Shown piece by piece: positions 1-64,000 of a stretch of 64,000 nt of DNA. Every line of letters starts with the position of its first letter. Position 1 is the stretch's first letter. The DNA lies in contig NC_134510.1 in assembly GCF_027942865.1 (NCBI RefSeq), positions 37,565,663-37,629,662 of the forward strand. Reading direction: 5' to 3'. This stretch comes from Odontesthes bonariensis (lineage: Eukaryota > Chordata > Actinopteri > Atheriniformes > Atherinopsidae). The position numbers and the translations under genes are program-made. Below the pieces are notes generated by a model that was given only the letters and a program-made list of their open reading frames with translations, ran no database searches and was not told the DNA's origin.

Positions 1-345
1 GAACTGTATTGTCAGCGGTCAACTGTTCGGTCTGGTTCTTTAGGACTCTATTGTCAGCGGTCAACTGTTCGGTCCGGTTCTTTAGGACTCTATTGTCAGC
101 GGTCAACTGTTCGGTCCGGTTCTTTAGGACTCTATTGTCAGCGGTCAACTGTTCGGTCTGGTTCTTTAGGACTCTATTGTCAGCGGTCAACTGTTCGGTC
201 CGATTCTTTTGAACTGTATTGTCAGCGGTCAACTGTTCGGTCTGGTTCTTTAGGACTCTATTGTCAGCGGTCAATTGCTCATTCCGATTCTTTAGGACTA
301 CCATCAGCTGCTGGTTTTCTGCACTGAGGTTTGCGTCCTGTTTGT
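1..345 (-). repeat. 42-bp tandem array coding the receptor neck
   Basis: Seven exact-period 42-base units start at 11, 53, 95, 137, 179, 221 and 263 (motif gtcagcggtcaactg), and the array continues past the window edge. On the minus strand each unit encodes a 14-residue repeat, VLKNQTEQLTADNR or a close variant: two heptads with a leucine every seven residues. Nearly every unit carries an N-x-T glycosylation sequon; the first has NRN instead. No stops or frameshifts were seen across the seven units. The units at 11 and 221 are both preceded by gaactgtatt, hinting at a five-unit (210-base) higher-order period. Copy 2 has only three regular units at 24020-24200. Confidence 0.9.
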
Positions 346-539
346 TCATTACCATGTTAACTGTGAACGAAAAGAGAGCGCACGTCAGTCAGTCAATTAG
401 TCAATACATGTCATATTTTCAGTTGATATGTCCATAATGCTACAGTGTCCCAATTCAGGATAAATAATCATGAGATCGTTTGTGTAAACATCTGTTTTGT
501 GCAGGGGAGCAAATACATGAAATTACAGCGTGTCAACCA

Positions 540-1655
540 AGACAGCCCTACAGCATCCAGAACCTTGAAGGACTCGCGACGGACCTCATCCACCCCCAGG
601 GCCTTCTGACAGGGGATTCCGCCAGATGTTCCCAGCAGACCCTCACAATAGATTTGGGCCAGCGGAGCCAACTCACCACCAGGTGGTGATCAGTTGACTG
701 CTCTGCCCCGCTCTTCACCCGAGTGTCCAGGACATACGGCCGCAAGTCCGACGATACAACCACAAAGTCGATCATCGAGCTGAGGCCTAGGGTGTCCTGG
801 TGCCAAGTGCACATATGGACACCCTTATGCCTGAACATGGTGTTCGTTATGGACAGTCCGTGACGAGCACAGAAGTCCAATAACAAAACACCACTCTGAT
901 TCAGATCGGGGGGGGGTGCATTCCTTCCAATCACGCCCTTCCAGGTCTCACTGTCATTGCCCAATGAGCATTAAAGTCCCCCAGCCGGACGAGGGAGTCT
1001 CCTGCAGAAGCACTCTCCAGTGCCTCCTCCAGGGACTCCACAAAGTGTGGCTACTCTGAACTGCTGTTTGGTACATAAGGGCAAACAACAGTCAGGACTC
1101 GTCCCCCCCACCCTAAGGCGGAGGGAGGCTACCCTCTCGTCCACTGGGGTACAGCCAATGTACAGGTGCACAGCCGGGGGGCAATAAGTATGCCCACACC
1201 TGCTCTGCGCCTCTCACCGCGGGCAACTCCAGAGTGGAAGAGAGTCCAACTCCTCTCGAGGAGGCTGGTTCTGGAGCCCAAGTCGTGCGTTGAGGTGAGT
1301 CCAACTATATCTAGCCGGAACCGCTCAGCCTCGTGCACCAGCTCAGGCTCCTTCCCCAGCAGAGAGGTGACGTTCCACGTCCCAAGAGCCAGCTTCAGTA
1401 ACGGAGTATCAGACCGCCAAGGTCTCTGCCTTCAGCTGTCACCCAGCGCACATTGCACCCGACCCCCTTGGCCCCTCCCACAGGTGGTGAAACTGTCGGA
1501 AGGGGGACCCACGTTATATTTTCGAACTGTGCCTGACCGAGCCCCAAGGACACAGGCTTGGCCACCAGGCGCTCGCTACCAGGCCCCACCCCTGGGCATT
1601 GCTCCAGGGGGAGGCCCTGGTGACCTACGTCTGGGCAAAGGAATGTGATGTCCAA
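540..1655 (-). mobile_element. Rex3 (RTE clade) LINE, 5' portion
   Basis: Minus-strand sequence in the intron between neck and TM exons of lectin copy 1. The translation at 548-964 has the C-terminal half of an apurinic-type endonuclease: NDSETW near its start, a [13 protein letters not shown] stretch and the STDHHLV motif. The part upstream (965-1655) has several frame breaks and matches the 5' region typical of fish Rex3. The unit lacks its 3' (RT) half, the reverse of usual LINE 5' truncation, so a later deletion or rearrangement is likely. Lectin copy 2 lacks it at the equivalent point (after gaaattacag at about 24380). Confidence 0.75.
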
Positions 1656-2235
1656 TAATTTGGTTGGTAATCCTGTTCAGAAACACATTTTGTAATACTG
1701 GGTGAAATGGTCCGTCTATCCTGAGTAATCTATACATGATGTATTTAGAAAAAGGTTAGCGGAGATGCCACTTTCAAATCTTGCTAGCTCTCTTGCTAGC
1801 TCTTCAGGATTACCAACCATGCCTTTAACCCTTTCTCTGAAAGCAATACAGTCAAACTGACAAATGCAAACCCAGAGCATAAAATACATAACAGATTTCT
1901 TTGCTTTTGTCTTTTTGCTGATACAAATTTGATGTAAGCTGTTGCAATTGTTTATCAAATTTTAGCACTGAAATAGAACTCACTGTAGACGGCCATCACC
2001 ACGATGATCGCCGCCAGGAGGACGCAAAGTATCCCCAAACACACCAGCAACAGACGAGAGTGACAGCGTGCAGCTGCTTCAACTTCTGCTTGGAACAAAA
2101 AAAAGAGACTCAACATCATTGTGGAAAGTTTACTGAAAATGATCCACTGAACAAGAACGATTTCTCTTCCATCGACGATAGAACAGTCTGACATGAAACA
2201 ATTATCCCCTTTTTAATCAAGTAGGTCATCTTCAT

Positions 2236-2530
2236 CCATCCATCCCTTTTCTATACCCGCGTAATCCGTTGGTCGGGTCGGGGGGGGGGGGGGGGGGGGG
2301 GGCTGGAGCCTATCCCAGCGGTCGCCAGTCCATCAACGGGCCCCACAGAGACAAACAAGACAAACATCCACACACACACTCTCCTAGGGACAATTTTTAG
2401 AGACACCCATTAAGCTAACATGCATGTTTTTGGACAGTGGGGGGAACCCGGGGTACCCTGAGAGAACCCACGCAACCTGGAACCCTCTCGCTGTGAGGTG
2501 ACGGTGCTAACCACTACACCACGTGCAGCT
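2236..2530. repeat. SINE-like dispersed repeat with 22-base poly-G run
   Basis: Sequence of the common fish type containing ctggagcctatcccagcgg, catgcatgtttttggacagtg, and the ending aaccctctcgctgtgaggtgacggtgctaacc. It sits in the intron between exon 2 and the TM exon and occurs at the same place in copy 2 (28490-28635 plus 29269-29430), so it predates the duplication. An uninterrupted G run occupies about 2281-2302. In copy 2 the same point reads gggggg only. Confidence 0.7.
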
Positions 2531-3224
2531 GTAATCTCTGTACATTCTGCTATCAGAACACACTGCAACTTACTCTGCTTTAAGAAACTGAATACAAACA
2601 GACCAAACACAAGCAAATACGGAGTTTCTAACTTAGAGCTCATTTCTGGATTTGGCTGCATTTTTTCTAAAAATTGTGTCTGAATGCTCTTCTTTGTTGG
2701 GCTGTGTGAGTCACTGTCAATATAACTCCAGATGTTTCTGTCTTTCTTTGTGTCAGAAGCCTCCTGACAGCCACAATAACATACATTTAGGGTTATCTTA
2801 GACATCTTAAATAAAATTGCTTTCATTATTCTCAGGGTTGGCATCATCAAAGAGCCTACTTGAAACATTAGTTTCTTCTTTTGTTGATAAGATATATTGT
2901 ACGGTTCAGCAAAATTGAATAACTTACTTGATAAAGGAGTTGCAAGCTCTTTAGGGTTCACTTCAGAAATAACTGCCTGGTCCTCCTTTTCCTCTGTGTC
3001 ACAACAACATGATAAATGGAAAAGAAAGAGCTGAATGAATGGATTCATCAGGATTCTTCACAGCATCAGTGATCCCATCCAACAAACACCACAACGGTAA
3101 CAACCCCGGTGTCTAAAAGCTGGGACTGCGTAGTAAAATCTATATAACAACAGAATGCAGTGACCTGCAAATCCCATAAACAGATAGTTTATTCTGAAAA
3201 ACAACGAAAGGTTCATTAAAATGC

Positions 3225-3500
3225 AGGTTCGACACCATTTTCCTCTGCCTTTAAGTGATATTTTAGACTGGAACTACTACGGTAAGAAGACAATTCAACT
3301 TGGCAGTGTTTACAGATGACTTAGGTTCTGTCGACTCCGCCGTCTGGAAGAAGTACTTTACCTTCTCCATGTTTGGTGGATCCGCCTATTACTTTCTTTT
3401 CCGGTACGGCAGCAGACAGCAACAGACTTTTACAAAATAAAAGCCTGTGAGCAACAGACTTTTACAATAATAGAATAAACTGCTGTTTACTGCTTGGTAC
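3225..3500 (-). mobile_element. Fragment of BED-finger hAT element
   Basis: Aligns with part of the hAT copy at 57580-58480: shares tttaagtgatattttagactgg, caattcaacttggcagtg and ctccatgtttggtggatccgc. Only the segment around the BED-finger exon remains; the reading frame is broken and no terminal repeats are present. It lies in intron 1 of lectin copy 1. Confidence 0.6.
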
Positions 3501-3639
3501 TGCTCGGTCTACACCGTGAAACAAGTGCGGCTGTCGGCAGGCGGCTAGCCAACTAGCCGGACTACCTTCGTCAACGCCAAAACGAGGCTGGAACTCGGCT
3601 CACATGACGCAGTTACAACTAAAGAGTGGTAGCTTGGCT

Positions 3640-4562
3640 GAGATGCAGATATTAGAGGGGAGTTTCTAAGGCAGAATAAGCTGTGCTGCAGCGGCGTGCG
3701 TTGAGGAAGTCATCCCAGTAGATGCGTGTGTAGAAAGCCCCTGATAGCCCCCCGATAGCCCCGGATAACAACAACACGGCAGCTATGAGCTAACAGTGCA
3801 ATAGTACGCGTTCATTCATTGATTGGTCTTAAAGTATTGGTGAAATCAAGACAGATAATGCCTTTTTTAGAGGCTGCGCTGTCTCCCGTTATATAGATAC
3901 ATGCAGATCACTGGCTGCTCCCTGCCCAGCCAGGAGGACATTGCCACTTCTCGCTACCTCAGCAGAGCGGACAGTATCATAAAAGACACATCCCACACCA
4001 GAAATTACCTGTTTGACCTGCTACCGTCTGGACGACGTTACAGGTCACACAAGTCCAGGACAAATAGGCTCAGGGACAGCTTCTATCCAAGAGCTATCAC
4101 TATACTGAACAATACAAATAAATAGATACTAAATTTTTACAGTTCATTCATCACCACATGCAATAATGAGAACTGTGCAATACACTTCATGTGCAATATA
4201 TACCATGCAATATGTGTAATTCTGGAAAAACGTGCAATATTTTACAAGTTCAAATAACTCTGTTCCACTCTGTTCACTACCATATATTATTTTATATTTC
4301 ATATTGTGCCTTCATTTTATTTCATTTTAATTAAATATATTTAAATTTATTTTAAACATAGTTTGATTATTTTATAAGCACCTTTGGAGTTGCAACCAAA
4401 TTTCATTGTAATGTAAATTATAATGACAATAAAGGCGATTCTGATTCTGATCTGAATATCGTCCGAAGGACGCCAACTTTCACCAAACTGTTATCGGTGA
4501 GATGAACCTGTTTTATGCCAGAAATAAGGTCCGGGTTTAGAATAACCAAACTTCCCCTTTAA
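3640..4562. repeat. Intron-1 MITE shared by both lectin copies, split by an L2 insertion here
   Basis: Sequence from about 3640 to 3900 and again 4453-4562 matches a single block at 31440-31810 in copy 2. The right end (cgaaggacgccaactttcaccaaactg through aagtccgggttt...ccccttta) belongs to the same family as the hairpin MITE at 52548-52804. The middle is the L2 fragment described separately. Confidence 0.6.
3900..4455 (+). mobile_element. L2/Rex1-type LINE, 3' end fragment
   Basis: A 74-codon remnant of the reverse-transcriptase-ORF C-terminus (3901-4125), with LPSGRRYRS and an FYPRAITILNN ending as in intact elements of this group, is followed by an AT-rich 3' UTR. The tail is ...gacaataaaggcgattctgattctgat, the short tandem 3' tail usual for L2-clade LINEs. 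Strongly 5' truncated. Absent from the paralogous intron at 31680-31700, so inserted after the duplication. Confidence 0.8.
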
Positions 4563-5403
4563 GAAAGATCTATCCATGTGTCTATCCAAAAAAAGATAAC
4601 CCTCAGAATATTAAAATCAGTAGGTTTGGACCGTAATTCTTCCATACAGAGCACCTTTAAAGATGCATAAAATGCCAAATAAATCATTAAACCCAGAGAG
4701 GAAAGAGTCTTTTACCTTTTGGAGCTGAAGCAACCTTTCTTAAAACCAGTGTGTCACTATTGATTTCCTCTTCCATCTTTAAAAATAATTCACCACTGTT
4801 ACTTCAGAGCTGTTGATAACGTCAGTCTTTAACAAGTGATGGTGCTGATGGGAAGCGCGGCTTTAAAAAGGATCCCAGCAGTATGTCATGGAGAACAAAC
4901 AGGTTCCTCTTTCTCTCAATAATATGTAAAAAGCATTTGGGCAAAGCACAAACAACATGACAAAGGTTCCGCTGTCCTTTAGCTAGAGATTGCTATCAAC
5001 GTTTGGTTTCATCTGATCTAGGAACTATGTCTGTTTCCGTGCATTGTTGTGATACAAAGATTGTCATATTTAAAATTCTGGTGGGTTAAACATCCCTAAA
5101 ATGTGCATGAGACACATGCACATTTCACCGCCCATCCAACTGAAATACATGACTTTAAAAGATATTTGTCCAGAAGACAATGAACACCAGAGAAATGCCT
5201 TTTTGACTCTGATGAACAATTTAGGAAATCACCCGCAGAACAAGGGGAAGTCTGAAAAATAGGACGTTTTTAAGTGTTTTCTTGCACGGTTATCGACATT
5301 GATATTTGAACCACTGTATTGGCTGACCAATAATAATTGAGTGAGAAAGTCTGAAAAATACTGGTGGATGCCTTCATAACTGCCTAGAAGACTGACTGAC
5401 TGT

Positions 5404-6080
5404 CAGTGGGTTTACATGACACTGAAAGGTTTGGATTATTGGCTAAATTACAATAAAACTGAATTATTAAGCTCATGTAGACACCTTAATCGGACAAGAA
5501 ATTGGATCGGATCGGATTACACGGGATCGGATTAAGACCCCGAGATAACTCGGATTGAAAGTCACTCTAAACCTGCTTGTAGACGGTGAAGCACGTGGTG
5601 ATTTAGACTAGGCGTTCTGCGCATGCTCAAGATTTTTTCTTGGGGGCAACGTGATGGAGAATCACGTTTGTGCAATAAGCAGCTCATCACAAACGAAATA
5701 TAGAGGGACAGAGCTTCATCTTGCTCTTCGTTCTCCATCTGTCTCAAATGCTTGTGTTTGTTGTTGTTGTTGGTGGTGAAGAGGTCAACAGGAAGTGACT
5801 CTCACTGCACGAAAAGAGGGATTTGTGTCACTGTGGACGGCAGTGAACATCCACGAATTTGCCTAATTTTCGGACGCACCTGGGCGCTTGCAGGCAGACA
5901 AACTTTAAGTTTGTTGAGCGAGAAAATCGTCGGAAACGAACCCGACTCGCGGCGGGCTCTCACAACGGGGTGCTAATGGCTCAGCGATTAGCACCCCGCT
6001 GTGAGAGTGCCTGGACCTCTCACTGGCCTCGCTGGTATTGGACGAAAAAGGCACGTGATTACATGAAAAAGCTCCTGTAA
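5404..6080 (-). mobile_element. MITE-like element with CAGTGGG terminus and short ORF
   Basis: Starts CAGTGGGTTTACATGACACTG, the reverse complement of the terminus at 29268. Both copies keep a similar short ORF (5562-5747 minus here, 28880-29131 plus there) with the shared words SLYI, VMSCLLHK and VLHRLQAGLE. This suggests a common, once coding, parent DNA transposon of unrecognised family. The other terminus was not found. A perfect-looking hairpin lies inside at 5957-6009. Confidence 0.5.
5957..6009. repeat. Strong hairpin inside the element
   Basis: CTCTCACAACGGGGTGCTAAT is followed after about 9 bases by ATTAGCACCCCGCTGTGAGAG: a 21-bp stem with one mismatch. Compact dyads like this are common at snap-back MITE ends. 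No terminator role is expected in a vertebrate. Confidence 0.75.
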
Positions 6081-6651
6081 AGCTGACCGCCCATTGGCCA
6101 ATAAGGTTAATATATGCATACTTTATATGGGCATATCACTCAGCAATTATGATTAATAATTGTGATTATGATTACTAATATTCCTGGGATGTTTGTGTAC
6201 TTCATATATTCACGTCATTCTTATAAGCTGCACTATGACTAGGCTATGAATGCAGGCATGAATGACGTGAATCTATTGAGGAAATGAAAAAGGAAACTTT
6301 TTTTTTTAAAGCGCTTTTATTGCCACACCACACAATGTACATAGCTTACATTGTAATAAGAACCATGTTGATAATAAAGAATTGAAAACTATACACACAC
6401 ACACTGCTGTAGCCTACAATATACACAATAAGCCTAAACGCCGCCGTTTGGAATCCGCATTCTTCGCATTACTCCGGTCCCTGCAGGGTCTGCGGGAGTT
6501 GTCAGACGTCCTCATCCTGGATCAGAAGCTGGCTTCTGGGAGCTGTTGGAATAACCAATAAATAATCAAAACATAGTCTAGCCATGCACAGCATATTGAC
6601 AACTTGTCTATAAAGTAACGAAAGTCATATTGACAGCGTATATGTTCTTAC

Positions 6652-7411
6652 TCTCTTTCACTCTTCTGTGGTGAGACTGTGAGTATTTCGGGTTGGCTTC
6701 AAGACGCGCCCGTAGCACAGCACATAGGTCCTCACGCAGCTAAAAACAAACAAACAAGAGGAATGAATAAAATGACCAGTGCTTAAAAGTATCAGTGCCA
6801 GCCGTGGTAAAAGTCAGCGCCGCTCACCCTCGATAGTGTCCCCGTCTGCCTCTCTGAAGTTCGGACTGTTTGACACCGCCTCCTTCAAGCGACTCGTTAC
6901 ATCCATATTGTGAGGTGACAGTAGCCTGTAAAAACAATAGTCCTATGGTTAATAAAAAAAAAACTGCATTGACGTAACGTAACATCGGGTCCAACTCAAC
7001 TAGATATTGGGAGAACATTCACTTATTCTTACCCTTGACCTGGATTATAATGCCACGGTGAGTTATGCAGGCGGCGAACTGCTTCCTATAAAATGAAAAC
7101 ACGAAATTCATTTTTTTAAATAAAGCAACTCACACTGGTTTTCACGTGATGGACACAATTAAGTTGAGTTTAGCCTAAAGCCACAGTCAATAACCTACTC
7201 TTACCGCGATTTTCGGATTCTGTATCCGCCTTCTCTTGGGGGTGCGCTCTTCAACTTCTCTGGAATGTAACTTCAGTCCGTTCTCGACGGCCATCTTGCC
7301 TCCAACCTAGCGAATCTCGTTGATTCCCTCCAGAACCCTCTCCACGACCGTATCCACAGTGCTGGCCACCATACGAGACATTCCGGTCATAGAATTCAAC
7401 AGGACTTTCAT
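6652..7411 (-). pseudogene. Multi-exon ORF remnant, unrecognised protein
   Basis: Four candidate exons with good splice borders: 7205-7411, 7033-7085, 6828-6925 and 6652-6739. The first codes from an ATG at 7411 through a helical stretch rich in V and E (DTVVERVLEGINEIR), hits an in-frame TAG at 7307-7309, then continues in the same frame into a basic stretch ending TPKRRRIQNPKIA. Exon 2 joins in phase (EAVRRLHNSPWHYNPGQ), as does exon 3 (NMDVTSRLKEAVSNSPNF). Joining exon 3 to exon 4 puts a stop directly after the junction. The pattern of conserved splice sites with two lesions suggests a decayed transposon-borne or captured gene. I do not recognise the family; resemblance to a DNA-binding domain is only an impression. 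Confidence 0.45.
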
Positions 7412-7889
7412 TTTATCTGCCTGTAAGCAAGTGAGTAAGTAAGTTTAATATACAGCACATTTAAAATCAGCGAGAACTGTCCCAAGTGCTGTACAGTGTC
7501 AACAAGACTAAAATTAAACAATCAAATAGTCATGTGCAAGTAGAAAAAACACACAAACCTGTAGACCCGCAGAGAGTTGCTGGGGAGTTGAAAGCAAGTC
7601 GTCTTCCAGCCATTGTATTCCGCAAACCAGGGCAGTTTTCACAGCACGGGACCTCAGCGATTTCTGCCTGCCTTTCTGCCGCCAGATCTGCTACTTAAAC
7701 TTTTTGTTTACACTGCACGACACAATGTTTCTCATACGTGATTGAACGAGAGCTTATGCGAGCCGTTAAGCTCCACCAATCATATGCGTATACGTCATTA
7801 CACGGAATACTCGCGAGACAACCTCCCGTCCTTTTGCTATTTAATGTTGTCTGACCACAGCTGGCAATTTGCACTGTTTTGACCCAAAA

Positions 7890-7967
7890 ATGGACTCTGC
7901 AAGGACAAAGAAAAGACCTCGGCGATATTGTGACCATTGTGACACCGAATTAAGCCATACACAATAA
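7890..7967 (+). pseudogene. Short zinc-finger-like ORF start
   Basis: A 25-codon ORF beginning MDSARTKKRPRRYCDHCD and ending HTQ-stop. The C-x2-C pair after a basic stretch resembles the N-terminus of zinc-finger proteins carried by fish transposons. Nothing recognisable follows; the next bases are a LINE tail. Probably the truncated first exon of a mobile element, perhaps the one that left the exons at 6652-7411. Confidence 0.35.
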
Positions 7968-7974
7968 AACACTG

Positions 7975-8218
7975 AGCGCACTACTGCACATTATGTATAC
8001 AGGCCAGATTTCTATATTTTTATTTCTATATTTCTATTTTATTTAAGAAACCTTTTAGAATATTGCTGTTGCATGCTTATTTTATCTTTATCTTATCTTT
8101 ATTATTATACATTTGGACATCCAGTGCGGGCAACAAAGAAAAGAATTTCATTGTTCAGGGAAACACGTTTCTAACTGCACATATGACAATAAACCTTTGA
8201 ATCCTTGAATCCTTGAAT
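7975..8218 (+). mobile_element. LINE 3' end with tandem GAATCCTT tail
   Basis: An AT-rich 3' UTR-like stretch ends in acatatgacaataaacctttgaatccttgaatccttgaat: a polyadenylation-like motif followed by a short tandem tail, as in L2/CR1-type elements. No coding remnant is left. Confidence 0.5.
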
Positions 8219-8700
8219 TTTGCCGACAAAAAGCGGTATTACAAAAGAGGTGTTTGGGAGAAAAAAAAACAGATATGCATCACCTGTCACCAGCAGACAG
8301 CGTGCACCTCTTCTTTTTCAAGACAACACAGCAACAAACTTGGCTGGAGTTGGAGGTTATAGTGATGAATGTGTAGAAACAGGCCTGCCCACCCCCCACC
8401 TCACCTCACCCCACCCCACTTGAAAATGACTGTGGCAGCTCCTGACCTGATCACTGGCATTTACATATTAAAGGCTCTCCTAAGTAGGGGAGGGGAGGGG
8501 GGCATGGGGGAGCAGTTGCCAGGTCAATTTGCGACAACTTGGGCCAAGTTTTCACTTTTACCACCGCAAATGCAGGGGCTTAACGTATGCGGACATGTAA
8601 GGGGCCACATACATCCACAAATCCCTCTTTTCATGCAGTGTCTATTAGCAATAGTTGAAATGGGTACAGCGCCACCTATCATACGTATGACATGCTATTT

Positions 8701-9955
8701 TTATATTTTTTTTCTGTTCTTGCTCTCGGTGAAGGAGGACGCATTTCTCTCTGTCTCCCCACCCTCCCTTTTTTGCCCTGCTTCAGCGTGTCTGAGTTTT
8801 GTCTTTTGGGGACTCTCTTTACATATTGTACGAATTCAAGAATGATGGATCTGGTCAGCTGGTCTCTCAACGCAATTGATCAAATTTTCTCTAATGCAAA
8901 ATTGGGAGAAGGAGAACCCTCATGCCCTGGCGGTACATTCTTCCCTGGATGCACAATGGACTCCTGGGGGAAGTGGAGGATTGTGTGTTTGTCGATGTTG
9001 TCAGTCCAGGGTGTTGAAGATTTATACACATTTGGATTTATGATTACTGGTTTCCTCCTGTTTGGAGTTGGAGGATACCTGGCGTATCAAGAAATTAAGA
9101 AAACGTGGGCAGCTTTGAGGGGGTCGGCAGAGCAATCAACACTGAGACTGAGATGTTACGTGAGCAGAATCGGAAGCTGGATGCGACTCTTACACAGGTT
9201 CGCAGGCTGCCTGAGGTTCCTGGACTCAGAAGAGAAATGGAAGAAATCTGGGAGAAAGCTGATCGCTCGGACCGGGCGGAGAGGTCCTGGAATTTGGCTG
9301 TACATCCCACAATTTGGCTGTTTGGATTCGCCATTGAGACACACCAGCAAAGACTTCAAGGCAGGAGAAAAAAAAATTAAGTCTGCCTGAACCAAACAAT
9401 TTTTGTTATCTCAATCTGGCTCCCCTGTGCTGGCCTTGGCTGCCAGCTGCAACTTCTCCTGGATGCTATGTAAATAAGACGCTCTGCCCCATGTGCTCCC
9501 TCCCCTTCCTGAGGACACCTGTGGAAACTGTTTAGGCTGGTTGATAAACTTTCCATCGCATTATCAAGGACAATGGCCTCTGAGACAGAGCTTCATGGAC
9601 TTACTTGCACACACTCACACGCACATGCTCAATGATTAACATACGCAATTCCCACACCTCCTCACCGGTCCCAATGCTTGATGTTGTGTGTATGTGTTGC
9701 TTTTTTGTGCTGAGGTTTTTTGCAATCTCAAACTGTATCCTGGTAAGGGTAAAGTGTGAAATATGATTTTTTTTCTCCTCTCACCTAATGTGGTATTTTC
9801 TCCTATCTGGAAGGTGCCGCACTCATCACTGAGCTGCATGGCCACAGTCACCCGTCTCCCTTGTTTTGTTTTTTATGTTGTCCTTCTGGATGGGTTTAAC
9901 TGGAACTTCTTGGAATTTATAAAGTATTTTTTAATTGAATTTGAATTAAATTTGA
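8701..9955 (+). mobile_element. Retroelement-like unit with 14-bp target duplication
   Basis: Bounded by perfect copies of ATGACATGCTATTT at 8687-8700 and 9956-9969. The 3' end has an L2-like tail of loose TTGAA repeats (attgaatttgaattaaatttgaa) directly before the right copy. The 5' part is pyrimidine-rich. There is no reverse transcriptase; inside is one ORF (8842-9380, separate entry) and about 570 bases of non-coding 3' region. The structure fits a unit copied by LINE machinery, either a non-autonomous element carrying a gene or a retrocopied transcript. Family unrecognised. Confidence 0.7.
8842..9380 (+). pseudogene. Small membrane/coiled-coil protein ORF with one frame break
   Basis: Starts at tandem ATGs (8842, 8845) just inside the retroelement. 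The first frame (about 91 codons) has a Cys/Gly-rich stretch (GEGEPSCPGGTFFPGC), a hydrophobic patch (WRIVCLSMLSV) and one clear membrane segment (FGFMITGFLLFGVGGYLAY), then a basic KK. At the run GAGGGGGTC (about 9116-9125) coding character shifts by -1 into a second frame. That frame continues as a charged, heptad-like region with MLREQNRKLDATL and REMEEIWEKADRS and ends at a stop at 9378-9380. Total would be about 179 residues. The shift may be a G-run indel or a slip site. Function unknown; no database family is recognised. Confidence 0.5.
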
Positions 9956-9969
9956 ATGACATGCTATTT

Positions 9970-10764
9970 CCAATCCTTGAAGAAAAGATGGTGGTGGTGG
10001 TGGAAATTTTAGTGAGGCACAGAATCAGTTATTTTTTTCTGAGGAGATAAGATGCTTTTAATAATATCTTGCAAGAGAGAACAGCACAATACAAAATACA
10101 GAGCTGCTCTGACAACTGAGACAAGGCAATTCAGTTATAATGCAGATTGTTGCTTCATCCCTCCTTTGATATAGTTGAGCATTCTTATCTACTTTTCCTC
10201 CCTAACTACAGCCAAGACTACCTTGACACCACTCCCAGTACCATCTTCCCTACTATCCTCCCCCAACCGTAGTTGAGGTTAGCCAGACATAGTCGTAAAA
10301 CTCAGCTTCCTCCCTGTCCCCCTTAAAGTGCAGCGGTCAGATTCTCTATCTATTCTAACAAGCCCACCATTGTATAAGAGGATTTGAAAGAAAACAGGAC
10401 AGGGTGGTATCCTTGCAGGAGGTTATTATAGGTTATACACCGTAACACTTAATTCAATGCATATAAGAATTAATTTTCCTCTACACTCTGCACTGTCACC
10501 CCTGTCACCTCTAACAGAGTCTGACGTTTGGTTTCCTTCTACGTAGCTTATTGTTAGATTTGATGTTAACTGTAATGTTGTGTCCTCATTTGTAAGCCGC
10601 TTAAACCATCTGCGAAATGCATAAACATGAACAACTCTCAGGTCTTTGCTGGACTTTTTCCTCTTTCTATAGGACATCCCTTTCAGTTACTGATACTTTT
10701 CACCTGCAGCAGTTCATGTTGAGATATGCAAAGTTTTCAGCTAACAGCTCTGTAGAAAAAACTC
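9970..10764. other. No gene seen
   Basis: AT-rich to mixed sequence with a GTGG repeat near 9988-10003. An 83-codon minus-strand ORF at 10426-10677 has no recognisable motif and no splice or homology support, so it is not called. Confidence 0.5.
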
Positions 10765-11179
10765 CAGTGTGGAATTAATATACCTTAAACCTTTGGAAGA
10801 CACAGACTATCCTGTGGGGGGATGTTCTTCTGGGTAGGGACCAGATGTGGGAAGTCTACACAAAGGAAACGACGGAGAGACTACTTTACAACCACCTTCG
10901 GCCAATGAAAGCTTTTGGGAGTGGATTTAGCAACAGACATTTGCCATAAAACTTATATTGGGACACATTAACAACAGTGCTAACTTAAGATGAACAAACA
11001 AAGAACCCTCTTAGGAGAAAATCGGAGAAAAACCAGACTAACTCATTCCCTATCTTATCTGGACAAGATGAGTCAAAGTTGACATTTTACCCTCATCCAC
11101 CCAGATAAGAGAACCAGATGCCTAAATAGAACTGGAAATGACTTTACTTAGATTTACTTCGGTAGATTAGATTTCAATA

Positions 11180-11552
11180 TTAAAGGTGGGGTCTGAGATG
11201 TTTTCTGGAGCATTTTTTATCATATTGTCTGAAAACCTCCTCACGACCCCATTGCACCCACTAAAATAGAATGTTTGGGAAAAAAAAATTATATTTTAGT
11301 CCATTGTAGAGGGTGTAGCAAGAGGAAATGTCTGACCAATAGAAGTAATGATGAGAGTTACTTCTATTGGATTCTGACACGCCAATCAACCGTCAGCCCC
11401 CCTCCCCCCTTGCGCGTTCACAGACTTGTGATTCGTTCATGTGTTTTGAAGGCGTGGTTTCGAGGGGTGGGCTGAAGGAAGAGGCAAGGTTGTGTGTTTT
11501 TTTTTTGACTTGCAGGAACCATTTTTCCAAGATCTCATACGCCACCTTTAAA
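11180..11552. mobile_element. MITE with AAAGGTGG ends
   Basis: Left end TTAAAGGTGGGGTCTGAGAT and right end ATCTCATACGCCACCTTTAA are inverted repeats with about 17 of 20 matches. The interior has no coding content. It lies within repeat X and is missing from the second X copy. Confidence 0.65.
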
Positions 11553-12334
11553 CCAATAAAAACAATAACAGAAACAGAAACAGAGTCTCATGCTGGGTTA
11601 AAAGCCAGGGAATAAAAATGGGTTTTAAGACGAGTTTTAAAAATGGGCAGTGATGGGAGGTCGTTTCACAGTTTCGGACCGGCAGTGGAAAAGCTCCTCT
11701 GAGCTTCCGTTTAGCCCTCGGTACCTCCAGGAGCAGCTGATCAGCTGACCTGAGGCACCGGGCAGGAGCATGAGGATGGAGCAGCTCAGACTCCAATAAA
11801 CACTTTATTTAACTTGAGATTCCTCCGGCTTGTTCTTGAGCTTCCAATGAAAGAATCGAACTAACAACCTCATCAGGGTCGGTCAGCAACCAACCAACTC
11901 TGACGATTTTGTCATTCTGTAAGTTCTCGATACCAGCCAGTTCCCGTTTCCTGGTGGAAAAGAAGCGACCGACCAGGCAACTGCAAAGTCCGCTGAAGTC
12001 ATCCACAACCAAATCCAGAACCAAAAGAAGGCCCTGAGAGCGGAACCGAGAGAAATCCATGCGTGGCCACAACCTGCTGTGCTCCGAGCTGACTAAACAG
12101 GACTACTGTGAAGTAAGGTCGACCCTTTTTTCATCTTATAGACGGCTATGATGGGTGTCTCGAGACTTCCACTGTTAAAATGATAAATGAATCCAAGATG
12201 TCAGTCTTTAGTTTCAAATAGTAAGGAAACATAGACTATTTGAGTAAATCCGGTACCCCTTTTATATAATCACCCATATTCAACTCATCTACTGTTTCTT
12301 TTAAAGTTGATGTCTTTTTAATAAATAGTTCATA

Positions 12335-12335
12335 A

Positions 12336-12387
<52 letters not shown>

Positions 12388-12392
12388 GTATA
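12335..12392. repeat. AT dinucleotide microsatellite
   Basis: Nearly pure (AT/TA)n with two interruptions. The equivalent place in the repeat X copy at 21818-21842 has a much shorter tract. Confidence 0.9.
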
Positions 12393-12510
12393 ATCACAGG
12401 TTGTGTTGCATGCTTTCTTTACGTAATGTCTGTCAAACCAAACGAGAATTCACTAAAGTAGCGAGATTAAGCATCTGGTTCTCTTATCTGGGTGGATGAG
12501 GGTAAATTTT

Positions 12511-13145
12511 GATTTACATTTAAATTCTGTGTCACATTAGATTCTGTGTTTTTCCTTCTTTGAAGGAAGATGGTGTCCTACATTCAAGGTTAAATAAGGT
12601 TTATTGAGACAGTGAGAACTTCTGGTAAATCCTTATATTTTATCAAGTAACGCTACAGCTCTTTGGGAATCACCTTGTTGCTGCAGAAATCCTATTTTCT
12701 GTCAAACTGTGTTGTCTTTGCTGTTTAATATAAAGTTTGGTAAATTCAGTCATTTTTGTGGACAAAATGGTGAAGTTTTACCCAGAAGTCATTTATCCTT
12801 TGAAGGCGTATGAATACTTCGGTAATCCCCCTAAAAAGAGACATCTTCATCCATCATTCAACAGGCCAACCTCGAGGAATGATGATGGAGACCTATCTTG
12901 CTTTGTGACTATCGATTACACGAGTTGTTAGAAGTAGGTGGTGTGGCTGTGAAACCATGTCCACACTGCTGCCAACTGAGAGTTGGATTCATTTTAACAT
13001 CACCAACATTTAAATGTCACATTTATTTCCTGTGCATTACATCCAATGTTTTTCTTCTATTTGATGATGAGTGTAGATATAAGAACTCATGTTTGGTGCA
13101 GTGTCACCGTGACAACCTCAAACAGGAAAAAACTTATTATTACTT
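12511..13145. other. No gene seen
   Basis: Unremarkable AT-rich sequence up to the target duplication of the Rex3 element. Short ORFs here show no motif. Confidence 0.5.
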
Positions 13146-13157
13146 ATTATCAGGACA

Positions 13158-14262
13158 TCCTGGAGGGAGCATGGGAGTTCGCCCAACCGGTCTACATGTG
13201 TTTTGTGGACTTGGAGAAGGCGTTCGATTGTGTCCCTCGGGGACTCTTGTGGGGGGTGCTCCGGGAGTATGGAGTGCTGGACTCCTTGATATGGATTGTT
13301 CGGTCCCTGTATAACCGGTGTCAGAGTTTGGTCCGCATTGCCGGCAGTAAGTCGGACATGTTTCCTGTGAGGGTTGGACTCCGTCAGGGCTGCCCTTTGT
13401 CACCGATTCTGTTCATAATTTTTATGGACAGAATTTCTAGGCGCAGCCAGGGCGTTGAGGGGGTCCGGTTTGGCGACCTCAGAATCGGGTCTCTGCTTTT
13501 TGCGGACGATTTGGTTCTGTTGGCGTCGTCAGGCCGTGACCTTCAGCTCTCACTGGAGCGGTTCGCAGCCGAGTGTGAAGCGGCGGGGATGACCATCAGT
13601 ACCTCCAAATCTGAGACCATGGAATGCTCTCTTCGGGTCGGGAATGAGATCCTTCCCCAAGTGGAGGAGTTCAAGTATCTCGGGGTCTTGTTCACGAGTG
13701 AGGGACGAATGGAGCAGGAGATTGACAGGCGGATCGGTGCGGCGTCTGCAGTGATGCGGGCTCTGCACCGGCCCGTCGTGGTGAAGAAGGAGCTGAGCCA
13801 GAAGGCGAAGCTCTCCATTTACCGGTCAATCTATGTTCCTACCCTCACCTATGGTCACGAGCTGTGGGTAGTGACCGAAAGAACGAGATAGCGAATACAA
13901 GCGGCCGAAATGAGTTTCCTCCGCAGGGTGTCTGGGCTCTCCCTTAGAGATAGGGTGAGAAGCTCGGTCATCCGGGAGGGGCTCGGAGTAGAACCACTGC
14001 TCCTCCGCATCGAGAGGAGTCAGATGAGGTGGCTCGGGCATCTAGTGAGAATGCCTCCTGGACGCCTCCCCGGTGAGGTGTTCCGGGCCCGTCCCACTGG
14101 GACCCAGGACACGTTGGAGAGACTATGTCTCTCGGAACGCCTCGGGGTCCCCCCAGAAGAGCTGGAGGAAGTGGCCGGGGACAGGGACGTCTGGGTCTCT
14201 TTGCTCAAGCTGCTGCCCCCGCGACCCGATCCCCGGACCAGCGGAAGATAATGGATGGATGG
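13158..14262 (+). mobile_element. Rex3 (RTE clade) LINE, 5' truncated, inactive
   Basis: Flanked by perfect 12-bp duplications ATTATCAGGACA at 13146-13157 and 14263-14274; ends in the ATGG/GATG tail typical of Rex3. The translation holds the RT core: FVDLEKAFDCVPR (motif A), LRQGCPLSPILF (motif B) and LLFADDLVLLA (motif C with FADD). The thumb region and the C-terminal domain (MRWLGHLVRMPPGR) follow. Inactivating changes: an in-frame 21-base deletion after KSETM relative to the copy at 37250-38086, a TAG at 13889-13891, and a deletion near 14100 that removes the basic RPRGRPRTRW segment. The endonuclease domain is absent. Confidence 0.9.
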
Positions 14263-14274
14263 ATTATCAGGACA

Positions 14275-15160
14275 CATTTTACATTTATGTTGGAGAAAAA
14301 AGTGAATAAGTGTGATAGCAAGATATAAGAATATCCTTAAAGGATAATCAATAACAAAAGAAGCACAAACTGGTTAAACCACACAATCATACATAATACA
14401 TCGATTACAGGTTGTCTTTATTTTTCTTTTGGAGTCTAACATAAAGAAACATATTGCTCAGAAGAAGTGGTCACTTATCAAATCTTTCATTCCTCCTCCC
14501 GCCTTCTCATATCTGCAGAAATATACTGTTTACATGTGATTTCAGACTTCTTATGACTGTTAGTCCCAATGATGACATCATTTTCTGTTACTCAGATCCC
14601 CCCCACACAGATGTAGTCCTCCATCAGATCGTCAGATGTGGTTCACACCCATTTCTCCTTCTGTTTCCATCTAACATTCAAGCTGACCAATCAGATCATT
14701 GTTTGACTTTTTAATCCACTCAAATTCTTTTTTTTTAAGGTCACAGCTTGACCTTCGACCACCTAATTTGAATCAGTTCATCCTGGAGTCCGAATGGGTG
14801 TTTGTGCTAACTTTGAAGAATTCTCACATTCACAATAATGAGGTAAGCACAGACCTACATGACTCAGAAACATAATGCTTCTCGACATTTATACTCCGTC
14901 TCTGATGGAGTGGGTTAAAGAAGTCATTCAACACTTTATCGGATCTGAAGGTGGGGTTTGCTGCCGGTGGTGGAGCAGCATTTGAGTTGTCGAATATGCC
15001 CCTTTCCACTCCATATCCCAACAGTTCCAGTGGGGAAGGATACGATAAATGTTACCCGGCAAACAAAGAAACCACAGTGGGATCTCTGCTGAAGGCCCCC
15101 TCAGAATGTCCCCCATAAGTCGGCTTTTTAGCTACAATGATGCCTTTTATAAACCCCTCC
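14275..15160. other. No gene seen
   Basis: Mixed AT-rich sequence. Minus-strand ORFs at 14830-15116 overlap in two frames without motifs and are not supported. Confidence 0.5.
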
Positions 15161-15165
15161 ATAAT

Positions 15166-15565
15166 TTAGGCTGCGGCTACACGAAAACGTTTTTCACTGT
15201 AAACGATACTTTTTCTTATCGTTTCGCTGTCGCGGCCACATGGAGCCGGCGTTCCCGCTACCCCAAAACGATAGTTTTTGAGAACGGGTTCCAGAGTGGG
15301 AAAGTTTGAAAACGGCCTCGTTTCGTTTCCATTGTTACAGCTAAAACGTTTTTGCGTCAGTCACACGTTGACGCTGTGAGCCAATTTTAACACTTCTCTA
15401 TTGTCTCACAGCGTGGCGTGACACAGTGGCGTGTGTACTGCATCGTTTCATCGTTTTCATCCGTTTTCGTCTGGACAGCAGCGCGTTTCCGTGTGGTCGC
15501 AAGAATTTTCGTACCCGTTTTAAAAAAAAACCTTGTTTCGTTTCCGTGTAGCCGTAGCTCTAGGT
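15166..15565. mobile_element. PIF/Harbinger-type MITE
   Basis: Inverted ends GGCTGCGGCTACACGAAAACG (left) and CGTTTCCGTGTAGCCGTAGC (right), with internal subterminal repeats of cgttttcg type. About 400 bases, no coding capacity. Family placement rests on the general look of the ends; a 3-base target duplication is not clear. Confidence 0.65.
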
Positions 15566-15679
15566 TTACAACCTTTATTAGTAGGAACAACTCAAATGAA
15601 CAGTCTCTTTCAACGATGGAACAAGCCTTTTACAGATGCAAACGTCTACATTTCCTGGATGCAAAGTCATGAATTGTCC

Positions 15680-16360
15680 GGTTAGGGGTGGCTGGACATG
15701 GATGCGGACTCCAGAGGTGTAAAAGCAAACTGGGTTTATAATTAAAAAACAGAGTCAACAAAAGGCACGGCTGAGCCGGATGACAAAACTAAGCCATGAG
15801 ACAAAACATGACTAAGACTGACAAAAAACAAAACAAAATACTTGACATGACATCAATGCACTTAGCTTAGACGTGGCGTGGCATGAAGGGTGAAAAAAAA
15901 GAGAAAGGATTTCACAAAACTAATGGGGAAACCTGGAAACTAAACACTGAACTGAGAGTGATTGTTGAATGAGTGCAGCTGGGGACAATGAATACAGGTG
16001 ACATGAGTGAAACTAATGAGCAGAACATGGGGACTGAGGCAAAAACCATGGCAAAACTTAACTCAACATGAATTTAAAAACTAAGACGTGAAACAATCTA
16101 AAACATAGAACTAAAAACATGAGGAAAACCCCATGAAAATGACAGAGCCCCCCCCTCAAGGGATGGATTCCAGACAACCCAAAAAAAGGGGCTCGAAACC
16201 GGAGGTAGTCTGACGGACAGCCAGACTTCCGGCGACGTAGCAGAAGCAGCCGGAGACATGGACTTATACATGGACTTAAAAACTAAGACGTGAAACAACC
16301 TGAAACATGATAAAACATAGAACTACAAACATGAGGAAAACCCCATGAACGTGACATGAA
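15680..16360. repeat. Dispersed repeat A
   Basis: Contains gcacggctgagccggatgac, ggcatgaagggtgaaa, and aaacatgaggaaaaccccatg, shared with 32425-34245, 36125-36350 and, inverted, 26455-26790. Non-coding, class undetermined. In this copy the stretch taaaaacatgaggaaaacccc occurs twice (about 16113 and 16329), so it holds an internal duplication. Confidence 0.65.
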
Positions 16361-16364
16361 TGAG

Positions 16365-16480
16365 GTCATCATACGACAGCTGCTGTGCCACTTCTGAGTT
16401 GATGCTTATGATAGCCAGGCCACTCAAGCGTTCTGGCACCATTGATGAGCTTCAGTTTTGAGAGGTTAGCTCAGCAGAGG
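16365..16480 (-). pseudogene. hAT transposase C-terminal fragment (ZMYM/ZNF862-like)
   Basis: Minus-strand translation gives KLKLI followed by RLSGLAIISINSEVAQQ and LSYDDLIH, the C-terminal dimerisation end seen in hAT-derived proteins and zinc-finger MYM/ZNF862-like genes. Only about 35 codons remain and no start or upstream domain is present. Confidence 0.6.
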
Positions 16481-17064
16481 AAACTGCAACAGGGAGAGTT
16501 GGCAACATTTAACCTCCATAAAAATAGCCCAAAAGTTTTATTGATAGCATAGTTTTATAGGCATAAACCTGAGTGTAGACAGTTTCAGCTGCTCTGTATG
16601 TCACTGTCCAACCACAGGAAGGCCGGGCTCCATGAGGTTTTGGTCAGGATGAAAGTCGCCCCAACTGCTCCCATCGACTCTAACGTAAAATCTGTTTTTT
16701 TTTTTCAAATTTCTGGCGTTACAATATAATCTCTATGGGTTCCGGGAGGGCTCGCCCCAACGTGCTTTTGTCATACGTAACGTGAAGATAGCTAGCATAG
16801 CCACCGCACGTTAGAGCGTACGGAGTAACTCAATTGTTTCATTGAAAGAAATTCCCTTCAGTCGGCGTAGCAATGAGGATAAGTTGGCAACCAAACAATC
16901 AGGACCTCCCAGACCAAATTTAAATATAAAACAAATTTCTACTAAATTACCTGCTAGTATGTGGCATCTAGTGCTTATATGCGGTGTTGGTAACATGAGT
17001 TGACAAATGGTGACAGCTGACTTGCTACTTATTAATTTACCCACTGAACGGGTCACTTTAGTCC

Positions 17065-18075
17065 ACATATGTCAAAGTCAAAGTCAAGGAATTAATTATC
17101 TATGGCCCCCTGGATGATATTTAATTACTATTAGAACTGGCCCGCAGGCCACAGCCACCCGCTGGTGTTTTGCACGCACCAACACTACATTCCCCACAAT
17201 GCAACAATAGCCCGCGAAGTCACTGCAGCGCGCACAAGCGGCTTCATTATTCATCAGCAGTCAGAGCAGAGATCAACTTTCAGCTACCCCCCCTCCTCAA
17301 AAATGGCTAAACGTAAGGTGGACGCTGAGAACAGGGGCTTTCAAGCCAGGTGGGAGGCAGAGTACATGTTCATGGAGGTAAAAGGCAAACCTGTGTGTCT
17401 TCTGTGTGGAGAAAGTTTGGCTGTAATGAAAGAATATAATCTAAGAAGGTACTATCAAACGTCTCAGAAACACACAAAGACAAAGACAAGAATGTGGACA
17501 CGGAACAAAGGCTACAGAAGGTGGCAGAATTAAAACGAGGCCTTAAGTCCAGGCAGGCTGTGTTCACATATGCCAAATCACAAAGCGAGGCTGCTGTCAA
17601 GGCTAGCTTTATTGTGGCAAAAGAGGTCGCAAAAGCATTTTTCAGTTGAATGGACTCAGGGAAAATTTTAGATAAGAGCCATGAGAAAGAATACAACTGA
17701 TTTGATTTATTTTACTATTTGAAAGCAGTGATCGGTAGGATCATAGAGCCGCACAATAATGCATTTTCAGTTTATAATGCATGCACTTTTATTCATGCAT
17801 TTTTCTTGATATTAAGAAAGATATTTTGTTTTTAAAAACAATTTAATTTTTTGCTGTTTGCCTGTTGAAAATGTTTTCACTTGAAGTTAGTGACAGAGCC
17901 ATAACAAAATATTGCTTTATTGATTTAATCATTAAATAATATACAGTGTGTTAGGTCTTGGTTCAATAGGCTATGTGCAATCATTTCAATATGTTTTAAT
18001 AAACATTGAACCAGTCCGGCCCTCGGCCTGTAACAAATTTGTTTTTTTGGCCCTCGGTGTATTTGACTTTGACAT
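17065..18075 (+). mobile_element. hAT element remnant with BED-type ORF
   Basis: Bounded by TGTCAAAGTCAA at about 17070 and TTTGACTTTGACA at about 18060, an inverted pair. It holds the broken ORF at 17303-17650. Sequences such as ggcccgcaggccacagcc and gtccggccctcggcctgt near the ends are typical subterminal parts. No clear 8-bp target duplication was seen. Confidence 0.6.
17303..17650 (+). pseudogene. hAT transposase-like N-terminus (GTF2IRD2/ZBED-like), frameshifted
   Basis: Starts MAKRKVDAENRGFQARW and continues through a C2-type finger (KPVCLLCGESLAV, then a histidine region). This is the N-terminus of hAT-derived proteins of the GTF2IRD2/SCAND3 kind. A frame break occurs around 17455-17480; the continuing frame reads VDTEQRLQKVAELKRGLKSR to a stop near 17650. 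No catalytic core follows. Confidence 0.7.
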
Positions 18076-18079
18076 CAAC

Positions 18080-18957
18080 TGCTTTAGTCATAATCGCTAC
18101 TGTTGCCCCCCCCCCCCCCCCCCGAGAAATGTGTCAGGAGCCGCAGCACAACCCGCAATTGTAGGGGGAGCCAAAAAAGCTACAAATTTGCCAAATTCTC
18201 TGGGATTACGTTGATGCCAAGGCTATTTATTTCTGTTAAATGCACTTCTAATGGAGTATGTCACTCCAGGATCATATTAAATTGTTGGCTGCATCGGCCT
18301 ACTAGGTCTGCTGTTTATGTCATTGTTCTGTGTGTTGCCTACAGGCTACTTTACTTAACTTGTTTTTTCAAATAAAAGGATTTCTCGTGTTAATTTAGGT
18401 AAGAAATGTCTGTCTGAATGATGAATTTATGGCCCAGCTGGCTACCAGACTCACTCTATTTTAAAAAAACATTGTAAGTCAAGTTTATCAAATCAATTCA
18501 CAATTTTAATCATAGCATTCAAAGCGCTCTGCTAATTTTACAAACAGTTGATCAATGCCTTTACAAGTTTGCAAGCGTTTTCATGATTTACCATGAGGAT
18601 TATCTTCCAATCAAGGCTATTTTCATGAAATAAATGGCAAATACATCACAACTATTTTGATTGACTTAAAAACATCCCGACTCAGTTTACATCAATTACA
18701 TTTTTACACCCAGCTTATATGTGAATGAATTACCATACAATTTATAATCAGAAGAAGTCTAAGTTCCTCATTACTGTACCATTATTTAGAACAATATCAT
18801 TCAATCTTTAAAAAGACATATTAATGTAATAAAATTCATTCTAAAGAGCATTAGCATATAAATCAACATACTTTTGGATTTTCTTATTCAAAAGCGATGA
18901 AGCAAGTCTGTAGTTATGCATGCGGCACCAAGAGGACAAAGTCAGACACAGTGTTCA
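18080..18957. other. 3' flank of lectin copy 2, no gene seen
   Basis: AT-rich sequence downstream of the lectin stop, including a 17-base C run at about 18107-18123. It probably contains the 3' UTR, but no convincing minus-strand AATAAA was found within 250 bases of the stop. Confidence 0.5.
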
Positions 18958-21900
18958 CTAATTTAACCTTATCAAGGCTTCACTCTCACAGATGAATTTG
19001 AGCTGAAATTCAGGAGAACTTCTTTTCCAGCTCTGTGTTGGGCTCTTATCAGGGATAACCAGCACATATGAACCTGATCCACCAGTCTCCAGCCAGTACC
19101 TTAAAATGTAAACATGAACAGTATTATCAGCATTCATAGTACTGCTAATGCACTTCATTAAATCAAACAACTTTAGTTTTGCAAGAAACAAACAGCTGAC
19201 ATCAAATCCTGGTAAATGTATAGTTTATACTTTCTGATTTGAGTTTGCATTGAAAATAAATCCTTCTTTTCTTTTTCTTTCTCAGCGCTGGGCCGTAGTC
19301 ATGGTCAATACTTATTTTTTACTTTTGGATCTTACCCAAGAGTGTTTCTGCGTCCATCAATCCAGAAAAAGTTGCCGTTACTTTCTTTTAACCCAATCCA
19401 GTATCCATGGTGCTCGCTATGGTAATACTTGGTGTTATTACTGATGAATTCCTGGAAGTCATCACATGGCGAATCATCAGAAACATTCACACTTTGGTAC
19501 AGACATCAATTATAACAATTGGAAAAAAGAAAATGTACAGCTCACCTGTTCTTGCTGATTATCAATAACAACCAGATCTGCACCGCTGTCTTTGCAATAT
19601 GTTTGACTTTGTGTCCATGTCTTCCAAGGAGCGGGTTTATCATAAAACAGGTAGCACTTTTTCTGGTAAAGAATCCAGCCGCCCTGACAGGGCTGACACT
19701 CTGCTCAAGAAATGGTCGGAGAAATTGATTCATTATTAAATCTGACATATCAAAATCAAATGGCAGCCTTTTTAAACCGACTGATTTTATATAGATTAGA
19801 CTAATTTGGAATTTAATGAATGTGAGGAATCTGACTACAGTGAATTGGTTAGAATTAGTTTAAAAGGGACTGTAGTTGAAATGCCTTGAGATATCATTCG
19901 TTGTGATTTGATATGGTATTAGAATTTTTTCATTGGTATATAAACAAAACTGAACTGAATGATAACAAATGATAAAACTTTAAAAGACTTATGACTGTGA
20001 AACTATGAATCTATCTACTTTTGAAAATGTGCAATATCTAATATTTCCATCCCCGAGCATCTTCGCAGGACGTTTTCTGCCAGAATAAATCCAGCCAATA
20101 TAAACTATAAAAGATATTAAATATTGTTTTCAACTTTATTTGTTGCATGTTAAGTCTGTAAAGTTGTGATGTGGGCTAGCAATAAAGAAAACGGGACATC
20201 AGATGATAGTTATCATGATTTGGTACAAAAGAGGAGCTCCAGTTTGTCCACAAACGTGTCAGAAAAACATTGGGCCTCATGCAACAACCGTTCGTACGCA
20301 CAGATTTGTTCTTAAGTCGTGCGTACAAGTGATTTAGGAAAATTTGCGCATTCACCAATCTCTTCGTATTTTACGTTTTCTTTCAGGTACGAACAGAATT
20401 TACGAGTGATCCAGACCTGTCGTAGGAGTTTCCTAAAATAGTCCGCTGTTATTCCAATCAAGTTTGCTTGACTAATGGATTGTATATTTAATTACTTTGA
20501 AGCAAACATAAATAAATATATACATTATACCACATAATTATGCTGACAGTATTCTGTTGGACTTAAGTTATGCACTAATTGAAGGTTAATTTGACTCTGT
20601 ATATAACGAGGTGAATGGGAAGCTATTTAGATTGCCAAGGACTGTGCTGCTGCAAATATGCAGCTTGCTGGAGCCACAACTCCAGAGAGAAACACGCCGA
20701 TCAAACCCAATTCCACCACACGTCCAGGTCTTCACCAGCTTTGGATTTTTGGCCACTGGAACCTTTCAGAGGGAGACTGGAGACAGATCGGGGGTGTCCC
20801 AGTCCTCTGTGATTCATGCGCTCCCCTTGGTCATCAAAGCTCTCATCAGTTTATCACCCATGGTACATCACATTCCCATACACCGCTGTCCAACTAGTTG
20901 TAGCGCACTCAAGTGTGGAATTAATACAAACTTAAACCTTTGGAAGACCCGAACAATCCTGTGGGGGATGTTTTTCTGGGTAGGGACCAGATGGAGGACG
21001 TCTAAACAAAGAAAGGGACTGAGATGGCCTAATTTACAACAACCTTCGGCCTACGAAAGCATTTGGGAGTGTATTTAGTACTAGACCTATGCCATAAACT
21101 TGAGGGATGCGTTTACAACTTAAGATGAACAAACGAAGAACCCTCTTAGGAGAAATGGGAGACTAACCCATTCCCTATCTTATCTGGACAGTAAATCAGT
21201 AAATCAAAGTTGACGTTTTCCCCTCATCCACCCAGATAAGAGAACCAGATGCCTAAATAGAACTGAACATTACTTTACTTAGAGTAACTTTCAGCTGAAT
21301 CTTAAAACTGTATTAAATGTGTTTGATAACTTTGTACAAGTTCTTTCAGGTTCCCAGCGAAATCACGAGCTGCATTTAAAGACTCTTTTCATGATCCTAC
21401 TTGAAAGTATGACGAAGAAATAAAAATGACCAACCCGCAGTAAACTGGACATTTATATGAAGAATTGCAACTGTTAACCGATGTTCCTTCCGTATCTTTT
21501 TGTACTCCATGGGTAACACGGGAAAATAACATTGTTTGGTTCGCTATTCATATGTCCTAATTTACAGATATATTATCTGAATGTTGAGACTCATAATCAT
21601 CGTCTATGTCATGTTATGTGTATTTGATGTCTTTATATCATAAGTCTATGTTATATATTTAATCTGCATATCTTAACAAGTTGTGGTGTTTTCAGAATCA
21701 TCGAGACAAAAATTAGTGAATTTTCAATTCTTTAAGTGTTATATATAATCACCCATATTTAACACATCTCCTGTTTGTTTTAAGGTTCATGTCTTTTTAA
21801 TAAATAGTTCATAAATATGTATATATATATATATATGTATAATCAACAGGTTGTGTTGTATGCTTTCTTTACGTAATGTCTGTCAAACCAAACGAGAATT

Positions 21901-24900
21901 CACTAAAGTAGCGAGATATGAGACTGATTATTAATTGAAATATTAACTTAACAACCCAGAATCATGGGGCAGTCTGTGGCGTAGTTGGTAGCAGGCGCCT
22001 CATGTACATGAGGCAATAGTCCTCGCTGCAGCTGGCCCCGGTTCGAATCCCACATATGCATATCTTAACAAGTTGTGGTGTTTTCAGAATCATCGAGACA
22101 AATGTTTTAAGCTGGGCATACACTGTGCGATTTTTGGCCCGATGTCAACAAGATTTTCACTCGTGCGACTATTTTGGAGATCGGGCCGAGTTTTGCCTCA
22201 ATCGTGCGTCTCGCATTGTGTAGTATACATAGGGTAACGACAAACGATTAAGCCCTCCCGACCACCTCCCGATCGATCGGATGAAAATCAAACTTGTTTG
22301 AAATCCTGGTCGCCCCTCGTGAGGCTCTCGCACAGTTGAAGCAGTTGCACGAGCCGATTGACCTCATCCTGTCACACTACGCATGCGCGAACATAGATAC
22401 GGAAGAGAAAATTTTCATCAGAAGAAGAAGAAGACAACAGAACAGAACTTCCGGCTTCTTCTTCTTGCAGTTCCGGACAGTCCGACCGCGTCCGATGTGT
22501 CGTGTAGTGTGAGCAGCCAGATCGCATCAGACCATCGGATCGTACAGTGTGAGAACAGGAATCATGAGCTGTGACGTTTTAACCCCTGCGATTCACTTGT
22601 ACGTATGAGCAGCAGCTGAATACTGCGATTGAAAACAAATCGCACAGTGTATGCCAGCTTTATGAGACGGAAGAAACAGAGAAATAGAGTTTCTTTGTTT
22701 TATCCAAAATCTATAAACGTTAGAACAGATCGCCTTACAAACACACCCAGGCAGACATCACAACAGTTTCAGGCATATCATTGGCTGAAAGCGTAGCGTA
22801 AGCCTACGTCACACCCCGCGATTCGAAATCCAGAGTAAAGAAAAAAGATTTGAGACAGAAGAGAATGAAATGAAGAAGTTTTCAGAATGATGCGGCAGAG
22901 AAGGAATGAATCATGAAGAAGCAAGTTAAGAACAGAGAAGAAGATGAAGACTAAGACAGGATAGAAAGATGAGGAAGAAGAAGAAAATCCGAACATAGAA
23001 AGAAACAGAATGAAGTAGTCTAAAGATAAACGCTTTCTGTGTTTTTGTTCGTCCATCGTCATCCTTGCTTTTTATGTTGCACGTTTTTAACCTCCGCTGC
23101 TGCACGTCATCACATAGTTTTAAATGAATCCAAGATGTCAGTCTTTAGCTACAAACAGTACGCAAACCTAAACTATTTGAGTAAAACCGGTACCTCTCCA
23201 TTCACCCATATTTTATTTTTACATGTGTTTTATATAATCACCCATATTCAACGCATATCTCCTGTTTGTTTTAAGGTCCATGTCTTTTTAATAAAAACTA
23301 TATATATATAGATATATATCTATATATCTATATATATATAGATATATATATAGATAGTTGTTCTTTTTGCGCCTTGATGCCATTTTCATGACTCAATACT
23401 CAACTTTTCCTGGAACATTTTGGGCGTGGAGTATGCAAATGTACTATCCTCGTGCACTTAAATACGCCCAGGTGTGATTCATCATTTACGCAGGTCGTTA
23501 ACACACACAAGTTAAGAGCGTTTGTTGAATCTGACGTGGCGTGTTCATACGAGACCTTCTTACGAAAAAAGTGAGAGAAATTTAGAATAAAAACACGAAA
23601 ATGTTCTTGCATGAGGCCCAATGTTCCTCAGAGAAAGATTGGAAGGGATTTGCATATTTCTCCCCCTACAGAGCAGAATATCAGGAGTTTCAGTGTGTAA
23701 AGGACCAGGGAGCGAGCCTAAGCTGGACACCCGTGATCTCTGATCCCTCAGACGGCGCTGCATCAAGAACCCTCATTCAGTCACAAATTTCATTTTAAAG
23801 AAACTTTAAACAGGATAAAAAGTTTTGAATTTACCATCTTATCAACAACATTTGGGTGTTTTTTGATTAAGTATTATGTTGTTAAATGGCTTTATTATGT
23901 ACTTACGTTTGTCAGGGCAGAATTCCTTCACCGGAAAGCTGTTGAACGTCAGGATGACTCCCAGCGTCCAGTTGAGGTCGTCTTTCTGTCTGTTCAGGTG
24001 CTTAGTCTGATTTTCTAAGTTTCCAATCTCCACCGTCATCAGTTCGGTCCGATTCTTTAGGACTCTATTGTCAGCGGTCAACTGTTCGGTCTGGTTCTTT
24101 AGGACTCTATTGTCAGCGGTCAACTGTTCGGTCTGGTTCTTTAGGACTCTAATGTCAGCGGTCAACTGCTCGGTCTGATTCTTTAGGACTTCCATCAGCT
24201 GCTGGTTTTCTGCACTGAGGTTTGCTTCCTGTTTGTTCATTCCCATGATAACTGTGAACGAAAAGAGAGAGCACATCAGTCAGTCAATTAGTCAATATAT
24301 GTCATATTTTCAGTTGATATGTCGATAATGCTACAGTGTAAACATCTGTTTTGTGCAGGGGAGTAAATACGTGAAATTACAGTAACAGGTATGTGTGAGC
24401 CCTAACCATGTATTTAGTACCATGCATGCGTGACCATGTGTTTTAAACCATTTAGGCCTAAAAGGCCTGGAAAAGAATGCCTGTAAAACCTATGGGCGAT
24501 TTCAGAAAGACCCCCTAAAACCTGAAGTTTTTCTGGAAATTCAGCAATTGTGTCAACGCCTACTAAATGATTGATTTCTCAGCCTCTGTAGCAGATAGAA
24601 ACAAAATTCAAAAAGTATTTGAGAGCTTACACCTGTGGCTTTGTTTGGAAACTGAGTTAATTTACATACACCTTCACGAAAATAGAAAATGTAAAAAGTA
24701 AAGTGCAGGAACAGCACTATTTTCAATTAGAAAACAGTAATAAAATAAAATTTCATTTTATATTTAAATTATTTATTGGGGGTCCTAGCAGCGAAGCTGC
24801 AGGAACCCATTGGATTAGTAGCTTTTCTTATTATTATTCATCCGTTTCTGCTGCAATTGAAGTCTATGGCAGCCCCATTAACACTATGGTAAAAAGTTGT

Positions 24901-27900
24901 GAAATTTGGCACACGTAATCAGCCAAGTGCCAAAGCCAAAGTCAAGAGTTTTCATGCCCCAAGAGCTTACTCTCTAGCGCCACCAACACGCCAAAGTTCA
25001 AAGTGCATTCAGCTTAATAACTTTGGACTACTTGGTCTATGACGTCAATTTGCATATGCCTAGATTTTCCGCCATTTTGAATTTTATCAAAAAGCTTAAA
25101 AAAGCATTTCAAGTCACAGAGATTGTCCAATCGTCACGGAACTTGGCATATAGACTCTTAAGACCAACCCGCACAAAAGTTATCGTGTGGAATTTTGAAT
25201 TAGGCTTCCGATTTTCCATAAAAGCCAATCAAACTCGAGGTTGACGCCATCAAACCGGAAGTGAGGTCATATCTTGGCAAACATTTGACGTTATGACGTC
25301 AAACTCATAACACAGACTCCAGACTGCTAAGGTAAGAGGCCCAAGAAGTTTGGTGACGTTTGGCCTATAGGTGGCGCTATATGTAGCAAAAATGCATTTT
25401 TGCTCATATCTTTGGACCCCTTGGTCCAAATCTCACAAATGATGGAACAAATGGAATCCCTGGATGAGGACGAGGTCAACGCACTTAATGACGTCATCTG
25501 CGCTATCTTGGATTTCCCGCCATTTTGAATTTAATCGAAAACCTTCAAAACGCATTTCAGGCCACTAAGTTTGTCCAATCTCCACGGGACTTGGCACATA
25601 GAATCTTAAGACCAAGCCGCATATGATTTATCACGTGGATTTTTTTATTTCACTTCCATTTAACCATGGCAGCCAATCAAACTCTACGCCGACGCGCAAA
25701 CGGGACAGTTGGTTGTATCTCTGCGATGCATTGATGTATCAATGCCAAACTTGGTGCATGGACTCACGACGCCTTCCTGAGCAGCCCAAGCCTTGCTTAT
25801 TGTGCCGTTCTGCTAGGACCCCCACATTGCTGCTTGCAGCTATATTTTATCTATTTATTTTATCGCCAGTAATCTCTTCGTACTGGCAGCACAAGGAGCC
25901 CATACACATTTCAATAAACGTTTTCATCTCCGGCACAGTTACGTATGACCACCTTGCCATCTTTGCTCGAGCTGGAGTCTGAAATACCTGCTCACTGTAT
26001 CTATTCGTCTCGGAAACGAGATGCGCCCAAAGCTCCTCAGTAAAAATATGATTAAATGCCTGCAACGGTGTGGCATCTGCAGGTAAACCGACTTTCACCG
26101 CTGGTGTGCGGTTGACATCTCTCCGTCGATTACGGTGGTAATTGTCAGTCTTCCGCTCACATTCAAACTCCTCACAATCGCTCCCGTCTGAAATGTCTTC
26201 CCACTGAAAGTCCTCCATGCTTGTTCGATGTAACTTAACTTCAAAACAATGACACGAGGAACATGACGACACTCTCACGTGTCCATTATAATGCATTTAA
26301 TTGGCGCAGAGGTCAATAATTGGTGCAAAACAACCTTATACATGAAAAAAGACGTGTACGCTTTCTCGGCCTTAAAGGTAGAATAACGCAACAGCGCCCC
26401 CGGCTTTAAAGGTAGAAATGCGGCAACGCTTTCCCGGCCTCAATGGGTTAAACATGTCGCAGGTGAAAGCGTCAACATGCAGAAACATGTGACGGGTAAA
26501 GTCATCATGTATTTGAGAGTTTTCTAGCTCATGTTTAGTTTTGCCATTGTTTTCCCCACAGTTTCTCTTTCCTCAGTCACCATGTTCAGGTCATTAGTTT
26601 CACTCACATCACCTGCACTCATTCACTCATCAGTGCCCACAGTACTTAGGTTCCCTGTTTTCTCTCAGTCATGGTGAGATCCTTGCACATTCACCCTTCA
26701 TGCCAAGTTAAGCTAAGCTAAGCATAGTCTTTTGTTTTTCCAAGTCATGTTCTTGGTTTTGTCTTGGTCATGTTTTGTTTTCATGATACGCCTCGCAAAC
26801 CCACGTATCATAACGCTGTGTGTCCGTGCAGACAAAAGGAAAATGAGTTTGCCTAACATGGAAAGTTATTTTAGCAACTGTTGTGAAAACGTAGTATTAT
26901 ACATTCTGCTATTGGTATTTACCACAAGAGGCAGAGTGTGTCATAAATAAATACAATAAAGTATCAATAAAATGTAATTCCAGGATACAGTACCCATCAA
27001 AAACATCTGCACACATCTGCACTCCATAAGAGGGGATTTAAAGGATAAGACCGTTTTTTTGACATTGGGCCCTTGATTTCACATTATAACATGATGTTCT
27101 ACTCACCCCTGCTTGTTGTTGAACATTTGGAGCTGTTCCAAAGATATTCGAGAGGCGTCTGGCTGCTCTCTTGAGATATTCGGCCATGAAACGGTTTCCT
27201 ATGGGCAAGCTTATACAGGCACAAACTATGCTGTTAATAATTTATTAATTACTCTACACTAGCACTGATAACGTGGAGGTGCGTCGCTTACTTAAAAAAA
27301 TCCGGGTTACTGTAATTTTGATTTTTTTTGTCGTAAAGTGGGTGTTACTGACGTCCTCGTCGTGCTACTGCCACAGGCAGCCCACAGACCTGCTGCCTGT
27401 TTATTCATTCGGCTAAAATTCAAAATTAGTAACCCGGATTTTTTTTAGTAAGCGACGCACCTCCGCGTTATCAGTGCTAGTGTACAGTAATTAATAAATT
27501 ATAAACAGCATAGTTTGTGCCTGTATAAGCTTGCCCATAGGAAACCGTTTCATGGCCGAATATCTCAAGAGAGCAGCCAGACGCCTCTCGAATATCTTCG
27601 GAACAGCTCCAAATGTTCAACAACAAGCAGGGGTGAGTAGAACATCATGTTATAATGTGAAATCAAGGGCCCAATGTCAAAAAACCGGTCTTATCCTTTA
27701 AATCCAAACTCCAAACATATGCCGAGCACTTACAGTCCTCTGCTTTTTAGTCAAACAGCCTTAAAAATGCATTTTTTTCTTTGTATTTTGCCTAATTTCC
27801 CTGCTGACTTTCTAATATTCATAATAAGTTAAACATCTTATAGGTTTAAACACATTAAATATAACGAAATGTTGTGGTTATAAAGGATGAGACGGCACCA

Positions 27901-30900
27901 GTTTACATTTAAATAACAGCATCCTCAGGTGGTCGAAGTAATAAAGTTTATAACTCTAACTGCCGGAATATTCTCATAGACATGACAATTAAGATCCCTT
28001 AACCTTAAAAAAGTGCTTATTTCAATCTCTAATTATCAGGACCTTTTTATTAAGAACCTTTAGAGTTTAGGTGTTAACTTTAACCCTTTCTCTGAAAGCA
28101 ATACAGTCAAACTAACAGATCCAAACCCAGAGCATAAAATACATAACAGATCTCTTTGCTTTGTCTTTTTGCTGATACAAATTTGATGTAAGCTGTTGCA
28201 ATCGTTTATTAAAGTTTAGTACTGAAATGGAACTCACTGTAGATGGCCATCGCCACGATGGTCACTGCCAGGACAACGCAAAGTATCCCCAAACACACCA
28301 GCAACAGACGAGAGTGACAGCAAGCAGCTGCTTCAACTTCTGCTTGGAACAAAAAAAAGAGACTCAACATTATTGTGGAAAGTTTACTGAAAATGATCCA
28401 CTGAACAAGAACGATTTCTCTTCCATAGACGATAAAACAGTCTGACATGAAACAATTATCCCCTTTTTCATCAAGTAAGTTATCTTCATCCATCCATCCA
28501 TTCTCTATACCCTTTAATCAGTCGGTCGGGTCATGGGGGGGCTGGAGCCTATCCCAGCGGCGGGGTACACCCTGCAGGTCGCCAGTCCATCACAGGGCCC
28601 CACAGAGACAAACGAGACAAACATCCACACACACGCAGTGGGTCTACATGATGAGATTAATTGGATTACAGCTATAGTTGGGTTATGCTCCTTATCTGAG
28701 CAAGGGTAATTCTCCTTGGATATATGGCGGTGAATTAATGGGATCAGAGGCACAAAGCGTGTCATACCCCGGTATGATAGGTGGCACTGTACCCATTCCA
28801 ACTGTTGCTAATAGAGCCACTTCCTGTTGACCTCTTCACCACCAACAACAACAACAACAAACTCAGGCATTGGAGAAAGATGGAGAACGCAGAGCCAGAT
28901 GAAGCTACGTCCCTCTACATTTGGTCTGTGATGAGCTGCTTGTTGCACAAACTCGATGCCCAACGGAGCATTCTCCATCGCGTTGTTTGTTTCTTTCTGA
29001 CGGCGACAACAACAGGAATATCGTCTCCTTTGACTTCCGGGTCACGACCCCGGGAAAACATCTGGAGCATGCGCAGAACGCAAAGTCTGATTCACCACGT
29101 GCTTCAGCGTCTACAAGCAGGTTTAGAGTGACTTTCAACCCAGTTATCTCGGGGTCTGAATCCGATCCAGTTCTTAGTCAGATTAAGGTGTCTACATGCA
29201 CTTAATAACTCAGTCTTATTGTAATTTAGCCCTTAATCCGATTTTTACAGTGCCATGTAACCCCACTGATGCTCTCCAAGGGACAGTTTTTAGAGACATC
29301 AATTAAGCTAACATGCATGTTTTTGGACAGTGGGGGGAACCCGGGGTACCTGGAGAGAACCCACGCAACCTGGAACCCTCTCGCTGTGAGGTGACGGTGC
29401 TAACCACTACACCACGTGCAGCTGTAATCTCTGTACATTCTGCTATCAGAACACACTGCAACTTACTCTGCTTTAAGAAACTGAATACAAACAGACCAAA
29501 CACAAGCAAATACGGAGTCTCTAACTTAGAGCTCATTTCTGGATTTGGCTGCGTTTTTTCTAAAAATTGTGTCTGAATGCTCTTCTTTGTTAGACTGTGT
29601 GAGTCACTGTCAATATAACTCCAGATGTTTCTGTCTTTCTTTGTGTCAGAAGCCTCCTGACAGCCACAATAACATACATTTAGGGTTATCTTAGACATCT
29701 TAAATAAAATTGCTTTCATTATTCTCAGGGTTGGCATCATCAAAGAGCCTACTTGAAACATTAGTTTCTTCTTTTGTTGATAAGATATATTGTACGGTTC
29801 AGCAAAATTGAATAACTTACTTGATAAAGGAGTTGCAAGCTCTTTAGGGTTCACTTCAGAAATAACTGCCCGGTCCTCCTTTTCCTCTGTGTCACAACAA
29901 CAACATGATAAATGGAAAAGAAAGAGCTGAATGAATGGATTCATCAGGATTCTTCACAGCACCAGTGATCCCATCCAACAAACAGCACAACGGTAACAAC
30001 CCCGGTGTCTAAAAGCTGGGACTGCGTAGTAAAATCTATATAACAACAGAATGCAGTGACCTGCAAATCCCATAAACAGATAGTTTATTCTAAAAAACAA
30101 CGAAAGGTTCATAAAGGTTAATTTCCTCTTTTGTTATTTTGTTGAGGATGACATTAGAAGTCCTTGATTGTTGAGTCAAATACCAGAAAAGAAGAGTTAG
30201 AAAGTATCTGTCCAAAAAATGACCATCATCAGCATATATGTATTAAATATATACGTATATATTTTTAATTCCTCTGTACATTTTTAATTCTATACAAATG
30301 TTTAATTTCTCTGCTAAAGTTTAATTTTGCTACAAACGTTTAACTTAATTTCTCTGTACACATTTAAATTTACATCTTATCTCAGGTCAATTTCAACATA
30401 CAATATGGTTACTGTGTTATAAGTTAATTCTAATGTATGTTATGTTTCTGCTTCTGGTAACAGCTCCAATAAACAGCTCCACAAAGAGAAGAGGAAGCAA
30501 CATGGTAATGAGTTTGTTCTGCTGTTGTTTTGCATATTTCATTAAGTTATGTAAATTATATATTTTGTAGTCGCAGGCACCTGTTTTACTAAGAATTTTT
30601 TTAGTTCCACGACTAAATAAACTGGCAGGTCCTTATTTTTTTTTCTATGTGACAGAAGGAGGAATATGAAGAATGGATAAAAACAGTTGAATTCAACAGC
30701 ATCACCGTGTTGCCTTGGATCTCAAGACAGAGTTTTGAAACAGTAACCGAAAAGCTCTAAAACAGAAAGAAGAGCAACATCAGAAAGTTTGTTTCTGTTA
30801 TCTATCATCTATTATCTATTATAATCTTATAATTATATCTCTATTATCTGAGTTTGTTCTGTTTCAGACAGATAACTCACTAAGTTTAGTAGCTGCAGAC

Positions 30901-32023
30901 TCTTGAAGCTTCACCACAGAATAAATCGTCTGCTCTTCTTCTTTGTCTGTATCCCAAAACATAACAATACGAAAAGATGTTTACAGACAGTGAAATCAAT
31001 GTATTCACAAGCACTCATCACAGTTGTACCTGTTGGGAAAAACACCCGAACTCTTTACATGCAGATTTAAAGACAAAGCAGCAACAAATGCATTCAATGC
31101 AGCGTCACATACACTGCTGAACTAGATCTGAAGACCGGAGGAAACGTTACAAGTATTTTGCATTTCGCGCTGGTGGAACCGTAACCGGGTAGTAGTTATA
31201 GCCTCAAAATGCAAAAAGAAGAAGCAGCAGCAAGAGAGCAAGAAATAGAATTGATAATTTATTGAAAACTGCATTTAAACTCAAACAGGCTGTTGATCAG
31301 CTGATCAAAAGTGTACGAACACAGTCTAATAACCCTCAGGATCTGAAAAAAAGGCGTTTAAAATGACTGTTAATCAACGGACAACTTAGAAGAAACTTAA
31401 GGAGTATATATAAATATATATGAAAATCGATGAGTCATTATTGATGTGCTGCAGCGGGGCGCGTCGATGATGTCATCCCAGAAGATGCGTGCGTAGAAAG
31501 CCGCCTATAAGCCCCCCGATAGCCCCCAAGAACAACAACACGGCAGCTCTGAGCAAACAGTGCAACAGTACGCGTTCATTCATTCATTGGTGTTAAAGTA
31601 TTGGTGAAATAAAGACAGATAATGCCTTATTTAGAGGCTGTATTGTCTCTGCCCTGTTCTCTCCCGTTATATGGATATACGCTGATCTCCAGTGATCTAA
31701 ATATCTTCAGAAGGACGCCGACTTTCACCAAACTGTTATCAGTGATTAGATGAACGTGTTTTATGCCAGAAATAAGGTCCAGGTTTAAAATAACCAAACT
31801 TCCCCTTTAAGAAAGATCTATCCATGTGTCCATCCAGAAAAAGATAACCACAGAATATTAAAATCAGTAGGTTTGGACCGTAATTCTTCCATACAGAGCA
31901 CCTTTAAAGATGCATAAAATGCCAAATAAATCATTAAACCCAGAAAGGAAGGAGTCTTTTACCTTTTGGAGCTGAAGCAACCTTTCTTAAAACCAGTGTG
32001 GCATAATTGATTTCCTCTTCCAT
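18958..32023 (-). CDS. C-type-lectin-like receptor copy 2, complete seven-exon frame
   Basis: Type II membrane receptor; exons 31963-32023, 29821-29886, 28238-28339, 23907-24251, 19546-19700, 19336-19451 and 18958-19099 sum to 987 bases (328 residues plus stop), with consistent phases and GT/AG borders. The cytoplasmic tail starts MEEEINYATLVLRK, with INYATL fitting the ITIM consensus. One TM segment follows (LLLVCLGILCVVLAV). The neck has three LKNQTEQLTAD repeats plus divergent ones, with six N-x-T sequons. The lectin domain has the long-form CQPCQGGW start, YC, the WIGL motif, FWIDGR and FICE. It lacks the second and third canonical cysteines and the EPN/QPD and WND Ca-site motifs, as in NK-type domains. 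The family looks like teleost ILLR/KLR/CD209-type receptors; the ligand is unknown. Confidence 0.85.
20611..20880 (+). pseudogene. Harbinger transposase (HARBI1-like) N-terminal fragment
   Basis: Reads FRLPRTVLLQICSLLEPQL, then a PPHVQ...FGFLATGTFQ stretch, then GDRSGVSQSSVIHAL, characteristic of the N-terminal part of PIF/Harbinger nucleases (HARBI1 family). The frame is cut at about 20885, where repeat X begins. The DDE catalytic core is absent. Confidence 0.8.
20910..21915. repeat. Dispersed repeat X, short copy
   Basis: Direct partner of 10765-12460 (see that entry) with a shorter core lacking the MITE. Its left border coincides with the truncation of the Harbinger transposase ORF, so it probably inserted there. 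The (TA)n tract at 21818-21842 corresponds to that at 12335. Confidence 0.6.
21963..22055 (+). mobile_element. tRNA-derived SINE fragment
   Basis: Contains box-A-like gtggcgtagttggtagcag and box-B-like GGTTCGAATCC spaced as in a tRNA head. It closely matches the fuller SINE at 58175-58365. It lacks a tail region and cannot fold as a functional tRNA. Confidence 0.7.
22110..22659. mobile_element. PIF/Harbinger-type MITE with TTA target duplication
   Basis: Ends AGCTGGGCATACACTGTGCG and CGCACAGTGTATGCCAGCT are inverted repeats, flanked by TTA on both sides (22107-22109 and 22660-22662). The interior has scattered cgatcgg-type motifs and no coding capacity. Confidence 0.8.
24780..25845. mobile_element. 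Repeat with GGGGTCCTAGCAG ends inserted in piggyBac
   Basis: Left end ggggtcctagcagcgaagctgcagg; right end reads tctgctaggacccccacattgctgc, an inverted counterpart. ATTTATT occurs at both flanks (about 24773 and 25852), a possible target duplication. The interior holds repeated wording (gccattttgaatttaatc, ttggcacatag, caagccgca) in two diverged copies about 450 bases apart, typical of an abundant fish repeat. No ORF. Confidence 0.6.
25850..26296 (-). pseudogene. piggyBac transposase N-terminal fragment (PGBD-like)
   Basis: From the ATG at 26296 or that at 26218 (MEDFQWEDISDGSDCEEF): an acidic leader and then a PADATPLQAFNHIFTEELW segment. EMKTFIEMCMG follows, matching the start of the PGBD transposase domain (DUF4772/DDE_Tnp_1_7). 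The ORF runs directly into the inserted repeat at about 25850, losing all catalytic aspartates. Confidence 0.75.
26455..26790. repeat. Dispersed repeat A, inverted copy
   Basis: Reverse complement of 15800-16130: shares cacttcatgcc/ggcatgaag, gtcatgttttg and tcattcactcat segments. Non-coding. Confidence 0.55.
27030..27710. mobile_element. Long foldback element
   Basis: Arms of about 285 bases (27035-27322 and 27418-27708) are nearly perfect inverted repeats, starting ggatttaaaggataagaccg and ending in its complement, around a 95-base loop. Shared inner words include gcgtcgcttact and gaaacggtttcctatggg. The arms have no coding content. It lies in the large intron of lectin copy 2 and is absent from copy 1. 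Confidence 0.9.
28490..29430. repeat. SINE-like repeat of copy 2, interrupted
   Basis: Same repeat as 2236-2530 in copy 1; here it is split by the element at 28636-29268. The uninterrupted copy 1 version is a natural empty site. Confidence 0.7.
28636..29268 (+). mobile_element. CAGTGGG-ended DNA element with short ORF
   Basis: Starts CAGTGGGTCTACATGATGAG and ends TGCCATGTAACCCCACTG, an inverted pair. Contains a short plus-strand ORF (start MENAEPDEATSLYIW at about 28880) related to that at 5562-5747. It interrupts the SINE-like repeat in the lectin intron, so it inserted after the duplication or was precisely lost from copy 1. No matching flanking duplication was identified. Confidence 0.6.
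30120..30880. other. Intronic AT-rich sequence, nothing recognised
   Basis: Lies between exon 2 of copy 2 and the alternative exon 2'. Short repeats of (t)tttaatttctctg type occur at 30240-30370. No ORF, terminal repeat or splice-flanked exon found. Confidence 0.5.
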
Positions 32024-35000
32024 CTTTAAAAATAATTCACCACTGTTACTTCAGAGCTGTTAATAACATCAGTCTTTAACAAGTGACGGTGCTGATGGGA
32101 AGCGCAGCTTTAAAAAGGATCCCAGCAGTATGTCATGGAGAACAAACAGGTTCCTCTTTCTCTCGATAATATCTAAAAAGCATTTGGGCAAAGCACAAAC
32201 AACATGACAAAAGCTCTGCTGTCCTTTAGTTAGAGATTGCTGTCAATATTTGGTTTAATCTGATCTAGGAACTATGTCTGTTTCCGTGCATTGTTGTGCT
32301 ACAAAGGTTGTCATGTTTTAAATTCTGGTGGGTTAACATCCCCTAAATGTGAATGAGACACATGCACATTTCACCCCCCATCCCACTGAAATACATGACT
32401 TTAAAAGATATTTGTCCAGAAGTGTCAGGTTGGGGTGGTGGGTAGGACATGGAGGCAGACTCAAAGGTGTAAAATGAAAAACTTGGTTTATTTGCAAACA
32501 AAGGTTAAACAAAAAGTGCGGCTGAGCCGGATAACAAGACTAAACTGAGGGTCAAAGACATGAATGTAATACTGACAAAACAAAACACTTAACTTAGGTT
32601 TGTGGCTTTGTGGCATGAGAGGTGAAAATGAGGTATCAGGGTATCAAGGTAGGTAGGGTAAGGAAAGATCCGACAAACTGAATGTCATGGTTTAACCACT
32701 TAGTCCGACCCACAAGCAGAAAACTCTCAGGAGACTCAGGGAAGTTTCAAAAGGTTTAATATACAGGTTGGGGTGAAAATATGACAAGATATTATTCCCA
32801 GAACTCGGGTTGGGGTTTCACACAGGCACTGGTCCTAAGGAGAGAGAGCACAGAACAGGGTGAGTTTGGAGATGGTTGGTTGGGTCCAGTATTTCTTTAA
32901 AGTGTGGCTTACTGGGAGTTTTTGGGGTGATCCTCCAAGGGGGGGCTGCTAGGGATTCTTTTTCTGGTGGTCCGTGGATTCTTAGGTGGTGTTGCGCCTT
33001 GCTTGGGAGCACGGTGGAGAGCGGAGAGGACTCAATCTAGACAAAGAAGCGAGGAAAGGAGTCTGATGCTGCCAGTCAGGAACTAGGGCTGGGGGTTGAC
33101 TGGACCTTGAAGGTTTGGTTTCAGAAATCTGTGAAACAGGCAGGAACTGAAGCAACCAGATGTGGCAAACACTCAGGCACTGGAGGAGTGGCAGCATGCT
33201 CCTTAAATGCTCCTTCTTGATGAGGTATAATAGACCACAGGTGTAGAGTTCTCAACGGGCCTGAAAATTACAACCCGACCCGAACCGGCCCGTGGCTTTC
33301 AAAGCCCGAGCCAGATGTAACCCGACACATCAATATGAATTATCTATCCGAACCCGGCCCGACGCCGGGGGTCGAGTTTTCCCATGTTATCCTATGGAGA
33401 CTGACGGGCTGCGGGTCGTTACGGCACCTATGTGCAGGGGCGGTGGCCGAATGCCCACAGCTTACTGTATGGCGGCTCAGGCTGGACGTCCCTGTTTTTT
33501 TGCTGTCATATTTTAACAGCACCTTGCATTTTGAGCATTGCACATAACCTGTGGAATTTCCATCAGAATCCAGCACCACTCCAAACACTTTCCAGACCTC
33601 TGATTTTCCCACTCCTGTAGCGACGGTGAATTCACCTGCAGCAAGTTTGCTCTTCACCAACTCCATCTTCTTCTCCGCTAAAGGCGTGCACGCAGCGGTG
33701 TCATGTCTGTCCCCGCTCCATGCAGACTTTCGTTTCGATAGATAGATCGATCACCATGATTCACGGTAAACAGCAGCGATGATTAATATATATATTTTTT
33801 TTTTTTTCACTGGGCGAAAAGATTAAGCCCGAGGACAGACCCGACCCGAGTCATCTGCTTATATTTTCGACCCGAACCCGGCCCGAACCCGCGGGTCCCG
33901 TTGGGTTTTTCGGGCCGACCCGACCCGTTGAGAACTCTACACGGGTGTGTCTAATTGGAAGGAAGAACTCAGCCCACCGACTCCCTGGCGCCATCTGCTG
34001 GATAAAGAAAACCACAACACCTTCCGGAGAACCCCCAACACTGAAAGGGGAAACCTGGAAACTAAATAGTGAACTGAGAGAGATGGGTGAGTGAGTGCAG
34101 CTGGGGAACAATGGACAGGTGAAGGGAATGAACTAATGATCAGGCATGGGAAGTGAGGGGAAAAACAATGGCAAGACTGAAAACAAGAACTCAAAAACCA
34201 AGACATGAAACTAAAAACATGGGGAAAATCCCATGGGCCTGACATAATTATTTTGTGTATTTAATTTGTGGCGCTGTTGGTCCGCCTATAAATAGGCTGG
34301 GTTTCGACAGGTTAGGGATCTGCGGGAAAACTGAGGGAGGTTAACTCTCTTTTACTTCACAGAAAATCAAAAGCAGCTGAACCAAGAACCAAAGTTCCAG
34401 AGAGTTTAATAATAAAATATATCTTTTTGAACCCTCAATCTTGTCTCGTGTCCTCCAAATATGTTGTGCCCTTGGTGGCCGTAACAGTCTCAAGTAAGTC
34501 CCAAGTAATTTTTTCTTGGGCAAGTCAAGTCCTGTAATAGGTCAAGTCAAGTCACCTTATTATTGCAATTTTACCTGCAGATTCTGATCTTAATAAAGTG
34601 AAAAGACAAAGATATAAGTAACTGTACCCCACCCCCACCCCGTATCATATCAAGCTAACGTTAGCTAACTACCGACTAGGCTAACAGGATAATATTAGCT
34701 TATTTGACGAGCACTTACTGGTCAGAATGGATCTTCAAATGACGGACAAAGTTGGAAGTTATGCTCGATGCTTAACACTCAAGTCATTCAAGTCATCGTG
34801 TTTCAAGTCAAGTCAAGTCCCGAGTCTTTAACTTCCAAGTCCGAGTCGAGTCTCAAGTCTTTTATTTTTTCAAGTCATGTCACAAGTCATCAAAACAGCG
34901 ACTCGAGTTTGTAATCCCTTTGTTCATCTGTGAAGTGTTAATTCCATTGATCTTATCATTCTTCTTCAGTAATGCTTTGTTGTTTATGTATCCATCTATT

Positions 35001-35717
35001 GGATGAATAACATCTGTATCCTAAATGCAGGAATTCATCAGTAACCACACGAAAAAATACGATGATGCAAAGCATGGCTACTGGATCGGCTTGAGCAAAA
35101 ACACCAACGATGTGTGGCTGTGGGTGGATGGAAGTGATCTCACTGAGATGTAAGCAACCACAAACACTCCACAGTTGCTACAGACATCTTAACCCCTACA
35201 ATTCAGGAACATCTCCACCGCTTTCAACAAACCAGAAACAGATGATGAAATGTGCAAAACAGTAGCGAGGTTGAGAAATTGTTTCGACATGTCTTTTTCC
35301 TTCAGTTACAGCAGAAACAGCATAAACCAGAGATCATTTCTCCTCAGAACGAACACAATGAAAATGCAGCTTTGCAGCTCCCCTAAAAGCTTTGGGCTTT
35401 ATTGATCCGAGACACGGACACTATGATACATTAAAATGGGCCATGGTACATCAACCCGTTCAGGTAAAATATTTAAGAGGCACTATTCAGCTCAGATTTT
35501 TAAAAAAAAAGACTGTTTTGAGTCTATTTTGAATAAAAGACAGCCTCTTTACACTGTCCTGTACCCAAAAGTTGTTTTTTTTTTAAAAACAGCGGCGCTG
35601 TAGCTCTTCTGCACAGAAACTCGTAGCAGATGTTATGCAGATGTTATGCAGTCACTCACCTTTTGGAGGTCGTTTCTTTTTGAAAACTACTGAGGAATAG
35701 TTGACCTCGTCCTCCAT
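30881..35717 (-). CDS. Alternative 5' module of lectin receptor: ITIM exon plus ITSM exon
   Basis: Two coding exons upstream of and overlapping copy 2. Exon 1' (35660-35717) starts MEDEVNYSSVVFKKK, an ITIM-type VNYSSV. Exon 2' (30881-30946) encodes EEEQTIYSVVKLQE, where TIYSVV fits the ITSM consensus TxYxx[VI]. Both have clean splice sites. Exon 1' ends in phase 1, and exon 2' is 66 bases with phase 1 at both ends, exactly like exon 2 of copy 2. Splicing 1'-2'-TM exon (28238-28339) onward gives an open 984-base frame (327 residues). No other TM, neck or lectin exons are visible for this module. It is therefore either an alternative promoter of the same gene or the stump of a fused neighbour. 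Confidence 0.65.
32425..34245. repeat. Dispersed repeat A, copy carrying insertions
   Basis: Left part (gtgcggctgagccggataac, ggcatgagaggtgaaaatg) and right part (tgaatgaacta, aaaacatggggaaaatcccatg) match 15680-16360. It is interrupted by unclassified sequence and by the hAT element at 33244-33939. It begins exactly where copy 2 stops matching the upstream region of copy 1 (after tttgtccagaag, 32421 versus 5174). Confidence 0.6.
33244..33939 (-). mobile_element. BED-finger hAT element with 8-bp target duplication
   Basis: Ends TAGAGTTCTCAACGGG and CCCGTTGAGAACTCTA are perfect inverted repeats. Flanks CACAGGTG (33236-33243) and CACGGGTG (33940-33947) are an 8-bp duplication with one difference. 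Inside is a minus-strand ORF (33340-33666) with a BED-type finger: VWKVFGVVLDSDGNS, then C-x2-C (CSKC) and an H...C/H stretch (SSLSRHTVSC). The transposase body is missing. Confidence 0.85.
34490..34925. repeat. AAGTC-rich low-complexity MITE
   Basis: Clusters of caagtcaagtc at both ends (34490-34550 and 34785-34885) flank about 230 bases of non-repetitive sequence. Typical fish non-autonomous element; family not determined. Confidence 0.5.
35031..35149 (+). pseudogene. Orphan lectin-domain exon on the opposite strand
   Basis: Preceded by a good acceptor (ctgtatcctaaatgcag) and followed by GTAAGC. Encodes EFISNHTKKYDDAKHG, then YWIGLSKN, then WLWVDGSD, matching the middle lectin-domain exons of copy 2 (19336-19451) and the fourth gene (60984-61111). 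Its 119-base length leaves the same phase (2 mod 3). No partner exons are visible within several hundred bases. It is intact in itself but isolated and antisense to the rest of the cluster, so most likely a relic of an inverted copy. Confidence 0.8.
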
Positions 35718-36124
35718 CCTTGAAAGTCAGCTGTGAGTGAATAAAGTGCCGGCGTTCTTCTCTGAAAAGGAACAGGTTGCCGTTCCCTTTAACATTTTAT
35801 GTTGCATTGTGGTAATTTGTTACCCAAGCTTTCTGGTCAGAAGTATGCGTGCTTCTGTAACAAATAGACTTAACAGACTTTACTGTCATTCAAAAGCACA
35901 TTCACGATGTACATTTGAGCGAGATTTCGTTGCAAGGCTCCAAGAAAAGAGAAGACAAGTAAAACAGTATAAATTAGAGCTGTCAAACGATTAAAATTTG
36001 TAATCTAATTAATCACAGGGTTGCTGGGAATTAATTTTGATTCATCCCATTCCTAAATATGACTGAAAAATTCACATTTTCTGTGCATTGTTGTTAGAAC
36101 AGAAAGATAAATGTCAAGAAGTTG

Positions 36125-36350
36125 TCAGGACTGGGTGGGCAGGACACGGATGGACTCAGAGGATGTTAAAAGCAAACTTGGTTTTTATTCACAAAAACAA
36201 ACGTTAAACAAAAGGCGCGGCTGAGCCAGATGACAAAAAAACTAAACTGTTGAAAATAAAGCATGACTAAGGAAAAACAAAACAAGGAACATTACTTGGA
36301 ATGTGGCGTGGCGTTAGAATCAGGTTAGAATGAGCTTGTTTACGATAATG
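36125..36350. repeat. Dispersed repeat A, short copy
   Basis: Shares ggcgcggctgagccagatgac and adjacent words with 15680-16360 and 32425-32640. Confidence 0.55.
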
Positions 36351-37249
36351 GCGAAAGCCAGGCGCCTTAGAGAGATTGGGCTTGAGCCACGTACGCATTG
36401 TATGATACAGAGCGGTATAAAGGCTTGGCACAAACTGAGGTCAGAGGGAATTTCCGGACATTCTGAAATGCACATGTCTCTATGACGGCTTGTTCAATAA
36501 ATTCCCCATGAGAGGCTGACTACAGGGGTTCCGACTCTTTTTTCTCCACAACAGCCCCAAGCCTCCCCGGCCGATTTGCACATTACCCACAATCTCTGCA
36601 TGTTTAAGAGTTGCTTCTGCCTCCTGAGCTGCCATTCTTGGATTCCACTTCCTCCCCTTGGTTGGGTTTGGAACCACCTTACGAACTACCACATCTTTAC
36701 TCCAAGCTAACAGGAGCTCTGTCCTAACTTTAGTACAGTTAAACTCCTCTACTAGACTAGATACTGGGAGCTGGAGCATGCCTTTCCCATACTGTGCCAC
36801 AGTACTTAAGCATCTAGGAACACCTAGCCACTTCCTAATGTAAAAACTAACTAATCTTTCCATTTTTTCTGCAAAAGATAATGGAATCTCATACATAGAC
36901 AGTGGCCACATCAACCTAGGAAACAATCCAAACTGCAGACACCACAGCTTCAACTTTCCTGGAAGCTCTGATTTATCTATTCTATCCAGTCCCTCAGCAA
37001 CATCTTTCCGAAACTGCACTGCCTGCTCTCCATCATTCTAATTGGTGTAAGGCGCATGCCATCCTGACGTCTCTCTCCACCTACAACTCACTTGGAAGCT
37101 CAAATAATTATCTCCATCGCCATTGTAAATGCTAATGGAGAAATCGTACACCCTGCCATAATGCCTATTTCTAGCCCCTGCCAACCTGTTGTGAAACCTG
37201 CTGTACTTATGCACAGTCTAATATCCTGAAAATATGCTCTTACTAAGTT

Positions 37250-38086
37250 CCATCCATCCATCCATTATCTTCCGCTGGTCCGGGGATCGGGTCGCGGGGG
37301 CAGCAGCTTAAGCAAAGAGACCCAGACGTCCCTGTCCCCGGCCACTTCCTCCAGCTCTTCTGGGGGGACCCCGAGGCGTTCCCAGGCCAGCCGAGAGACA
37401 TAGTCTCTCCAACGTGTCCTGGGTCTTCCCCGGGGCCTCCTCCCAGTGGGACGGGCCCGGAACACCTCACCGGGGAGGCGTCCAGGAGGCATTCTCACCA
37501 GATGCCCGAGCCACCTCATCTGACTCCTCTCGATGCGGAGGAGCAGCGGTTCTACTCCGAGCCCCTCCCGGATGACCGAGCTTCTCACCCTATCTCTAAG
37601 GGAGAGCCCAGACACCCTGCGGAGGAAACTCATTTCGGCCGCTTGTATTCGCGATCTCGTTCTTTCGGTCACTACCCACAGCTCGTGACCATAGGTGAGG
37701 GTAGGAACATAGATCGACCGGTAAATGGAGAGCTTGGCCTTCTGGCTCAGCTCCTTCTTCACCACGACGGGCCGGTGCAGAGCCCGCATCACTGCAGACG
37801 CCGCACCGATCCGTCTGTCAACCTCCTGCTCCATTCGTCCCTCACTCGTGAACAAGACCCCGAGATACTTGAACTCCTCCACTTGGGGAAGGATCTCATT
37901 CCCAACCCGGAGAGAGCATTCCACCCTTTTCCGGCCGAAGACCATGGTCTCGGATTTGGAGGTGCTGATTCTCATCCCCGCCGCTTCACACTCGGCTGCA
38001 AACCGCTCCAGTGAGAGCTGGAGGTCACGGCCTGACGACGCCAACAGAACCAAATCGTCCGCAAAAAGCAGAGACCCGATTCTGAA
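37250..38086 (-). mobile_element. Rex3 LINE, 3' portion, inserted in the R2-like LINE
   Basis: Flanked by perfect 11-bp duplications CTTACTAAGTT (37239-37249 and 38087-38097). Ends in (CCAT)n on the plus strand, the Rex3 tail. The 262-codon minus ORF (37265-38053) is open from just after motif C through EFKYLGVLFTSEGRM, LTYGHELWVVTERT, MRWLGHLVRMPPGR to the usual end LLPPRPDPRTSGR. 5' truncated just upstream of the FADD motif, so not autonomous; better preserved than the copy at 13158. Confidence 0.92.
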
Positions 38087-38231
38087 CTTACTAAGTTAAC
38101 AACTACTATGGGCACTCTAAAATACTCAAACGCTTTCCAAATAAGGCCATGTGGAACTGAACCAAATGTATTTGCTTGATCCAAAAATATAAGCAAAACC
38201 TGGTATTCCTGCCTTCTGCACAATAGTATCT

Positions 38232-39873
38232 GTAAGAGCAGATCTGTTAATTGTTGTCTAATTGTTGTCGGATTGTGATTGGCAGGGGGCCTATATATAT
38301 TGTATGTATGTTTGGGGGCTCGTCAGGTGTTTCCGGACAACAAACAGTTTTTGGACCGCTGTGCAGCAACATTTTGTGCTCCGTACAGATGTAATCATGA
38401 GACGTTGACCATGAGAGGCAAATAAACGGAGTTGTTTGTATAAACTCAAAGGCAACAGAGTACTCATCAGTGGCGGCTCCTCCATAGGGGCGATTTGTGC
38501 GACGCACTACCAAACACGGAGTTTTTTCTTTTTTTTTTTAATCTAGTTGCTAAGGTGGGACTAATCTGCTGTAGGCAAACTGGTTGTCTATGTCATTGTC
38601 CAATCAGATTAAGGTCGCGCCTGGTGTTGCTACGCCTATTTTGTGCGATTTTGGTCAGGGTCGAATTTGCACACGGAAGTTCCCATTGACATGAATGGGA
38701 GCTCCGTTTTTTTCAAAAATCCTGCTCCCAATGCATTCTCTATGAGAGTTTATGTGCTCGCACAAACGACGCACAACGTGCTTTCGTCATATGTCTGTTG
38801 CGCGGGACCATGAACTTTCTACTTGTTGTTGTAACATTGTGGTTTTCAATAAAGAAAAAAAAAAAAACATTCTATGAAGAAGATGGCGAGTGTCGAGTGC
38901 AACAATACGTTAGTGTTTCTGACAGAAGTGCCCTTTAGTCGTCGTACTAATGCGGAGAAGGAAGTTTGGAAGAATTTTGCGGGATGTTCGAGCAAAGATG
39001 AAACCCAGGGCTCCACCAACCCTGCTATTTTTCCAGGTAGTTTTTGATGTAGCTAAATAACTTACCCTTTTGTGCTCAATCATTGACTTGTAATGATTTA
39101 AATCTTTTATATAATGTTGACAATAATAGCAGATTGTATAATGACACATTCATTGTTTATGGTGCAGTATTATATTTAAAAAAAGAGAGAAATCTCACAT
39201 AAGTAAGCTGCACTTAACCATGTTTGACAACTGGTTATACTTTTCTAAGTCATATTTTCCAAAACTTCCATAAACACTTGACTTGGATTTATATGCTGTC
39301 ATTTTAATTACATTCTTTATAATGAAAATTGAATGAATCTTATCATTAAGAGCTTATGTGTTTACTTATCTCATAGAATCCTGGAACAATATGAGGAAAA
39401 TAAATAAATAATGGTTAAGGTGTAATATTAACTGATTGGCAAATTATGCAAAAAATAACTAAAAATTATTACAATAAATTATGCTACCTAGACAAATATA
39501 CCTCAGTCCCATGGACTTTTATGGTACTTATGGACATAACGGGGGAAATTGCAGAGTCACTTTGGTTATTTGGCAGACCAAATAACCCCTCGACTCTGCG
39601 TTGTGTTTATTTAAAGAAGACAAGGAGTTTCTGGACGATTGGACATTTTATTTCATGTGTGGGAACATAACAGGTTTGCATCAGTGCAATCAGTTCAGCT
39701 TCGCACAGCCCACTCTGATGCAGCTTTCACAGACTGGAAATTGCACTACCTAAAAAAAATGTCAGGAGCCGCCACTGGTACTCATTCATCCGTGATGGTA
39801 TGGTCCAAGCGCGTCAATTAGGTTTAAACAAGCGAAACACCTCAGTGGCTTAAAGCATTGGCTTAGCTTCTAC
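38232..39873. mobile_element. Unclassified insertion in the R2-like LINE, itself hosting a hAT
   Basis: Flanked by AGTATCT at 38225-38231 and 39874-39880, a 7-bp duplication within the LINE reading frame. Outer ends GTAAGAGCAGATC and (reverse) GTAGAAGCTAAGC are only loosely related. After removing the inner hAT the remainder is about 330 bases and non-coding. Could be a MITE or a solo LTR; undecided. Confidence 0.55.
38468..39777. mobile_element. Non-autonomous hAT, copy 1
   Basis: Perfect inverted ends CAGTGGCGGCTCCT / AGGAGCCGCCACTG and a perfect 8-bp duplication GTACTCAT (38460-38467 and 39778-39785). About 1.31 kb. Contains a short plus-strand ORF start at 38882 (MASVECNNTLVFLTEVPFSR...) running to a GT splice-like site at about 39036, possibly a transposase first exon. 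The second copy (41816-42887) is in opposite orientation. Confidence 0.9.
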
Positions 39874-40430
39874 AGTATCTATTAAGCTATTCTTTTCTAA
39901 ATAACTAGCTGATCTCTGTGCAACTAAACTAAAGAAATTCTTCCCCTCTACATTTAGGAGAGAGATCATCCGGAACTGACTCAGGTTCGAGAACTCTTTC
40001 TCGTTTGGAATAAGAACGCCTCCTGCCCCACGCCATGCTCTAGGTATAACCTGTTTCTCCCAAACTATTCTTAATTGCCTCCACAAAAACTTTGGGATAT
40101 CAGGTGCACTTTTATAAACCCGGTAGGGGACTCCATTTGGCCCTGCGGCCGACGAAGCCTTTGCACGCCTGACTACCTCCTCAACCTCCTTCCACCTAGG
40201 TGGTCTAACATCCATCTTATGAGCTATCTCTTCTAATGGTGGCATGTCAGGTGGAAGGCCTACTACTCTACGCTGCTCAAGATCTGAATATGTATTTCTT
40301 AGATACTCTTCCACCTCTAACTTTGTTGCCTTGAGCTCCTCTCCCTTTTCCTGGTTAAACAATCCTTTAACAAACTTGAACAGGTCCCTTTAAAATGCCG
40401 TCCTTACATATTCTTTCTTCTTTCTCTTAT

Positions 40431-40431
<1 letters not shown>

Positions 40432-40475
<44 letters not shown>
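40432..40475. repeat. AT microsatellite
   Basis: Uninterrupted (AT)n of about 44 bases at the 5' border of the R2-like LINE. Confidence 0.95.
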
Positions 40476-40724
40476 AGGTTCCCACCTGATGACCCCAAAG
40501 ACATGTTGGTCACCACTTCTCACTGATCTATATAGGGATTATAGGGAATTATTCACTGAGTCTGGTCCATTTTTTCTTTAGCACAAGTTTCTCGTGTTTA
40601 CCTTCAATCCAAATCTAGCCTAGCTACTGACTTGTGAATAGGGCAGCTGACAACAAGGGAAAGACCATGTGACAGATTGGAAAGACAGCTGACAGGAGGC
40701 AAAGACCCCAAAGGTGCTGCCATA

Positions 40725-40792
40725 TATACATATATATATATACATATATATATCTATATCTATATATAGATATAGATATAGATATATATGTA
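40725..40792. repeat. AT/ATCT-type microsatellite
   Basis: Compound tract of tatacatatatat and tatctatatagatatag units at the outer edge of the inverted duplication's left arm. Confidence 0.9.
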
Positions 40793-40794
40793 TA

Positions 40795-43545
40795 ATCCCA
40801 GCCATACGGCATCCCAAAGACGTGATTCAAAGTTTATATGTGATAGGAAACACTCAACTGGCAGTAGCTTGGCACCCATCAAAATTTCTTCAGAAATTTT
40901 CTTGTTGCAAGCTGATCAGTCATACTCTGGCAGCTTTTTGTGTATTCTCCATAATCATGTTGAGTTATGCATCACCACAGTAATTTACTTCATGGACTTC
41001 CTTGAAGAATAACCACGAACTGCAGAAACTTTTTTTTTTTTTTTAATGCGCTGATTAAGAGGAAAAGGTTGCTGGTGCCAAATGACTTGCATTCCTCCCC
41101 AAACAGGATGCCAACCAGGATGCATTTCTTAGGCCGTCCAACCTGTTCAACAGGAAGTCTGTGAGCTCGAGCAGATCAGATGCTGAGCTGCCAGCTTGTT
41201 CAGTGAAATGCTTTCTGTGTCGGCACATCCAGAATGCAACATCAAAGCAGTAGTGTTAACATTTAAATCAGAATAACTGCAGATTCCTATTTTAAATGAG
41301 CAGCGTACTGGTTTAGACTAATGTTTCAGGACTATGGAATAACAGCTATTATTTATGGGCATTTTTATCTTATCTAATGAAGAGGAAGAGCTGGGCGCTG
41401 TGGTTTTTAAAGATAAGAGTCCCGTGAAATAAAAATAGTTTCAGCAGAGCACCTAATTTTGGAGAAAATGTTCGTTTTAACAGCTAATTTTACTGCTATA
41501 AACCCAGAAAATACTTTTTTTATACCAGCTCAGTACTGCTGGATGCTGAGTCAGCACCAACATCTTTCCTGAACCTCGTGATGTTTTCCTTTGGGGTTCA
41601 TTTTGATGGCTTGATTTCTTGGAAATGGCAAGGCAAGGCAAGGCAATTTTATTTGTAGAGCACAATTCGCACACAAAGCAATTCTAAGTGCTTTACAGCT
41701 ACATAAAATCACAAGAAGGCAATAAAATCATTTTTTTTAAAAACCCATAAAATCTGCATAGTTGTGGTAGGACACATTATAGCTGCGTATTAGCTGGCCT
41801 AATGTTAGCATGTACCAGTGGCGGCTCCTGACATTTTTTTTAGGTAGTGCAATTTCCCCCCGTCATGTCCATAAGTACCATAAAAGTCCATAGAACTGAG
41901 GTATATTTGTCTAGGTAGCAAGACCATTTCCCTAACTTGTTTGTGCCTATAAATTCAGATATCAGATGTCAATTTTAGGCAATATCTCTTTTGTCCACCA
42001 GATGGCAACACTGAACTAGTTAAAAGTGTCAAACTAGGGAAGTTACATTGTGAAACCTTCAAAGCACAACATTTGCCAGTTAATAATTTGCCAATCAATT
42101 AATATTACACCTTAACCATTATTTATTTTTTTTCCTCATATTGTTCCAGGATTCTATGAAATAAGTAAACACATTAGCTCTTAATGATAAGATTAATTAC
42201 ATTTTCATTCTATAGAATGTAATTAAAATTACAGCATATAAATCCAAGTTTATTGAAGTTTTGGAAAATATGACTTAGAAAAGCATAACCAATTGTCAAA
42301 CATGGTTAAGTGCAGCTTACTTATGTGAGATTTCTCTCTTTTTTAAACATAATACTGCACCATTAACAATGAATGTGTCATTATACATTCTGCTATTATT
42401 GTCAACATTATATAAAAGATTTAAATCATTACAAGTCAATGACTGAGCACAAAAGGCTAAGTTATTTAGGTACATCAAATACTACCTCGAAAAATACCAG
42501 GGTTGGTGGAGCCCTCGGTTTCATCGTTGCCTTGCAAGGCTACCTCATGTTCATGGTCCCGCGCAACAGACATATGACGAAAGCACATCGTTTGTGCGAG
42601 CATATAAACCCTAATAGAAAATGTATTGGGAGCATGATTTTTGAAAAAAAAACTGACGTACCATTCATGTCAATGGGAGATTTCTGGTGCAAATTCGACC
42701 CTGACAGAAATCGCCCCAAATGGGCGTGGCAACACCAGGCGCAACCTTAATCTGATTGGACAATGACATATACAACCAGTTTGCCTGCAGTAGATCAGTC
42801 CCGCCTTAGCAACTAGATTAAAAAAAAAAAAAACTCTGTTTTTGGTAGTGCGTCGCACAAATCGCCCCTATGAAGGAACCGCCGCTGGTCTCAGACCAAA
42901 TGGTTATGACCTGTGGGGGTCAATCCTGGGACCCCTATTGTTCAATCTGTACATGCTAACATTAGGCCAGCTAATATGGAGCTATAATGTGTCCTACCAC
43001 AACTACGCAGATTTTGTGGTTTTTAAAACAAAACATTTTATTGCCTTCTTGTGGTTTTATGTAGCTGTAAAGCACTTTGAATTGCCTTGTGTATGAATGT
43101 TAACACTACTGCTTTGATGTTGCATTCTGGATGTGCCGACACATTTCTCTGCTCACAGAAAGCATTTTACTGAACAAGCTGGCAGCTCAGCATCTGATCT
43201 GCTCGAGCTCACAGACTTCCTGTTGAACAGGTTGGACGGCCTAAGAAATGCATCCTGGTTGGCATCCTGTTTGGGGAGGAATGCAAGTCATTTGGCACCA
43301 GCGACCTTTTCCTCTGAATCAGTGGTTATTCTTCAAGGAAGTCCATGAAGTAAATTACTGTGGTGATGCATAACTCAACATGATTATGGAGAATACACAA
43401 AAAGCTGCCAGAGTATGACTGATCAGCTTGCAATAAGAAAATTTCTGAAGAAATTTTGATGGGTGCCAAGCTGCTGCCAGTTGAGTGTTTCCTATCACAT
43501 ATAAACTTTGAATCACGTCTTTGTGATGTCGTATGGCTGAGTTAT
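40795..43545. repeat. Large inverted duplication around a hAT element
   Basis: Left arm (40795-41255 and 41636-41815) is the reverse complement of the right arm (about 42951-43540): shared blocks include the aacactcaactggcagtagc, gatgcataactcaacatgat and gttaacactactgctttgatg regions. The left arm has an extra 380 bases (41256-41635). The centre is the hAT copy at 41816-42887. The right arm contains an L2-type fragment (42900-43090; SILGPLLFNLYMLTLGQL in the plus frame) whose reverse is at 41636-41815. Confidence 0.85.
41816..42887. mobile_element. Non-autonomous hAT, copy 2, opposite orientation
   Basis: Ends CAGTGGCGGCTCCTGAC and (right) GGAACCGCCGCTG; inverted relative to 38468-39777 and about 1.07 kb. 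The flanks GCATGTAC and GTCTCAGA do not match, so there is no target duplication. The element lies exactly at the junction of the two inverted arms. Confidence 0.85.
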
Positions 43546-43689
43546 GAGGCCTCCAAAATAGGCCAGTTTTTGGCATTTGGCGAAAAAAGTGCCTTCTCTT
43601 TCTCTCCTTATGTCCTTGAGTTTTAATACTGATGCGTATGCCTGGAACAAACCCTTTAGTTACGTTGAAGTTGAGTCTCCTGTCACATA

Positions 43690-46600
43690 TAAACTTTGAA
43701 TGATGTCTATGAGGTTCTAGAATGCGCTGCTGAGGGTGGCAGCATGTTGGAGTAGCTCTGTACCTCACATTGAGATTTTTCTTTTTCTCTAAATTTCATT
43801 CCTGTTATTTCTTGGAAGAAATTGCATTTTTTGGACAACTGTTCCTTCCTGCCTTGGATGCTGTGCAGCTGGATTGATTTTTCCCAATACTTTTGTATAT
43901 TTTACTCTTTTGTCATGATGCATCACCATAGCAACAAGGTGGTTTACAACAGGGAGCAGCTGAATAACATTGGAAAAGCAGAAATAATTCGACAACTGAA
44001 GCCAGATTTCCCACTGGAATTGAAAAGGAGGCGTCGTGGATGCAGAGCAGGAGCAAAGAGGAGAGAAAGAAAGAAGAAGTTCAAACCATCTCTGCCATCC
44101 TGCATCATGGGAAATGTAAGATCGTTAGCTAACAAGTTGGATGAACTTTTAGCCTTGATAAGGACTCAGCAAGAATATCGGGAATGTAGCATTATGTGTT
44201 TTACTGAGACATGGCTACAGGATCATATACCCGACTCCAGCGTCTCTCTGCCGGGCTTCCTGACTGTACGAGCAGATCGAGATATAAAGAGTAGCAGGAA
44301 AAGGAAAGGGGGTGGATTGGCAGTGCTTGTCAACAACAGATGGTGTCACCCAGGACATGTTACTGTGAAGAGTTGTCTCTGCAGTCCTGACATTGAACTA
44401 TTGGCAGTAAGTTTTCGTCCATATTATTTGCCAAGAGAGTTCACCAGTGTTGTTTTGGTGGCTGTTTACATTCCACCCTCAGCTGTTGCCGACACTGCAT
44501 GTGATGTCATCAGTTCCGTTGTTGCTAAGATACAGACACAACACCCCAATTCTTTTGTGGCAATATCTGGTGATTTTAATCATGCCTCACTCTCTACTAC
44601 ACTGCCAACTTTTCAACAGTTTGTCAGCTGCTCTACCAGAGAAAACAAGACATTGGATTTGTTTTACACAAATGTCAAGGATTCATACATTTCCAAATCA
44701 AGACCTCCCCTGGGAAAATCAGATCACAACCTTGTTTTTCTCTGTTCAGCATATAAACCCCTTGTCCAGAGACTACCTGTCACAAAAAGGACTGTTAGAA
44801 AGTGGTCACATGAAGCTGAAGAAGCCTTACAGGGTTGTTTTGATGCAACCGATTGGATTTCTCTTTGTAAGCCACATGGAGAGGACATTAATGCCATGAC
44901 TGAGTGTGTGACTGACTATATAAACTTCTGTGTGGACAACACCATCCCCACCAGAACAGTGAGATGCTTCCCTAATAACAAACCCTGGATCACCAGTGAG
45001 CTAAAGGAACTATTGAACAAGAAAAAAAGAGCCTTTAGGGAGCGAGACAGGGAGTTACTGAGGAGTATACAGAAGCAGCTCAAAGTCAAGATCAGAGAGA
45101 GCAAGGAGGTGTATAGAAAGAAGCTTGAGAGTAAACTGCAGAGGAACAATATCAGAGATGTGTGGTCAGGAATGAAGAAGATCACAGGCCTCAAGCAGAG
45201 GGAGGATCGGATGGATGGAAGTCTGGACAGAGCAAATGAGCTGAACACATTCTTCAACAGGTTCAGTTCAGGAACAAGCTCACCATCCTCCCCTCCTGTT
45301 CCCAGCCAAAGAGACATCCCACCCTCCTCTGACCCACAGCTTTCCTGTAACATCTCCACCTCCACCTCAGTCATGGATTCTTCTGCTTCCACTAGTTTGT
45401 CTTCAACCCAATCAGGAGATGCTGCTGTCCCCTTTGCCTCCCTCTCCCACTTTTCTGTTTCTAGAAGTCAGGTGAAGAGGCAGTTGGAAAGACTGAACCG
45501 GAACAAGGCTGCAGGTCCAGATGGTGTCAGCCCCCGAGTCCTGAAGGCCTGTGCAGAGCAGCTCTGTGGGATTCTGCAACACCTTTTCAACCTTAGCTTG
45601 ACCCAAGAGAAGGTACCACTGTTGTGGAAGACATCCTGTCTGGTTCCGGTACCAAAGAAAACTCACCCCTCAGACATCAATGATTACAGACCTGTTGCCC
45701 TGACATCCCACATCATGAAGGTCCTGGAGAGACTCCTGTTGACCCACCTGTGTAAGCAAACCAGCACATATCAAGACCCCCTGCAGTTTGCTTATCGCCA
45801 TGGAGTTGGAGTTGAAGACGCTATCATACACCTGCTTCAACAAACCCACTGTCATCTGGACAAAGCAGGCAGCACTGTGAGGATCATGTTCTTTGATTTC
45901 TCCAGTGCATTTAACACAATCCAGCCTGATCTGCTTTGTCTGAAACTCCAGAAGACTCAGGTGGAGGCCTCAACAATCACCTGGATTAATGACTACCTGA
46001 CAAACAGACCACAGTTTGTCAGACTGAAGAATTGTGTGTCTAACCAGGTGATCAGCAGCACAGGAGCACCACAGGGGACTGTACTCTCACCATTCCTTTT
46101 CACTCTGTACACTTCAGACTTCCAGTACAAATCAGACTCCTGTCATCTACAGAAATATTCAGATGACTCTGCAGTTGTCGGGTGTATCAGAGATGGACAG
46201 GAAGCTGAGTACAGAGAGCTGGTGGACCGCTTTGTGGCATGGTGTGGGAACAATCATCTCATCTTGAATGTTAACAAAACAAAGGAGATGATTGTAGATT
46301 TCAGGAGAAACAGGGTCAGATCAAACCCTGTTTCCATCATGGGAGAAGAAGTGGAGGTGGTTGAGGAATATAAATACCTTGGTGTTCATCTGGACAACAG
46401 ACTGGACTGGAGACACAACAGTGAAGCCATCTACAAGAAAGGACAGAGCAGACTGTACTTCTTGAGGAAGCTAAGGTTCTTCAAGGTTTGCAACAAGATG
46501 TTGCAGATCTTCTACAAGTCTGTTGTTGAGAGCGTCATTTCCTCTTGCGTCATCTGTTGGGGCAGCAGCATCAGAACCAGGGACCTAAAAAGACTCAACA

Positions 46601-46915
46601 ACCTGATAAGGAAGGGTGGTTCTGTTCTGGGGACGACTGTGGAACCTCTGGAGACAATAATGCAAAGAAGGATTTTGCATAAAATCAAGAGAATTATGGA
46701 CAACCCTGAACATCCTCTCCATGAGACTGTTATCAGAAAACAGAGTCTCATCAGTCAAAGGCTTCTTCAGTTTGGATGCAAAACGGACCGCTACAGGAAA
46801 TCTTTCCTGCCCACAGCCATCAGCATCTATAATAACTCTTTGATTTAATTGAGCTACATCAACATTTAATTTCCCTCTGGGATAAATAAAGTATTTTTGA
46901 ATTGAATTGAATTGA
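43690..46915 (+). mobile_element. L2/Rex1-type LINE, apparently near full length
   Basis: The 5' part begins around 43695 after host sequence tttgaatgatgtc; the 3' end is gggataaataaagtatttttgaattgaattgaattgaa, a short tandem tail usual for this clade. Immediately after it the host sequence resumes as tgatgccgtatggctg, matching the uninterrupted host copy at 43527. Carries the long ORF at 43822-46848. Confidence 0.88.
43822..46848 (+). CDS. LINE endonuclease/reverse transcriptase polyprotein, uninterrupted
   Basis: 1008 codons without a stop; the likely functional start may be the MMHHHSN at 43915. Order: a basic region (ELKRRRRGCRAGAKRRERKK); an APE-type endonuclease with GNVRSLANK, FTETWL, AVYIPP, ISGDFNH and GKSDHN; a coiled, charged linker (NKKKRAFRERDRELLRSIQK); then RT with NKAAGPDGVSPRVLK, DYRPVALTSH, FDFSSAFNTI (motif A), TGAPQGTVLSPFLFTLYTSD (motif B) and KYSDDSAVVG (motif C). 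A NKTKEMIVDFRR thumb region and a C-terminal part ending FLPTAISIYNN follow. All catalytic aspartates visible in the endonuclease and RT motifs are present. No separate ORF1 was found. The clade (CR1/L2/Rex1 superfamily) is inferred from motif resemblance. Confidence 0.9.
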   Translation: MHFLDNCSFLPWMLCSWIDFSQYFCIFYSFVMMHHHSNKVVYNREQLNNIGKAEIIRQLKPDFPLELKRRRRGCRAGAKRRERKKKFKPSLPSCIMGNVRSLANKLDELLALIRTQQEYRECSIMCFTETWLQDHIPDSSVSLPGFLTVRADRDIKSSRKRKGGGLAVLVNNRWCHPGHVTVKSCLCSPDIELLAVSFRPYYLPREFTSVVLVAVYIPPSAVADTACDVISSVVAKIQTQHPNSFVAISGDFNHASLSTTLPTFQQFVSCSTRENKTLDLFYTNVKDSYISKSRPPLGKSDHNLVFLCSAYKPLVQRLPVTKRTVRKWSHEAEEALQGCFDATDWISLCKPHGEDINAMTECVTDYINFCVDNTIPTRTVRCFPNNKPWITSELKELLNKKKRAFRERDRELLRSIQKQLKVKIRESKEVYRKKLESKLQRNNIRDVWSGMKKITGLKQREDRMDGSLDRANELNTFFNRFSSGTSSPSSPPVPSQRDIPPSSDPQLSCNISTSTSVMDSSASTSLSSTQSGDAAVPFASLSHFSVSRSQVKRQLERLNRNKAAGPDGVSPRVLKACAEQLCGILQHLFNLSLTQEKVPLLWKTSCLVPVPKKTHPSDINDYRPVALTSHIMKVLERLLLTHLCKQTSTYQDPLQFAYRHGVGVEDAIIHLLQQTHCHLDKAGSTVRIMFFDFSSAFNTIQPDLLCLKLQKTQVEASTITWINDYLTNRPQFVRLKNCVSNQVISSTGAPQGTVLSPFLFTLYTSDFQYKSDSCHLQKYSDDSAVVGCIRDGQEAEYRELVDRFVAWCGNNHLILNVNKTKEMIVDFRRNRVRSNPVSIMGEEVEVVEEYKYLGVHLDNRLDWRHNSEAIYKKGQSRLYFLRKLRFFKVCNKMLQIFYKSVVESVISSCVICWGSSIRTRDLKRLNNLIRKGGSVLGTTVEPLETIMQRRILHKIKRIMDNPEHPLHETVIRKQSLISQRLLQFGCKTDRYRKSFLPTAISIYNNSLI

Positions 46916-46917
46916 AT

Positions 46918-48035
46918 GTGATGCCGTATGGCTGGGTTATGAGGCCTTTGAAATCGGCCTCATAACTTTTGCGCAAACTGTTAAAAACTTCCCTATTTTT
47001 TGATTTTCAATGCATTTCCCCATTGACAATTTTCCCACCTTTTCCCATTTTGCCGGAATTCCTTTCAACTAATGAGAGCCAAAAGTCATAACACACCAAT
47101 CGAGGTCGTTGTGCACGTGGCGGTGTGCTTTTTATGCCAGTCGGACCATCGGTCCTAGACTAGTAGCGCGCTGAAATTCACGACAGAAACAGGAGAATAA
47201 TAAGAGTCTGGTACAAGAGTAGTATGTTTGCCTAATGCCTTACTGTTATGGCCCTTACTTTGGGATATAACATTGGATGTTTTTGGGATGCTTTAAACCA
47301 AATTCAAACCTCTGCGAGGCCCAAAATTCAATGAGAAAATCGATTGAAAAGCACTTAACGAGCCCCAAAATGCATTTTGAAAATGCCATAGAAGCTGTAT
47401 TTTAAACAGGACCTTCATCAAAATGACATAGCTTTCTACAGCACACCCGTCTTCTCCATTTTGGGACTCGCAGAGGTGCAAAATTCAATGGGAAAATCGA
47501 TTGAAAAGCACTTAACGAGCCCCAAAATGCATTTTGGGATGCTTTAAACTGTCAGATTATGATAATTGTATTATATATGTATTATTCATTTCCATGCAGA
47601 AATGAGAAAAAAGATGAACGAATGAAGCATCATAAGCTCAATATTATCACTGTAACTTTATTGGTTAAATGTAATAATCCACACCTGAACCGGTTTACGC
47701 ACTTCTCGGCATAACACCGTCACCCAGCCAGCATGGTGCAAACCGGAACTGTTTGCATAAGGCGTGTTTACTGGTGAGCACACACGGCTGATTTTTACCT
47801 GCAGCACCCTCAGACAGGTTTCTTAGAGGAAGTTAGAGTAGACCGATTCCACTTTTCTTATCCACCTGCCATCAACCCAAACTCCCCTACAGACGGTTTA
47901 AGCAGCAGATCTGTTGTAATTCTTCACTCCAAACATTTAGCTGAGCCGCTTTCAGGGTCCTGGCTCAGTTTTTAGGGACTTTCATTGTTTTTTTTTCCCA
48001 CTTTATTTATTGGTTTTCACAATTTAATTTATAAG
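46918..48035. other. No gene; one local direct duplication
   Basis: Includes a 62-base sequence (aaattcaatg.gaaaatcgattg to ccccaaaatgcattttg) at 47321-47382 repeated at about 47479-47540. The rest is unrecognised. Confidence 0.5.
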
Positions 48036-48039
48036 ACAT

Positions 48040-48235
48040 ACAGAAATATAAGAACATAATAACTGAAATTATTATTAGGACGTCGTAGAGCCAGTCTAAT
48101 CTTTTCTAGCTTCAAGAGTTGTAGCGTATCTCTAACCCAATGTTTGTCGGAGGGTGGAGCAGCCTGCTTCCAATTAAGTAAAATCATTCTTCTCGCTATG
48201 AGGGTGACAAAAGCACGAGAAGATAGTATCGTTGG
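48040..48235 (-). pseudogene. L1-type LINE ORF2 C-terminal fragment
   Basis: Minus-strand reading gives TLIARRMILLNWKQ, APPSDKHWVRDTL and QLLKLEKIRLALRR, the conserved far C-terminus of L1/Tx1-type ORF2 in fish. About 60 codons only; no RT or endonuclease left. Confidence 0.6.
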
Positions 48236-49005
48236 TATTGGGTATTGATCGATACTTAAGTTTCAGTTTCTCTTCTGTACAACTCCAGGGGCCTCATGTA
48301 CAAAGACTTACATGGATATATTTTTTTTTATTTTAGGCCTTCCTGTTAGCACTTTGGTCAGCTGCTATTGTTGTTTTAAAAGTGCATTATAAATAAACTT
48401 TGACTTGACTTGATATCCTACTGAAAAATGGCGTACGATCAAACCCAAACGCCCTCCAATGCACAGAAACATCCGGATGTATGAATCTGTGCGTGAATCC
48501 AAGCAAATTTCCTTTGTACGTCCCAATCAACGTGGAATTGAGCGCACGTCGGAGCACCCGACTCCTCCCTGTCCACGCCCCTACATAAAAATATGCACTT
48601 TATTTGCACAACTTACTTAGTACATTTCAAATTAAAAAAAAACAAACGAGTTTGTTAATTGCAAAATGCAGATTAGCACCCCAAACGGGAAATTTAAGTT
48701 TTCTATAAACATTTGAGTTCCTTAATAAAAGTATTTTTATTTGCCTGAAATCTTTGTCCTGTGTTTTATTATCATCATAAACATGATTAGAGGAAAACTT
48801 AAAATTTAATTAAATAATCATCAAAATTCAAGTTTTCATGCAAGTTTGTATATTGATGATGCATTCACTTAATTATGATTCATTGCTCTCCCCTACACAA
48901 AAGTAGATGGTAGTAGTAAAAAGTATCGGCAATACTGGCCCTGTATTTACTTAATATTGGATCGATACCAAATTTTGCAGTATCGAACAGCCCTAGAATC
49001 CACAA
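48236..49005. repeat. GTATCGATAC-ended repeat and Harbinger-like MITE end
   Basis: gtattgatcgatacttaag at the left and aatattggatcgataccaaattttgcagtatcg at the right suggest inverted ends of one element. Within it, ggggcctcatgtacaaagac (48288) resembles the Harbinger end at 20276. An L2-type tail (aataaactttgacttgacttg) lies at about 48392-48412. No coding. Confidence 0.4.
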
Positions 49006-49291
49006 CAACTGGAGCACATTGCACAAAACCAGCTGTTGAAACTACACAGAAGCGGAGACCATCATGCATCTGTCCCATTCCCAGGTTTAGTGGAGCTGTT
49101 CCCGACCCACTGGACCTCTTGATTTACATCTTAAACTTATTGTGCACCCTTACTACTGAAAAAGAAAAAAAAGAAAAATACTGTCGAGATGACCACATCT
49201 AAATGATTTACATCGTCTTTTGTGCAAGAATTAGTCTCGTTTCACAAACCGATAACTACAGCTCGAATGAATTATTCTGCGTTAGTTCTGC

Positions 49292-49297
49292 TTTATT
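49292..49297 (-). promoter_or_regulatory. Candidate polyadenylation signal of tspan13
   Basis: AATAAA on the minus strand, 15 bases past the stop codon. If used, the 3' UTR would be only about 30-40 bases; a more distal signal is possible. Confidence 0.4.
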
Positions 49298-49311
49298 TTG
49301 ATAAGGAGTGG

Positions 49312-52300
49312 TTACAGAAAAGCTCCAGGGTTTGATCGAGGATCTTTCAGGTTTCTGTATCTGTGCGTGAGCCAAACTCCGAGGATCTGAAATGAGCAAG
49401 AAAACGAGCAGGGTGTCAGTTTAGGAGGAGAAAAAACAAAAACAAAAAACACATCCGCCGTGTTGCCATGACATCCAACCAACCTCTGTGAAACTGAAGA
49501 AGAGGCCGATGCCGCCCACGAACTGCAGCACCTCCCCGGCGTACTGCTGCAGGATGTTTGAACAGGTGACACAAGACGGTGGGTTGGTGAAGCATTGCTA
49601 AAGAAGTGAGAGGAGTTGAAGAGGAAGCATTAAGGTGCTGCAGGGAGAAAAAGAAGAGAAAGGCTGTGTTTGAAACTGCCTACTTCTCCTCCTAACTTTA
49701 ACTTTTTTTAAGTTCCCGGATGCATACTAGATTCTCTGAAATGTTGGGTAGCCTATGCATCATGAGGTTACTACTCATACTCAAACTACCCAAGATGCAA
49801 CAAGCTAGCTACAACGAGGGTAGGTTCACTTCCTGTTTTCAAAACAAAAGCACCAATTGTATGGTAATGGCTTTCCCTGTGATAAAAGGCAACGGGTATT
49901 TTATTTTGTGAAAATAACAGGAAGTGCGTTGCTCACTGCGGCTAGCTTTAGTAGCTCCGAATTCGTCTGAACAAAATTGTAAACAGCCGGTATTTTGTCA
50001 GGTTTTCAACACGTTGGGGATATAAACGACTACTTTCTCACCTGAAAATGTTTCAAATGTTGCTAAAGTTTACAGAGTTTAGAGCTTAAGAGAAATCAGC
50101 TTCAGGCCAGCTGATTTCGGCTCAGGTAGGGGCGAAATGCATTGTGGGTAAACGCTCTGCATACCGTCTGATCGATCAGTATGCAGTATGTAGTAGGCGG
50201 TTTCAAACACAGAAACACTTTTGCGGTCTCACTCACGGCAGGACAGGAGCCGTTGTTGTTCACATAAGAGAAGCCGCAGCAGTTGAGCGTCTTCTCGACA
50301 TCCTGCTGAGTGGCCTCAGACTTATTCCATCCAACCTCCAGCAGCTGGCTCTGCAGGTTCAACATCACAGCAACATTACGTGTTTATACGAGTAGAATTC
50401 ATGTTTGTATCAACCTGATGCATTCAATGTTTCAGGAGTCTGAAAAAAAAAAAAAAAAAAAAAAAAAAACTAAAGAGATACTCATTGAGCCACATGCGGC
50501 TTGCACAGTAGCTTATAACAATATGGTAACAATAACGATACATTCTTTCAAATAACATAGCGAATACTGCACAGTATTAAGTATTTTTATTAAGTACACT
50601 GGAAAAAATGCCCCTCCAAAATTAAGTAAAAACAACAACAAATAAAAGACGTTTTTGCTTGAAATAAGCAAATAAATCTGCCAATGGAACTAGTGAAAAT
50701 CGGCTTGTCAAGATTTCTTGAAATAAGATGTGATATTTAGGACTTTTGAGATAAAAGTGATCTTGAAATAAGCTTAAAAACCTCTTCAAATGTAAAAAAA
50801 AAAAGCTTGTTTCATATGATATGTGACTCAAAACAATTTGTTTAAGACTTTTTCACTTAACAAGATATTCAAGATGTATTGTCTTCAAACCAGTCCCTAT
50901 ATCTGGCTGAAATAGTACTTGTTAGGCAGTTGTGTCTTATATTAAGTGTAATGAGATATTTTGACTAGAAATGAGACAAATCTACTTGTAAGACTGATTT
51001 TTTCCAGTGTATTAATTAAGGCTTAATGGTGTTTCCTAAAGGGGGCAACGCAAACCTGTTAAACCTGGCAACGCAGCCCGCTTAAACCACCGTCACACTT
51101 GACCGAAGAGCACGCTAGCTCCTTTAGCCAGCGCGAGATGCAGGCACAATGGATCGGTTTTTAATTTAAAAAAAAAAAAAGGGCAAAAACCAGCACAAAA
51201 ACCATGCTCATCCTGAATGTCTCACTATAGCCCCTTTCACACTGACGAATAACCCGCGAATTTAGCGTGTCCGCTGTTGCGTTCACACTGGCGACCCGGG
51301 CTGCCGTGTCAACTCGACTTTCGACCCGCGTCGGACCCTAGTCTTTTTGCCGAGCCGAGTTTGGTGTGAACGGAATCGACGCGGGTTGGACGTGGCGTGA
51401 GGAGTTTAAAAGACAGAATGGACAGCTGATTCAGAACAACAGCGACAGGTGAGGACAAGTTTTACTCTGTTTTAGCCTACATCAAGTTGGAGACATTTTT
51501 TTTTTAATATGGCCAACTGGGGAGACAAGGAGGTCCGCGAGCTCCTCAGCCTCCGAGCAGAGGACGTTATTTACCGCCACATTTCGGGGACTATAGTGCT
51601 CTTGTATTCTCCGCATATGTTCTTCGGCGGCATCCCACGTTGTAACCATCCACACCCCGTAAAATAACATCTCCATGAACTGCATATACAATTGCAAAAA
51701 CTAGTCCTCATGGTGTATTTAACCCTACCTCCGACGCATGGCTTGTGCCTACGTCATTGTACACGCCCAGCATTTTATGCGTTTCGTGTGACGCTCTGCC
51801 ACTAGGCAACGCCCCCTGAACTCGGCTTCAGGCGACACGGGTCACCAACACGCCAAGCGTTCACATTGCTCGACGCGGGTCGAAGGTGCAATTTGGACCC
51901 GCTAAGGTAGCGGGTCGCAGTGTGAAAGGGGCTCATGATTACAACAACAAACTACAAATACAACATGAAGAAAGTCGAGGACATGCACGCCAGCTTCCGC
52001 TCATCCCAGTATTGAGGTAAATGTGGTCTGAATTGAAAATGTATTGGCTGTGTTGTTTCTTTTTTATATGTAGAAATGCATATTTGCTAAAGGGGACTTT
52101 AGTATGTTGTGGTAAAAGTGGCCCTTCCCATTGATTTAACTCTGCCAATGTGGCTCTGGGGAAAAAAAATAAAAAATTGTGAGTATCACTGCCTGCTGTG
52201 CAGACCGAGCAGCAAACACCTTAACAGGCGCGGCTGTCTGCAGGCGGCAGCAGGCAGTGATACGAAGGGAGAGAAAATAGGGCCAAGCGATTGTGAGGTC

Positions 52301-55300
52301 TGACTTTTACCTGGAGAACGATTTTGTGATGCAAATGTATTACTCTGTTGAACGCATATTGTTTTGAGAAGCAAAACGCTTTATTTTTTAAACCCCAGCC
52401 AACTAGCCGGACTACCTTCATCAACACCAAAACGAGGCTGGAACTCTGCTCACAGGACGCAGCAGGGGGTAAGAAGATGTTCATAAATGATGTTGCTGAT
52501 ATGGGATGTCATACAGCTTCATGTCAAAAGAGGCGAACTATCCCTTTAAAGGAGAAGTTTGTTTTTTAAACCTTATTTCTGGCATAAAACACGTTCATCT
52601 ACTCACCGATAACAGTTTGGTGAAAGTCGGAGTCGTTCGGAAGATATTTAGATCACTGGAGAACGTTATATGGATCTAAATATCTTCCGAAGGACGCCGA
52701 CTTTCACCAAACTGTTATCGGTGAGTAGATGAACGTATTTTATGCCAGAAATAAGGTCCAGGTTTAAAAAAAGAAACAAAAAAAAAATCTGAACTTCTCC
52801 TTTAACTATTTAAACTAAACTACAAACTCTGGATGCTTCCATCGTCATGCTCTCCATGATCCTTCCCCTCAGTTCACATTGAATGATGGGAACGGGCCGG
52901 TGAAACAACCATAAGACCTTTGTAGGTATTCAGTTATTTTCTTTAAATAGAAATTAAAATAAAAGCCAACAAACATTCTCTAATCAACCCACCTGATGAT
53001 CTGAGTGGTAATAAAAATGTTTTAAATGTCAGCTGAAGCTCTGCAAACTGATCAACTTTGAGTTTTAAAGGCTTCCATTTAGTTTTCATATCAGTGGCGT
53101 GTGCTGCTTCGACCTTCCAGCAGATGTGAAGTAACATGCAGATTTTACCAGTGATTCAACCAATTAAAACAGTTCAGTTTTAGTTTGAAACGAAAAGCTG
53201 AAAACTGATGTTTTCTACCGTCGGTGAACTGAAACAAAGATGTTGAATCATTACGTTAAATTTTCCAAAAGTTGGAAATATTTTACATTTAGAAAATGTT
53301 AGTTAAAGACGAGACGCACTAATGTATGGCTGGTTAAACTCTGATAAAGTAATTCAAGGTCAAATTCTACCTGATCACTAAAAATGAGACTTTTCCACCA
53401 ACAGATTCCACTGACACGGTTCATCAGAAGGCTTCTAAAACTGATCCTCGTTCTGCACGACAGACTCAGATTTAAATTAGGTTGATAATAGCTCATCCCA
53501 TGCATGAGGAGCATAGAAGCAGAAATGTGGAGCTCTCAGTGCACCCAAAGAACTTTTCTTTATTAAAGTGTAGGGCTGTGTTCGAAACCGCCTACTACTC
53601 CCACCAACTTTAACTTTTTTTCCAGATGCATACTAGATTCTCTGAAATGTTGGGTATGCATCATGAGGTTACTACTCATACTCAAACTACCCAAGATGCA
53701 ACGTAACGTGACGTCGCCGATCGTCATTTCCTGTCAAAACGGCAGTTTCAAGCTAGCTACAACGAGGGTAGGTTCACTTCCTGTTTTCAAAACAAAAGCA
53801 CCAATTGTATCGTAATAGCTTTCCCTATGATAAAAGGCAACGGGTATTTTATTTTGTGAAAATAACCGGAAGTGCGTTGCTCACTGCAGCTAGCTTTAGT
53901 AGCGCCGAATTTGTGGGAACAAAATTGTAAACAGCCGGTATTTTGTCAGGTTTTCAACACGTTGGGGATCTAAACGACTACTTTCTCGCCTGAAAATGTT
54001 TCAAATGTTGCTAAAGTTTACAGAGTTTAGAGCTTAAGCAAAATCAGCTTCAGGCCGGCTGATTTCGGCTCGGGCAGGAGCGAAATGCATTGTCGGTAAA
54101 CGCTCTGCATACTGTCTGATCGATGAGTATGTAGTAGGTGGTTTCGAACACAGCCTAGTTGTATACATCCTGTATCGTAGTGCCTGGTGTCACATGACAG
54201 AGGGCTATAAATGGAAGCAGGTAATCATCTGCAATAAACAGCAACATCTGGCGTTTTAAGACCGGACGAGGATGCATACTGATAGATAACATCACTAATG
54301 TGGCGCCGAACATCACAGCTGCAAAGAAAATAAAGGTTTCTTTGACTGTTCGTGGGCATAGTTTGGATCCTCCTGGGTGGAGCCGTCACTTATCCGTTTG
54401 ATCCTCATGTTTAGGTGCTCCTAAATGCCTCATTTAAAAGCAAATCTGTCTGTTAGACAATGAAAAACTGATCAAATTAATACATCTTCTGGTATTTTTG
54501 AATTTCCCTTTGAGCTAAATTCAATTCAATTCATTTATATAGCGCCAAATACAACAAATGTCATCTCAAGGCACTTAAATGATAGTCTAATTCAAGCCAA
54601 TTGAAATTCAATTCATTGCCAGTGGAGATTAAACTTTCACCCAATGTAGCCATTTTTAAATCCAGGTTAAAAACATTTCTGTTCTCATGCGTCTATGCAT
54701 GAAATCTGCACAACATCTTTGAACTTATCTGGACTGTTTTTAAATTAATTTAAATTATTTTATTTGTTTCTCTTTATATTTTTTTATGTATTTTTAATGC
54801 TTCTTCCACTCCCTGCTGCAATGCTTTTATTTTATGTGAAGCACTTTGAATTGTTTTGGACATGAAATGTGCTACAAATAAATTTGATTGTAATCATAAT
54901 TATTTATAAAATGCTTCAATAAAGTTGCAATTTCATTGAAGCATTTTGGAGTAGCCGACAGGGCGAGAAAAAAAAGCTTGTCTGTTGAATGCATTTTCTC
55001 TAATTAACCTGTAAAGTACCTACAGCCATTATATAGCACAGCAAAGGGGAGTAAATGTATTTAACTATAACATGCGGTGGACAAACTGCAAACAAACTCC
55101 AACATAATGCTCCATCACATTCAGCACATCAAGGTAAACCCACCTGCTGGTTTGTGTTGAGAGCCAAACACGCGCAGGAGATGGAAAACTGCAACACAAA
55201 CACTAAGAAGAGGATCATCATGTACTGGACAGAGTTCAGGAAGTTTACAGAAGTTTACATCGTGGAGCAGCGCTGCTACACAGAAGCATGATCAGAGCAA

Positions 55301-56821
55301 GAAACGGCTGTGGACGAAGGATACAAAGAAGAGCAGGACCTGGTGGTGCTTCACAGCCCCGCAAAGCCCCACAAAGGCGACCAGCAACAGGAAGGCGCCC
55401 ACGCCAATGACCCCGGCCACCACCCCGAAGCTGGAGACCAGGCCGAACCATTTCCCCCAGGCTGCCACTCCGATCAGCAGCAGGCTCACCATCTGAGGAC
55501 AAACGGCGAGGCGTGAGTGGGAAAAGGTTTGCAAAAAAAAAAAAAAAAAAAAACAACATCCTGGGAGGTACAGAAATGGGATGAATGTGGCCTTAAAGTG
55601 CAGCCTGCGGGCAGTCGGCCTGCAGCTCAATCCAGGGACAGAATTACCAAGCAGGTCCAACATATTCAGGATCTCGTTTGAGCGTTTGGCTCAAATATGG
55701 AAGTTTTTCTGTCACCAGAGTTCGAATACGAATTTCTAATATTAAATTTTTTTTTACAGCATCAAAATCAGACTTTGAATTTTGAAAAACCAACAGTGTA
55801 AAAAAATTATTTTTACTAAAAACAAAATTCAGTGGAAAAAGAACCAGACTCAACATCAGGGTAAACAGGGAGAAGCAACAACACAGCAGGCAGTGATACG
55901 AAGGGAGAGAAAATAGATCCAAGCAATTGTGAGGTCTGACTTTTTCCTGGAGAACCATTTTGTGATGCAAATGTATTACTCTGTTGAACGCATATTGTTT
56001 TGAGAAGCAAAACGCTTTATTTTTTAAACCCCAGCCAACTAGCCGGATGTCATACAGCTTCATGTCAAAAGAGGCGAACTGTCCCTTTAAAGAACTCCTG
56101 ACTGCTTCTGCAGGATGTGACGGCTAAATATTACAGTTATGGTGATCAAACAAACTCACATTACAGTACAGTTCAACACCAGGCATGAGCTGGTCTGAAA
56201 CCTTCATAACCATGGCAACACTTTGCACCATCAGAGCTTCCGCGTGCTGACCTGATGACGGAACCAAAGGAAAAACTGCACTGAGTCCGTTTGGTGCATT
56301 TATTGGGCTCAAAGTCCGCTTAAGAGCAACTAAAGCAGGTGGAAGATGAGCCGGAGGATGAAGGCAGGGGGAGGTCCTGGCAGGGGGAGGTCCTGGGAAC
56401 AGGAAGTGCTGACAGCCGACCAGGAAACCGCCGCGCGCACAGGAGAGCATCCGCGACTTGTTGATGACGAACTCGGAAAATTTATGATCTGATAATTCCG
56501 CCTCCACGTCAACATGTCACCTTTGTTCATCAGATGACTTCATGCACTTCTAATAAACATTTAAACGCAGTTATCTCAGAACAGAACGCGCAGCAGCGGA
56601 GGGAACACTTTGCAATCATTAACCGAGTAATCACCGACACCTGCCAGCCTGCCGCACAACACATTTTAATCTGTAAAAAATAACCCAAAACAGACCCAAT
56701 GAGTCGCGTTTACACTCACACCGCCGGGAAAAAAAGACGCCAGCAAAGTCTTACTCACAACATAAAGGATATTGAGCGCAGAGAGCGCGTTCTTGGTGCA
56801 AACGAAGCCCCCGCAAACCAT
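49312..56821 (-). CDS. tspan13: Tetraspanin-13, complete
   Basis: Six exons, all phase 0: 56759-56821, 55325-55492, 55144-55224, 50237-50350, 49484-49597, 49312-49386; 204 residues, the length known for TSPAN13. The start [17 protein letters not shown] is the family signature. TM1 spans the exon 1/2 border ([10 protein letters not shown]), TM2 is [18 protein letters not shown] and is followed by [13 protein letters not shown]3 spans exons 2/3, TM4 is in exons 5/6 (FFSFTEILGVWL). The large loop has the CCG motif (128-130) and cysteines at 140, 144, 151 and 154, plus sequons NKS and [11 protein letters not shown] favours TSPAN13 over TSPAN31. Cysteines 3 and 8 are potential palmitoylation sites. 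It would organise membrane microdomains. All splice sites are canonical. Teleosts have a and b copies; which one is not resolved. Confidence 0.95.
49662..50212. mobile_element. MITE (GGCTGTGTTTGAAAC ends) in tspan13 intron
   Basis: Inverted ends GGCTGTGTTTGAAACTGCC and GGCGGTTTCAAACACAG; about 550 bases, aligning over its length with the copy at 53572-54157. It fills most of the intron between exons 4 and 5, its right end only about 24 bases from the exon 4 donor site. Non-coding. Confidence 0.85.
50597..51009. mobile_element. Tc1/mariner-like MITE, CACTGGAAAAAA ends
   Basis: CACTGGAAAAAATGCC at the left and TTTTTTCCAGTG at the right, flanked by TA on both sides. About 410 bases; two more copies lie at 59199-59619 and 59968-60373. 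It is in the tspan13 intron between exons 3 and 4, after a long A run (50443-50469). Confidence 0.8.
51230..51933 (+). mobile_element. PIF/Harbinger element with MYB-like ORF remnant
   Basis: Ends AGCCCCTTTCACACTG and CAGTGTGAAAGGGGCT are perfect inverted repeats. A plus-strand ORF at 51509-51667 starts [20 protein letters not shown], matching the MYB/SANT-like protein that accompanies Harbinger transposases; it is cut short after about 53 codons. Subterminal sequence is rich in cgacccgcgtcgg. Intronic in tspan13. Confidence 0.75.
52240..52553. repeat. Dispersed repeat B
   Basis: ggcagtgatacgaagggagagaaaatag through tcatgtcaaaagaggcgaac; repeated (shorter) at 55885-56095 and in part at 58585-58660 and 3540-3610. 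Non-coding. Confidence 0.65.
52548..52804. mobile_element. Snap-back hairpin MITE
   Basis: TTAAAGGAGAAGTTTGTTTT at the left folds onto ...GAACTTCTCCTTTAA at the right. The inner arms (ctactcaccgataacagtttggtgaaagtcgg and its complement) are almost perfect, separated by a short centre near 52665-52675. Relatives occur in intron 1 of both lectin copies. Confidence 0.85.
53572..54157. mobile_element. MITE (GGCTGTGTTCGAAAC ends), second copy in tspan13
   Basis: Ends GGCTGTGTTCGAAACCGCC and GGTTTCGAACACAGCC with TAG on both flanks, a 3-base duplication fitting PIF/Harbinger. About 585 bases, aligning with 49662-50212. Confidence 0.85.
54520..54900 (+). mobile_element. L2-type 3' end repeat
   Basis: aattcaattcaattcatttatatagcgcc at the left and, further on, gtgaagcactttgaattg...gtgctacaaataaatttgattg: two L2-associated 3' UTR/tail sequences of common fish type, probably two fragments in opposite orientation. 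Confidence 0.5.
55885..56095. repeat. Dispersed repeat B, second copy
   Basis: Matches 52240-52553 with an internal deletion between agccggatgtcatacagc and the upstream words. Lies in tspan13 intron 1. Confidence 0.6.
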
Positions 56822-57180
56822 GGCTGCCGTGTGCACTGTCCCCCCAGAGGCCGGGTGATGTCCGCGGTGCTGCGGCTGTAGGGCGACGCTGGGCCGGTCA
56901 CTGTCCTCCGCTTCTGTGGCTGCTTCACCCGCCGCTCTGCAGGTGAACACTGGACTGCGTCACCTGCACTGAGGCTGCGCGCGTCTGTCAGCTGACCCCG
57001 CTGCGTGTGGCTCAGCCCACTGAGAGAAGCTGAGAAACCTGGTAAAGTGATGGGAAACTTCAATGCTGCGTCACACCAGGTGGAAACAGTTTCGATGCCA
57101 ACTCGGTAACCTCCCGTGTGCGTGTGCACGTGCACCGTGATAGTGAGTCGCGCACAGCAGCAGAGCGCGCGCCCTTTTAT
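56822..57180 (-). promoter_or_regulatory. CpG-rich promoter region of tspan13
   Basis: The sequence upstream of the tspan13 start codon is clearly richer in CG dinucleotides (ggctgcgcgcgtctg, gagtcgcgcacagcagcagagcgcgcgcc) than the AT-rich surroundings, as expected for a CpG-island promoter. Transcription start not located. Confidence 0.5.
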
Positions 57181-57579
57181 CACGGACACACCTGTCCTCA
57201 GTGTGTTAATTGTGAAAGATCTGCAGCTCCCTCTCGCGCCCACATGTTCCACACAACTCAAGGAAATCTGGGATTTGTTTCCAAACGCCACTGATTAACT
57301 GACCAAGAGATCATTTAAAGAGAAATGTCTGTAAGCTATTTTTATGAGCTCTGGATAGAGGGATGTTTGAGCATGCTTGTAACATCCGGTATTTATGTTA
57401 AGAGCTTTTATTTTTGTACACAAGACAGGAAATGGTTCCAGTGTTAACCTGTGGCTCAACTCATGAGCCACACTACATGTGGTTCTTTTATATACTGTAC
57501 CTCAATATAATCAGAAGAAGCCCCTCGGTTACATGTCTATTCATGTTGTCTCCAGCTGGCAGCTGTATCTTTTTATCAA

Positions 57580-58480
57580 TGCGAACTTAATCTAATTAAT
57601 CGCATGATTTCCCTGATTAATCGCGATTAATCGCATTTGTACGCAGAATCCAAAACTGAATCCAAAAGTAGTGTATAGCTTTTAGCATTTAGCTTTATTT
57701 TAAATGTGCTGCCATATGAATGAAAGTGCCATAACATTTGTTGTGCAAACACACTTTTAACATCAGCATCTTTCTGTAGTTTTTATGTAGAAGCCTCGCT
57801 CCACTGTCTGTTTCCTTGAATGACTTGCTGCTATCAGTTGTGTGTTTTGCCTTTAAGTGATATTTTAGACTGGAACTACTACGCTGAGAAGACAATTCAA
57901 CTTGGCAGTGTTTACAGATGACTTTGGTTCTGTCGACTCCGCCGTCTGGAAGAACTTTAAAATGAAAATGGCCGAGTAAAAGTTCCGTACCCTTCTCCAT
58001 GTTTGGTGGATCCGCCGATTACTTTCTTTTCCTGTTCCACAGCAGACAGCAGCAGACTTTTACAAAATAAAAGCCTGTGAGTAACAGACTTTTACAAAAT
58101 AAAAGCCGGTGAGCAACAGACTTTTACAGAATAAAAGCCTGTGAGTAACAGACTTTTACAATAATAAAACAGGGGTGGTTTGTGGCGTAGTGGGTTGAGC
58201 AGGCGCCCCATGTACAGAGGCTACAGTCCTCGCTGCAGCCGGCCCCGGTTCGGGTCCCGTATCGGACGGCCCTGTGCTGCGTGTTGTTCCCCCTCTCTCT
58301 GCCCCCTGCTTCCTGTCTCTCTGAACTTTCCTATCCATTAAAGGCACAAAAGCTCCCGTCCAATTTTTTTTTAATAAATTTTTTTATAATAAAAAAAAAG
58401 ATCAATAAAACCTGCGTTAATGTGCGATAAAAAATTTTTTATCGGCCTTAAATAATTAATGAATTAACTCGCCCAGCCCT
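57580..58480 (-). mobile_element. BED-finger hAT element, truncated
   Basis: The right end ...aattaactcgcccagccct matches the terminus at 62201; the left end carries the cgattaatcgc repeats but lacks the terminal part. A minus ORF (start 58000) encodes MEKGTELLLGHFHFK and then a BED finger, CKHCQVELSS... with LKYHLKAKH, running to about 57780. The transposase core is absent. A SINE (58175-58365) is inserted in it. Confidence 0.75.
58175..58365 (+). mobile_element. tRNA-derived SINE
   Basis: tRNA-like head with box A gtggcgtagtgggttgagc and box B GGTTCGGGTCC, a CT-rich body (ccccctctctctgccccc) and a 3' end cctatccattaaaggcacaaaagc. Common fish SINE architecture; not a functional tRNA. Confidence 0.75.
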
Positions 58481-58489
58481 AATCCTAAC

Positions 58490-59195
58490 ATATGAACCGT
58501 TGTAGTTTCTTATAAAATCTTACTTTCTAAGCCAACAGACCTACAATTTCTGAGCCACATGCCTCAAAATAACAGGAATACCACCAGCTTAATAAATGAT
58601 GTTGCTAATATGGGATGTCATACAGCTTCTGGTCAAAAGAGGCGAACTATCCCTTTAATAAAGAACTCCTGATTAAATATTACAGTTATGGTCGAGAAAC
58701 GGGAAAAATATTGATATGGAATATAATGTTGTTGCTTCTTGATGCCTCTGAGCCACATGGTGTGTTTATCATTTATGGAGAAATTTACAGGAAATGTATG
58801 CAAACGTGTTCTTTTTCCTGCACAAAAACAAAACAAATGGCCAAAGTTTCATGGTGGACCTGCAGTGGAACAGTATTTATATATACAGTATTACCTGTTA
58901 CCTGTATTTGTGTGTGTCACCTTAAGAACTCCATCTGTAACCTTGAACTGGCAGAGAGAAACTTGAATATGATCCAGTCGTCTACAGGTGTACGCCTGCA
59001 CTGCTTCCGTGTGGATGCATGACCTAATTTTAAGGTTGCTGTCGGGTGCCAAGTTTGCCAGCTTGGAGCCGCAGGAAGCTGTATTCATGGCCAAGTGTGA
59101 GAAGAAGAGCCAACCAGCGAGTCCCACTGAAGGCTCAGTCACATTGACTCTCTTTTGCACGGATAAAAAGTCTGGAGGGAAAGAAAAAAGCTGCT
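58490..59195. other. No gene seen between mobile elements
   Basis: A 135-codon ORF (58615-59022) overlaps a repeat B fragment at its start and shows no motif; not supported as a gene. Confidence 0.5.
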
Positions 59196-59198
59196 CTA

Positions 59199-59619
59199 CA
59201 CTGGAAAAAAATCAAAGTCTTACCAAGTATATTTGTCTCATTTCTAGTCAAAATATCTCATTACACTTAATATAAGACACAACTGCCTAACAAGTACCAT
59301 TTCAGCCAGATATAGGGACTTGTTTGAAGACAATACATCTGGAATATCTTGTTAAATGAAAAAGTCTTGAAAACAAATAGTTTTGAGTCACATATCATAT
59401 GAAACAAGCTTTTTTAATATATATTTGAAGAGGTTTTTAAGCTAATTTCAAGATCACTTTTATCTCAGAAGTCCTAAATATCACATTTTATTTCAAGAAA
59501 TCTTGACAAGCCGATTTTCACTAGTTCCATTGGCAGATTTTTTTTGCTTATTTCAAGCAAAAAACGTCTTTTATTTGTTGTTTTTCTTACTTATTTTTGG
59601 AGGGGCATTTTTTCTAGCG
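59199..59619. mobile_element. CACTGGAAAAAA MITE, copy 2
   Basis: Inverted in orientation relative to 50597-51009: begins CACTGGAAAAAAATC and ends ggaggggcattttttctagcg, with TA on both sides. Aligns throughout with the other copies. Confidence 0.75.
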
Positions 59620-59967
59620 TAAAGGGAAGAAGAAGCAGAGGAAAAACTCCAAACACCACAGTGAGTCTACAGAAGATGAGTTGAGCAATGACAAACAGTT
59701 CAGCCAATCAGACCATGAGCAGCTGTTACCATCATGACAGAAAGAGACACAGAAAATGCCCATAAATGGCAATTTGTTCATAAATACCATAGAAAAATTC
59801 ATCGACACCCTCATTTTCAATGATTTTGAAACAATCACGAGAGTCCTCAAGGTATAAAAAAACATTTTATTTTGTTGGTTACATCATAGGTGTAACATAT
59901 CCCCTGCATTAGGCAACTGTTGGACAGATGGCTGCACATTTGACTCTGGAATACTTTGATATACAGA

Positions 59968-60373
59968 CACTGGAAAAAATCTAAATCTTACCAAGTATAT
60001 TTTTCTCATTGAGTATCTCATTACACTTAATATAAGACACAACTGCCTAACAAGTTCTATTTCAGCCAGATATAGGGACTTGTTTGAAGACAATACATCT
60101 GGAATATCTTGTTAAATAAAAAAGTCTTGAAAACATCTTGTTTTGAGTCATATTTCACATGAAACAAGCTTTTTTTGACATTTGAAGTGGTTTTTAAGCT
60201 AATTTCAAGATCACTTTTAACTCAAAAGTCCTAAATATCACATCTTATTTCAAGAGATCTTGACAAGCTGATCTTCACTAGTTCATTTGACAGATTTTTT
60301 GCTTATTTCAAGCAAAAACGTCTTTTATTTGTTTTTTTTTTTACTTATTTTTGGAGGGGCATTTTTTCCAGTG
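59968..60373. mobile_element. CACTGGAAAAAA MITE, copy 3
   Basis: Same orientation as copy 2 and only about 350 bases from it; begins CACTGGAAAAAATC, ends TTTTTTCCAGTG. Flanked by GA rather than TA. Confidence 0.75.
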
Positions 60374-60635
60374 GATGAGTTCATGCTGGACTCAAACCAT
60401 AGCTACATGCAAGCTTACATAAAAATATAAATAGCACTAAAAGAGCAGTAAAAAGGCAACAAGATGCACAAGATCTAACAATTCTTCCCATTTTACCGTA
60501 GACGTAACACTGCATTTATACCCCAAACCTGAAAGTAAGCTGCCCGTTGTGCACAGAAATGACAGAGATGGAGAAAACCACGAAGGAAAGAAGTTCATGT
60601 TTGTCTCAACAGATGTCACAAATATACATTTTATG

Positions 60636-60641
60636 TTTATT
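60636..60641 (-). promoter_or_regulatory. Candidate polyadenylation signal of the fourth lectin gene
   Basis: AATAAA on the minus strand about 72 bases after the stop codon at 60713. Confidence 0.45.
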
Positions 60642-60712
60642 CAAACTAGATAACGGAGAGACATTTAGTCATGCATGCAACAGGAAGCGGGAGAATATAA
60701 ATATGATATTGA

Positions 60713-62018
60713 TTACAAGGACCTTATGAAGACCTTATCATGCTCACAGATGAATCTGTTCTTAAACTCATTATCTGTTGTGTCCCAGCTCTCAGTTAGG
60801 TTCCTGTTAGGGATCATCAGTGCAAATGGACCTGATCCACCAAATGGCTGATTCATCCAGTACCTTCAAATACAAAACATGAAGAACTTGTGAAAAAAAG
60901 AAAAAGGGATACCTATGTGGACTCAGATTGGGAGTCTTTAACAGAAGAAAGTACAGTTTTATTTTCCATAAAGTCTCTCTTACCCAAGAGTGTCAGCACG
61001 TCCATCAACCCAGACCCAGTTGTCGCCCTGTTGATTTGTTTGGTTACGTAACCCTATGTGGTATCCATGATTTTCGTCATAATAACTCTCGATGTGTTCA
61101 CTGATGAATTCCTGTAAATTGAAATGGTGATTATCATAAACATTCACACTTTCACACTTCCAGACACAGAATACAATCCTATCATTTAAAAATAAATGAG
61201 CCATTTAGACAGATTATGTTGTGATGTTGGCACGTTATCAGAGCTCACCTGCTCCTGAAGATTATCAATAACAACCAGATCTGAATTAATATCTATGCAG
61301 TGTTTTCGGCTGCCTTCCCACGTCTTCAAATGATCGTCCTTATAGAACAGGTAGCACTTTTCCTGGTGCAGAATCCAGCCTTTTTGACACGGCTGACACT
61401 CTGTTTTCATGAAATAAGCAGAGGAATGGAACATTTAAATCAGGAAGGAACAGCCCCATATTGTTAAATTAGAAAGTTGAACTTTCCAAACCACCTCGTG
61501 TCACGCTCATTTATGTTTAGCAACAACGAGACAGTTCGGTAGTTGTTTAACTTCCAGACCCCCCCCCCCATGTGCACAAATGTCGCAAGATCTGCTTTTA
61601 CTGTAATATGCAGTTTACATTTACATTTTATATTCCTCTTTGGGATTTCTTCATGATCAGAACGAAACCAACTTGTGGTACCTTCAGATTATGTGTTACA
61701 CAGAGGGCCTTTTGAGTGGGATTTAAAACTATTTATGTTTAATCCTTTTCCTTACCGACATACACAAAAGAATTACCACTGTGTAAATAATCTCCAGGTA
61801 CTTTTTGAAAAATGATTTCTCTTGAGAGATGATTTTAAAGTTAAATTGCATCGTCAACCTAGTGAAGAACTCACTTTTGTCGGGGCAGAAGTCCTTGACT
61901 GGGAAGTTGTCGAATTTCAGGATGACTCCCAGCGTCCTGTTGTGATCATCTCTTTCTCTGCTCAGCTCCTCAGTGATGTTCCTGAGGTGTGCTTCCTGTT
62001 GATTCATCATCACGCTGA
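60713..62018 (-). CDS. C-type-lectin-like receptor, 3' exons of a fourth module
   Basis: Four exons with canonical borders: neck 61875-62018, lectin domain 61249-61400, 60984-61111 and 60713-60863 (575 bases, completing a frame when one base comes from the upstream exon, as in copy 2). The neck is short: MMNQQEAHLRNITEELSRE, no 14-residue repeats, two sequons (NIT, NRT). The domain has CQPCQKGW, EKCYLF, KHCID, YHIGLRNQ, WVWVDGRAD, GGSGPFAL, TESWD and FICEHD, ending RSL-stop. Like copy 2 it lacks the second and third canonical cysteines and the EPN/WND Ca motifs. TM and cytoplasmic exons must lie right of the window; none was found in 62019-64000. A minus-strand AATAAA at 60636-60641 is a plausible polyadenylation signal. 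Confidence 0.88.
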
Positions 62019-62200
62019 CTATGAAAGAGAGGACACCAGTCTCCAGTCAGTCCTCATCCTTATGGTTTTACTAGAGAAGTATTATGTTCAAATCTACACC
62101 CACTCTTAAGTTTTCCGGCCAACTTTAGGACAAATGTCATTCAGAATTCAGAATTCATACATAAACTCACATGACTGGTACAAAATTTGATATATTATCT

Positions 62201-63793
62201 AGGGCTGGGCGAGTTAACTCGTTATTATCGCGTTAACTTGTTAATTATTTAAGGCCGAAAAATATTTTATCGCGCATTAACGCAGATTTTATTATTGTAA
62301 AAGTCTGTTGCTGTCTGCTGCGGAACCGGAAAAGAAAGACCGTTACAGGTGCTCCTCGGTCTTTGTTGTTTAGCGCACGGAGCTAACCGGCGCTACTTCC
62401 TGTTTTACTTGTTTCAACATAAAAGTACGTATTTCAAAATAAATTTGAAAAAAAACTCCTGCATTTACTAGCCTGGCTGACGCGTCCACATCTGGATGAG
62501 ATGGTGGTCTGGGAACTAGGTGTGCATTTTCTCGTATTTGAGGCGTGGTTTACGAATGCCTAGAGCCGTTTATTGGGCGCTACGAATGTCTATCAAATGA
62601 CGTCAGGTTCTTCCCATGCTGCTTTGCGCGCGATTCATAGCCAATTGTATCACTTATACCAGATGACGACAGAAATTCGACGAGGAAGAAGAAAAAAAGT
62701 AAAATAAAAGTAAACTTGCGCTCTAAGCTACTTAAATTGACAACAAAGTAGGCCTATATGCTATATTCTACATGAATTTTTATGTTGTAGAGTTGTGAAT
62801 TTATTTTAATAATGGAGAAATTGAGCAGCCTTGCTTTGTTGTCTACAGTAGCAGATCAACCCTCATCTTACTTTGAAGCTCCCAGAAGTGACGTCGACGC
62901 AGCTTTAGCAGCAGAAAAGCTATCAGGCTTGTGTTGATAATAATAAACTCCTGGACTATGTACAAACTTCCAAATGCATCGTTTTGTGAGTACAGACCAT
63001 ATTTGTACTACTGTAGAAGTTTGGTGTCATGGCATGTGATTTTAGTGTGGTAATTTTGGAGATACTGCCAGGGTCCGTTAGCGCTTGTACTAAGCTATTC
63101 GGGATAACTCAGTAACTCAGCTGATGTTCAGCCAAGATCGGAAAAACTGCGGGTGGGCTACTTGGCTGGATGTCACGGTTTAAATGACCCTAGGGTGAAT
63201 CTACTCCGAAACACTTTGTAAGGCTGCATCGAACGCTAACATTGTGTCCGCTGTCATGTTGGATTAACACTCTACAAGCTTCGGTGTAGCGCATAGACGT
63301 CGTCATCGTCTTGCTGCCCCCCCCCCCGTTCTGTGATTGGTTCCCAAACTCTGGCAAAAATAAGGGCGGTGGTTTCCAGGCTGACTTTGCAGTGAGAATG
63401 AAATCGAGCGCAGAGCAGCATGGGAATTCCCAGGCTATGCATTTACAGCCAAGTTGAATTGTCTTCTCAGCGTAGTAGTTCCAGTCTAAAATATCACTTA
63501 AAGGCAAAACACACAACTGATAGCAGCAAGTCATTCAAGGAAACAGACAGTGGAGCGAGGCTTCTACATAAAAACTACAGAAAGATGCTGATGTTAAAAG
63601 TGTGTTTGCACAACTAATGTTATGGCACTTTCATTCATATGGCAGCACATTTAAAATAAAGCTAAATGCTAAAAGCTATACACTACTTTTGGATTCATTT
63701 TTGGATTTTGCGTACAAATGTGATTAATCGTGATTAATCAGGGAAATCATGTGATTAATTAGATTAAACATTTTAATTGTTGCCCAGCCCTAA
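62201..63793 (+). mobile_element. hAT element with 8-bp target duplication and BED-finger remnant
   Basis: Terminus AGGGCTGGGC and matching right terminus GCCCAGCCCT; flanked by TATTATCT at 62193-62200 and 63794-63801. The interior carries a broken BED-finger exon (63445-63617 plus strand: QVELSSQRSSSSLKYH, then LKAKHTTDSSKSF) nearly identical to the ORF at 57695-58000, next to about 1 kb of unrelated sequence. It lies upstream of the fourth lectin gene's neck exon, in its intron. Confidence 0.85.
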
Positions 63794-64000
63794 TATTATC
63801 TCAGATTTTCCCAGAGAGTGAAGTGGATGTTCGCCACAGTTGTTTTTTCCTCATTGAAGTTTGCTTCCTGTCTTCTAATCAGTTAAAATCACTGGCGATT
63901 TAGGCTATACTGCCACCAACACGATGCAGGTTCATTCACGCGCTTCCAAACCCTCAGTGAAAACGTGTCTAATTGACATTTCTTTCTTGCAGCTTGTCAA

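What the first reader, a model, noticed from the sequence alone, without database searches (positions are those of the whole stretch)
28238..35717. Phase-matched exon cassettes: one lectin locus with ITIM-only or ITIM+ITSM tails
Two first exons (32023 and 35717) and two second exons (29821-29886 and 30881-30946, both 66 bases and phase 1-1) lie upstream of a single TM exon. Any combination keeps the frame. One route gives INYATL only; the other gives VNYSSV plus TIYSVV, an ITIM followed by an ITSM as in PD-1/Siglec-type tails. ITSM-bearing C-type lectins would be an unusual signalling design.
Basis: partly seen in the sequence, partly recalled or inferred. Interest (0 to 1): 0.82.

Follow-up and report, generated by a model that had tools for sequence, protein, structure and literature searches.

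The report
Fish lectin-receptor gene with signalling tail exons
A pejerrey-type fish immune gene of the natural-killer lectin family carries two tyrosine signalling motifs in its tail; that pairing turns out to be common in its fish relatives, and the one annotated product seen joins both proposed alternative exons rather than choosing between them.

Summary
The exons are real. On the minus strand: first exons 1a (35717-35660) and 1b (32023-31963), two 66-base phase 1-1 exons 2a (30946-30881) and 2b (29886-29821), TM (28339-28238), stalk and three CTLD exons to a stop at 18958. All eight combinations tested stay in frame. The "two routes" reading is not supported as stated: a database protein of Odontesthes bonariensis (P0002) is letter for letter 1b+2a+2b+body, 350/350 aa, so INYATL plus TIYSVV with both second exons together. 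None of 153 fetched proteins carries exon 1a, which resembles gene-C-type first exons (16/19 with Leuresthes P0137, 14/19 with P0092). Exon 2b has lost its tyrosine (AVISEV). The ITSM is not peculiar to this locus: of the 153, 105 have the exon-1 tail, 85 of these a second tyrosine, 66 of 85 match TxYxx[VI] (57 with an ITIM before it), spacing 22 residues in 71 of 85. This is an ordinary member of a percomorph KLR/CD94-like lectin cluster. Of interest are the near-constant ITIM-22-ITSM tail, not described in the papers searched, and the next gene (A), whose tail has lost every tyrosine motif.

The parts
35660..35717 (-). exon 1a, MEDEVNYSSVVFKKKRPPK; intact ITIM-type first exon, use unproven, gene-C-like
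   Evidence: donor AAG|GTGAGT; 16/19 to P0137, 14/19 to P0092; in none of 153 fetched proteins
31963..32023 (-). exon 1b, MEEEINYATLVLRKVASAPK; first coding exon of the annotated gene-B protein (ITIM INYATL)
   Evidence: present in P0002
30881..30946 (-). exon 2a, DKEEEQTIYSVVKLQESAATKL; ITSM-type motif TIYSVV, 66 nt, phase 1-1
   Evidence: present in P0002
29821..29886 (-). exon 2b, EEKEDRAVISEVNPKELATPLS; exon-2-like cassette without the tyrosine, 66 nt, phase 1-1
   Evidence: present in P0002; same stretch in P0001 and in Leuresthes P0004
28238..28339 (-). transmembrane exon, 102 nt, phase 1-1; no charged residue inside the TM by eye
   Evidence: family TM screen
23907..24251 (-). stalk exon with 14-residue repeats (42-nt unit), phase 1-1
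   Evidence: modelled within one long helix, residues 81-200
19546..19700 (-). CTLD exon 1
   Evidence: (PF00059, 58.3 bits against cut-off 22.6)
19336..19451 (-). CTLD exon 2
18958..19099 (-). CTLD exon 3 with stop codon
4716..4776 (-). gene A exon 1b', MEEEINSDTLVLRKVASAPK; ITIM tyrosine lost
   Evidence: 3 substitutions in 61 nt against 1b, all within 5 nt; P0001 begins with it
2928..2993 (-). gene A exon 2b'; no exon 2a was found in gene A
1984..2085 (-). gene A TM exon
1..360 (-). gene A stalk exon (cut by the window end)
   Evidence: first 196 aa of P0001 read from the window exons of gene A
3221..3681 (-). stretch, partly of repeat pieces, that stands in gene A where gene B has the stretch with exon 2a
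   Evidence: pieces match 57848-58169, 62286-62338, 63445-63506 and 52397-52462; for the A/B collinearity
35028..35150 (+). CTLD exon-2 relic on the opposite strand, between 1a and 1b
   Evidence: best E 1.4e-11
60713..62019 (-). gene C: stalk and CTLD exons; its first exons must lie beyond the window
   Evidence: protein P0092

Best explanation
Gene B is a type II, non-classical C-type lectin-like receptor of the percomorph fish KLR/CD94-like kind. Its annotated product is 1b-2a-2b-TM-stalk-CTLD: an N-terminal tail with ITIM INYATL (Tyr7), then ITSM-type TIYSVV (Tyr29) 22 residues later, then a tyrosine-less third cassette, a TM without charge, a coiled-coil stalk and a CTLD without the calcium/sugar motifs. 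Most likely (inferred) ligand binding lets Src-family kinases phosphorylate both tyrosines, which recruit SHP-1/SHP-2 through their two SH2 domains and inhibit the cell; the ITSM site could also be taken by SH2D1A (SAP), turning the signal. Exon 1a is most likely a left-over or rarely used first exon of the gene-C type. Shown: gene structure, identity with an annotated protein, motif conservation, tail loss in gene A. Inferred: phosphorylation, partners, outcome.
Against: No transcript reads were seen; P0002 is an annotation whose 'isoform 2' label implies another isoform not seen, and its 90% cluster holds a second, unseen member. 19 of 85 second tyrosines do not fit TxYxx[VI]; in the first 120 proteins 8 of 76 fit the ITIM pattern instead. 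20 of 105 tails have no second tyrosine at that place. The proteins are not independent (several per species). Tilapia P0048 and P0054 have K or E inside the TM (by eye) and P0052 an E, so not all relatives lack TM charge. Motif matches do not prove phosphorylation. The tail is mostly below pLDDT 50 in the model, so nothing structural supports it.
Confidence: 0.78

Rival explanations
1. One reading: two promoters and two exon-2 choices give one ITIM-only and one ITIM+ITSM receptor from one gene.
For: All needed exons and splice sites are intact and in frame. P0002 is labelled isoform 2, so a second isoform is annotated. Grass carp ILLR lectin genes are alternatively spliced (passages of PMC4528194).
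Against: The seen isoform has both 2a and 2b. None of 153 fetched proteins has 1a. An ITIM-only tail of the 1b-2b kind was seen as a protein of another species (Leuresthes P0004), not as an isoform of gene B.
Confidence: 0.12
2. Exon 1a is a real alternative first exon of gene B, used in some tissue, giving VNYSSV in place of INYATL, with 2a and 2b both included.
For: Intact reading frame and perfect donor; 16/19 identical to the first exon of Leuresthes P0137. The flank upstream of 1a resembles that of 1b weakly (score reached by 2 of 500 shuffles), and both have the same dispersed repeat 386 and 381 bases upstream, so 1a may keep an old promoter region. I raised this from 0.2 to 0.25 for that reason.
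Against: No protein seen with it; a CTLD relic on the other strand lies between 1a and 1b, pointing to remains of another gene; the sequence after 1a does not resemble that after 1b (152 of 500 shuffles reach the score).
Confidence: 0.25
3. The second motif works as a plain second ITIM-like SHP site, with no switch function; ITSM is only a label.
For: In the first 120 proteins the threonine is replaced by A, V, S, I or P in 13 of 76 while V/I/L at +3 stays in 75 of 76.
Against: Threonine at -2 in 70 of 85 is more than loose ITIM use would need.
Confidence: 0.45

Closest known systems
Cichlid killer cell lectin-like receptors (cKLR; Sato et al. 2003, not read, known here from recall and from passages of PMC514892 and PMC3322459)
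   Same: Type II receptor, stalk, CTLD without canonical calcium/sugar residues, multigene cluster; a Nile tilapia relative (P0048) is among the hits with a similar tail
   Different: Identity with a named cKLR gene was not tested; the exon 2a/2b pair with a tyrosine-less copy is described here for this lineage only
Mammalian inhibitory NK/myeloid lectins (CD94/NKG2A, CLEC12A/B, DCIR)
   Same: Type II, ITIM in the N-terminal tail of the inhibitory members (recalled), CTLD fold
   Different: The fish tail adds TxYxx[VI] 22 residues after the ITIM; mammalian members are not known to carry an ITSM (recalled)
PD-1, Siglec and SLAM-family ITIM/ITSM tails
   Same: ITIM then ITSM in N-to-C order at similar spacing in PD-1 (recalled), textbook TxYxx[VI]
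   Different: Those are immunoglobulin-type, type I proteins; here the tail is N-terminal, so the ITIM lies far from the membrane and the ITSM nearer to it
Catfish LITR 1.1b
   Same: Teleost receptor with ITIMs and an ITSM and SHP-1-dependent inhibition (passages of PMC4810170)
   Different: Immunoglobulin-type receptor, no lectin domain (recalled)
Fish ILLR (immune-related lectin-like receptors)
   Same: Teleost lectin-like receptors with alternative splicing (passages of PMC4528194)
   Different: Cyprinid genes; relation to this family not tested here

Membership tests
Teleost KLR/CD94-like lectin receptors | C-type lectin domain | tested here: met
   PF00059 58.3 bits, cut-off 22.6; CTLD fold
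Teleost KLR/CD94-like lectin receptors | No canonical EPN/QPD and WND calcium/sugar motifs | tested here: met
   None in P0002; 0 of 153 fetched proteins in the C-terminal part searched
Teleost KLR/CD94-like lectin receptors | Type II layout: short tail, TM, stalk, CTLD, in a tandem gene cluster | tested here: met
   Gene B complete, genes A and C in part, on one strand
Teleost KLR/CD94-like lectin receptors | Groups with named cKLR genes in a tree | not tested
   No named cKLR sequence was fetched and no tree was built; placement of cKLR in group V or II is itself disputed (PMC514892 passages)
ITIM+ITSM receptors | ITIM [ILVS]xYxx[ILV] and ITSM TxYxx[VI] in one cytoplasmic tail | tested here: met
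   INYATL and TIYSVV in P0002; motif definitions recalled
ITIM+ITSM receptors | Phosphorylated motifs bind SHP-1/SHP-2 and SH2D1A | not testable with these tools
   needs peptide binding or pull-down
Mutually exclusive (alternative cassette) exons | One or the other exon in each transcript | tested here: not met
   the one product seen, an annotation and not a read, contains both 2a and 2b; other isoforms unseen

The most novel reading that the evidence does not exclude
Percomorph fishes have a clustered family of lectin receptors built on a near-constant ITIM-22 residues-ITSM tail, a lectin counterpart of PD-1/SLAM switch receptors. Tail exons are duplicated and their tyrosines erased gene by gene, making near-identical ligand-binding heads with full, partial or silent tails (gene B with two motifs, gene A with none), so that the cluster tunes switch signalling by exon gain and loss.
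Probability: 0.3. Interest if true: 0.6.

Novelty: new member of a known kind. Interest (0 to 1): 0.33.

Why it matters
The locus itself is an ordinary member of a fish lectin-receptor cluster. What would matter is the family-wide tail: if the second motif binds SH2D1A or SHP-2 as an ITSM, lectin-type NK-like receptors of fishes use switch signalling that mammals keep mostly in immunoglobulin-type receptors (recalled). The A/B pair is a natural test, since stalk end plus CTLD are 87% identical over 248 residues and only B keeps tail motifs.

Tried and rejected
Mutually exclusive exon use: not favoured, because P0002 holds both exons. Exon 1a as a recent copy of 1b: not favoured, because 1a is nearer to gene-C-type first exons and the sequence after it does not resemble that after 1b (152 of 500 shuffles reach the score). 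An old common origin of the two upstream flanks is possible: the same dispersed repeat (also at 15663-15836) lies 381 bases upstream of 1b and 386 upstream of 1a, and the 380-odd bases between are weakly alike (2 of 500 shuffles; against gene A's flank 14 of 500). Loss of the tyrosine in 2b as a recent accident: rejected because Leuresthes P0004 has the same AVISEVNPKELATP. Second cassettes without tyrosine are also visible in Melanotaenia P0006 and Fundulus P0022 (by eye, exon borders not seen). A tail-only protein search gave only 8 candidates and 3 hits, too few for family counts. In the TM screen 10 of 105 were flagged TM-less; 3 of these (P0038, P0048, P0054) are errors of my cut-off pattern, by eye, leaving 7. 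Fold comparison does not separate group II from NK-type lectins: Mincle 18.1, NKp80 17.4 and LLT1 17.3 are tied. Literature: ITSM with C-type lectin and teleost gave 3 papers, all listed; immunoreceptor tyrosine-based switch with C-type lectin and fish gave 33, 20 listed; four of five terms gave 10, 8 listed. No listed title or abstract start describes an ITSM in a teleost C-type lectin; the texts were not read for this. That is a statement about these searches only.

Full report
What is there. The window holds part of a tandem cluster of type II lectin-receptor genes on the minus strand. Gene B, the subject of the finding, has two possible first exons, 1a (35717-35660) and 1b (32023-31963), two 66-base second exons, 2a (30946-30881) and 2b (29886-29821), a TM exon (28339-28238), a stalk exon (24251-23907) and three CTLD exons (19700-19546, 19451-19336, 19099-18958 with the stop). 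Every exon from 2a to the stalk has phase 1-1, so frame compatibility is general here: none, either or both second exons can follow either first exon, and all eight combinations read to one terminal stop.

Which combination is made. The protein search found an annotated protein of Odontesthes bonariensis, P0002 ("PAE49_005798 isoform 2-T2"), on a contig of 42,246,571 bases. It is identical, 350 of 350 residues, to 1b+2a+2b+TM+stalk+CTLD read from the window. The window is therefore from this species or something extremely close (inference). This product has the ITIM INYATL at Tyr7, the ITSM-type TIYSVV at Tyr29, and a third cassette, AVISEV, without the tyrosine. Limits: it is an annotation, not a read; the label implies another isoform; the 90% cluster has a second member that I could not see.

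Exon 1a. It has an intact frame and a perfect donor, but none of the 153 fetched proteins carries it, and a search on the 1a-2a tail alone returned P0002, P0001 and P0005 only, 3 of 8 candidates. Its best matches are first exons of another gene type: Leuresthes tenuis P0137, 16 of 19 residues, and P0092, 14 of 19. P0092 is gene C, whose stalk and CTLD exons lie at the right end of the window. Between 1a and 1b lies a CTLD exon relic on the plus strand, 35028-35150. On the other side, the same dispersed repeat lies 386 bases upstream of 1a and 381 upstream of 1b, and the flanks between repeat and exon are weakly alike (2 of 500 shuffles reach the score), while the sequences after the exons are not (152 of 500). 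I read 1a as a first exon, with an old upstream region, left from or copied from a gene-C-like gene, with possible but unproven use by gene B.

Is the ITSM unusual? Among the relatives fetched, no. Of 153 proteins from two searches (the 120 listed of 172 hits; 33 further from the 75), 105 have the exon-1 tail by pattern. Of these 85 have a second tyrosine 17 to 28 residues on; T at -2 in 70 of 85, V or I at +3 in 81 of 85, full TxYxx[VI] in 66 of 85, together with an ITIM in 57, and a spacing of exactly 22 residues in 71 of 85. The named sources are percomorph and other spiny-rayed fishes (names); they are not independent, and several species give more than one. 20 of 105 lack a second tyrosine at that place; one search lists the 15 from the first 120. 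In the first 120 the second motif fits the ITIM pattern in 8 of 76. More than one second cassette with a tyrosine motif was seen in 7 of the 94 tails (a looser pattern). So gain and loss of this cassette recur.

Gene A. The left end of the window carries a close copy: exon 1b' (4776-4716), 2b' (2993-2928), TM (2085-1984) and the start of the stalk. The first 196 residues of P0001 read directly from it. Against 1b its first exon has 3 substitutions in 61 bases, at 32005, 32004 and 32001 in gene-B coordinates, turning INYATL into INSDTL; one other place in the 732-column alignment has as dense a cluster, so this alone is no proof of selection. Where gene B has the stretch with exon 2a, gene A has a 461-base stretch that is in part pieces of a repeat found elsewhere in the window. 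The result is a protein with no tail motif but with stalk end plus CTLD 87% identical over 248 residues: a possible silent partner of gene B.

Mechanism. Shown: structure, identity with an annotated product, motif conservation, CTLD identity and the absence of EPN/QPD/WND motifs in the parts searched of all 153. The TM of gene B carries no charged residue by eye. In the family screen 95 of 105 passed the TM test and 2 of these had a charge in the central part; by eye tilapia P0048 has a lysine and P0054 a glutamate there too, which my pattern missed. So adaptor pairing of the DAP12 kind is unlikely for gene B (recalled from mammalian receptors) but not excluded for all relatives. Inferred: both tyrosines are phosphorylated and recruit SHP-1/SHP-2; SH2D1A may compete at the second. 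Passages of PMC4810170 state that ITSMs can recruit SHPs, SH2D1A and EAT-2, list SH2D1A among counterparts, and describe a teleost immunoglobulin-type receptor with ITIMs and an ITSM. The AlphaFold model gives a disordered tail, a long helix (81-200) and a CTLD of mixed confidence (mean pLDDT of the whole model 72.4); the CTLD fits both group II lectins such as Mincle and NK-type ones such as NKp80 and LLT1 with tied Z, so fold does not decide the group. PMC514892 (passages) reports that the group V or II placement of cichlid KLR was disputed.

Verdict. Observation confirmed. Interpretation partly supported: the ITIM+ITSM lectin is real but common among its relatives, and the alternative-cassette design is contradicted by the one product seen. 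Interest lies in the family-level tail and in the A/B pair.

Noticed in passing
1-4776 (gene A) against 18958-32023 (gene B): Neighbouring copy with all tail tyrosine motifs lost: INYATL changed to INSDTL and the exon-2a stretch replaced by a stretch partly of repeat pieces; possible silent or decoy partner.
   Followed up: partly
35028-35150, + strand: Intact-looking CTLD middle exon in the opposite orientation, alone between 1a and 1b.
   Followed up: partly
P0092 (gene C, 60713-62019) and P0083, P0085, P0091, P0110, P0121, P0122: Seven annotated proteins keep the exon-1 tail but lack the TM, as if the symmetric TM exon were skipped in frame; may be annotation error or a cytosolic form.
   Followed up: partly
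32404-32547, 36103-36249 and 15663-15836: Copies of one dispersed repeat, two of them 381 and 386 bases upstream of exons 1b and 1a; gene A lacks it at that place.
   Followed up: partly
1-360 and 23907-24251: Stalk exon built of a 42-base unit (14 residues, VLKNQTEQLTADNR); copy number differs strongly between gene A (P0001, 468 aa) and gene B (350 aa).
   Followed up: no
P0002 residues 210-341: CTLD keeps Cys210, 215, 218, 229, 249 and 341 but lacks the second inner cysteine pair that relatives such as P0016 keep (by eye).
   Followed up: no
43774-46848, + strand: Open frame of 1024 codons that looks by eye like a LINE-type reverse transcriptase; another reverse-transcriptase-like frame at 37265-38095, - strand.
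   Followed up: no
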